IMG/VR virus record: IMGVR_UViG_3300034198_015007
Span: 1-34,287 of that record
Strand: one strand, 5' to 3'
DNA: 34,287 nt
Origin: a virus
Below the pieces are notes generated by a model, which saw only the letters and a list, made by a program, of their open reading frames with translations, had not been told where the DNA came from and did not search any database. The position numbers were made by a program, and so were the translations under genes. Positions 1 through 34,287 of the stretch are shown piece after piece (position 1 is the stretch's first letter; each line of letters opens with the position of its first letter).

Positions 1-33
1 CGTGTAATTAATGTTTGATTTTTGTTAATCCCA

Positions 34-41
34 TATATTTA
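34..41 (+). promoter_or_regulatory. Possible promoter -7 element
   Basis: TATATTTA matches the -7 element used throughout the window and ends 19 bases before the ATG at 61. A TTTG lies at 14-17, but the spacer is only 16 bases instead of 20, so the upstream half is doubtful. Overlapping small inverted repeats (CATATA-TT-TATATG, then ATATG-TATAA-CATAT) follow. Confidence 0.35.
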
Positions 42-60
42 TATGTATAACATATAGATT

Positions 61-362
61 ATGGGAAAGAAATTAACAGCACAAGACGTTATAAATAAAT
101 TTAAAAGTGTACATGGGTCTATATATGATTACTCTTTAGTAGATTATCAAGGTGATTCTAAGAAAGTAAAAATTATATGTAAGACCCATGGTATATTTGA
201 GCAACAGCCTGGAGCGCATGGTAGACAGAAACAAGGATGTCCGCACTGTGCAAAATAAAAAAGCAGTATTGTTTGGAAAATCGAATTAAACTTCTTATCT
301 TTAGTTATACAGAATTAGATCAGATAGAAACACTACTAAACAGTAATTTAAAAAACGATTAA
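61..362 (+). pseudogene. Decayed homing-endonuclease remnant (DUF723-like N-part plus Vsr-like tail)
   Basis: The open frame 61-258 (65 aa) carries the repeat typical of DUF723-type phage endonucleases: VHGSIYDYSLVDY, then KVKIICKTHGIFEQQPGAH, then GCPHC, a Zn-binding-like module. It stops right after GCPHCAK. In another frame, without a start, bases 258-362 encode KKQYCLENRIKLLIFSY followed by TELDQIETLL, which resembles the usual C-terminal end of Vsr/DUF559-like nucleases (YC..N.IKLLRI.Y.E.D.I...L). The catalytic middle is missing, so I read this as one endonuclease gene that lost its core by an internal deletion and a frameshift. The 65-residue piece might still be expressed as a DNA-binding fragment. 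Family assignment is from memory of the motifs; the frame change is directly visible. Confidence 0.7.
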
Positions 363-364
363 TT

Positions 365-436
365 ATGACATCAATAGAATGGTTACTTGAACAATTAGAA
401 CATTATCCTTCTATAGAGGGGCCATCAATTTATTAA
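365..436 (+). CDS. Very short ORF, probable truncated remnant (23 aa)
   Basis: ATG at 365 opens a 23-codon frame beginning MTSIEWLLEQLE and stopping at 436. Short phage proteins starting with a similar T-S-I-E-W-L-x-E-Q-L helix are common, but they are longer than this. The terminator stem at 415-461 begins inside the frame, so the reading frame looks cut short by it. It may be a remnant or a genuine micropeptide; I cannot tell which. Confidence 0.3.
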   Translation: MTSIEWLLEQLEHYPSIEGPSIY

Positions 437-461
437 GAGAAGCTTGGCTCCTCTTTTTTTT
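415..461 (+). terminator. Rho-independent terminator
   Basis: AGAGGGGCCA (415-424) pairs with TGGCTCCTCT (445-454): ten pairs, one of them G-U, around a 20-base loop, followed directly by a run of T. It ends transcription from the left and overlaps the next promoter, whose upstream TTGG lies in the 3' arm. Confidence 0.7.
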
Positions 462-474
462 CTTTATATATTTA
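443..474 (+). promoter_or_regulatory. Promoter (CTTG-N20-TATATTTA)
   Basis: CTTG at 443-446, a 20-base spacer, then TATATTTA at 467-474. The upstream box continues as TTGGCTCC, like the TTTGGCTTC boxes elsewhere in the window. Only four bases separate the -7 element from the ATG at 479, so the transcript should be leaderless or nearly so. The promoter is embedded in the terminator arm and T-tract. Confidence 0.65.
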
Positions 475-478
475 GTTT

Positions 479-856
479 ATGAATGAAACTAGAATACAAA
501 TAAATGGAGAATGGTATGTAAAGGAATCAAGTATTTCTTCAAATCCTGCAGGTGTTAATGATATTAATTATTTAGATGAAGTATCAACAGGTATCATGAA
601 ATATGAAGGTTGGGTATTTGAAAATGATGCTATTTGTATGCAATTAGAATTTAGTGAGAAATCATTTTATGATATAAAAGTATGGGAAAAAATATCTGAT
701 AAAAAACTTGAGGGAGATAATCTAAATTTTTTCCTTGAATTTATAAAAAACCCTTACCATGATTCAGAATTTAATAATACTTTTAGCGAAACACAGCTTA
801 TGTATTTAAGTAACTTTATGAAAGTTTTCAGAAATGAACATCCAATAATTAAATAA
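479..856 (+). CDS. Hypothetical protein (125 aa)
   Basis: I do not recognise this family. The 125-residue product is soluble and acidic, with no signal peptide or membrane segment. It starts four bases after a promoter -7 element, with no room for a ribosome binding site. The next gene starts at the base after its stop, so the two are probably co-transcribed. The C-terminal half (around residues 75-125) looks helical. Codon use resembles its neighbours. Confidence 0.75.
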   Translation: MNETRIQINGEWYVKESSISSNPAGVNDINYLDEVSTGIMKYEGWVFENDAICMQLEFSEKSFYDIKVWEKISDKKLEGDNLNFFLEFIKNPYHDSEFNNTFSETQLMYLSNFMKVFRNEHPIIK

Positions 857-1297
857 ATGAACAAAATTAACGCTGAAACTTTAGGAAAAGAAACATTTTC
901 TTCTTTATTAAGAAAAATCAAACCTCAAATGAATGAAGAGTGGTCATACAACGACCGTAGAAGAGGAAGTACATTTTATGTAAAAAGTTTTATCACTTTA
1001 AATGAAAAAAATACTCCTGATTTAGATGAATCTTTATATGGAGTGTGGGAGACTAATCAATATATTTATGATGGTTATACTGGGGATTTCAATTTAGATG
1101 AGATTTATGAACTAGTTAAATATGCCCCTAAATCATCTAAAGATGAAGCTAAATCATCTAAAGATGAAGCTAAAGATCAATTAATATCTTTACTAAAAAA
1201 TCAAGTTTTACAACTCACAACTTGGTCTAAAATAGAATTAGGAGATGATGTAATATCCGAAATAAATAGATTACAACAAATCATAGAAAAACAATGA
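857..1297 (+). CDS. Hypothetical protein with a duplicated linker (146 aa)
   Basis: Family not recognised. The N-terminal two thirds (to about residue 90) is a mixed, tryptophan-containing domain with a basic NDRRRGS patch. It is followed by a charged linker in which the heptapeptide KSSKDEA occurs twice back to back, and then a C-terminal helix ending KIELGDDVISEINRLQQIIEKQ. The linker duplication comes from a 21-base direct repeat. The gene abuts its upstream neighbour and precedes thymidylate synthase by 12 bases, so it belongs to the same operon. Confidence 0.75.
   Translation: MNKINAETLGKETFSSLLRKIKPQMNEEWSYNDRRRGSTFYVKSFITLNEKNTPDLDESLYGVWETNQYIYDGYTGDFNLDEIYELVKYAPKSSKDEAKSSKDEAKDQLISLLKNQVLQLTTWSKIELGDDVISEINRLQQIIEKQ
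1130..1171 (+). repeat. 21-base tandem duplication inside a CDS
   Basis: Two identical 21-base copies lie at 1130-1150 and 1151-1171, each beginning AAATCATCTAAAG. They keep the frame and add one KSSKDEA unit to a linker. Perfect identity points to a recent slippage or duplication event. Confidence 0.9.
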
Positions 1298-1309
1298 AAT
1301 TAAAAACAA

Positions 1310-2485
1310 ATGAATAATATAGATAAACAATATTTAGATCTCGTAAGAGATATTTTAGAAAACGGAACAAAAAAAGAAACCCGTAATGGGGGTACTCTAT
1401 CAGTCTTTGGGAGACAAATAAGACATAAAATGAGTGAGGGATTTCCATTACTAACAACAAAGAAGATGCATTGGAAGTCAATCGTAACAGAACTACTATG
1501 GTTCTTACGAGGAGATACTCATATTAAGTTCTTACATGATAATGGATGTCATATTTGGGATGGTGATGTATATAAGAATTATTTAAACAAAGCTAAAAAT
1601 TATACAACTGAAGATTTATTCTATAACAAATTATCAGGAGTGGGTGATGTTATTGAGGGTATGTTAAGCAAACATACTAGAGATTTTATACCTTACACAC
1701 AAGAAGAGTTCATCAACAAAATCAAAACCGATAATGAGTTTGCTAAAAAGTGGGGTGAATTAGGACCAATTTATGGTAAGCAATGGAGAGATTGGGAGAC
1801 TTTTACTTATGATGATTATACCAACAGACCTAGATGGGTGAAGAATGTTCCAATAGACCAAATAACAAACCTAATCAATGATCTTAAAACTAATCCAGAT
1901 AGTAGAAGATTAATGGTTTCATCATGGAATGTTGGAGAATTAGATAAAATGATTCTCCCTGCATGTCATTATGGTTTTCAAGTTTATACAAAAGAATTAA
2001 GTTTAGAAGAAAGAATAAAAATTTTAGAGGAAAAATCCCCAATGTATTTTATTGAACAACAATTAGGTGGTGAAGATATACTAACAAGAAATAATATCCC
2101 GACCAGAGCAATCTCTCTAATGTGGAATCAACGTTCAGTTGATACAGGATTAGGTTTGCCATTTAATATAGCAAGTTATGCTCTTTTATTAGAGATTTTA
2201 GGTAAATTAACCAACATGGTTCCTGATGAACTTATTGGAAATTTGGGTGATACACATTTATATTTAAATCATGTGGAACCTATTAAAGAACAACTAACAA
2301 GAGAACCTTATGAATTGCCTAGATTAAGTATAAATACTGAATTTTGGTTAATAAAATCAGGTGAATGTGGTGTAGGTGATTTGTCAGATAATGTTGATTC
2401 TTTAATTAAAGGGATGCAAATAGATGATTTTTATTTTGAAAATTATAAATCACATCCAATAATTAAACTTCCTTTATCTAATTAA
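1310..2485 (+). CDS. thyA: Thymidylate synthase (ThyA type)
   Basis: Converts dUMP to dTMP with methylenetetrahydrofolate. The N-terminal motif RNGGTLSVFGRQIRH and TELLWFLRGDT match the family. The catalytic cysteine is Cys219 in PACHYGFQVY, and the arginine-binding stretch PDSRRLMVSSWN precedes it. RSVDTGLGLPFNIASYALL retains the Asn that favours dUMP; dCMP hydroxymethylases carry Asp there. GDTHLYLNH completes the active site. At 391 residues it is much longer than the E. coli enzyme (264), because of an insertion around residues 95-150 and another of about 40 residues after the catalytic Cys. Phage copies boost dTTP supply for an AT-rich genome. It sits 12 bases after the preceding gene. 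Confidence 0.97.
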   Translation: MNNIDKQYLDLVRDILENGTKKETRNGGTLSVFGRQIRHKMSEGFPLLTTKKMHWKSIVTELLWFLRGDTHIKFLHDNGCHIWDGDVYKNYLNKAKNYTTEDLFYNKLSGVGDVIEGMLSKHTRDFIPYTQEEFINKIKTDNEFAKKWGELGPIYGKQWRDWETFTYDDYTNRPRWVKNVPIDQITNLINDLKTNPDSRRLMVSSWNVGELDKMILPACHYGFQVYTKELSLEERIKILEEKSPMYFIEQQLGGEDILTRNNIPTRAISLMWNQRSVDTGLGLPFNIASYALLLEILGKLTNMVPDELIGNLGDTHLYLNHVEPIKEQLTREPYELPRLSINTEFWLIKSGECGVGDLSDNVDSLIKGMQIDDFYFENYKSHPIIKLPLSN

Positions 2486-2496
2486 TATTTATTACC

Positions 2497-3051
2497 ATGA
2501 AAAAATCTGAATTAAAGCAATTGATCAGAGAGGAAATCAGACTAATAACTGAACGTTTTATAAACTTATTCGATAAAAAAGATATAGAACCTTACCTTCC
2601 TCAAATCTGGGATATAATGCAGAGAACTTACGAACCTATAGGAGGATTTAAAACAGCATCTTCCCCTGAAGAATTATTAAATAAAATATATTTAGCTAAA
2701 CTAGTTAGAAAAAATGGAAAAATAGTGGCTGCTGCTTTATATTCCGACAAATATGGAAGAAAAGCAATAGCAAAAGGTTCTGATGGGAGTAATGAGGGAA
2801 AAACAGCAGTAAAGCAAATGTATTTTGAAGATGTTAAAATGGGAAGAGCTTGGGGTGAGTTTTCAGGAAAACCTGAAGAATTATTACTAAGATACGGAGG
2901 TATTCCTATTCCTAATGAATATGCTGAAGAAATATTAGGTAAAGAAATATTATCTAAAGATCCTGATGGATTTCATTATACTCGAATAATAAACGGAGAA
3001 CCTATTACCAAAATGATAATAGGAAATGTCAAAAAGGATTTGGCTTCTTAA
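2497..3051 (+). CDS. Hypothetical protein with KSELKQLIREEI N-terminal helix (184 aa)
   Basis: The first 18 residues form a charged amphipathic helix (MKKSELKQLIREEIRLITE). As far as I recall, similar N-terminal tags occur on many otherwise unrelated marine and T4-like phage proteins. The rest is one soluble alpha/beta domain with VRKNGKIVAAALYSDKYGRKAIAKG near residues 63-90; this strand-turn-strand pattern could fit a GNAT-like fold, but no acetyl-CoA loop is clear. The protein ends KKDLAS. Its last codons contain the TTTG of the next gene's promoter. Function unknown. Confidence 0.8.
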   Translation: MKKSELKQLIREEIRLITERFINLFDKKDIEPYLPQIWDIMQRTYEPIGGFKTASSPEELLNKIYLAKLVRKNGKIVAAALYSDKYGRKAIAKGSDGSNEGKTAVKQMYFEDVKMGRAWGEFSGKPEELLLRYGGIPIPNEYAEEILGKEILSKDPDGFHYTRIINGEPITKMIIGNVKKDLAS

Positions 3052-3070
3052 ATTTTATTTTTTATATTTA
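3039..3070 (+). promoter_or_regulatory. Promoter (TTTG-N20-TATATTTA)
   Basis: TTTG at 3039-3042 (extended as TTTGGCTTC), an exact 20-base spacer, then TATATTTA at 3063-3070. The upstream box overlaps the last codons of the preceding gene, and the ATG at 3075 follows the -7 element after four bases. A very short or absent leader is predicted. Confidence 0.75.
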
Positions 3071-3074
3071 TGAC

Positions 3075-3662
3075 ATGGATGAAATATTAGTGATACATGG
3101 ATTTAATAGTGGTAAAGGGAATAAATCACTAAAATTAGAAAAAGCATTTCCTAATTGCAAAGTAATTTCCCCCCAACTAAATAATACTCCTGAAAAAGAT
3201 ATTTTGATGTTAAATGAATATTTGAAATCTTCAAATAACATCCATGTTGTAGGTACATCTTTAGGAGCGTTTTACGCTTTAGTATTAACAGCTTTGAATA
3301 AAGATAAAGATAATATTTCATATTATTTAATTAACCCCTCTATAAATCCAGGAGAGAGATTTGAATCTAAAATAGGAAAAGAATATTTAAATTATAAAAA
3401 TAATACTCCATTTACAGTAAATGAAAATTTTGTTAAAGAATTAAAATTATATTCACAATTTGTTGATGAAAATTTTAATGAAGTATTAAGTGTATCCTCT
3501 TGGTTTATAGGGGCTGATGATAAAGAAATAGACCACAGTTATTTAATCCAAAAATTATTATCAACTGTTAAACCATTTAAATTATTTATATCTTCTCAAG
3601 ATCACAGACATGAAGATATAAATCAAGTCATAGAACAAATAAAACAGAATTCAGTATTATAA
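3075..3662 (+). CDS. YqiA/UPF0227-like alpha/beta hydrolase
   Basis: A 195-residue single-domain hydrolase. ILVIHGFNSGKGNKS at the N-terminus forms the oxyanion strand of YqiA-type esterases. The nucleophile elbow is GTSLGAFYA (Ser of G-x-S-x-G) around residue 62. YLINPSINPG follows in the family's usual place. A candidate acid lies in the GADDKEIDHSY region, and the C-terminal SSQDHRHEDI supplies a candidate catalytic His. Length matches YqiA-like proteins (about 190). The natural substrate is unknown; an esterase or thioesterase acting on host lipids or cofactors is possible. First gene after its own promoter, followed 9 bases later by an unknown gene. Confidence 0.8.
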   Translation: MDEILVIHGFNSGKGNKSLKLEKAFPNCKVISPQLNNTPEKDILMLNEYLKSSNNIHVVGTSLGAFYALVLTALNKDKDNISYYLINPSINPGERFESKIGKEYLNYKNNTPFTVNENFVKELKLYSQFVDENFNEVLSVSSWFIGADDKEIDHSYLIQKLLSTVKPFKLFISSQDHRHEDINQVIEQIKQNSVL

Positions 3663-3671
3663 AATAAATTT

Positions 3672-3953
3672 ATGAACTCTAAACCTATATTTATAATAAA
3701 ATTTCCTCAAACTTTAATATCACAAAATGGGGATCAAATATATGAGACTTTTAAAGATATCTCGAAGCTTCTTCATGATTATCATGTTCTAGCTATGGTA
3801 TGTAATTCATCTGAAGAAACTGAATTTGAATGTTATAATTCACCTCATACTGAAATTGAATTTGAAGAACTTAAAAATATAGTTCTTTCTAAAATATTTC
3901 CAAATATGTATAAAAATACAACAATACCCCAACCTGGAAATTATGGCTGCTAA
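3672..3953 (+). CDS. Hypothetical protein (93 aa)
   Basis: Not recognised. A small alpha/beta protein beginning with a strand (PIFIIKFPQTLI), a helix (YETFKDISKLLHDYH) and a second strand (VLAMVCNSS). It has four cysteines or fewer, no obvious zinc site and no membrane segment. It overlaps the next gene by 11 bases, which indicates translational coupling with the probable ADP-ribosyltransferase downstream. Confidence 0.75.
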   Translation: MNSKPIFIIKFPQTLISQNGDQIYETFKDISKLLHDYHVLAMVCNSSEETEFECYNSPHTEIEFEELKNIVLSKIFPNMYKNTTIPQPGNYGC

Positions 3954-4716
3954 ATATAAATTTAAATTAACTGAAAAAGTATTTAATTCTATTCAAGATA
4001 TAGGTAAGTTACCTTTTATGGATAAAAATACTACTGTTTGGAGAGATAAAAACTTATCACAACTTATTTCTCAATATGGAGAAGAACCAAACACCGAACA
4101 AGAAAATTTATTTTTAAAAAATTTACAAACATTCTTTACTAGAAATAAATGGGTAGATATTGAAAAATCTGATTTAGAATTATTACTTAAATATAAAGGT
4201 AAATTTCCTAATATTTTAAATCCAGCAGTCTCTACAAATGTAGTTTTTAGAGGAGCTACTATCCCAGTAGAAGATATTCTTAAAATGGATATCAAAAAGA
4301 AATCAGGACAATCTTATATAATGTCAGGTCCCTTTTCACCTGTTAAATCACAAAACGTAAATGCTCCAGGATTATCTTTTAGTTCTGAAATTAGAATAGC
4401 CGAAGATTTTGCCACTGAAAAATTATATACAGTTGAAACCCTAGTTAAATCTAATAGACTACCTTGTATTTATGGGTTAAGAGCAAATAATTCTAAATTA
4501 TTATTCAATCCTGAATTTATTAAAAATATATCTATACATGATGATGAATCTGAAGTTATATTAGTAGGTAATGAATTCACTCCAGATGGGATAATTTTAT
4601 TCAAGCCTTCATTTGTAATTGAAAACGCTATGTCTTCTTTATATGGGGGAACTTTTGAAGAAACTTATCCTTTATTTGCTGAATTAAAAGAAAAATTAAA
4701 AGTTTTTAAAGGATAA
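3943..4716 (+). CDS. Probable mono-ADP-ribosyltransferase (R-S-E class)
   Basis: Three spaced signatures of arginine-type ADP-ribosyltransferases are visible in order: VVFRGATI with Arg103, GLSFSSEIRIAEDFA (S-x-S with a following helix, residues 143-157), and DDESEVILVG with the E-x-E pair Glu202/Glu204. This is the R / S-[TS]-S / E-x-E order of T4 Alt/ModA-like and toxin ARTs, which modify host proteins such as RNA polymerase. The N-terminal 90 residues are helical and unassigned. There is no secretion signal, so it would act in the infected cell or be packaged in the virion. Overall similarity is not strong enough to name a subfamily; a decayed or different fold remains possible. It shares overlaps with both neighbours. 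Confidence 0.55.
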   Translation: MAAKYKFKLTEKVFNSIQDIGKLPFMDKNTTVWRDKNLSQLISQYGEEPNTEQENLFLKNLQTFFTRNKWVDIEKSDLELLLKYKGKFPNILNPAVSTNVVFRGATIPVEDILKMDIKKKSGQSYIMSGPFSPVKSQNVNAPGLSFSSEIRIAEDFATEKLYTVETLVKSNRLPCIYGLRANNSKLLFNPEFIKNISIHDDESEVILVGNEFTPDGIILFKPSFVIENAMSSLYGGTFEETYPLFAELKEKLKVFKG

Positions 4717-4973
4717 TGAATATACCCAAAGGAGATTTATTATTATTATTTACAGCCACATGGTGTGGTCATTGTAAATTAATTTATCCTAAAATTGAAA
4801 AATACGCTAAATTTCATAATATTCGTTTAATTAAATTTGATGATAGTGAATCTATTGACCATATTATGGATCAATTTAATATTGAATATTACCCTACTCT
4901 AATCCAAGTTAAAGATTCTAAATATATTAAAATTGTAGGTTATGATAAAATTTTAAATTATATTACAAAATAA
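4716..4973 (+). CDS. Thioredoxin/glutaredoxin-like mini protein
   Basis: An 85-residue thioredoxin-fold protein. LLLLFTATWCGHCKLIYPKIEKYA holds the redox motif WCGHC (protein-disulfide-isomerase type CGHC), and IEYYPTLIQVKD supplies the cis-proline strand YPT. It lacks the N-terminal helix of full thioredoxin (about 105 residues). It may reduce phage or host ribonucleotide reductase or other dithiol enzymes; no reductase gene is in the window. Its ATG overlaps the stop of the preceding gene (TAATG). Confidence 0.88.
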   Translation: MNIPKGDLLLLFTATWCGHCKLIYPKIEKYAKFHNIRLIKFDDSESIDHIMDQFNIEYYPTLIQVKDSKYIKIVGYDKILNYITK

Positions 4974-5005
4974 TTTGGAGTTTTTAAAGTATTTAGTTAT
5001 ATTTA
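4974..5005 (+). promoter_or_regulatory. Promoter (TTTG-N20-TATATTTA)
   Basis: TTTG at 4974-4977, a 20-base spacer, TATATTTA at 4998-5005, then 17 bases to the ATG at 5023. It begins right after the thioredoxin stop and probably drives the nucleotide-metabolism and polymerase block. Confidence 0.75.
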
Positions 5006-5022
5006 AATAAAATTATTATAGA

Positions 5023-5658
5023 ATGGAATTAATAGAAAAAGCTAATGGAAATCTTCCTCGTTCTGAGAAAGAAAAAGAAAAAATGATTAAAAAAGCTGCT
5101 GTTCATTATGGTAGATTTTTAGAAGCAATGGGTTTTGATTATAAAACAGATCCACAAACTATAAACACACCTAAAAGAGTAGCTAAAGCTTGGATAAAAG
5201 ATTTAATTATAGGTTCAGTATCTAATGAACCTGACATTACAGTTTTTCCTAATGAAGAAAATTATAACGGAGTAGTAATCCAAACTGGAATTCCTGTAGT
5301 TAGTATGTGTGCTCATCATAATCTTCCATTTACTGGATATGCTTCAGTAGCTTATGTACCTGGAGAAATGGTTATTGGTTTAAGTAAATTGAATAGAGTA
5401 GTGGATTTCTTTTCAAGACGTCCTCAAATGCAAGAATCACTAACTCAACAAATCCATACTTACTTATCTACTAAATTAGGATGTTCTTCTATAGCAGTTA
5501 GTGTTTCATCCAAACATATGTGTTGTAGTAATAGAGGAATTAAACATCCTACATCTACAATGACTACAAATAAATTCTCAGGTGTATTTATGGAGCCCGG
5601 AAATCTAATTCGTGAAGAATTTTTACATGCTATTACTAAAAATGGAGTATCTATTTAA
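5023..5658 (+). CDS. folE: GTP cyclohydrolase I
   Basis: Opens GTP to dihydroneopterin triphosphate, the first step to folate and also to 7-deazaguanine derivatives. Family motifs: TPKRVAKAW, VVSMCAHHNLPFTGYASVAY (Zn Cys and His), VIGLSKLNRVVDFFSRRPQMQE, and HMCCSNRGIKHPTS (second Zn Cys and the catalytic Arg). Length 211 is normal. The usual C-E-H-H is C-A-H-H here, an acidic-to-alanine change next to the zinc ligands. No QueC, QueD, QueE or DNA transglycosylase gene is in the window, so a DNA-modification role is not shown. Supplying folate cofactor to the phage thymidylate synthase is the simpler reading. Confidence 0.95.
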   Translation: MELIEKANGNLPRSEKEKEKMIKKAAVHYGRFLEAMGFDYKTDPQTINTPKRVAKAWIKDLIIGSVSNEPDITVFPNEENYNGVVIQTGIPVVSMCAHHNLPFTGYASVAYVPGEMVIGLSKLNRVVDFFSRRPQMQESLTQQIHTYLSTKLGCSSIAVSVSSKHMCCSNRGIKHPTSTMTTNKFSGVFMEPGNLIREEFLHAITKNGVSI

Positions 5659-5686
5659 AATATAAACAATTAAACAATTTAATATT

Positions 5687-6211
5687 ATGAATGAACCAGT
5701 TATGAATGAATTTAGTTTTGAATATACATATGTTCCTTATATTTCGGAAGTAGAAGATTTTAATCTAGCTATGGGTAAACCTGTAGCGAATGTACCTAAC
5801 ATCCCTGAGGAAAAAGAATGGATGTTTGTTTATAATTTTGTACTTGAAGAATTAAATGAATATAAAGAAGCTTGTGAAAAGGGTGATATTGTAGGAGTTT
5901 TAGATGCTCTTTGTGATATTACTTATGTAGCAACAGGTAATGGTGCTTTACTTCATGGTCTAAAAGATAAATTTTGGGATGCCTACCAAGAAGTACAAAG
6001 TTCTAATATGTCTAAAGCATGTGATACTGTAGAGGATGCTATTAAAACTGTAGAAATCCGTTCTAAAGAACAAGGAGAACCATGCCATTGGGAAAAAGTA
6101 GGAGATAAATACGTTGTATATCGTTCAAGAGATCGTAAAGTAATGAAAAATCATAAGTACTCTAAACCTAATTTAAAACAATTCTTTACAAATTCAGAAC
6201 TATGTATGTAA
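5687..6211 (+). CDS. MazG/HisE-type nucleotide pyrophosphohydrolase
   Basis: An all-alpha NTP pyrophosphatase. The core lies around residues 45-105: FVLEELNEYKEACEKGD (E-E-x-x-E metal site), then VLDALCDITYVATGNGALL (D-x-x-x-D site), then a helix with FWDAYQEVQSSNMSK. The last of these resembles the phosphoribosyl-ATP pyrophosphohydrolase-like proteins common in phages. The C-terminal 50 residues add a small beta part (YVVYRSRDRKVMKNHKY). It would remove unwanted (d)NTPs or lower alarmone levels; the substrate is not deducible. It follows GTP cyclohydrolase by 28 bases in the same operon. Confidence 0.85.
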   Translation: MNEPVMNEFSFEYTYVPYISEVEDFNLAMGKPVANVPNIPEEKEWMFVYNFVLEELNEYKEACEKGDIVGVLDALCDITYVATGNGALLHGLKDKFWDAYQEVQSSNMSKACDTVEDAIKTVEIRSKEQGEPCHWEKVGDKYVVYRSRDRKVMKNHKYSKPNLKQFFTNSELCM

Positions 6212-6414
6212 AATGTATTAAAGGATATCCAGGATATTTAAATGAAGGTGATGTTTATTCTGTTAAAAAAATAACAGAAAAAGGTAATTATATTCTTTAT
6301 GGAGCTTCACCTCCTTACCCATATACTTCATTTGATAAAAATAGATTCGAAGAAATTAATTTAGATGCCATAGTTTGGGACCCTGAATATAATTTAGTAG
6401 AAAATGAGTTATAA
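6202..6414 (+). CDS. Small beta-rich phage protein (70 aa)
   Basis: MYVKCIKGYPGYLNEGDVYSV followed by a YILYG strand and SFDKNRFEEI looks like the small SH3-like barrel proteins found in many phages, which have no known function. It overlaps the gene before it by 10 bases and the polymerase gene after it by 11, so it is tightly coupled to replication genes. Confidence 0.75.
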   Translation: MYVKCIKGYPGYLNEGDVYSVKKITEKGNYILYGASPPYPYTSFDKNRFEEINLDAIVWDPEYNLVENEL

Positions 6415-8155
6415 AACCTGTTATACCCAAAGACTTAATAATAATGATTACTTAATTCATTTATGGACTGATGAGGGATATTTTAAATATAATTGGTCTT
6501 ATTACGCCTATGAGGAATGTTCTGAAGATGAATCTGATTCTAATATTAGAGGATTAAAACATGAAACTTTAAAAAAAGTAAGAAATTGGCATAAAGATAA
6601 TCCTAAACTTCATTTCCATGACATGAAACCTTATCAAAGGTTTTTAATTGATAGATTTAGAGATAATGATGAACCTTCAACATCTCATAAAGAAATATTT
6701 TTTGACATCGAAATTGAAATGGGGGGTGCTTTAACTAAAGAATATATTGAAAGCGCCCCCAAACCTGTCACATCAATTGCTTGGTGGTACAAACAAGAAG
6801 ATATATGGGAAATTCTATTATTAGATCCTAAACAAGAAATTGAAAGTTATAAACAAAATAATATTAGAATTCATTCATTTAAAAGTGAATCTGAATTATT
6901 ATTATTTTTTCTGGAAAGATTAAGAAAAATCCAACCCAATATATTAATAGGATATAATAGTGATTATTTTGATATTCCTTATCTTTATTTTAGAATGTGT
7001 AAAATCTTTGATAAAGAAGTAGCTAGTATGTTATCTCCTATAAATAGAATTATAAATGAATCTGAATACTCAGACCACAGATGGATAACTATAGCAGGAA
7101 TTGAATCTTTAGACTATATGAAATTACATAAAAAATATAGTTGGAAAGATGAACCTTCATATTCTCTAGATTATGTAGGAAAGAAATATGTAAAAATGGG
7201 TAAAATAAAATATGATGGGAGTTTAGATAGATTATTTAAAGAAAATAAAACTAAATTTATTGAATATAACTTTCGAGATGTTGAGATTATTAAGAAATTA
7301 GATGAAAAATTTCAATATATTTCAATTACTAAAAACTTAGCTCATAAAGGAAAGATTAATTATTCAGATGTTTATAAAAGTAGTTTAATTCATGATGGTG
7401 CTATCTCATCTTATTTATTAAACCAAAATATCATTCCCCCCTCTAGAGATAGAAATCCTATAACTAAAGAAAATTATGCTGGTGGGTTTTTATTTTGCCC
7501 TAAAGCTGGGATATATAAATATATGTTTGATGAAGATTTAACATCCCTATATCCCTCAATTATAATGTCTTTAAATATTGGTAAAGAAACTTACGTAGGT
7601 CGTATCTTAATTGATGATGAAAAAGTATTAGTAGGTAAAGCTATAGTTAAAGGTAAGAAAACTGATAAACATATTTATAATTGCAGGTATGGTTTAAGTG
7701 ATCTCAAACAAATGGGCCCCGATAGAATTTTAACCATTCAAAATAGTAAACGTAAAAATTCTCAAATTACTGTAAGGGATTTAATTGATGTCATCCATAA
7801 AAATAAATTAACTATATCAGCTAATGGAGTTATGTATAGAACTAATTTTGATTCAGTATTCAAAACTATTTTGAATTTATGGTTTAATGAAAGAGTTTTA
7901 TATAAAAATAAAATGAAGGCTGCTTATAAAGCTGGCAATAAAGAAGAAGGAGAGAAATATCATTTATTACAGTACACTATAAAAATCTTATTGAATTCAC
8001 TCTATGGTGCAACAAGCTTATCAAGCTTTAGGTATGGTAATGTGATAATGAGTGAAAGTATCACATTATCGGGTCAACGTATCATCCAAGAAAGCGCAAC
8101 TTTTATAAACAAACATATAAATAAAGTAATTAAAAATCAAATACAATTAACATGA
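6404..8155 (+). CDS. DNA polymerase family B, N-terminal chain (exonuclease, palm A, fingers)
   Basis: N-terminal part (583 aa) of a T4 gp43-like polymerase. Proofreading motifs are intact: Exo I EIFFDIEIE, Exo II IGYNSDYFDIPYL, Exo III YNFRDVEIIKKL. Polymerase motif A is DLTSLYPSIIMSLNIG, and motif B is KILLNSLYGATS in the fingers. The chain then runs to NKHINKVIKNQ and stops with TGA at 8153-8155. In T4 gp43 the matching stretch leads within about ten residues to motif C. Motif C is instead encoded in the separate gene at 8434. With 583 + 311 residues the two chains add up to a full polymerase. Both chains look undegraded, so a working heterodimer is likely. The stop overlaps the next ATG (ATGA). 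Confidence 0.95.
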   Translation: MSYKTCYTQRLNNNDYLIHLWTDEGYFKYNWSYYAYEECSEDESDSNIRGLKHETLKKVRNWHKDNPKLHFHDMKPYQRFLIDRFRDNDEPSTSHKEIFFDIEIEMGGALTKEYIESAPKPVTSIAWWYKQEDIWEILLLDPKQEIESYKQNNIRIHSFKSESELLLFFLERLRKIQPNILIGYNSDYFDIPYLYFRMCKIFDKEVASMLSPINRIINESEYSDHRWITIAGIESLDYMKLHKKYSWKDEPSYSLDYVGKKYVKMGKIKYDGSLDRLFKENKTKFIEYNFRDVEIIKKLDEKFQYISITKNLAHKGKINYSDVYKSSLIHDGAISSYLLNQNIIPPSRDRNPITKENYAGGFLFCPKAGIYKYMFDEDLTSLYPSIIMSLNIGKETYVGRILIDDEKVLVGKAIVKGKKTDKHIYNCRYGLSDLKQMGPDRILTIQNSKRKNSQITVRDLIDVIHKNKLTISANGVMYRTNFDSVFKTILNLWFNERVLYKNKMKAAYKAGNKEEGEKYHLLQYTIKILLNSLYGATSLSSFRYGNVIMSESITLSGQRIIQESATFINKHINKVIKNQIQLT

Positions 8156-8409
8156 ATAAATTTCAAATTAAATCTGGTGTAATAATATCAGCTAATAGTG
8201 TAATTATTTCTGAAGAAACTTTAAATGAGGCTTTTAATTTATGGTCAGATAAAGAAAAAAATCTTTTTAAAAAGATATTAAAGCAAGGTGGTTTGGTAAC
8301 TATAAAAGGAGTTAGATATAATATTACTAATGTGGATTCAAATTATGAATCTGAAAATATTTTATCTTGGTTACCTACATCTAGTGATACTTATAGTGAG
8401 GAAGAGTAA
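8152..8409 (+). CDS. Hypothetical protein located between the two polymerase genes (85 aa)
   Basis: Begins at the ATGA overlap with the N-terminal polymerase chain. It has strands (IKSGVIISANSVIIS), a helix (ETLNEAFNLWSDKEKNLFKKILKQ) and strands (GGLVTIKGVRYNITNV), and ends in an acidic tail (SDTYSEEE). It resembles no polymerase segment and no HNH, GIY-YIG or LAGLIDADG nuclease. It may be a cargo gene that arrived with or after a lost homing endonuclease, or a factor that helps join the two chains. Function unknown. Confidence 0.7.
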   Translation: MNKFQIKSGVIISANSVIISEETLNEAFNLWSDKEKNLFKKILKQGGLVTIKGVRYNITNVDSNYESENILSWLPTSSDTYSEEE

Positions 8410-8420
8410 GATATTTTTAT

Positions 8421-8428
8421 TATATTTA
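8421..8428 (+). promoter_or_regulatory. Promoter -7 element before the C-terminal polymerase gene
   Basis: TATATTTA five bases before the ATG at 8434. The expected TTTG at about 8397-8400 is absent (the bases there are TGAG), so it is a weaker or different-class promoter. It would give the second polymerase chain its own transcript. Confidence 0.4.
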
Positions 8429-8433
8429 AATTA

Positions 8434-9369
8434 ATGAAGTATTTAGAGGATTGCCCATTATTTATAAAAGGAGAAGAAGATAATGAAAATTATGTAGCTT
8501 ATATGGATACTGACTCTGTATATGTTGAAGCTGAACCTCTTTTAAGATATCTTCACCCTAATTTTGAAAATATGAATGAAGAAGAAAAAGATAATGCTCT
8601 TGAAAGTGTCGCTTTAAAATATCAAGATTTAATTACTGAATATTACTCTGAAATGGCTCTAAATATATTTAATGTTTCATCTCATAGGTTTGAAATGAAA
8701 ACTGAATGTACTATTAGATCTGCATATTTTAGAGCTACTAGAAGATATGCTCAATGGATATCTAAAAAAGAGGGTATATATAAAGATGAAATGGATATCA
8801 AAGGATTGGAATTCATGAAAGCTAATTTTCCTCCAATATTTGGTGAATTTTTTGATAAAATTTTAAATTTAGTTTTGAAAGGTTCTCCTCAATTCGAAAT
8901 TGATGATTTAATTTTTAATTTTAAAAAAACATCTTTAGGAAAAGAATTAAATTATATTGAATTAGGCAATCCCACTTCAGTAAAAACTCTAGATGATTAT
9001 ATAGCTCAAAAACCGAAACCTGGAGAGATATTTTCATCATTTGCTTCAGGAGCTCCAGCTCCTGTAAAAGCTTCTATTCGATATAATGATTTATTAACAT
9101 TTTGGGGTTTAGATAAAAAACATTCTAAAATAGTGCAGGGTGATAAAATTAAATGGGTTTATTTTAAACCTAATCCTTATCGAATAGAAGCTCTAGCATT
9201 TTTAGATTTTGATTTACCTGATAAAATTAAAGAATTGTTAGATGAATATACTGATAAAACTAAATCATTTGAGTCTATACTTGAAAGTAAATTAGAAGGA
9301 TTTTATGATGATTTGGGATGGAAATTAAATCTAAATCCTTATTTAACTAAATTTTTTAATTTTGATTAA
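8434..9369 (+). CDS. DNA polymerase family B, C-terminal chain (palm motif C and thumb)
   Basis: A 311-residue continuation of the polymerase. Motif C is YVAYMDTDSVYVEAE near residues 27-41, which holds the two catalytic aspartates. It is followed by the KKxY-like palm/thumb stretch FRATRRYAQWISKKEG and MDIKGLEFMKANFPP. The C-terminus ends LTKFFNFD, an aromatic tail like the one T4/RB69 polymerases use to bind the sliding clamp, whose gene starts 10 bases downstream. The split falls in the palm between motifs B and C, so neither chain can be active alone. Split gp43 genes are known from some T4-like Aeromonas phages, and split family B polymerases from some archaea. The start at 8434 gives a 26-residue lead-in to motif C. 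Confidence 0.93.
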   Translation: MKYLEDCPLFIKGEEDNENYVAYMDTDSVYVEAEPLLRYLHPNFENMNEEEKDNALESVALKYQDLITEYYSEMALNIFNVSSHRFEMKTECTIRSAYFRATRRYAQWISKKEGIYKDEMDIKGLEFMKANFPPIFGEFFDKILNLVLKGSPQFEIDDLIFNFKKTSLGKELNYIELGNPTSVKTLDDYIAQKPKPGEIFSSFASGAPAPVKASIRYNDLLTFWGLDKKHSKIVQGDKIKWVYFKPNPYRIEALAFLDFDLPDKIKELLDEYTDKTKSFESILESKLEGFYDDLGWKLNLNPYLTKFFNFD

Positions 9370-9379
9370 TTAATATATT

Positions 9380-10126
9380 ATGAATAAACAAAAATTACAA
9401 TCCATTATATCTAAATATTATTTAAATGGGTTAGTGGAATCTACTAAATGGGTAATAAATGATAATATTTTAAATATTAAATTTAATTCTCCTAATAGAG
9501 ATATGATAGGAGAAATCCAATTTGAGGATATAAATCTACCGGATGCTGAAATAGCAGTTTATGATACTTCCCAATTAGATAAATTAATTGGTATAACAGC
9601 AGATGAATTAGATTTAATGTTAATAAAATCGGGGAAAAACTTTAATAAATTAATTATTAATGATAAATCATATGAATTGATATACCCCTTAGCTGATTTA
9701 TTTTTAATTAAAAATCCCGGTAAAGTAAACGTGAATTCTGAATTTGATATTAAATGTGGTCTAAATTCAGATATAATGTCTTCTATAATTAAAGCTAAAA
9801 ATGCCATCCAAAATGACTCTATTTCAATTGAATTAGAAGAACAATTAGGAGAGGATAAATCAAAAATAGTTCTTATATTTGGGGATGAAACTAGTAATCA
9901 TACTAATAAAATTAAATATAAATTAGATGTATTAAATATTAATCCTAATATATCTAAAGAATTTAGTTTACCTTTTAACTCAGAAGTAATTAAATCTATA
10001 TTAAATTCTAATAAAGATGCTCTTAAATCTTTTATGAGTATAAATACTAATGGATTATTATATTTTGAATTCCATGGAGATGGATGGTACAGTAATTATT
10101 ACTTAGTAAGAAAAGCTGAAAATTAA
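9380..10126 (+). CDS. Sliding clamp, T4 gp45-like processivity factor
   Basis: A 248-residue clamp (T4 gp45 is 228). GLVESTKWVINDNILNIKF and SPNRDMIGEIQF followed by LPDAEIAVYDTSQLDKLIGI match the first domain of gp45-type clamps. The second domain, with LEEQLGEDKSKIVLIFGD and LLYFEFHGDGWYSNYYLV, completes the fold. As a trimer it would encircle DNA and hold the split polymerase, and in T4-like phages it also activates late transcription. It lies directly after the polymerase, as expected for a replication block. Confidence 0.88.
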   Translation: MNKQKLQSIISKYYLNGLVESTKWVINDNILNIKFNSPNRDMIGEIQFEDINLPDAEIAVYDTSQLDKLIGITADELDLMLIKSGKNFNKLIINDKSYELIYPLADLFLIKNPGKVNVNSEFDIKCGLNSDIMSSIIKAKNAIQNDSISIELEEQLGEDKSKIVLIFGDETSNHTNKIKYKLDVLNINPNISKEFSLPFNSEVIKSILNSNKDALKSFMSINTNGLLYFEFHGDGWYSNYYLVRKAEN

Positions 10127-10164
10127 AGTTTGGAAAATATTAAAAAAATTATTAAATTAAAGTT

Positions 10165-10443
10165 ATGCCTAAAAAATCTGGTACTTATACCCGTTATCTA
10201 AAAGATCCACTTTTAGAGCCCTATTTTATTCAACTTGAAGATTATGGATTTACTATTCATAAAAATATAAAGTCTGATACTAGAGAATATACTCAAAAAA
10301 TAGGCCATTATCTAAGTTTCCAAAATACAATACAAGCAATTTGTAGAGATAAAGTAATGAGTAATAGTTATAATTCATTAAAAGAATTTTTAAATGAATA
10401 TAAAAAAGTGATTGACCAATTAAATTTAATACCTAAAATCTAA
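10165..10443 (+). CDS. Hypothetical protein between clamp and GroES (92 aa)
   Basis: A basic, mostly helical protein beginning MPKKSGTYTRYLKDPLLEPYF with no recognised domain. The C-terminal half (NSLKEFLNEYKKVIDQL) is a clear amphipathic helix. It lies 12 bases upstream of groES. The strand-turn DYGFTIHKNIKS could form a small winged fold, but that is a guess. Confidence 0.75.
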   Translation: MPKKSGTYTRYLKDPLLEPYFIQLEDYGFTIHKNIKSDTREYTQKIGHYLSFQNTIQAICRDKVMSNSYNSLKEFLNEYKKVIDQLNLIPKI

Positions 10444-10455
10444 AATCTAAAAAAT

Positions 10456-10749
10456 ATGTTAAAAGCAATTTATAACGCTGTTATTATCCAGCCTATGGAA
10501 TTAGAAGACACTATGTCAGGTTCCATTATTATCCCAGATATGGGGAATGAAAAAAATAAAACAGGTAAAGTAGTAGATGTGGGGCCAGGAACATACTCAG
10601 CTACAGGTGTTTTATTACCAACTGTATTACAACCTGGAGATGTAGTAATTTTACCCACAATGGGATTTACCAAATTTGAATATAAAGGTATTGAATATTG
10701 GGTGGGCCCCGAAAATCAAGTGTTAGGAGTTATTAAAAACGAAGAATAA
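10456..10749 (+). CDS. groES: GroES co-chaperonin
   Basis: A 97-residue Cpn10. It starts LKAIYNAVIIQPMELED, then carries a mobile loop (about residues 18-35) with SGSIIIPDMGNEKNKTGKV, where III is the GroEL-contacting hydrophobic triplet. VDVGPG and LQPGDVVILP match the barrel and dome, and FEYKGIEYWVGPENQVLGVI closes the fold. It would cap the GroEL encoded three bases downstream. A phage copy can adapt the folding chamber to phage proteins, as T4 gp31 does with host GroEL. Confidence 0.95.
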   Translation: MLKAIYNAVIIQPMELEDTMSGSIIIPDMGNEKNKTGKVVDVGPGTYSATGVLLPTVLQPGDVVILPTMGFTKFEYKGIEYWVGPENQVLGVIKNEE

Positions 10750-10752
10750 GAT

Positions 10753-12387
10753 ATGAAGAAAATTGTAACTGTAGGGCCCGAGGCTCGAAAAAAATTAATT
10801 AAAGGTATTGATACTTTAGCAGACGCAGTTGTATCAACATTAGGTCCTAATGGACGTAATGTAGTATACTCACAATTTGGAACTATTCATTCTACTAAAG
10901 ATGGAGTTTCTATTGCTAAATATATTGATGAATTAGAGGATCCAATTGAAGAAATTGGAGTTAAAATGCTTAAACAAGCCGCTACTAAAACCGCTGATTT
11001 AGCAGGGGATGGTACTACTACATCTACCTTATTAGCTAGAGAGATCATTAAACAAAGTATTAAATATCTTAATTATGGAAGTAATGCGGTTGATATTAAG
11101 AAAGGATTAGAGGGAGCTACTAATGAGATTATTAGTACCCTAAGAAATTCCCTAAAAGAAGAAATATCATCTGAAGATCAATTAACCCAAATTGCATCTA
11201 TTTCTGCTAATAATGATAAAGAAATTGGTTATCTAATTTCAGATGCTATTAATAAAGTAGGTAGAGAAGGAGTAGTTACTATTGAAGAATCTCAATCTGG
11301 AGAAACTTATTTAGAAGTAGTAGAAGGTATTCAATTTGATAGAGGTTATAAATCTCACCACTTTGTAACTAACACCTCAAATATGACTGCTGTACTTGAA
11401 AATTGTTATATTCTAATAGCTGACCGAAAATTTTCAACTGCTAAAGATTTATTACCAATTTTAGAGGCTGTATCTACTACTAATAAATCATTACTTATTA
11501 TATCAGATGATATTGATGGAGAGGCTTTAGCTACATTAATTGTTAATAAAGTTAGAGGTTCATTGAAAGTAGTTGCAGTTAAAGCACCTGATATCGGAGA
11601 TCGTAAAAAGTTAATCTTAGAAGATATTGCAGTTTTGACTGGTGGGGTAGTATTTAGTCCTGATAAGGGGATGAAAATTGATAAATTTAGTTGGGATTGG
11701 TTAGGACAAGCTCGTAATGTTATTGTGACTAAAGATACTACAACTATTGTTGATGGTAAAGGTCAAGAAGATAAAATTAAACAACGTATTGAAGAATTGC
11801 AAAATCAAATTGAGAACTCTAAAACTCCATTTGAACAAGAAAAGTTACAAGAAAGATTAGCTAAATTTATAGGAGGAATAGCAATTATTCATGTAGGGGG
11901 AAATACTGAAACTGAAATTAAAGAGAAAAAAGATAGAGTTGAGGATGCTTTATATGCTACTAAAGCTGCTATTGATGAAGGTATTGTTCCTGGGGGCGGT
12001 GCTGCTTTAATTCACGCGTGTAAAAACCTAGAAATAGCAGGAGAAAATACAGATGTAACTATTGGTCGTAATATTATTTATCAAGCATGTTCTAAACCAT
12101 TAGAACAAATATTAACTAACGCAGGTTATAGTATAAATGATATTTATGATATTATTAATGGTGTTTTAAAATCTAAAAATACTTGGAAAGGATTTAATGT
12201 GAAAGTATCTAAAATTGTAGATATGAAAGAACAAGGAATTATTGATCCTGTTAAAGTAACTAGAATTGCCCTAGAAAATGCTGTATCAGTAGCTAAAACA
12301 GTTTTATTAACTGAATGTGTTGTGACTGAGGTAGTTAAAGAAGGTCAAGATAATAACCCAATGAATATGGGTGGTTTGTTTAATTAA
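10753..12387 (+). CDS. groL: GroEL chaperonin
   Basis: A 544-residue group I chaperonin. TLGPNGRNVVY and AGDGTTTSTLLAREI form the nucleotide site (Asp87 equivalent). DRVEDALYATKAAIDEG carries the catalytic aspartate (Asp398 equivalent), followed by GIVPGGGAAL. The apical domain is complete. The tail ends NPMNMGGLFN and lacks the repeated GGM of bacterial GroEL, so the chamber floor differs. With its own GroES it forms a self-contained folding system, which is uncommon in phages, although a GroEL is known from jumbo phage EL. The last codons carry the TTTG of the next promoter. Codon use resembles the surrounding phage genes, so recent host transfer is unlikely. Confidence 0.97.
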   Translation: MKKIVTVGPEARKKLIKGIDTLADAVVSTLGPNGRNVVYSQFGTIHSTKDGVSIAKYIDELEDPIEEIGVKMLKQAATKTADLAGDGTTTSTLLAREIIKQSIKYLNYGSNAVDIKKGLEGATNEIISTLRNSLKEEISSEDQLTQIASISANNDKEIGYLISDAINKVGREGVVTIEESQSGETYLEVVEGIQFDRGYKSHHFVTNTSNMTAVLENCYILIADRKFSTAKDLLPILEAVSTTNKSLLIISDDIDGEALATLIVNKVRGSLKVVAVKAPDIGDRKKLILEDIAVLTGGVVFSPDKGMKIDKFSWDWLGQARNVIVTKDTTTIVDGKGQEDKIKQRIEELQNQIENSKTPFEQEKLQERLAKFIGGIAIIHVGGNTETEIKEKKDRVEDALYATKAAIDEGIVPGGGAALIHACKNLEIAGENTDVTIGRNIIYQACSKPLEQILTNAGYSINDIYDIINGVLKSKNTWKGFNVKVSKIVDMKEQGIIDPVKVTRIALENAVSVAKTVLLTECVVTEVVKEGQDNNPMNMGGLFN

Positions 12388-12406
12388 AATATTTTTATTA
12401 TATTTA
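12375..12406 (+). promoter_or_regulatory. Promoter (TTTG-N20-TATATTTA)
   Basis: TTTG at 12375-12378 lies in the groEL codons for Gly-Leu. It is followed by a 20-base spacer and TATATTTA at 12399-12406. It drives the clamp-loader gene 41 bases further on and is followed at once by a perfect hairpin. Confidence 0.75.
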
Positions 12407-12408
12407 CA

Positions 12409-12436
12409 CTAGGTGGGTGATTAAAAACCCACCTAG
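12409..12436 (+). promoter_or_regulatory. Perfect 10-bp hairpin in the clamp-loader leader
   Basis: CTAGGTGGGT (12409-12418) pairs perfectly with ACCCACCTAG (12427-12436) around an 8-base loop. No T-run follows, so a terminator for groEL is unlikely. It starts two bases after the -7 element, and the transcript from that promoter would begin in or just before it. That fits a 5'-end protecting hairpin or an operator. Confidence 0.6.
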
Positions 12437-12447
12437 AAATTAAAATT

Positions 12448-13065
12448 ATGAATAAGAAACATAGTATCTTAAACGAAAAATATAGACCTGACACTTTAGA
12501 AGGGTATATATGTTCTGAGGAAAATAAAGTTAAATTCCAAGAATATATTGATAAACAAGATATCCCTCATATTTTATTGGCAGGTAAACCTGGTTCAGGT
12601 AAAACTACATTAGCTAAAATATTAATAAATAATATTGATTGTGATTATTTATTTTTGAACGCAGTAGATGAAAGAAGTATGGATGTTATGAGGGATAAAG
12701 TTAAAGCATTTGCGGCAGCAGGTTCATTTAAACCTCTTAAAATCATTGTATTAGATGAGTGTTTGGATGAAAATACTCTAGTTACAGTCCTTAGAAAAGG
12801 TGAGATTTGTAAAATTCCTATTAAAGACTTAGATGATAAGAATGATTTAGTTAAATCCTATAATGAAGAAACAAAAGAAATCCAATGGATGCCTTTTGAC
12901 TTATTTGATAAAGGAAAACAAGATTGTTATGAACTTGAATTTGAGAATGGAGAAAAGGTTGTATGTACCGAGTCTCATAAATGGTATATTGAAGATGAAT
13001 ATGGTAAACCTCTAGTAGTAACTACTAAAGAAACCATTGAAAAGGGTTATATTTTGACTGTATAA
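12448..13065 (+). CDS. Clamp-loader ATPase (gp44-like) N-extein fused to N-terminal half of a split intein
   Basis: Residues 1-104 are the start of a T4 gp44/RFC small-subunit AAA+ ATPase: LNEKYRPDTLEGY, Walker A LLAGKPGSGKTTLA (about 43-56), and Walker B KIIVLDE ending at residue 104. Residue 105 is Cys, followed by 101 residues typical of an N-terminal intein: CLDENTLVTV (block A) and GEKVVCTESHKWY (block B, T-x-x-H, intein Thr70 and His73). The frame then stops at 13063-13065. Block F, block G and the rest of the ATPase are in the gene at 14239. Trans-splicing would give a 305-residue ATPase (T4 gp44 is 319). The insertion point is directly after the Walker B glutamate, so no active ATPase forms without splicing. 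Confidence 0.93.
   Translation: MNKKHSILNEKYRPDTLEGYICSEENKVKFQEYIDKQDIPHILLAGKPGSGKTTLAKILINNIDCDYLFLNAVDERSMDVMRDKVKAFAAAGSFKPLKIIVLDECLDENTLVTVLRKGEICKIPIKDLDDKNDLVKSYNEETKEIQWMPFDLFDKGKQDCYELEFENGEKVVCTESHKWYIEDEYGKPLVVTTKETIEKGYILTV
12760..13062 (+). other. Split intein, N-terminal half (101 residues)
   Basis: Begins with the catalytic Cys1 (TGT 12760-12762) and ends with the stop codon at 13063. Block A is CLDENTLVTV; block B is CTESH. The size is like other natural N-inteins (gp41-1 type about 88, Npu DnaE 102). Confidence 0.9.
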
Positions 13066-13090
13066 AAATATCGAATATACTCATTTAGTT

Positions 13091-13117
13091 CAATCTTTTC
13101 AAGATTGGATATATTTA
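13091..13117 (+). promoter_or_regulatory. Hairpin plus promoter -7 element before the endonuclease gene
   Basis: CAATCTT (13091-13097) and AAGATTG (13101-13107) form a 7-bp hairpin with a 3-base loop. TATATTTA follows at 13110-13117 and the ATG lies six bases later. The TTTG expected near 13086 is missing. The pair could be a regulated promoter for the endonuclease and C-intein genes, or the hairpin could damp read-through from the N-intein gene. Confidence 0.45.
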
Positions 13118-13123
13118 TAATAA

Positions 13124-14239
13124 ATGGTAAACTTAAATGAAATAAAATTAAATTTAGAAACCTATCATTACCCATGGATAAATCTGATTAATGGGAGAGT
13201 CTTTGATAATAGGAATTTATTATTACAAGATTTAAAAAAATATTTATCCAAGGATGAATATAAATTCATATATCCTACAAAATATGTTTTTATTAAGAAT
13301 TATGAGATTCAAGATATCATTAATAATTCTAATATTATTAATGGAAAAATACTTTCACCATTAGATGGAAAATTTTATAATTTTAATAATATCTTGATAC
13401 ATTTTTCTCGTTTTTTTAATGATAAAGATAAAGTTCATGTTTTATATGAAATTTTTAAAGCTCATAATTTAGTTCCTAAATGTCTTTATTTTAATTCTTT
13501 ACTAGAAGTTGAGGATATTAGATATGGAAGAAAAGCTAAAACTAAACATCCTGATAATATATGTTTTAATAAATATAGTTATAAAATATCTTCCCAAGAT
13601 TATAATGAGATTCATTCATCCTATTTAAAATCCGAAGAAGTAATAACAAAACGTATTAAAAATAAAAAAGAATTTTTAAAAGATGAGTTTAAAAGGAATA
13701 AATGGATTGAAAAAACTAAAAATACTCATAAGAATTTAGATAGACCTTGGATATATAATATGAGTGATGAAGATAGAAAAATAAAAAACGCTAAATCCTC
13801 AGAATCCCAAAAAAGGAATATTTTAGAAGGAAAATTTAATCCTCAAAATAATTATAGAACTAAAAGAAGAATTGAGTTATTGAGAGATGGTAAAATATTT
13901 TATTTACGAAGTAGTTGGGAGGTTTGCTTTTTTATATCTCATCCTAATTTAGAGTATGAAAGTTTAAGAATAAAATATAATACTTTAGGAGAGAATAAAA
14001 TATATATTCCTGATTTTATAGATGCCTCAAATAAAATTATATATGAATTAAAACCTAAAAGGCAGTATATAAGTCAAAAAGATAAAATGAATGGAGCAAT
14101 AAAATGGTGTATTGAGAATGGTTATAAATTTATTTGGGTTAATGAATATAATATTCTAAAATATATTGACCCTATTATTTGTTCTCATGAAGATTATTTA
14201 TTATATTACAATAAAATGTTAAAAGGAGTCATTAAATAA
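13124..14239 (+). CDS. Free-standing putative homing endonuclease (PD-(D/E)XK/Vsr-like)
   Basis: A 371-residue basic protein lying between the two halves of the split intein. A central basic helix region has KSSESQKRNILEGKFNP and NNYRTKRRIELLRDG, resembling DNA-binding parts of phage homing endonucleases. The C-terminal domain shows an endonuclease core: LRSSWEVCFF (Glu), YIPDFID (Asp) and IIYELKPK (E-x-K), then a helix KMNGAIKWCIENGYKFIWVNE. This fits a PD-(D/E)XK-type fold, related in layout to Vsr-like EDxHD and I-Ssp6803I enzymes. No LAGLIDADG, HNH or GIY-YIG motif is present. It would cut intein-free clamp-loader alleles and spread the element. Its stop overlaps the ATG of the C-intein gene (TAATG), and AAGGAG sits about 12 bases before that ATG. 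Confidence 0.72.
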   Translation: MVNLNEIKLNLETYHYPWINLINGRVFDNRNLLLQDLKKYLSKDEYKFIYPTKYVFIKNYEIQDIINNSNIINGKILSPLDGKFYNFNNILIHFSRFFNDKDKVHVLYEIFKAHNLVPKCLYFNSLLEVEDIRYGRKAKTKHPDNICFNKYSYKISSQDYNEIHSSYLKSEEVITKRIKNKKEFLKDEFKRNKWIEKTKNTHKNLDRPWIYNMSDEDRKIKNAKSSESQKRNILEGKFNPQNNYRTKRRIELLRDGKIFYLRSSWEVCFFISHPNLEYESLRIKYNTLGENKIYIPDFIDASNKIIYELKPKRQYISQKDKMNGAIKWCIENGYKFIWVNEYNILKYIDPIICSHEDYLLYYNKMLKGVIK

Positions 14240-14361
14240 TGATAAAATTAAAAATAAAATCAGTCAAAAAATTAGAAGACAAAAAGAATGTATATGATCT
14301 TACAGTAAGTACTAATCATAATTTCTTTATAGGAGATAAAAATGAAATATTAACTCATAAT
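14239..14361 (+). other. Split intein, C-terminal half (41 residues)
   Basis: The gene starts MIKLKIKSVKKLEDKKNVYDLTV and continues with STNHNFFIG (block F) and ILTHN (block G). The next residue is Cys, the +1 nucleophile (TGT 14362-14364). The size agrees with natural C-inteins (about 36-40). Confidence 0.92.
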
Positions 14362-14967
14362 TGTACCCATGTACTTCAAGCGAGTCAAGTAATATTACTT
14401 AATATGATGGAGACCTTTAGTTTAAATACTAGATTCATTCTAACAGGAAATTACCCAGAGAGATTAATTGAACCACTTAGAAGTAGATGTCAAGAATTTA
14501 ATTTGGAACCTCCTTCAAAAAAAGAAATAGCACTTCACATTGATAATATCCTTAATACTGAAGGTATTAAACATACCGAGAATGATGTGATATATTTAGT
14601 TAAAAAATTCTATCCTGACTTCAGGAGAATGATTAATGCTTGTCAAAAATATACAGTAGACGGTAAAATTAAATTAGATTCAAGTGTTGAGACTTTATCT
14701 AATTATAAAGAAGCAATATTAAAAATCTTATCTAAACCTGATTCTAAATCTTTAACTAATATCAGACAAATTCTAGCGGATGCTGATTTAAATGATTATG
14801 ATGAAATTTATAGATTTTTATTTGATAACCTCAAAAGTTTTACTCAAGATAAAGAAGGGTTAATTATTATTAAATTAGAAGAATATTTATATCATTCACA
14901 AACTCGAGTAGACAAAGAAATTAATTTTTGTGCTTTTATAGCAAGTATATTAAACATTTTAAAATAA
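14239..14967 (+). CDS. C-terminal half of split intein fused to clamp-loader ATPase C-extein
   Basis: After the 41-residue C-intein, the remaining 201 residues are the second part of a gp44/RFC-like ATPase. CTHVLQASQVILLNMMETF follows Walker B directly, as EFD/EAD-x-x-x-x-x-x-Q do in T4 gp44 and RFC. NTRFILTGNYPERLIEPLRSRC contains sensor 1 and the S-R-C arginine-finger motif. A helical collar domain completes it. Only the spliced protein has Walker A, Walker B and SRC together. The ATPase loads the gp45-type clamp encoded at 9380. ATG 14239 overlaps the endonuclease stop, and an AAGGAG lies upstream, a rare visible Shine-Dalgarno in this window. Confidence 0.93.
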   Translation: MIKLKIKSVKKLEDKKNVYDLTVSTNHNFFIGDKNEILTHNCTHVLQASQVILLNMMETFSLNTRFILTGNYPERLIEPLRSRCQEFNLEPPSKKEIALHIDNILNTEGIKHTENDVIYLVKKFYPDFRRMINACQKYTVDGKIKLDSSVETLSNYKEAILKILSKPDSKSLTNIRQILADADLNDYDEIYRFLFDNLKSFTQDKEGLIIIKLEEYLYHSQTRVDKEINFCAFIASILNILK

Positions 14968-14972
14968 AAAAT

Positions 14973-15212
14973 ATGGAACCAGGAATGCAAGCCAATGTTA
15001 GTTTAACTAACACAATCAAAATTTTAACCCCAAGTGGTAATGATGTAGTTAGCGAGGGATTTATCCTTCGTAGAGTGTCTAAATTTTTAACAGGAACATC
15101 AGAGGATGGAATTATTCCTATTCCTTGTTTTTATGACATTATGACAGGTGAAATTTTAACTGAACTCCTTCCCAAAGAGATCAGAGCAGAATATGAAAGA
15201 GAAAAAATTTAG
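14973..15212 (+). CDS. Hypothetical protein in the clamp-loader operon (79 aa)
   Basis: I place the start at ATG 14973, six bases after the preceding stop. An upstream ATG at 14928 would force a long overlap with the ATPase. The product is a compact beta-rich domain: ANVSLTNTIKILTPSGNDVV, GFILRRVSKFLTG, and DGIIPIPCFYDIMTGEIL, ending in a charged helix. It lies between the two clamp-loader subunits and overlaps the small-subunit gene by 20 bases. Function unknown. Confidence 0.75.
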   Translation: MEPGMQANVSLTNTIKILTPSGNDVVSEGFILRRVSKFLTGTSEDGIIPIPCFYDIMTGEILTELLPKEIRAEYEREKI

Positions 15213-15621
15213 TATTTTTGATTGGGTAAAAGAAGTAACATATAATAAAACCCCATGGGAAAACTTTACAGATGAGCAAAAAAGTACTTTAAATATATTT
15301 ATGCTTAATAGAATTTTAAGTATGAATATTAATTATTTAGAATTAGTAAATTATTTACAAACTATTCCTTATCAATCAATTGAAAGTTATTATAAAATAT
15401 ATGTTGATCTTTTACCCAAGAAAAGTATTTTTAATAAGTATATCAAGTCTGAAAAAGATAATATTAAACCTGAATTACTTACATTATTAGCTTCATATTT
15501 TGAATGTGGGACTAGGGAAATTCGAGATTATTTAGATTTTTTAGATAAAAATGAATTAATAGAGATTCTCACACAAATGGGTAAAAATGAAAAAGAAATT
15601 AAGAATTTATTAAAGAAATGA
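15193..15621 (+). CDS. Clamp-loader small subunit, gp62-like
   Basis: A 142-residue helical protein. FSIFDWVKEVTYNKTPWENF and TLNIFMLNRILSMN resemble the N-terminal part of gp62-type subunits in T4-like phages. The later stretch ELLTLLASYFECGTREIRDYL with LDKNELIEIL parallels T4 gp62 (kLLAKRYqvNTNDAinY). It would form the single non-ATPase subunit of the 4:1 loader with the spliced gp44. It is shorter than T4 gp62 (187). Position directly after the ATPase supports the call, which rests on short motif similarity. Confidence 0.7.
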   Translation: MKEKKFSIFDWVKEVTYNKTPWENFTDEQKSTLNIFMLNRILSMNINYLELVNYLQTIPYQSIESYYKIYVDLLPKKSIFNKYIKSEKDNIKPELLTLLASYFECGTREIRDYLDFLDKNELIEILTQMGKNEKEIKNLLKK

Positions 15622-15872
15622 AAGATAAAATAACTGAATCCGTAATTAATGATCTTCTTTCTAGAAGTTCAAGAGGTATTAATAAATATAACACCACATT
15701 AGATCAAAATAATAAAGATGATTTCATGCAACATTTATATGAAGAATTATTAGATGCTGCCCAGTATATTAAAAAAGAACAATCCATTATTCCTGAAATT
15801 CAAGAGTTAATTAATAATTATCCCAATGATTCAGATTTAGGGAAAGTTATAAGAGAAAAATATAAAATGTAA
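15618..15872 (+). CDS. Small helical protein, possibly MazG-like (84 aa)
   Basis: The pattern R-x-x-x-G-x-x-K-Y-x-T-T-L-D followed by HLYEELLDAAQYIKKE resembles short phage proteins often linked to the MazG-like pyrophosphohydrolase group (E-E-L-x-D-A-A). Only one acidic helix pair is visible, so enzyme activity is not shown. It overlaps both neighbours by one to four bases (ATGA and TAATG), a sign of translational coupling. Confidence 0.6.
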   Translation: MKDKITESVINDLLSRSSRGINKYNTTLDQNNKDDFMQHLYEELLDAAQYIKKEQSIIPEIQELINNYPNDSDLGKVIREKYKM

Positions 15873-16822
15873 TGAAAAAATCTATACCTCAAATAGTTAA
15901 AGAGATTAAAAATTTTAAACCTCCCAATCTTGAATATGCTTACCAAAAACAAATCTCTTTTAGTCAATTTTCTATATACCACCAATGCCCCCATAGATGG
16001 GCGGTTGCTTACAGAGATGGAAATTTTATTAGTGAATCCTCTATTAATACTACATTTGGAACAGCTATCCATAATATTATACAAAAATATCTCTCAGTAG
16101 TATATGAAAAAAGTGGAGCTGAAGCTGATAGAATGGATTTAGAAGAACTATTTGAGGATGAATTAAAAACTCAATATAGAATTGATTATGAAAAAAATGG
16201 AAAAAAACATTTTTCTAATTCTGAAGAATTAAATGAGTTTTATGAGGATGGTTTAGAAATTTTAAAATATCTTAAGAAGAATCGAAAAAATTATTTTGAT
16301 CAAAAAGGAGTACATTTTATCGGAGCTGAAATTCCTTTGATGCTAGCCCCCAATCCTAAATATAATAATGTCATATATAAGGGATATCTAGATTTGATTT
16401 TTTATTATGAAAAATCTAACATTATAAAAATTATAGATATTAAAACTAGTACTAGAGGATGGAGAGATTATGAAAAGAAAGATCCTATAAAAACCTCACA
16501 ATTATTATTATATAAGAAATTCCTATCAGATTTATTTAATTTTCCTATTGATAATATTAGTATTGAGTATTTAATTCTTAAACGTAAATTACCTGAAACT
16601 ACTGAATTTCATATTAAACGTTTTCAAACATTTACCCCATCTGATGGTAAAACATCTATAAATAAAGCAATAAAAAATCTAGATAATTTTATTAGCGATG
16701 TTTTTAATAGAGACGGGACTTTCATATTAAATAAAGAATATGAAAAACTACCAAGTAAGTTTAATTGTGGGTATTGCCCCTTTTCAAAATCTCCTCTTTG
16801 TGGGAGTGCTATTTTAGAATAA
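15872..16822 (+). CDS. RecB/Cas4-like PD-(D/E)XK nuclease with Fe-S cysteines
   Basis: A 316-residue nuclease. FSIYHQCPHRWAVAYRDG holds the first cysteine, and TTFGTAIHNIIQKYL carries the His of RecB-family motif I. YKGYLDLIFYY (Asp) and IKIIDIKTSTRGWRD (D-I-K) are the catalytic PD-(D/E)XK residues. TSQLLLYKKFL is the QxxxY motif. CGYCPFSKSPLC supplies three more cysteines, so a four-Cys 4Fe-4S cluster as in Cas4 and AddB is likely. It would trim or recombine DNA ends during replication. No cas1 or cas2 gene and no repeat array is present, so Cas4 proper is not implied. Confidence 0.9.
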   Translation: MKKSIPQIVKEIKNFKPPNLEYAYQKQISFSQFSIYHQCPHRWAVAYRDGNFISESSINTTFGTAIHNIIQKYLSVVYEKSGAEADRMDLEELFEDELKTQYRIDYEKNGKKHFSNSEELNEFYEDGLEILKYLKKNRKNYFDQKGVHFIGAEIPLMLAPNPKYNNVIYKGYLDLIFYYEKSNIIKIIDIKTSTRGWRDYEKKDPIKTSQLLLYKKFLSDLFNFPIDNISIEYLILKRKLPETTEFHIKRFQTFTPSDGKTSINKAIKNLDNFISDVFNRDGTFILNKEYEKLPSKFNCGYCPFSKSPLCGSAILE

Positions 16823-16829
16823 AATTTAA

Positions 16830-16847
16830 ATATTTATATATAAATAT
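16830..16847. promoter_or_regulatory. 18-bp perfect palindrome, possible operator
   Basis: ATATTTATATATAAATAT is fully self-complementary and ends six bases before the ATG of the ribbon-helix-helix gene at 16854. A symmetric site at that position fits autoregulation by a dimeric RHH protein. It also contains TATATA-rich promoter-like sequence, and simple AT-richness could produce it. Confidence 0.45.
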
Positions 16848-16853
16848 ACTGTT

Positions 16854-17051
16854 ATGAATAAAAACGAAACACACACCACTAGTGTCAAATTATCAAAAGA
16901 TTTATTTGACCAATTTAAAATCACTTCTATTAAGTATAAATTTACTTTTCAAAAATTAGCTGAAAGGTGTACACATTTATATTTAACTGATCTTGAATTT
17001 AGAAAATTAATTAATAACCATACAAATCTAGAATTAAAAGAAGATAACTAA
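16854..17051 (+). CDS. Ribbon-helix-helix DNA-binding protein
   Basis: A 65-residue protein with the RHH pattern: beta strand THTTSVKLSKDLFDQFK, helix 1 to ITSIKYKF, then TFQKLAERCTHLYLTD as helix 2. The size and the position after a perfect palindrome suggest a small repressor that may control its own gene and possibly the glycan cassette that follows. No toxin partner is adjacent. Confidence 0.7.
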   Translation: MNKNETHTTSVKLSKDLFDQFKITSIKYKFTFQKLAERCTHLYLTDLEFRKLINNHTNLELKEDN

Positions 17052-17052
17052 A

Positions 17053-17084
17053 TTTGGATATATAAAAAAGATTTTATATATTAT
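17053..17084 (+). promoter_or_regulatory. Promoter for the glycan cassette (TTTG-N20-TATATTAT)
   Basis: TTTG at 17053-17056 begins just after the preceding stop. It is followed by a 20-base spacer and TATATTAT at 17077-17084, one or two bases off the window's -7 consensus. Four bases separate it from the ATG at 17089. It is the only promoter of this kind I see for the ten tightly packed genes up to 26073. Confidence 0.6.
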
Positions 17085-17088
17085 AGAT

Positions 17089-18531
17089 ATGAATAAAAAT
17101 GGTTATATTCCTCGTGAACAGCGAAAAAAAATACTCTTAATAACTGATGATATTAGAATGCCATCAGGAGTAGGAACTGTAGGAAAGGAAATTGTTATAG
17201 GAACTGCCCATAGATATAATTGGGCTGTTATTGGAGGGGCTATAAACCACCCAGATCTAGGCAAAAGATTTATTTTAGATCAAGATACTAATATAAATGC
17301 TGGTATTGAAGATTCAAGTGTAGTTTTATATCCTTCTAATGGTTATGGTGACCCCTCTGTATTAAGAACTATTATCAAAATGGAGAATCCAGATGCGATT
17401 TTCTTAATTACAGATCCAAGATATTTTATTTGGTTATTTAATATGGAAAATGAAATCCGTACAAAAATTCCTATTGTATATCTCAATATATGGGATGATC
17501 TACCTGCTCCTTTATGGAATAAACCTTTCTATGAAAGTTGTGATGCTTTATTAGGGATTTCAAAACAAACAGTTAATATCAATAAATTAGTTTTAGGTGA
17601 TGAGGCTAAAAATAAAATTATAGATTATGTACCTCATGGTTTAAATTCTGAAATTTTTAGACCTTTAGATGAAACTGAGGAGCAATCTAAATCTTTTATT
17701 GAATTTAAAAACAGAATTTTTAAAAATAAAGATTATGAATTTGTAGTATTTTTTAATTCACGTAATATTAGAAGAAAACAAATCCCTGATACAATCTTAG
17801 CATTTAAAGTATTCTATAATTCATTACCAGCTGATAAAGCTAAAAAATGTGCTTTATTATTACATACTGAACTAGTATCAGAACATGGTACGGATTTAGA
17901 TGTTATACTTAAAGATTTGGCTCCTGAATTACGTTCAAATGTAATAGTGACTAATTCTAAATTTAATTCAACTGAAATGAATTATCTTTATAATATGTCT
18001 GATGTTCAAATTTTATTAACATCTAATGAAGGTTGGGGATTGTCTTTAACTGAAGCTTTATTAACCGGATTACCTATTATAGGAAATGTAACAGGTGGAA
18101 TTCAGGACCAAATGAGATTTGAAGATGAATCAGGAAATTGGATTGAATTTAATGCTGATTTTCCTTCCAATCATAGAGGTACTTATTTAAAATGTAGTAA
18201 ATGGGCTTTTCCAGTATTTCCACGTAGTTTATCTATTCAAGGTTCTCCTCCAACACCTTATATTTTTGATGATAGATGTTCATGGGAAGATGCGGCTAGT
18301 AAAATTAGTATAGTTTATAATATCCCTAAAGAACAAAGAAAAGAATTAGGTTTAAAAGGTAGAGAATGGGCTATTAGTGATGAAGCAGGTTTCACCCAAC
18401 AACATCAAGCACAAAGAATAATTAAAAACCTTGATAAATTATTTGATACTTGGAAGCCTCGAGTTAAATATGAATTAATAAATGCTACTAAATATTCTAG
18501 ACCCACATTAAACCATAAATTGATTTATTAA
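17089..18531 (+). CDS. Glycosyltransferase, GT-B fold (GT4-like)
   Basis: A 480-residue retaining-type glycosyltransferase. The N-terminal Rossmann half starts KILLITDDIRMPSGVGTVGKE. The linker has VPHGLNSEIFRPL. The C-terminal half has VVFFNSRNIRRKQIPDTILAF and the E-x7-E donor site EGWGLSLTEALLTGLP followed by GNVTGG. It probably transfers a hexose from an NDP-sugar. It opens the cassette, two bases before the next glycosyltransferase. Acceptor unknown. Confidence 0.9.
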   Translation: MNKNGYIPREQRKKILLITDDIRMPSGVGTVGKEIVIGTAHRYNWAVIGGAINHPDLGKRFILDQDTNINAGIEDSSVVLYPSNGYGDPSVLRTIIKMENPDAIFLITDPRYFIWLFNMENEIRTKIPIVYLNIWDDLPAPLWNKPFYESCDALLGISKQTVNINKLVLGDEAKNKIIDYVPHGLNSEIFRPLDETEEQSKSFIEFKNRIFKNKDYEFVVFFNSRNIRRKQIPDTILAFKVFYNSLPADKAKKCALLLHTELVSEHGTDLDVILKDLAPELRSNVIVTNSKFNSTEMNYLYNMSDVQILLTSNEGWGLSLTEALLTGLPIIGNVTGGIQDQMRFEDESGNWIEFNADFPSNHRGTYLKCSKWAFPVFPRSLSIQGSPPTPYIFDDRCSWEDAASKISIVYNIPKEQRKELGLKGREWAISDEAGFTQQHQAQRIIKNLDKLFDTWKPRVKYELINATKYSRPTLNHKLIY

Positions 18532-18532
18532 T

Positions 18533-19834
18533 ATGAATAAAAATACATTTTTTATAAGTTGCCCCATTGATTGTTATTCAGGATATTCAAGTAGATCTCG
18601 TGATTTAGTTAAAGCTATAATTGAATCTGATAAATATGATGTTAAAATTATTCCTCAAAGGTGGGGGGATACACCTTGGGGTTTTATTGATGATAATCCT
18701 GAATGGAGTTTTTTAAAAGATTATATCTATCCTCATCCTAACTTGCAAGAACAGCCTGATATTTGGATGCAAATAACAGTACCTAACGAATTTATACCCA
18801 TAGGTAAATTTAGCATAGGATGTACCGCAGGAATGGAAACTACTTTAGTAGATGGTTCTTGGGTTGAAGGAGTTAATAGAATGGATTTGACTTTAGTATC
18901 ATCCAAGCATTCTAAAACTTCATTCATGAACTCAATTTATCAAAAACAAAATGTAGGTGAAATTAAAGTAAATAAACCTATTGAAGTATTATTTGAGGGA
19001 TGTGATATTGATATTTATAAAGTATTAGATAAACTGCCTAATATTGATTTAGTAAAAGATTTGAATTCAATTCAAGAATCGTTTTGTTATTTATATGTAG
19101 GTCATTGGTTGAAAGGAGATTTTGGTGAAGATAGAAAAAATACTAGTTTATTAGTTAAGTTATTTTTAGAAACTTTTAAAAATAAAACTAAAAAACCCGC
19201 ATTAATACTTAAAACAAGTCAAGGTACTAGTTCTTATATAAGTAAACATCAAATTTTAAATATTATTGATGCTATTAAAGAATCTACCAATTCAAATAAT
19301 TTACCTAATATTTATTTACTTCATGGAGAATTTTCAGATGAAGAAATGAATGTATTGTATAATCATCCTAAAGTTAAAGCCATGGTTAATTTAACTAAAG
19401 GTGAAGGATTTGGAAGACCTTTATTGGAATTTAGTCTAGTTAAAAAACCAATCATAACAACTAATTGGTCTGGGCATTTAGATTTCTTAAATCTTGATTA
19501 CACAACTTTACTACCAGGAACTCTAACTAAAGTTCACCCTAGCGCTGTAGTACCTAATATGATTTTACCTGAAAGTTCTTGGTTTACAGTTAATAATGGA
19601 ACAGCTGCATATTATCTTAAAGATGTTTTCGAGAATTATAAGAACTATGAGATTAATGCCAAGAGGCAAGCCCGACATAGTAAAGAGAATTTTACATGGG
19701 AACATATGTCAACTAAATTAGAATCGATTTTAGATAAATACATCCCAGATTTACCTAAAAAAATTGAATTAAAACTTCCTTCTCTTCCAAAATTAGAATT
19801 ACCTAAATTAAATATTAAGAAAAATGATGCCTAA
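18533..19834 (+). CDS. Glycosyltransferase, GT-B fold (GT4-like)
   Basis: A 433-residue protein. It begins FISCPIDCYSGYSSRSRDLVKAI. The middle has LTLVSSKHSKTSFMNSIY and the donor domain has FCYLYVGHWLKGDFGEDRKN. The E-x7-E site is KGEGFGRPLLEFSLVKKPII followed by TNWSGHLDFL. The C-terminal 25 residues form a repeated proline-leucine tail (LKLPSLPKLELPKL), perhaps a docking segment. It overlaps the next gene by 11 bases. Confidence 0.88.
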   Translation: MNKNTFFISCPIDCYSGYSSRSRDLVKAIIESDKYDVKIIPQRWGDTPWGFIDDNPEWSFLKDYIYPHPNLQEQPDIWMQITVPNEFIPIGKFSIGCTAGMETTLVDGSWVEGVNRMDLTLVSSKHSKTSFMNSIYQKQNVGEIKVNKPIEVLFEGCDIDIYKVLDKLPNIDLVKDLNSIQESFCYLYVGHWLKGDFGEDRKNTSLLVKLFLETFKNKTKKPALILKTSQGTSSYISKHQILNIIDAIKESTNSNNLPNIYLLHGEFSDEEMNVLYNHPKVKAMVNLTKGEGFGRPLLEFSLVKKPIITTNWSGHLDFLNLDYTTLLPGTLTKVHPSAVVPNMILPESSWFTVNNGTAAYYLKDVFENYKNYEINAKRQARHSKENFTWEHMSTKLESILDKYIPDLPKKIELKLPSLPKLELPKLNIKKNDA

Positions 19835-20291
19835 AGATCAAATAAACATTTGCACTAGATGTTCTTCTGATGCATGTTATATTCAAGAAGTTAATAACGT
19901 TACTCTAAAATCCTGTTATGGATGTGGTTTCCAAACCACATCCGAATGGGTTAGAGACTCAGAATTAGTAAATCATATGTTAGAGACTTTTCCTAACTTA
20001 TATAAGGAATTAGCGGGTGAAGATGAAAATGGTCATATTTGGTTTCCTACTACAGTAAATTTACCTGATAAAGGTATGGTTTTTGTTGATGGAAGTTCTG
20101 AATCACCTTCTTGGGCTGCTGTTAAAGCTATACCAATGTCTGAAACTGAAAAGATAAAATTTGAAAAGAAAGGAAAAACCTATAAATTTAAAATGGATAT
20201 GGTAAATATTAAATATTACCCATTTGAGAAAGGTTTTATGGATGCTTTAGAATATATTGGATTATTTGAAGAAGATAAACATGAAAATTGA
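19824..20291 (+). CDS. Zinc-finger protein of unknown function (155 aa)
   Basis: The N-terminus has two Cys pairs: ICTRCSSDAC and SCYGCGF, a likely C4 zinc ribbon. The rest is a mixed domain with HIWFPTTVNLPDKGMVF and a C-terminal helix FEKGFMDALEYIGLFEE. Similar small proteins occur next to replication or structural genes in T4-like phages, but no function is known to me. The codons for CGFQTT form a long hairpin (19920-19943). A start at 19827 is equally possible. Confidence 0.75.
   Translation: MMPKDQINICTRCSSDACYIQEVNNVTLKSCYGCGFQTTSEWVRDSELVNHMLETFPNLYKELAGEDENGHIWFPTTVNLPDKGMVFVDGSSESPSWAAVKAIPMSETEKIKFEKKGKTYKFKMDMVNIKYYPFEKGFMDALEYIGLFEEDKHEN
19920..19943. repeat. 11-bp inverted repeat inside a CDS
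   Basis: GGATGTGGTTT and AAACCACATCC are perfect reverse complements separated by CC. The hairpin lies in the second Cys-pair codons of the zinc-finger gene and is G+C-rich compared with its surroundings. No T-run follows, so it is not a terminator. Confidence 0.8.
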
Positions 20292-20910
20292 TTATGCTTT
20301 AACATTATGTAATGAAGAAGAGGAAATTAAGAAATTAATTCCTTTTCTTCTAAAACATAAACGATCTGAAGATGAAATATATATTTTATTAGATAAACCT
20401 AAATGCTCTTTTTCTTTATTAGAATATTTATATGAACTTTCATCCTCAAATATTATTACTTTAAAAGAAAGTGCTTTTAATGGTAATTTTGCAGATTGGA
20501 AAAATGAACTGATAGGAATGACTAAGGGAGATTATATATTTAATATTGACCCAGATGAAATTCCCCATGAATATTTAATTACTAATTTACATTTACTACT
20601 TGAACAAAACCCCACAATAGATTTATTCATAGTACCCCGTATCAATACTGTTGAAGGTATAAGTGAAGATCATCTAAAAAATTGGAGGTGGTCTATAAAT
20701 AAAAATAATTGGATAAACTTTCCTGACTTCCAATCTCGTATATTTAAACGTTCAGATAATATTAAATGGGAAGGTAAAGTACATGAAAAAATTATGGGTG
20801 TTAAGAATTATACTTTTCTACCTGAGTTGGAACATTGGTGTTTATATCATCCCAAAACTATAGAAAAACAAGAAAAACAAAATAATTTATATAATGAGAT
20901 ATCAAAATAA
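20281..20910 (+). CDS. Glycosyltransferase, GT-A fold (GT2-like)
   Basis: A 209-residue GT2-like enzyme from ATG 20281, which overlaps the previous stop by 11 bases; the in-frame ATG 20257 would add eight atypical residues. The N-terminus is MKIDYALTLCNEEEEIKKLI. NFADWKNELIGMTKGDYIF leads to the metal-binding D-x-D in NIDPDEIPHEYL. The C-terminal WEGKVHEKIMG resembles the WaaE/KdtX-type lipid-core transferases (W-x-G-x-x-H-E). The acceptor is unknown. Confidence 0.85.
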   Translation: MKIDYALTLCNEEEEIKKLIPFLLKHKRSEDEIYILLDKPKCSFSLLEYLYELSSSNIITLKESAFNGNFADWKNELIGMTKGDYIFNIDPDEIPHEYLITNLHLLLEQNPTIDLFIVPRINTVEGISEDHLKNWRWSINKNNWINFPDFQSRIFKRSDNIKWEGKVHEKIMGVKNYTFLPELEHWCLYHPKTIEKQEKQNNLYNEISK

Positions 20911-21547
20911 TTTAAACGACCCTGAAGTAATTAGAAATTTAAATAGTGAAGTAAAAAGATATGATATTATCAATTATTTGATTGATAAATATAATTTAGT
21001 AAACTATTTAGAAATAGGAGTATTCCAAGGAGAGAATATTCGGAAAATAAAAGCTCCTCATAAAGATGGAGTAGACCCTGGAGTTGAAGGATATGTAGTC
21101 CCTGAAGTAAATTATCCCATGACCTCAGATGCTTTTTTTGAATTAATTAAAGGGCATGATGAAATTAAATATGATATTATTTTTATAGATGGTTTACATC
21201 ATGCTGATCAAGTTGAGAAAGATATAAAAAACGCTTTAGACCACATTGTTGAAGGGGGTTTTATTATTTTACATGACTGTAATCCAGTTAGTTATGAAGC
21301 ACAATTAGTACCTAGGCAAACCATTGCTTGGAATGGTGATGTATGGTTGGCATTTGTCGATTTTAAATATTCTTACCCAAACATGGAATGCTGTGTAGTA
21401 GATACTGATTTTGGTGTTGGTGTTATTAAAATAGGAAATAAACAAATCAATTTATTAAAAAGAATCTGGGATTGGGGTTATTTTGAATCAAATAAAAAAC
21501 AACTACTTAATTTAATCACTTGGGATGAATTTAAAACAACTCATTAA
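20894..21547 (+). CDS. SAM-dependent methyltransferase (class I, Methyltransf_24-like)
   Basis: A 217-residue Rossmann methyltransferase. Motif I is YLEIGVFQGENIRKI, the post-I region has DPGVEGY, and IIFIDGLHHADQVEKDI gives the D-G-x-H typical of sugar O-methyltransferases such as Methyltransf_24 or CmcI-like enzymes. GGFIILHDCNP is the motif III strand. It would decorate sugars laid down by neighbouring transferases. It overlaps its neighbours by 17 and 23 bases. Confidence 0.88.
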   Translation: MRYQNNLNDPEVIRNLNSEVKRYDIINYLIDKYNLVNYLEIGVFQGENIRKIKAPHKDGVDPGVEGYVVPEVNYPMTSDAFFELIKGHDEIKYDIIFIDGLHHADQVEKDIKNALDHIVEGGFIILHDCNPVSYEAQLVPRQTIAWNGDVWLAFVDFKYSYPNMECCVVDTDFGVGVIKIGNKQINLLKRIWDWGYFESNKKQLLNLITWDEFKTTH

Positions 21548-22331
21548 TAAATCCGTTTATGGTATAATAGGTTATATTTCATCTCAAGAGGATTTAGACC
21601 TATTAGAACAATATATCCTTTACAACTTACCAGTTTTAAAAGAATTTAAACAAGTAATTGTTACCACTAATTATAGTAGTGGTAGATCTTATCCCTCATA
21701 CCAAACTCAAAATAAAAAATTATGGAAAAAGTATTTTCCTGATTGTATTATTTTAGATTCTGTAGTAAATAGAGGTCATAATTTTGGAACAGCTGATTTA
21801 GATAATCTAATATTTGAGTATTGTAAAGAAAATAATATAGAATGGCTTTGTAAGGGGGCAAATGATATGATTTTTGAAGAATCAATTTTAAATAAAGAGA
21901 TTGATGAAGCTGATTTTTATTATTTGAATGGAATTGGATATGGTGGAATGATTAAATATGATTTTGATTTTAATAGAATCATAAATGAAGATTTTTATCC
22001 TCAAACTAATTTTTATTTTATAAATATATCTAAAATAGATTATATAAACAATAAATTTTATTTAAACGAAACATATGAATATATTCAATCTATTCCCAAT
22101 TATAATGGAAAAATATGGGAATATATTAATGGATGGTCTTGTGAAAGTTTCTTAAAAGAATGTATTCAAAGAAATAAACTTTCTAAATATCACCTACTCC
22201 CTATAGAAAAATATTATACCTTATTACAATTAATAAAATCTCAAAACATTCATGATTCAAGCCATAAAAATATAATGGCTGAAGGAATATGTCATTTTCA
22301 ATTTCCTAATCAAACAATAATAAAAATATGA
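21525..22331 (+). CDS. Putative glycosyltransferase, GT-A-like (268 aa)
   Basis: Resembles a nucleotide-diphospho-sugar transferase in layout: VYGIIGYISSQEDLDLLEQYI, then FKQVIVTTNYSSGRSY, then VNRGHNFGTADLDNLIFEYC. The last matches the N-R-G-x-x-x-G-x-x-x-x-N region that precedes the metal site of GT2-like enzymes. WLCKGANDMIFEE stands where the D-x-D is expected but has N-D, a weak version. The rest is aromatic-rich. Family not firmly identified. An 8-bp inverted repeat lies at 21662-21684 within the gene. Confidence 0.6.
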   Translation: MNLKQLINKSVYGIIGYISSQEDLDLLEQYILYNLPVLKEFKQVIVTTNYSSGRSYPSYQTQNKKLWKKYFPDCIILDSVVNRGHNFGTADLDNLIFEYCKENNIEWLCKGANDMIFEESILNKEIDEADFYYLNGIGYGGMIKYDFDFNRIINEDFYPQTNFYFINISKIDYINNKFYLNETYEYIQSIPNYNGKIWEYINGWSCESFLKECIQRNKLSKYHLLPIEKYYTLLQLIKSQNIHDSSHKNIMAEGICHFQFPNQTIIKI

Positions 22332-23002
22332 ATTTAAATGAGTTATTTAATAAATACCAATCCGATAAAGGAGATGGAGTTACTGTAAGACATAATTATG
22401 CTTACTTTTATGAAAAATTTCTTGAAAATAAACGAAATGAAATTAAATTAATATTGGAAATAGGAATATGTGGGGGTAAATCCTTAAAAGCATGGTATGA
22501 TTATTTTCCTAATGCTATTATTATAGGTTTAGATATAGATGATAAATCTATATATAATAATGATAGAACTTTTACATTTAAATTAGACCAATCGAATCAT
22601 ACTCAACTAGAACATTTTGTTAAAGAATGTGTTAAAAATGGGTATAAATTTGATTTTATCATTGATGATGGAAGTCATCAAATGGCTGATCAACAACTTA
22701 CTTTAGGATATTTTTTCCCTATTTTAAAATCAGGTGGGGTATATTTTTTAGAGGATTTACATACATCTTTAGTTGATAATGGTTTTTTTCTTTATGGAAA
22801 ACCTATAGAAATTTATAACAATAGATCTAATACTACTTTATATTATTTAATGGAATCCATGTCTAGTATTTATTTAAATGAAGATCAAAATAAATACCTT
22901 CAAGAGAATATTAATACTATTGATATACATAATCAATTCAACATATATCAAGAACCTTGGTTTAAATATAGAAGTATAACTTCAGCTATAACTAAAAAAT
23001 GA
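22328..23002 (+). CDS. SAM-dependent methyltransferase (sugar O-methyltransferase-like)
   Basis: A 224-residue class I methyltransferase. LFNKYQSDKGDG and HNYAYFYEKFL are the lead-in typical of macrocin or tetracenomycin sugar O-methyltransferase relatives. Motif I is ILEIGICGGKSLKAW. IIGLDIDD is motif II, and FIIDDGSHQMADQQ gives the D-D-G-S-H metal and catalytic site. GGVYFLEDLHTS follows. Overlaps by ATGA at both ends indicate coupled translation. Confidence 0.9.
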   Translation: MNLNELFNKYQSDKGDGVTVRHNYAYFYEKFLENKRNEIKLILEIGICGGKSLKAWYDYFPNAIIIGLDIDDKSIYNNDRTFTFKLDQSNHTQLEHFVKECVKNGYKFDFIIDDGSHQMADQQLTLGYFFPILKSGGVYFLEDLHTSLVDNGFFLYGKPIEIYNNRSNTTLYYLMESMSSIYLNEDQNKYLQENINTIDIHNQFNIYQEPWFKYRSITSAITKK

Positions 23003-23589
23003 AAAAAATGAAAATAATTCAAATAGGAGCCAATAATGGAAAAAATAATGTTTTTGAATTTATTAAAGAAAATCAAAAATCTTTAGAGTTAGTAATATTA
23101 ATAGAACCCATACCTTTTATTATTGATGAATTGAAATCCCAATATAAAGATATAAATAATGTTATAATAGAAAATATAGCTATAACTGATGATGAAAATC
23201 TTAACCAAATGATTTTATATTATTTAGGAAATAGTAATTATGAAGTAAGCTCATTTAGTAAGAGTCATGTAATAACTCATAAACCTCCAGGTTCATCTTT
23301 TCCTTTAGAATCATTAGAAGTTTCTTGTTTAACTATTAATAAGATTATGACTAAATATAATTTAGAAGTGATAGATTATTTATTTATAGATACTGAAGGA
23401 TTAGATGTTCATATAATAGCTAGTATTGATTTTACAAAATATAAAATTAAAAATATCATATTTGAAACGGTCCATACTGATGGAGCGTTCAATAGAGGTG
23501 AAAATTTTAGTGAAATATGTAATTATTTAAATCAATTAGGATATAATTTATCAAATATAGATCAATCAAATATAAAAGCTAGTCTATGA
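22999..23589 (+). CDS. FkbM-family methyltransferase
   Basis: A 196-residue protein with motif I IIQIGANNGKNNVFEFI, ILIEPIPFIIDELKSQY (acidic SAM ribose contact), and the FkbM signature VIDYLFIDTEGLDVHIIASIDF. These enzymes usually O-methylate sugars or polyketides. It is the third methyltransferase in a row. The start may be 22999 or 23008 (second Met). Confidence 0.9.
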   Translation: MKKMKIIQIGANNGKNNVFEFIKENQKSLELVILIEPIPFIIDELKSQYKDINNVIIENIAITDDENLNQMILYYLGNSNYEVSSFSKSHVITHKPPGSSFPLESLEVSCLTINKIMTKYNLEVIDYLFIDTEGLDVHIIASIDFTKYKIKNIIFETVHTDGAFNRGENFSEICNYLNQLGYNLSNIDQSNIKASL

Positions 23590-24281
23590 AAATAATCTAT
23601 AGAATATCTGATGCAGGTTATAATAAAGTAAAACCAGCATATATACATAATAGTGCTTGTTTAAAAAACTTTTGTAAGGTCTTTTTTGACCATATATCTG
23701 ATATAAGGATAATTGCAGATAATTGTAGTGAAAAAACTATAGATATGATTAAATATTATATTGATCCAATATATATTGAAAAGGTATCTATAGGTCATGG
23801 TGCGGGGACATTTAACTTAGCTTTAGATAAGGCTTTAAAATTAAATGATGATGAGATTGTTTATTTTGTAGAAAATGATTACCTCCATCTACCCGATTCA
23901 TCTAAAATATTAAAGGAAGGGTTTGAATTAGGAGCATCATTTGTTTCTCTTTATGACCATCCAGATAAATATATAGACCCATCTCAAGGTGGAAATCCTT
24001 ATTGTTTAGGAGGAGCTGAAGATACTAGGGTATATTTAACTAAATCATGTCATTGGAAAATCACAAATAGTACAACAATGACATTCGCCTCTAAAGTATC
24101 CACTTTAAAAAGAACTGAATATATTATGAGAAAACATACTCAAGGAACTTATCCTAATGATTTTCAAATGTTTTTAGAATTAAGAGAGAATAATGAATTA
24201 TTAATAACCCCCATACCGGGTTATTCAACTCATGGAGAATTAGCTTGGTTATCACCTTTAATAAATTGGAGTCAAATATGA
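23586..24281 (+). CDS. Putative glycosyltransferase, GT-A-like (231 aa)
   Basis: Begins MKIIYRISDAGYNKVKPAYI. DIRIIADNCSEKTIDMI, GAGTFNLALDKALKLNDDEI and VYFVENDYLHLPDS lead to the E-N-D metal-binding position of GT-A folds. SHWKITNSTTMTFASKVSTLK and YPNDFQMFLEL follow as acceptor-side helices. I recall similar unnamed proteins from other phage glycan clusters, but not their substrate. It overlaps both neighbours by four bases. Confidence 0.68.
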   Translation: MKIIYRISDAGYNKVKPAYIHNSACLKNFCKVFFDHISDIRIIADNCSEKTIDMIKYYIDPIYIEKVSIGHGAGTFNLALDKALKLNDDEIVYFVENDYLHLPDSSKILKEGFELGASFVSLYDHPDKYIDPSQGGNPYCLGGAEDTRVYLTKSCHWKITNSTTMTFASKVSTLKRTEYIMRKHTQGTYPNDFQMFLELRENNELLITPIPGYSTHGELAWLSPLINWSQI

Positions 24282-25069
24282 TAAGTTTAATTATACCCAC
24301 ATACAGAAATCCTGATTATTTAGACATTTGTTTAAAATCAGCAATTGAAAATCAGGTAAATAAAAATGAGATTATAGTAGCGGTTGATGGTTTTATAGAA
24401 GAAAGTCAATCTATATTAGATAAATATAGAGATTATATTAAGATTTTAGATTTAGAAGTTAATAGAGGAATGCAAACCGCCCTTAATTTGGCAGTTATGA
24501 ATGCCAATAATGAATGTTTAGTTATTATTAACGATGATAATGTATTATGTAAAAATTGGGATATTGAAATTTTAAATCAATTCAAAGACGAATCAGTATT
24601 CACTATAAATCAAATCGAACCTGAAGGGCCAGGAATTTTTAATTTCCATGTTAAAGATTTAGGAAAACATCCTAAAGAATTTAGGTATGATGAATTTTTA
24701 GAATACGAATTAAAAATAAGAACTGATTCTTTAACCCCAGACGGAGGAATTTTCCCCTTTGTTATATCAAAGAAAAATTATATGATTGTGGGAGGGTTTG
24801 ATACTATATATCAATCACCCTTTATATGTGATTGGGATTTTTTTCTTAAATTAGATTTAATGGGAGTTAACTTTTACAGAATTTATAATTTAAATTTTTA
24901 TCATTTTGGGAGTGCCGCTACCAAAAATGGAAAAGAAGGAGATAAATTTAAACAAACTGAACATCCCGCAGCCCAAACATTTATATATAAATGGGGTATA
25001 GCCCCTCAATTATTTGAAAATAATAGCCATAGACCTAAAGGAAATTTTATAAAAGGAATTAAATTTTAA
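24278..25069 (+). CDS. Glycosyltransferase family 2
   Basis: Start taken at ATG 24278 (ATGA overlap); the longer frame from 24245 adds residues that do not fit the family. A 263-residue classic GT2 domain: MISLIIPTYRNPDYLDICL, EIIVAVDG, NRGMQTALNLAVMNANNE, then metal site VIINDDNVLCKNWD. Later FVISKKNYMIVGGFDTIYQSPFICDWDFFLK includes the E/C-D-W-D acceptor-side motif. Inverting transfer of a sugar is expected. Confidence 0.92.
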   Translation: MISLIIPTYRNPDYLDICLKSAIENQVNKNEIIVAVDGFIEESQSILDKYRDYIKILDLEVNRGMQTALNLAVMNANNECLVIINDDNVLCKNWDIEILNQFKDESVFTINQIEPEGPGIFNFHVKDLGKHPKEFRYDEFLEYELKIRTDSLTPDGGIFPFVISKKNYMIVGGFDTIYQSPFICDWDFFLKLDLMGVNFYRIYNLNFYHFGSAATKNGKEGDKFKQTEHPAAQTFIYKWGIAPQLFENNSHRPKGNFIKGIKF

Positions 25070-25071
25070 AA

Positions 25072-26073
25072 ATGAAACAAACTATATTAATTACAGGAGT
25101 AGCAGGTTTATTAGGAAGTAGATTTGCAGATTGGATAATCCAAAACCACCCAGAATGTGAAGTTATAGGGATAGATGATTTAAGTGGGGGATATTTAGAA
25201 AACATACACCCAAAAGTAATATTCTATAATAATAATTTAGTAAAAGATGATTTAAATTCAATTTTTAAATCTCATAAACCTGATTATGTATATCATTTTG
25301 CAGCATATGCTGCGGAGGGGTTATCTCCTTTTATAAGAACTTATAATTATGATAATAATTTAAGAGCTACAGCTTCAATAGTTAATGAATGTATTAAACA
25401 TAATATAAAACGTTTAATATTTACCTCAACTTTAGCAGTTTATGGTCATGGTAATGGTGGGGTATTTGATGAAAATCAAATTCCTAAACCTATAGATCCG
25501 TATGGGGTAGCTAAATATGCTTGTGAAATGGATATTCAAATAGCTGGAGAACAACATAATTTAGATTGGTGTATAATAAGACCTCATAATGTATATGGAA
25601 TTAAACAAAATATTTGGGATAAATATCGTAATGTGTTAGGGATTTGGATGTATCAATATATGAATAATGAACCTATGACTATTTTTGGTGATGGGAATCA
25701 AACTCGAGCTTTTAGTTATATAGACGATATTTTATATCCTTTATGGAATGCCTCAATTTTACCTCAAGCCTCTAAAGAAATTATTAATTTAGGAGGGATA
25801 CAAGAATTTTCAATTAATGAAGCTAATAAAATTCTAAGAGAAGTTATTGGGGGAGGGGAAGTAATTTATAAAGAAGAAAGACATGAAGTTAAACATTCTA
25901 TACCTACATTTCAAAAATCTATAGATATTTTAGATTTTAAACATAAAACTGATTTAAAAGAAGGATTAACTCATATGTGGGAATGGGCTAAATTACAACC
26001 TGTAAGGAATAGATTTATTTGGTCTAATTATGAATTAGATAAAGGAATATATAGTTTTTGGAACAATAATTAA
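25072..26073 (+). CDS. NAD-dependent sugar epimerase/dehydratase (extended SDR)
   Basis: A 333-residue enzyme. TILITGVAGLLGSRFADWI binds NAD (G-x-x-G-x-x-G), IDDLSGGYLENI binds the ribose, and VYHFAAYAAEG follows. The catalytic triad is visible as TSTLAVYG (Ser/Thr) and DPYGVAKYACEMD (Y-x-x-x-K). IIRPHNVYG is the substrate-loop motif of UDP-glucose 4-epimerase relatives. It makes or interconverts an NDP-sugar for the preceding transferases. The cassette ends here. Confidence 0.92.
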   Translation: MKQTILITGVAGLLGSRFADWIIQNHPECEVIGIDDLSGGYLENIHPKVIFYNNNLVKDDLNSIFKSHKPDYVYHFAAYAAEGLSPFIRTYNYDNNLRATASIVNECIKHNIKRLIFTSTLAVYGHGNGGVFDENQIPKPIDPYGVAKYACEMDIQIAGEQHNLDWCIIRPHNVYGIKQNIWDKYRNVLGIWMYQYMNNEPMTIFGDGNQTRAFSYIDDILYPLWNASILPQASKEIINLGGIQEFSINEANKILREVIGGGEVIYKEERHEVKHSIPTFQKSIDILDFKHKTDLKEGLTHMWEWAKLQPVRNRFIWSNYELDKGIYSFWNNN

Positions 26074-26082
26074 AATATAAAC

Positions 26083-26394
26083 ATGCCTCAAAAAACACCA
26101 TTAAAACTAGATATTAAACTTCCAGAACATCCTTTAGATGAGAATTTAGCATTACCTGAAGATTATTGCCAATTACTTTTAGAGAATGCTCTGGGGTTAT
26201 TAAAAGAAAGTATCAATAAGAAAAAGAAAAAATGTATTTTATTTGAAATAATAAATTATGATTATAAAGTTGTAGTAAAACAAAATCAATTTATTAATAT
26301 TTTAAATAAAGGAATTGAATATTATGAAAAAATAGAAGATTTTGAAAAATGTTCTGAGTTAAATAAATTAAAAAATAAGCTAAATGAGAGATAA
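26083..26394 (+). CDS. Hypothetical protein, paralogue of the gene at 27947 (103 aa)
   Basis: A small helical protein with a proline-rich start and a strongly basic middle (KESINKKKKKCILFEI). The C-terminal ILNKGIEYYEKIEDFEKCSE segment aligns with LEKNLLIYEEIEEYETCSE of the protein at 27947, so the two look like distant duplicates with a shared helical hairpin. Function unknown. Overlaps the next gene by 11 bases. Confidence 0.7.
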   Translation: MPQKTPLKLDIKLPEHPLDENLALPEDYCQLLLENALGLLKESINKKKKKCILFEIINYDYKVVVKQNQFINILNKGIEYYEKIEDFEKCSELNKLKNKLNER

Positions 26395-26779
26395 ATATAT
26401 TTTTAAAAAATTATTTTTAAATATATTAGGGGCTGAAGTTGAAATTCAGGGAGTAACTGTATCTGAAGAAGAAAAAGAGAAACGTCTGTTTATTAGATTT
26501 TTAGATTCATTTCAAGAATGTGTGGTTAGGGTAAAAGAATTAGAAGAAAAATTTAGTTTACCTTTATCTATATGGGATCTAAAATATATTCAAACTATAG
26601 AATTACTTTTAGAATATTCTTTAGATGATTATATCATAGATGCTATATCTTGGTATATTTATGATTATCCATTTTTAGAAGAAAAAGATAGATATATTAA
26701 AGAAGTTGATGGAGATCCAATTCCTATAAGAAATAGTGAAGATTTTTACAATTTTATTTGGCATTTACAAAATGGTTAA
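26384..26779 (+). CDS. Hypothetical protein (131 aa)
   Basis: An acidic, helix-rich soluble protein with many aromatic residues, for example LSIWDLKYIQTIELLLEYSL and IIDAISWYIYDYPFLEEKD. No known domain and no membrane segment. The TTTG of the next promoter lies in its last codons (WHLQNG). Confidence 0.75.
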   Translation: MRDKYIFKKLFLNILGAEVEIQGVTVSEEEKEKRLFIRFLDSFQECVVRVKELEEKFSLPLSIWDLKYIQTIELLLEYSLDDYIIDAISWYIYDYPFLEEKDRYIKEVDGDPIPIRNSEDFYNFIWHLQNG

Positions 26780-26788
26780 CTATATTTA
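26757..26788 (+). promoter_or_regulatory. Promoter (TTTG-N20-TATATTTA)
   Basis: TTTG 26757-26760, a 20-base spacer, TATATTTA 26781-26788, then 24 bases to the ATG at 26813. Confidence 0.75.
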
Positions 26789-26812
26789 TGTCTTGAAAAA
26801 TTAAATAATTAA

Positions 26813-27130
26813 ATGAAACAAAATGTGAACTGCCTTGGATGTGGTGAGCCTATCCATCCTAAACGACTTGAAATTTTACCTAAAACTAAACACTGTGTTA
26901 AATGTTCTGAGACGGGTAAAAAACGTGGAGTTACCGTTCAATTAGGTGAAGAAGATCATACATATAATGATATTGTAATTATGGAAGAGGATCAATTTTT
27001 CCGTTATCTTTCTCAAGAAAAAATGCACATTATTAATGAGAGTAAAGCCGAAATCCAAAACTTTGATTCAGATATTACAGATCTTAGAATAGTTAATATT
27101 GAAAATTTAAATCAAGATTTTATTGAGTAA
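26813..27130 (+). CDS. DksA/TraR-type zinc-finger protein
   Basis: The 105-residue protein begins with a C4 zinc finger, Cys7, Cys10, Cys28 and Cys31, in the DksA/TraR arrangement: CLGCGEPIHPKRLEILPKT then HCVKCSETG. The family binds the RNA polymerase secondary channel, but the long coiled coil of DksA is missing here. The C-terminal 70 residues are acidic and mixed. A modulator of host RNA polymerase is possible, and so is a simple zinc-binding adaptor. The stop overlaps the next start. Confidence 0.75.
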   Translation: MKQNVNCLGCGEPIHPKRLEILPKTKHCVKCSETGKKRGVTVQLGEEDHTYNDIVIMEEDQFFRYLSQEKMHIINESKAEIQNFDSDITDLRIVNIENLNQDFIE

Positions 27131-27771
27131 TGCCTTCACCTAAACCTTTAACTAAAGAACAGATTTTATATGGTATGTCTCATACATTATCTAATAGAGC
27201 ATGTGCCCGGTTTCTTAATGTAGGATATACCCATTATAAAAGATATGCTAAAATGTATAAAAATGAAGAGGGTGTATCTTTATTTGATGTCCATAAAAAC
27301 CCTTCAGGAAAAGGTATTAGAAAATGGTTAGGTAATACAGGTAGAGTTCCTCCCTTATTAGACCTTATAAATGGTATAATCCCAGTAACTAGTTTTTCCC
27401 CTGAAAAGGTTAAACGTAGATTATTTGCTGAGGGGTATTTAAGGGAGGAATGTTATATTTGTAAATTCTCTGAAAGAAGAGTTTTAGATTATAAAATTCC
27501 TTTACTATTACATTTCAAAGATAAAAATAAGAAAAACTATAGGTTAGATAACTTACAAGTATTATGTTATAACCATTATTTCTTATTAGTTGAAGATGTA
27601 TTTAAAGCTAATGAAATTGCTCAAATTGAAGATTCAGTTCCTAAAAATAATACAACTGAACTTATTAATTGGGAATTAGATGAATACCATTTAAGTAGAT
27701 TACAAGAGTTAGGATTATATGAAATCCCTAAACCAGAAGATGATGGTTCTGATTTGATATCTAGGATTTGA
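27130..27771 (+). CDS. HNH-like protein with N-terminal helix-turn-helix
   Basis: Residues 15-40 (SHTLSNRACARFLNVGYTHYKRYAKMY) look like a helix-turn-helix. A linker with NPSGKGIRKWLG follows. The C-terminal half carries a Cys pair, EECYICKFSE, then PLLLHFKDKNKKNYRLDNLQVLCYNHYFLL. That matches the HNH layout (H in LLHF, N in RLDNLQ, C/H in LCYNH). The zinc part has one Cys pair plus Cys/His, so it may be a nuclease or a zinc-binding structural derivative. Homing or packaging-related cutting is possible; the target is unknown. Confidence 0.7.
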   Translation: MPSPKPLTKEQILYGMSHTLSNRACARFLNVGYTHYKRYAKMYKNEEGVSLFDVHKNPSGKGIRKWLGNTGRVPPLLDLINGIIPVTSFSPEKVKRRLFAEGYLREECYICKFSERRVLDYKIPLLLHFKDKNKKNYRLDNLQVLCYNHYFLLVEDVFKANEIAQIEDSVPKNNTTELINWELDEYHLSRLQELGLYEIPKPEDDGSDLISRI

Positions 27772-27783
27772 TTTATATATTTA
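27753..27783 (+). promoter_or_regulatory. Promoter (TTTG-N19-TATATTTA)
   Basis: TTTG 27753-27756, a 19-base spacer, TATATTTA 27776-27783, eight bases before the ATG at 27792. The upstream box lies in the end of the HNH-like gene. Confidence 0.6.
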
Positions 27784-27791
27784 TCAAAGAA

Positions 27792-27947
27792 ATGAAACAT
27801 AAAAAACATGATGAAATTTTGAATAATTATTCAAATACCAAGGCTAAACATTTAGAAAAATTAGCTTCTAAAATGTTGGATAATCAAGAAAAATTAGATA
27901 AATTACGTGATAAAAAATCAAAAGGAAAATTTTTAAAATATTTTTAA
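27792..27947 (+). CDS. Small basic helical protein (51 aa)
   Basis: ATG at 27792, stop overlapping the next ATG (TAATG). The product is almost one long charged helix (TKAKHLEKLASKMLDNQE then KLDKLRDKKSKGKF) with a basic end, so a coiled coil or nucleic-acid-binding helix is likely. It is too short for standard gene finders, but the promoter before it and the coupled start after it support it. Confidence 0.6.
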   Translation: MKHKKHDEILNNYSNTKAKHLEKLASKMLDNQEKLDKLRDKKSKGKFLKYF

Positions 27948-28240
27948 TGGTTACTTTTAAATACGATAATCCCAGACAATTTGTAGAAGATCTTAAAAAT
28001 AATCCTAAAATTCTAACTGAATTGACTATGGATGTTATTAGAAATAAATCTGAGGATAAATCTAAAATTATCCTAGCTCAAGTACATTTTGATTCAGGAG
28101 AAATATTAGATATAAATTTTAATCTAACTAAGGAAAATATAGTTTTGACTCTCGAAAAGAATTTATTAATTTATGAGGAGATTGAAGAATATGAAACATG
28201 TTCTGAAATTGTATCTTTGATTGATAAATTTAAAAATTAA
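27947..28240 (+). CDS. Hypothetical protein, paralogue of the gene at 26083 (97 aa)
   Basis: An alpha/beta protein starting MVTFKYDNPRQFVEDLKNN. The C-terminal helices (EKNLLIYEEIEEYETCSEI) are like those of the 26083 protein. Unknown function. Start overlaps the preceding stop. Confidence 0.72.
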   Translation: MVTFKYDNPRQFVEDLKNNPKILTELTMDVIRNKSEDKSKIILAQVHFDSGEILDINFNLTKENIVLTLEKNLLIYEEIEEYETCSEIVSLIDKFKN

Positions 28241-28244
28241 AAAA

Positions 28245-28790
28245 ATGTTTTACCATTACAATAAAAGTACCCTAAAATTAACTAAAATACCTTTAAAGTA
28301 TTTAATTGCAATTGCATTATCAATTTTATTGATTTCATTAGGTGTAGGTTTTGTTCTAAAGAAAAAAGAAACCCATACTCAAATTGCTAAGATTAATATT
28401 GAAAATAAACCTGAATTTACTGAGGATAGTTTAATTAATTTATTAAAATCCTTAAACATTAAATTTCCTCATATTGTTTTGGCTCAATCTAAAATTGAAA
28501 CAGGTCATTTTAAATCTAAAATATTTTTAGAAAATCATAATTTGTTTGGTATGAAACATGCTCGTCAACGAGCAAGTACCGCTAAAGGAACGCAATATAA
28601 CCATGCTTATTATGATAGTTGGGTATTATCTGTATACGATTATGCCTTGTATAGTTGCAGGTATTTAAGCGGTTTTAAAAATGAAACTGAGTGTTTAGAA
28701 TATCTAAAAAATACCTATGCTGAAGATCCAAATTATGTGAATAAAATTAAATCAATTGTTAAAAAAGAAAATCTAAAAATTAAATTTTAA
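28245..28790 (+). CDS. Membrane-anchored glucosaminidase (GH73-like peptidoglycan hydrolase)
   Basis: Start chosen at 28245; the longer frame from 28221 overlaps the previous gene. Residues 15-40 (PLKYLIAIALSILLISLGVG) form one hydrophobic segment with basic residues in front, a signal anchor. The catalytic part has HIVLAQSKIETGHFKSKIF, with Glu of KIETGHF as the likely acid, followed by NHNLFGMK, which matches GH73/FlgJ-like N-acetylglucosaminidases. DSWVLSVYDYALY and YAEDPNYVNKIKSIV are the expected later helices. It may be a signal-arrest-release type endolysin or a tail-associated lysozyme. An anchored enzyme fits the first better. No holin gene is recognised next to it. Confidence 0.85.
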   Translation: MFYHYNKSTLKLTKIPLKYLIAIALSILLISLGVGFVLKKKETHTQIAKINIENKPEFTEDSLINLLKSLNIKFPHIVLAQSKIETGHFKSKIFLENHNLFGMKHARQRASTAKGTQYNHAYYDSWVLSVYDYALYSCRYLSGFKNETECLEYLKNTYAEDPNYVNKIKSIVKKENLKIKF

Positions 28791-28794
28791 AAAC

Positions 28795-28962
28795 ATGAGT
28801 AAAAGTAGTGCTAAACAAAGAGCCCAAGTTGTGACTGAATGGTATCAATGGTTAAACAAAACTTATGATCGTAAACCTAAGAAACCAAAATTTATAGTTA
28901 TTGATGAATTGGAAGAAGAAATGTTAGAAACACATGAATATAAACCTAAATTCATTCGTTAA
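28795..28962 (+). CDS. Small hypothetical protein (55 aa)
   Basis: ATG at 28795, four bases after the preceding stop. The sequence is basic at the start (SKSSAKQRAQVVTEWYQWLNK), has a KPKKPK turn and an acidic middle (DELEEEMLE). Similar short proteins beginning with SSAK are common in phages, with no known role. The coding frame is supported by its tight spacing. Confidence 0.55.
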   Translation: MSKSSAKQRAQVVTEWYQWLNKTYDRKPKKPKFIVIDELEEEMLETHEYKPKFIR

Positions 28963-29104
28963 ATATCTTGAAAATACTCCTGATGAATATTTAATACAGG
29001 TATGTGTATTAAATCCTAGAATGATGATTTATATATGTTTAGGGTATGCTATAGAATATCAATTAGTAGTAGAAGAAAAGAAAGATTTGGCTTCCCTGAA
29101 ATAG
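28934..29104 (+). CDS. Small hypothetical protein (56 aa)
   Basis: ATG at 28934 inside the end of the preceding small gene (29-base overlap, other frame). The product MNINLNSFVKYLENTPDEYL then has a hydrophobic stretch (IQVCVLNPRMMIYICLGYAI) and ends KKDLASLK. Supported by a clean frame up to the promoter at 29086. It may be a small membrane protein. Moderate confidence because of the overlap. Confidence 0.45.
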   Translation: MNINLNSFVKYLENTPDEYLIQVCVLNPRMMIYICLGYAIEYQLVVEEKKDLASLK

Positions 29105-29117
29105 ATATATAAATTTA
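29086..29117 (+). promoter_or_regulatory. Promoter (TTTG-N20-TAAATTTA)
   Basis: TTTGGCTTC starts at 29086; a 20-base spacer; TAAATTTA at 29110-29117; then 22 bases to the ATG at 29140. The same TTTGGCTTC box occurs at other promoters in the window. Confidence 0.72.
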
Positions 29118-29139
29118 GATCTGTAAATAATAAGATAAT

Positions 29140-29577
29140 ATGGCTTTGTGGGAATTTTCAAATTTGAATAAATACAATTCAGTTCACACCCGATTGATTT
29201 CAATGAGTGAATCTGATATAAATAGTCTAAATTTAGAAAATTTTGGGGTGTGTATAGTTAAAAGATTTAAATATAAACACACCCATCACATAGCCCCTAT
29301 GTTGTTTACTAATGAGAATGGTAAATGGATCTTACCCACATGGACTCCAGTTCATAAAGATACTCTCATGGAGGATATTGAATGGGTTATAGAAATTAAA
29401 AATGAACCAAAAATTGAATCTGATGTTTGGAAATTTAAATCATCTTCAGATGAAAGTATAATTTATACAGTTCGTAAGATAGGTTTAACATACAAATGTG
29501 ACTGCCCTGGAAGTTGGAGAGCTAAAGGAAAAGAATGTAAACATCTTAAGCTTGTAAAAGAAGGTTTGGCCTCTTAA
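29140..29577 (+). CDS. SWIM-type zinc-finger protein
   Basis: A 145-residue protein whose C-terminal 30 residues form a SWIM finger: YTVRKIGLTYKCDCPGSWRA followed by KGKECKHLKLV (C-x-C, then C-x-H). SWIM domains bind DNA or protein partners, for example in Shu2/SWS1-type recombination proteins. The N-terminal 90 residues have no recognised domain. The protein ends KEGLAS, where the last codons coincide with the TTTGGCCTC box of the next promoter. Confidence 0.85.
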   Translation: MALWEFSNLNKYNSVHTRLISMSESDINSLNLENFGVCIVKRFKYKHTHHIAPMLFTNENGKWILPTWTPVHKDTLMEDIEWVIEIKNEPKIESDVWKFKSSSDESIIYTVRKIGLTYKCDCPGSWRAKGKECKHLKLVKEGLAS

Positions 29578-29596
29578 AAATACAATGTTATATTTA
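29565..29596 (+). promoter_or_regulatory. Promoter (TTTG-N20-TATATTTA)
   Basis: TTTG 29565-29568 inside the last codons of the SWIM gene, a 20-base spacer, TATATTTA 29589-29596, then 18 bases to the ATG at 29615. It overlaps the alternative ATG at 29585, which argues against that start. Confidence 0.75.
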
Positions 29597-29614
29597 TGTA
29601 TTAAGAATTTAAAG

Positions 29615-29839
29615 ATGGCACGCACCACAGATACTTACGGAAAAGCACCAGTTGTAGTAGTTTTCAAACCTACATCAAGATCTAAACAAATTAAAATCAA
29701 AGTTCTTAAAAATTATATAATCGATTTTGTACTAAATGATTCCAATAAAATACCAGGTATTCCTGATACCGCTGAGTTTTTAGAAGTAGGAGTAGGAAAA
29801 TCTCTTGTAAAAGAATATAAAATTAAATATAATAAATAA
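29615..29839 (+). CDS. Hypothetical protein (74 aa)
   Basis: Start at ATG 29615 because the ATG at 29585 lies inside the promoter. A basic, beta-rich small protein: TYGKAPVVVVFKPTSRSKQI, then KVLKNYIIDFVLNDSNKI, then AEFLEVGVGKSLVKEYKIKY. The fold could be an ssDNA- or protein-binding barrel, but no family is recognised. It is followed five bases later by a membrane protein gene. Confidence 0.7.
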   Translation: MARTTDTYGKAPVVVVFKPTSRSKQIKIKVLKNYIIDFVLNDSNKIPGIPDTAEFLEVGVGKSLVKEYKIKYNK

Positions 29840-29843
29840 AAAT

Positions 29844-30047
29844 ATGGGAAAATTAATTTTGTTAGTGGTTATACCCACTCTAGTTGTTGTTCTATTCTCT
29901 TGGACTATGTATAGATTAGTCCAAGCAGGTACTAAAGAATCCATAAATGATTTGAAAAAATCAATGGATGAAAATATGAGAATGATTAATGAAGTTAAAC
30001 AGTTGGATAAAGAAGTTAAAGAAAAGTATTTTGATCAAAAACAATAA
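29844..30047 (+). CDS. Small membrane protein with coiled coil (67 aa)
   Basis: Residues 4-22 (LILLVVIPTLVVVLFSWTM) form a transmembrane helix. The remaining 40 residues are a charged coiled coil (SINDLKKSMDENMRMINEVK then QLDKEVKEKYF). It lies 15 bases upstream of the SPFH gene and may act with it. It might also be a holin or spanin-like protein, though it has no second membrane segment. Confidence 0.7.
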   Translation: MGKLILLVVIPTLVVVLFSWTMYRLVQAGTKESINDLKKSMDENMRMINEVKQLDKEVKEKYFDQKQ

Positions 30048-30062
30048 ACAAAAAAAAAAGTT

Positions 30063-31244
30063 ATGAAACTAAAAATTACCGCAATCGTGTTGGGTTTGTT
30101 TGCCCTAATGTTTATTTTTACCACCCCTCGTTTGGTTGAGGATGTTGATGCTGGTGAAATTGTTGTAGTGCAAGATCCATTTGATGGTGAAATGCACATC
30201 TATAAAGAGCCAGGTGTGATCTTCCAATCATATGGTAAAGCCACTCATTATAAGAAATCCAATCAATTTTGGTTTTCATCTCCAAATCCTCAAGATGATC
30301 AAGATCGATCTATTTCAGTAAAATGGAATGATGGGGGTCATGCTAAATTATCTGGATCTGTTAGATATGATATGCCTTTAGATGATAAACAGATTCTAAA
30401 ATTACACTCTATTTTTGGCTCTCAAGAAGCTTTGGAAACATCATTAATTAAAACTAATGTGGAAAAAGCTATCTATATGACAGGCCCATTAATGTCTTCA
30501 AAAGAATCCTATGCGGAAAAACGAAATGATTTGATTTTTTATATTGAAGATCAAGCATCTAGGGGAGTATATAAAACTCGTCAAAAGGAATCTAAAGAAG
30601 TTGATCCTTTAACTAACGAAGAAAAAGTTATTACTAGGGTTGAGATTATGGAAAAATCACCAGGCCAACCAATTAGACAAGAAGTATCACCTATCACTCT
30701 AAATGGAATTAAATTATATAACATTTCAATTAATGGAATCCATTATGACAAAAATGTAGAAAAACAAATTCAAACCCAGCAAAACGCTATTATGAATGTT
30801 CAAACTGCTATAGCAAATGCTAAGAAAGCTGAACAAGATGCTATTACAATTTCTAAGCAAGGTGAAGCTAGAGCAGCTCAAGCTAAATGGGATCAAGAGG
30901 TAATTAAAGCTAAAATGATTACTGAAGCTGAACAAAGGAATAAAGTGGCAACTTTAGATGTTCAAACCGCTGAGCTTAATAAACGAAAAGAAATCTTAGA
31001 AGGTGAAGGTATCGCAGCCAAGAAAAGATTGGTTATGCAAGCTGACGGCGCTTTAGATCAGAAATTAGCTGCTTATAAAGAAGTACAAAAATATTGGGCC
31101 AACGCATTTGCAACTCACCAACATAGTACAGTTCCACAAATTATGTCAGGAGGTTCACCTCAAAATGGAGCTGTTAATTTTATGGAAATGATGGGAGCTA
31201 AAGCCGCTAAGGATTTGAGTTTAGATCTATCAAATAAAAAATAA
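30063..31244 (+). CDS. SPFH/band 7 (prohibitin-stomatin-like) membrane protein
   Basis: 393 residues. An N-terminal anchor (ITAIVLGLFALMFIF, about 4-19) is followed by the SPFH domain: VEDVDAGEIVVVQDPFDGEM, then a strand region with RSISVKWNDGGHAKLSGSVRY typical of prohibitin-like proteins. From about residue 240 to 340 a long Ala/Glu/Lys helix forms the coiled coil (QTAIANAKKAEQDAI and EARAAQAKWDQEVIKAKM). The tail has a Gly/Ser-rich turn. Such proteins build ring-shaped membrane cages and steady proteases. Copies in large phages have no settled role; membrane remodelling or superinfection control are guesses. A strong terminator follows. Confidence 0.9.
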   Translation: MKLKITAIVLGLFALMFIFTTPRLVEDVDAGEIVVVQDPFDGEMHIYKEPGVIFQSYGKATHYKKSNQFWFSSPNPQDDQDRSISVKWNDGGHAKLSGSVRYDMPLDDKQILKLHSIFGSQEALETSLIKTNVEKAIYMTGPLMSSKESYAEKRNDLIFYIEDQASRGVYKTRQKESKEVDPLTNEEKVITRVEIMEKSPGQPIRQEVSPITLNGIKLYNISINGIHYDKNVEKQIQTQQNAIMNVQTAIANAKKAEQDAITISKQGEARAAQAKWDQEVIKAKMITEAEQRNKVATLDVQTAELNKRKEILEGEGIAAKKRLVMQADGALDQKLAAYKEVQKYWANAFATHQHSTVPQIMSGGSPQNGAVNFMEMMGAKAAKDLSLDLSNKK

Positions 31245-31264
31245 AAATTAAACATATTAAAATT

Positions 31265-31295
31265 GAGGGTTTATATTTTCTAAACCCTCTTTTTT
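31265..31295 (+). terminator. Rho-independent terminator
   Basis: GAGGGTTTA (31265-31273) pairs with TAAACCCTC (31281-31289), nine base pairs with a 7-base loop, then six T (31290-31295). It closes the SPFH operon, and the T-run supplies the TTTG of the next promoter. Confidence 0.92.
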
Positions 31296-31324
31296 GGTTT
31301 ATTTAAAAATCTTTAGTATATTTA
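31293..31324 (+). promoter_or_regulatory. Promoter (TTTG-N20-TATATTTA)
   Basis: TTTG 31293-31296 overlaps the terminator T-run; a 20-base spacer; TATATTTA 31317-31324; only four bases before the ATG at 31329, so a leaderless transcript is predicted. Confidence 0.75.
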
Positions 31325-31328
31325 GGAT

Positions 31329-31556
31329 ATGAAACAAGTAGGAATTTTAACCAATACATTCAAACAAGCAAAAAAAGCATTATTAAAAGAAGATAAAGAA
31401 TTAGCCCGAGATTACCTTGATACAGGAATCGCTATTATAGCTAATTATTATCTTTTAGATAATTTGAAACCTAGTGATAAAATTGAAAAGACTACACTAG
31501 ATATTTGGATGGAAAGATTTTGGTACCAATTAGAAATTAATGACTTAATGCTTTAA
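31329..31556 (+). CDS. Hypothetical helical protein (75 aa)
   Basis: All-helical: NTFKQAKKALLKEDKELARDYL, then TGIAIIANYYLLDNL, then TTLDIWMERFWYQLEI. A TPR-like helix pair or a small four-helix bundle is possible. First gene after the terminator and promoter pair. Function unknown. Confidence 0.75.
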   Translation: MKQVGILTNTFKQAKKALLKEDKELARDYLDTGIAIIANYYLLDNLKPSDKIEKTTLDIWMERFWYQLEINDLML

Positions 31557-31559
31557 AAT

Positions 31560-31874
31560 ATGTCAGAGAAAAAAGGTAATTTAATTAAACTACATTATGA
31601 TTTCAATGAAGCATTTTCATGTGAAATCTATCTTGATTCTATAGATAAATGGGTTAGATTAACTCCTCGTGAATTTAGAAGTTATGTAGGTAAAAGAAGA
31701 ATTTTAAATGTTTCTTTAAAAGAACCTGAATATCAAGATTATGAGGGACCTGTTTATTATTTTGGAACAAATAAAATTTGCCATGATTTACCTAATAAAA
31801 AAGGTTTATTATATTATAACAATATAGACCCTAGAGATCAATTTCGTAATTTACCTCGACCTCATCATATGTAA
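31560..31874 (+). CDS. Hypothetical protein (104 aa)
   Basis: A mixed alpha/beta protein starting SEKKGNLIKLHYDFNEAFSC. The strand DKWVRLTPREFRSYVGKRRIL is basic, and EYQDYEGPVYYFGTNKICHDL follows. The end is RPHHM. No known domain. Spaced three bases after the previous stop. Confidence 0.7.
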   Translation: MSEKKGNLIKLHYDFNEAFSCEIYLDSIDKWVRLTPREFRSYVGKRRILNVSLKEPEYQDYEGPVYYFGTNKICHDLPNKKGLLYYNNIDPRDQFRNLPRPHHM

Positions 31875-31875
31875 A

Positions 31876-32016
31876 ATGGAAAAGAATAAAAGACGTAGTA
31901 AAGAAGAAGGGCATCTAGCTCAATTAATAAGACGTAAAATGATTCAACGTGATCATGGTAATAATAAATTGTATAAAAGAGAAAAACTAAATTCAAAAAT
32001 CCAAAACCATGAATAA
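31876..32016 (+). CDS. Small basic protein (46 aa)
   Basis: ATG at 31876, one base after the preceding stop; it ends eight bases into the next gene. Very basic: KNKRRSKEEGHLAQLIRRK and NKLYKREKLNSKIQNHE. A nucleic-acid-binding or assembly peptide is likely. Supported by tight spacing on both sides. Confidence 0.55.
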   Translation: MEKNKRRSKEEGHLAQLIRRKMIQRDHGNNKLYKREKLNSKIQNHE

Positions 32017-32200
32017 TTTAAAAATGGAAGATTATACTTCATTAACACTCGAATATCCTGTTATCACTATTGATGAATATAATCATGAACAACCTGTGTT
32101 TATATTACATAATATGGTAAACTCTAAAGGGAAATTAATTCTTACTAAAGAAGAAGCAATGTTGTTGTTTGTTGAATTGTACAAATTTATAAAATCATGA
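32009..32200 (+). CDS. Hypothetical protein (63 aa)
   Basis: A small protein with strand, turn and helix: SLTLEYPVITIDEYNHEQPV, then LTKEEAMLLFVELYKFIKS at the end. Unknown family. Its end overlaps the next small reading frame (TCATGA). Confidence 0.65.
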   Translation: MNNLKMEDYTSLTLEYPVITIDEYNHEQPVFILHNMVNSKGKLILTKEEAMLLFVELYKFIKS

Positions 32201-32307
32201 AAGTGTTCTTCCTTAGATTATTATTTTTATATTACATACAATATAACTTTCCAGTATATGTAAAACATCGTAATAATTATATAACATATTACCATTTTAT
32301 AGCATGA
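32197..32307 (+). CDS. Very small hydrophobic ORF (36 aa)
   Basis: ATG at 32197 overlaps the previous stop and its own TGA overlaps the next ATG (ATGA). The peptide starts MKVFFLRLLFLYYIQYN, which is hydrophobic and aromatic and could insert in a membrane. The double coupling favours a real gene, but it is short. Confidence 0.4.
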   Translation: MKVFFLRLLFLYYIQYNFPVYVKHRNNYITYYHFIA

Positions 32308-32564
32308 ATAAAATAATTACTAAAGGAAATGTTATTATCAATGACATAAAAGTAGGAGATATTCATTATGAATATGAGTTTGGAATAGGAATTAAAAGTG
32401 AAGTAATTTCAGAACCCGTTAGATCCCCTGATGGATATTGGGTTTGGAAAAGTCGTAATCTAAACACAGGAAAACTTATAGATTATGGAATTTCTGAAAG
32501 ATATCCTCATTACGGACCTAATTTGTATGATTATGAAGCTTATACAGTTAAAATATATATTTAA
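32304..32564 (+). CDS. Hypothetical beta-rich protein (86 aa)
   Basis: Strand-rich: IITKGNVIINDIKVGDIHYE, then IKSEVISEPVRSPDGYWVWK, then NLNTGKLIDYGISERYPHYG. The spaced Gly-Asp and W-x-W pattern suggests a small barrel. Similar unnamed proteins are frequent in large phages. No function known to me. Confidence 0.7.
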   Translation: MNKIITKGNVIINDIKVGDIHYEYEFGIGIKSEVISEPVRSPDGYWVWKSRNLNTGKLIDYGISERYPHYGPNLYDYEAYTVKIYI

Positions 32565-32570
32565 AGAAAA

Positions 32571-32602
32571 TTTGGCTTCCTAAAATTTGATTGATATATT
32601 TA
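32571..32602 (+). promoter_or_regulatory. Promoter (TTTG-N20-TATATTTA) with conserved leader
   Basis: TTTGGCTTCC starts at 32571; a 20-base spacer; TATATTTA at 32595-32602; 22 bases to the ATG at 32625. The leader contains TCATAATAAAA, also found at the same distance after the promoter at 33792. Confidence 0.78.
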
Positions 32603-32624
32603 TATCATAATAAAAAACGAAAAA

Positions 32625-33095
32625 ATGGAAAACGAAAGAAACCAATGTCGTAAATGTGGAGGTAATGCAATACCTTCAAAAGCTTTCAGAAATTATCATC
32701 ATGTTGATAAATCTTATCTTCGTGGTGAAGTAGAATTTGAAATTAGATTAATCAATTGTATTAAATGTTCATCTTGTGGTCATAGTTGGATTCCTGAAAA
32801 TTCAACTACTGAATTGACACCTGAATGGTGGAATAATTTATCTGAAGATAGAAGATTAGATGAAACTAATAGAATTAGAATTAATGGCCCTGTTTCATTA
32901 TATTCTGTTAAATTAACAGGTAAAGAAATAGAAGAAATTTGGAGAAAAGAATGTAATAGAATTGAAGATAAAGTTTTTAAACCAAATCAAAAACAATTTA
33001 AAGAGTTTAATCCTGAGTTGTTTAAATCTTATATTGATAAGTTTTCTGATGAAGATAAAATTCAAGCTTTAAAAATTTTCTTTTTTGGTCTTTAA
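32625..33095 (+). CDS. Zinc-ribbon protein (156 aa)
   Basis: Two Cys pairs separated by about 37 residues, RNQCRKCGGNAIPSK and NCIKCSSCGHSW, form a zinc ribbon. The rest is helical and acidic, with LTGKEIEEIWRKECNRIED and FKSYIDKFSDEDKIQALKIF. The family is not recognised; transcription-related zinc ribbons are one possibility. It is the last gene before the 460-base noncoding region. Confidence 0.75.
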   Translation: MENERNQCRKCGGNAIPSKAFRNYHHVDKSYLRGEVEFEIRLINCIKCSSCGHSWIPENSTTELTPEWWNNLSEDRRLDETNRIRINGPVSLYSVKLTGKEIEEIWRKECNRIEDKVFKPNQKQFKEFNPELFKSYIDKFSDEDKIQALKIFFFGL

Positions 33096-33151
33096 AATCA
33101 GAAAACATATTTCATGTAACTGAAATAGGTATTAATAAGTTGTAAACATTT

Positions 33152-33236
33152 AAACACTTTACTGTTTTAAATAACAAGTTGTTGAGAATAGACAATAATT
33201 CAAAATGTTATATAAGAACAACAACGTAAAGTGTTT
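33152..33236 (+). repeat. Long inverted repeat upstream of the tRNA-like element
   Basis: AAACACTTTAC (33152-33162) pairs with GTAAAGTGTTT (33226-33236), 11 perfect pairs. Inside it GTTGTTG (33178-33184) pairs with CAACAAC (33219-33225), directly joined to the first arm on the 3' side and separated by a 15-base bulge on the 5' side. The apical loop is about 34 bases. Confidence 0.75.
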
Positions 33237-33240
33237 TTAC

Positions 33241-33315
33241 AGTGCAGTGGCGGAATGGTAACGCATGATAAGGATATTTACTCACCACATGCAGGTTCGA
33301 ATCCTGTCTACACTA
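33241..33315 (+). tRNA. tRNA-like element with non-canonical anticodon arm
   Basis: The acceptor arms are AGTGCAG and CTACACT (six of seven pairs; one C-A mismatch). TG then leads to a canonical D-arm GCGGAATGGTAACGC with G18-G19. The T-arm GCAGG-TTCGAAT-CCTGT is textbook. The 25 bases between A26 and the T-stem do not fold into a normal 5-bp stem with 7-base loop. The best fit is TGATA paired with TA(C)TCA with a bulged C and an 8-base loop AGGATATT, so I cannot read an anticodon. No CCA is encoded; the next bases are ACTA. It could be a degenerate tRNA, a tRNA-like domain or a noncanonical tRNA. Confidence 0.5.
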
Positions 33316-33555
33316 CTAAACAATCATCTGATTTACAATTAAACAATAACAAAAATAGAATATATGGTTGAAAACAACTTGAAAGTAAAATGTTATCAAC
33401 ACAATCCAAAGTGTTTAGTTTAATGTAAATGTAATTAAAATATACTGAAAGCAAAGTAGGATTCCAGATTGTGCCTAACTTACTTACTAAATGCTAATGG
33501 CTGATATTATTCTATTATTGGAGATAGACAGATGATTGTTTTTAAAATTTAAATA

Positions 33556-33762
33556 ATGGAAACTAGAATTAAAGAATTAGAAAAACTTTTTTCAAAAATA
33601 CCTAAAGAAAAACAAGATAAATATTTTGAAAATTTTTCAAAATGGGCTACTTATATGGGGAATGGATTATATCAATGGAAAGATATTTTATCAAGTGATA
33701 CTAGAGAGTTATATTTATTAGGTTGTTTAGCACAAGAAAAAATACCATATCCTAAATATTAA
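33556..33762 (+). CDS. Hypothetical protein (68 aa)
   Basis: A small helical protein: ETRIKELEKLFSKIPKEKQD, then YFENFSKWATYMGNGLYQWK, then DTRELYLLGCLAQEKIPYPK. No known family. It starts after the noncoding region without a clear window-type promoter. Confidence 0.68.
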   Translation: METRIKELEKLFSKIPKEKQDKYFENFSKWATYMGNGLYQWKDILSSDTRELYLLGCLAQEKIPYPKY

Positions 33763-33791
33763 ATTAAAGCTTGAAATCCCTTCAGGCTTTC

Positions 33792-33823
33792 TTTGGCCTT
33801 TCGAAAATTTCATCGTATATTTA
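33792..33823 (+). promoter_or_regulatory. Promoter (TTTG-N20-TATATTTA) with conserved leader
   Basis: TTTGGCC starts at 33792; a 20-base spacer; TATATTTA at 33816-33823; 22 bases to the ATG at 33846, containing TCATAATAAAA as at the promoter of 32571. A longer frame from 33771 would run through this promoter, so the start at 33846 is preferred. Confidence 0.78.
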
Positions 33824-33845
33824 TGTCATAATAAAACGCGACAAA

Positions 33846-34079
33846 ATGAAAAAGGTAAATTGCATTTCAATACATGGTGTTAATCACAAAATGAAGTTAT
33901 TAGAATCCGATTTAGAAGGATTTTACCTTTACAAATTAATTCCGATGGAATTGGGTTATGACTCAAAAATTATGTACATAGCCCCAAATAGAGAAGATCA
34001 TTGGATGTATGGTAAACCTATGGAAGGTGGTAAGCAAATTAAACTTTCCGAAATACTTTATTTTAATACTTATGAATAA
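33846..34079 (+). CDS. Hypothetical protein (77 aa)
   Basis: Start set by the promoter. A small beta-rich protein: KKVNCISIHGVNHKMKLLES, then GFYLYKLIPMELGYDSKIMY, ending KLSEILYFNTYE. Unknown function. Stop overlaps the next start (ATGAATAA). Confidence 0.7.
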   Translation: MKKVNCISIHGVNHKMKLLESDLEGFYLYKLIPMELGYDSKIMYIAPNREDHWMYGKPMEGGKQIKLSEILYFNTYE

Positions 34080-34194
34080 AATATATGTACTAATGGATGA
34101 AGAAGAAAAATATTATAACTCTAGACATAGAGAATATGACGCTTTCTTAGCTGGTATAGCTTATGAGAAAAGTAGAGTTAGTGATTCAAAATAA
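34072..34194 (+). CDS. Small hypothetical protein (40 aa)
   Basis: ATG at 34072 overlaps the previous stop; the longer frame from 34009 lies mostly inside that gene. The peptide starts MNKIYVLMDEEEKYYNSRHR and continues EYDAFLAGIAYEKSRVSDSK, an acidic then basic helix. No family recognised. Confidence 0.55.
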   Translation: MNKIYVLMDEEEKYYNSRHREYDAFLAGIAYEKSRVSDSK

Positions 34195-34200
34195 ACAACC

Positions 34201-34287
34201 ATGTTAATACGCTTAATCATAATTTTTGTTTTGATATTAACTTTGTATCTTATCAAAAGAGGAGACAATAATAACACCCCAACCCCA
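34201..34287 (+). CDS. Small membrane protein, cut by the window end
   Basis: ATG at 34201 opens a frame that is still open at the last base. The first 18 residues (LIRLIIIFVLILTLYLI) form one membrane helix or signal peptide, followed by KRGDNNNTPTP. Length and function cannot be judged. Confidence 0.5.
   Translation, partial: MLIRLIIIFVLILTLYLIKRGDNNNTPTP

What the first reader, a model, noticed from the sequence alone, without database searches (positions are those of the whole stretch)
12448..14967. Clamp-loader ATPase fractured by a split intein with a free-standing endonuclease gene between the halves
Seen: Walker A and Walker B of a gp44-like ATPase end at Glu104. They are followed by a 101-residue N-intein (Cys1, T-x-x-H) and a stop. 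A separate 371-residue endonuclease-like gene follows. A third gene then starts with a 41-residue C-intein (NVYDLTV, NHNFFIG, LTHN) and continues at Cys+1 with the rest of the ATPase, including the SRC motif. Known: fractured phage-like genes with split inteins around an endonuclease gene were described from environmental data by Dassa and colleagues in 2009. I do not recall the gp44 clamp loader as a site. Inference: insertion directly after the Walker B glutamate makes ATPase activity, and so replication, depend on trans-splicing, and the parts could serve as a new split-intein pair.
Basis: partly seen in the sequence, partly recalled or inferred. Interest (0 to 1): 0.92.

Follow-up and report, generated by a model that had tools for sequence, protein, structure and literature searches.

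The report
Phage clamp loader broken by split intein
In this virus of bacteria, an essential DNA-copying motor is encoded as two half-genes that must be joined after translation by a self-splicing protein element, with a probable DNA-cutting gene between them; the same element occurs in dozens of other phages in split, whole and apparently 'healed' forms, which makes the evolution of such broken genes testable.

Summary
A gp44-type clamp-loader ATPase is split directly after its Walker B Glu104 by a 101-aa N-intein and a 41-aa C-intein. A 371-aa PD-(D/E)XK nuclease gene lies between the halves. Both intein halves pass the curated NCBIfam cut-offs, and the joined extein is a full 305-aa clamp loader. 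A 98.6-99.2% identical phage has the gene uninterrupted, which is an empty site. There the 18 bp right of the insertion point differ at 9 positions while the next 197 bp are identical, as expected of gene conversion. The arrangement is a known kind (fractured genes, 2009), but the site is none of the three reported in archaeal RFC, and the nuclease resembles TnsA rather than Vsr. I found the same intein in 66 IMG/VR contigs. Among 54 with both halves, all 44 long inserts carry this nuclease and all 10 short inserts lack it. Two short ones are split without nuclease and eight are continuous inteins. Nuclease remnants suggest that some continuous forms are healed split ones. Three contigs hold a second split intein at Walker A, so the clamp loader is in three pieces. 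Splicing and cutting are inferred, not shown.

The parts
12448..12759 (+). N-extein of gp44-like clamp-loader ATPase, residues 1-104, Walker A GKPGSGKTT and Walker B IIVLDE
   Evidence: PHROG_168 3.1e-34; RFC / T4 gp44 alignment
12760..13062 (+). N-intein, 101 aa, Cys1, block B CTESHKWY; stop codon 13063-13065
   Evidence: TIGR01445 32.2 bits vs cut-off 24.5
13066..13123 (+). spacer with hairpin (CAATCTT/AAGATTG) whose predicted fold pairs the nuclease start codon; promoter-like TATATTTATAATAA
   Evidence: prediction only
13124..14239 (+). putative homing endonuclease gene, 371 aa; stop overlaps the C-half start by 1 nt
   Evidence: PHROG_15427 2.9e-22; Tox-REase-7 25.9 bits
13736..14236 (+). 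PD-(D/E)XK catalytic domain: invariant RSxWE, (P)DF, ExKP in 28 sequences; TnsA-like fold
   Evidence: pLDDT 89.6; TnsA Z 8.6, 132 residues, 3.5 A
14239..14361 (+). C-intein, 41 aa, NVYDLTV..NHNFFIG..LTHN
   Evidence: TIGR01443 24.2 bits vs cut-off 15.6
14362..14967 (+). C-extein, Cys+1 then the remaining 200 residues of the clamp loader (SRC motif, Gp44 lid)
   Evidence: PHROG_168 1e-33; Gp44_lid 33.8 bits
14362..14379 (+). 18-bp patch that differs at 9 positions from the empty allele in L003, then 197 identical bases: conversion-like tract
   Evidence: hypergeometric p 1.4e-11 for 24 bp
15193..15621 (+). clamp-loader small subunit (gp62-like), partner of the split protein
   Evidence: PHROG_225 1.9e-14

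Best explanation
This is a fractured gene. The gp44 clamp-loader ATPase of a T4-like phage has been invaded by a mobile element made of a split intein around a free-standing TnsA-like PD-(D/E)XK homing endonuclease gene. The N-half (extein 1-104 plus 101-aa IntN) and C-half (41-aa IntC plus extein 105-305) are made separately. The intein halves associate, Cys1 makes a thioester, Cys+1 attacks it, and Asn41 cyclises, which ligates DE-CTH into a 305-aa clamp loader. The nuclease cuts intein-free gp44 alleles at or near the DE|x junction, and repair copies the whole cassette with a short flanking tract. Shown here: anatomy, conservation, empty site, conversion-like patch, and horizontal spread of the intein in relatives. 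Inferred: splicing, cutting, and the direction of the exchange with L003.
For: Curated intein models pass at both halves. Exteins are complementary parts of one clamp-loader profile. In all 54 loci with both halves, the intein ends HN or SN and is followed by Cys. An empty site exists in a phage with 98.6-99.2% identical flanks, with a sharply bounded diverged patch at the insertion point. Intein-free relatives carry Ala or Ser at +1 in the nearest clade, while occupied alleles carry Cys. Every long insert (44/44) carries the same nuclease family and no short insert (0/10) does; the catalytic residues are invariant in 28 aligned sequences. L082 and L088 share an intein at 97% nt while their exteins are 72-76% identical, so the intein moves horizontally.
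Against: No biochemistry. The nuclease target is unknown and its N-terminal half has no confident model here. The window is a 34-kb fragment, so an intact gp44 elsewhere in that genome is not excluded. It could not be decided whether the window gained the cassette or L003 lost it: the L003 patch uses rare codons (CTC 2% of Leu) and is the odd one among homologues.
Confidence: 0.88

Rival explanations
1. The two halves assemble non-covalently without splicing, as split phage polymerases can, and the intein is a dead remnant.
For: The same window holds a DNA polymerase split around a small ORF without any intein, so broken replication genes without splicing do occur here.
Against: Catalytic intein residues (Cys1, TxxH, His-Asn, Cys+1) are intact in the window and conserved in relatives; a dead intein would leave 101 and 41 aa tails inside the ATPase core at Walker B.
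Confidence: 0.06
2. The nuclease is a resident free-standing gene inserted into a previously split intein by chance and does not drive mobility.
For: Two loci keep the split intein without an intact nuclease (L075, L119).
Against: 44 of 44 long inserts carry this one family at the same place, with the stop overlapping the C-half start in 43. The L119 spacer holds a clear remnant of its C-terminus (score 114 vs shuffled maximum 57). A related catalytic domain sits in a TerL split intein of E. coli phage phiS.
Confidence: 0.06
3. Assembly artefact or chimera.
For: Metagenomic contig of unknown completeness.
Against: Same architecture in independent contigs from other samples, L052-L054 and about 40 more.
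Confidence: 0.01

Closest known systems
Fractured genes of Dassa et al. 2009 (NAR 37:2560; metagenomic gp41, NrdA, NrdJ, IMPDH and other split inteins)
   Same: Essential DNA-metabolism gene cut in two by a split intein with a free-standing endonuclease gene between the halves, in phage-like DNA.
   Different: Host gene is the gp44 clamp loader (I cannot say whether it was among the eight enzyme types that I recall from that paper, which is not held); the nuclease is TnsA-like PD-(D/E)XK and not the Vsr-like EDxHD family; continuous and three-piece alleles exist at the same gene.
Archaeal RFC small-subunit inteins (InBase sites RFC-a, -b, -c; PMC2814812)
   Same: Intein in the homologous clamp-loader ATPase, in a conserved ATPase motif.
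   Different: RFC sites are K51/T52, A76/S77 and S138/C139 of A. fulgidus RFC; this one is E110/A111, Walker B; the RFC inteins are, as far as I know, continuous.
Split PolB intein with HNH endonuclease in Pseudomonas phage MIJ3 (PMC6892783)
   Same: Replication gene of a phage broken by a split intein around an endonuclease ORF.
   Different: Polymerase, different intein, HNH nuclease.
TerL split intein with fused nuclease in Escherichia phage phiS (Krischvirus, PP449093)
   Same: Insertion also directly after a Walker B DE, before Cys; same nuclease catalytic domain (44.5% id over 121 aa).
   Different: Nuclease is fused to a short N-intein and the C-intein is long.

Membership tests
Intein (HINT splicing domain) | N-terminal splicing block with Cys/Ser1 and TxxH, above curated cut-off | tested here: met
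   TIGR01445 32.2 bits, cut-off 24.5, starts at the Cys
Intein (HINT splicing domain) | C-terminal block ending His-Asn followed by Cys/Ser/Thr | tested here: met
   TIGR01443 24.2 bits, cut-off 15.6; LTHN|C
Intein (HINT splicing domain) | splicing activity | not testable with these tools
   needs expression
Fractured gene (Dassa 2009) | conserved gene broken by a split intein with a free-standing endonuclease gene between the halves | tested here: met
EDxHD (Vsr-like) homing endonuclease, found in half of the 2009 loci by my memory of the abstract | EDxHD catalytic motif | tested here: not met
   invariant E, DF and ExK instead; best structural match TnsA Z 8.6, I-Bth0305I 5.8
PD-(D/E)XK TnsA-like nuclease | alpha-beta core with E, D, ExK catalytic residues | tested here: met
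   Foldseek E-values alone were weak (4.4e-2)
Homing endonuclease | cuts the empty allele and spreads | not testable with these tools
   empty allele and conversion-like patch seen; cutting not testable
RFC-a, -b or -c intein allele | insertion at K51/T52, A76/S77 or S138/C139 of A. fulgidus RFC | tested here: not met
   site aligns with E110/A111
T4 gp44 clamp-loader ATPase | whole-length match of the joined exteins, lid domain, gp62 partner gene downstream | tested here: met
   PDB 8uk9/3u5z E 4e-33 and 3e-32; Gp44_lid; PHROG_225 downstream

The most novel reading that the evidence does not exclude
One intein allele at the phage clamp-loader Walker B site exists in every stage of a gene-breaking cycle: empty, split with nuclease, split with nuclease remnant, and re-fused continuous intein. 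In some phages a second split intein at Walker A turns the clamp loader into a natural three-piece protein, whose middle piece carries both a C-intein and an N-intein. Split inteins would then be reversible states of a nuclease-driven cycle and not dead ends.
Probability: 0.7. Interest if true: 0.8.

Novelty: new variant of a known kind. Interest (0 to 1): 0.66.

Why it matters
Neither half of the ATPase holds a complete active-site region until it is joined, so phage replication should depend on trans-splicing. Because the same allele is found empty, split with nuclease, split without it and continuous in related phages, the origin and reversal of split inteins, so far argued from scattered examples, can be tested on one gene. 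The many natural pairs (N-halves 100-113 aa, C-halves about 40 aa), and the two-intein three-piece genes, are also candidates for new orthogonal trans-splicing tools.

Tried and rejected
A nuclease model from four full-length sequences was poor (pLDDT 49.9) and was not used; the catalytic domain with 28 sequences was good. A profile scan for nuclease relatives in viral contigs gave only the three close ones, and in GTDB genomes none. Pattern hit L059 was a chance antisense match. A last viral scan for the Walker A intein was mis-spaced by one codon, so the three-piece loci are only those met in passing. L075 as a nuclease remnant is not separable from shuffles (46 vs maximum 47). One script failed on a file name and another on an index. 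The paper of Dassa et al. is not held, and searches for inteins with clamp loaders found no report of this site; a 2018 review lists clamp-loader inteins only for archaeal RFC. The polymerase break at 8152-8433 was considered as a second split intein and rejected: no intein motifs, and the two halves cover the profile without loss.

Full report
Observation. The three ORFs are as described. The N-half and C-half match complementary parts of one clamp-loader profile (PHROG_168: 4-109 and 114-307 of 314, E 3.1e-34 and 1e-33), and the joined 305 residues align over most of their length with archaeal RFC and T4 gp44 structures. The intein halves pass the curated NCBIfam cut-offs (32.2 vs 24.5 and 24.2 vs 15.6 bits), and fused they pass Pfam's (44.7 vs 35.8). 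The junction is IIVLDE|C...LTHN|CTHVLQ, directly after the Walker B glutamate.

Insertion site. It aligns with E110/A111 of A. fulgidus RFC. Reported archaeal RFC intein sites are K51/T52, A76/S77 and S138/C139 (PMC2814812), so this is another site.

Empty site. IMG/VR contig 3300042691_041091 (L003/L060) is 98.6% identical upstream and 99.2% downstream and has an uninterrupted 305-aa gene. Differences are rare except in the 18 bp right of the junction, where 9 positions differ, followed by 197 identical bases (p 1.4e-11). The left flank is identical for 15 bp. This is what a short conversion tract looks like. The direction is open: the L003 patch (STHILS, with rare codons CTC, ATC, CAC) is the odd one among 40-odd intein-free homologues, whose nearest clade reads ATHILQ. 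It could be the old recipient sequence, a nuclease-resistant variant, or a scar of loss.

Nuclease. The 371-aa ORF matches PHROG_15427 (endonuclease) and, weakly, TnsA-like and Tox-REase-7 families. Its catalytic domain, aligned with 27 relatives, has invariant RSxWE, DF and ExKP. A confident model (pLDDT 89.6) is closest to TnsA (Z 8.6, 132 residues, rmsd 3.5), above Vsr (5.8) and I-Bth0305I (5.8). Foldseek E-values were weak. It is thus a TnsA-like PD-(D/E)XK enzyme and not the EDxHD family. A related domain sits in the split TerL intein of E. coli phage phiS, which is likewise inserted after a Walker B DE and before Cys.

The family. A pattern scan for DECL(D/E)E(N/H)T found 68 stretches, of which 66 are clamp loaders with the intein at this site; exteins of most are 27-57% identical to the window's. 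In 54 with both halves located, the intein ends HN or SN and is followed by Cys in all; 44 have inserts over 1 kb and all carry this nuclease, ten have inserts of 426-542 nt and none does. Eight of the ten are continuous inteins (L078, L082, L097, L104, L128, and the divergent L110, L111, L113) and two are split without nuclease (L075, L119). L093 is a further continuous one. In 43 of 44 the nuclease stop overlaps the C-half start by 1-56 nt, which points to translational coupling.

Mobility. Intein and extein identities correlate (Mantel r 0.76), but several pairs break the pattern: L082/L088 have inteins at 97% nt in exteins at 72-76%, L078/L071 inteins at 91% aa in exteins at 56%, and L125/L146 exteins at 74% with inteins at 49%. 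The intein therefore moves between phages.

Direction of splitting. On the intein tree the continuous state needs at least four changes. If splitting could never be reversed, 15 separate splits would be needed, against three re-fusions if split is ancestral within the ingroup; support inside the tree is partly low and the outgroup is far away. Three sequence details favour re-fusion or nuclease loss. The L119 spacer encodes FIWINESNIMEYI...NKKQLNKLKSGI, a nuclease C-terminus (score 114, shuffled maximum 57). The 13 nt before the start-codon position in the continuous L078 match the nuclease tail of its split relative L071 at 11 of 13 (P about 1e-4; sequences). All four ingroup continuous forms carry ATG or GTG where the C-half starts in split relatives. 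L075 is suggestive only. I put about 75% on healing; repeated nuclease insertion at one point remains possible.

Three-piece genes. In L105 (74-kb contig), L076 and L119 (24-kb contig) the clamp loader is also cut after Walker A GK, with a short N-intein-like tail; the middle protein begins with a C-intein ending HN|T, continues through Walker B, and ends in the second N-intein. TIGR01445 is well supported on the middle pieces of L105 and L076. The Walker A C-intein passes TIGR01443 in L105 (17.4 vs 15.6) but not in L076 (13.1), and both match intein-bearing archaeal RFC models. In L093 the Walker A break carries a different nuclease, by eye of the Vsr-like type. L076 ends before the third piece.

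Control elements. The 58-nt spacer before the nuclease folds into a hairpin that pairs the start codon in the window, L052 and L053, with different arm sequences. Over 27 loci the start codon is more paired than at other genes of the window (0.68 vs 0.41, p 2.5e-4), though the controls come from one genome only. This resembles what I recall of T4 intron-encoded endonuclease genes and is a lead, not a test.

Limits. Nothing here shows splicing or cutting. The window is a fragment; on a 161,676-nt relative only the two halves were found. Whether the clamp loader was among the eight enzymes of Dassa et al. 2009 could not be checked.

Noticed in passing
window 6404-8155, 8152-8409, 8434-9369: Family B DNA polymerase is split just before the TDS motif by an 85-codon ORF of unknown function, with no intein; both halves cover the profile (PHROG_262).
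   Followed up: partly
L060 2929-3750: The intein-free sister phage carries a GIY-YIG/NUMOD homing gene at the end of folE, absent from the window, with about 80 bp of folE duplicated and a recoded stretch beside it.
   Followed up: partly
L105/L183 599-5144, L076 2323-4213, L184 (reverse) 513-2527: Clamp loader in three pieces with split inteins at Walker A and Walker B.
   Followed up: partly
L185 (reverse) 1046-3933: Walker A split intein with a Vsr-like nuclease, and a continuous Walker B intein in the same clamp loader.
   Followed up: partly
L063 1651-4762 (Escherichia phage phiS): TerL split after Walker B DE with a related nuclease fused to the N-half; annotated only as two terminase proteins.
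   Followed up: partly
L055 (Klebsiella phage KP13-7): nrdA appears in two pieces with five hypothetical ORFs between, with a C-intein-like match among them.
   Followed up: no
window 467, 3063, 8421, 13110: TATATTTA occurs 12-14 nt before several start codons, a promoter-like motif.
   Followed up: no
window 17089-25069 and 10456-12387: Long run of probable glycosyltransferase, methyltransferase and sugar epimerase genes, and phage-encoded groES/groEL-like genes.
   Followed up: no
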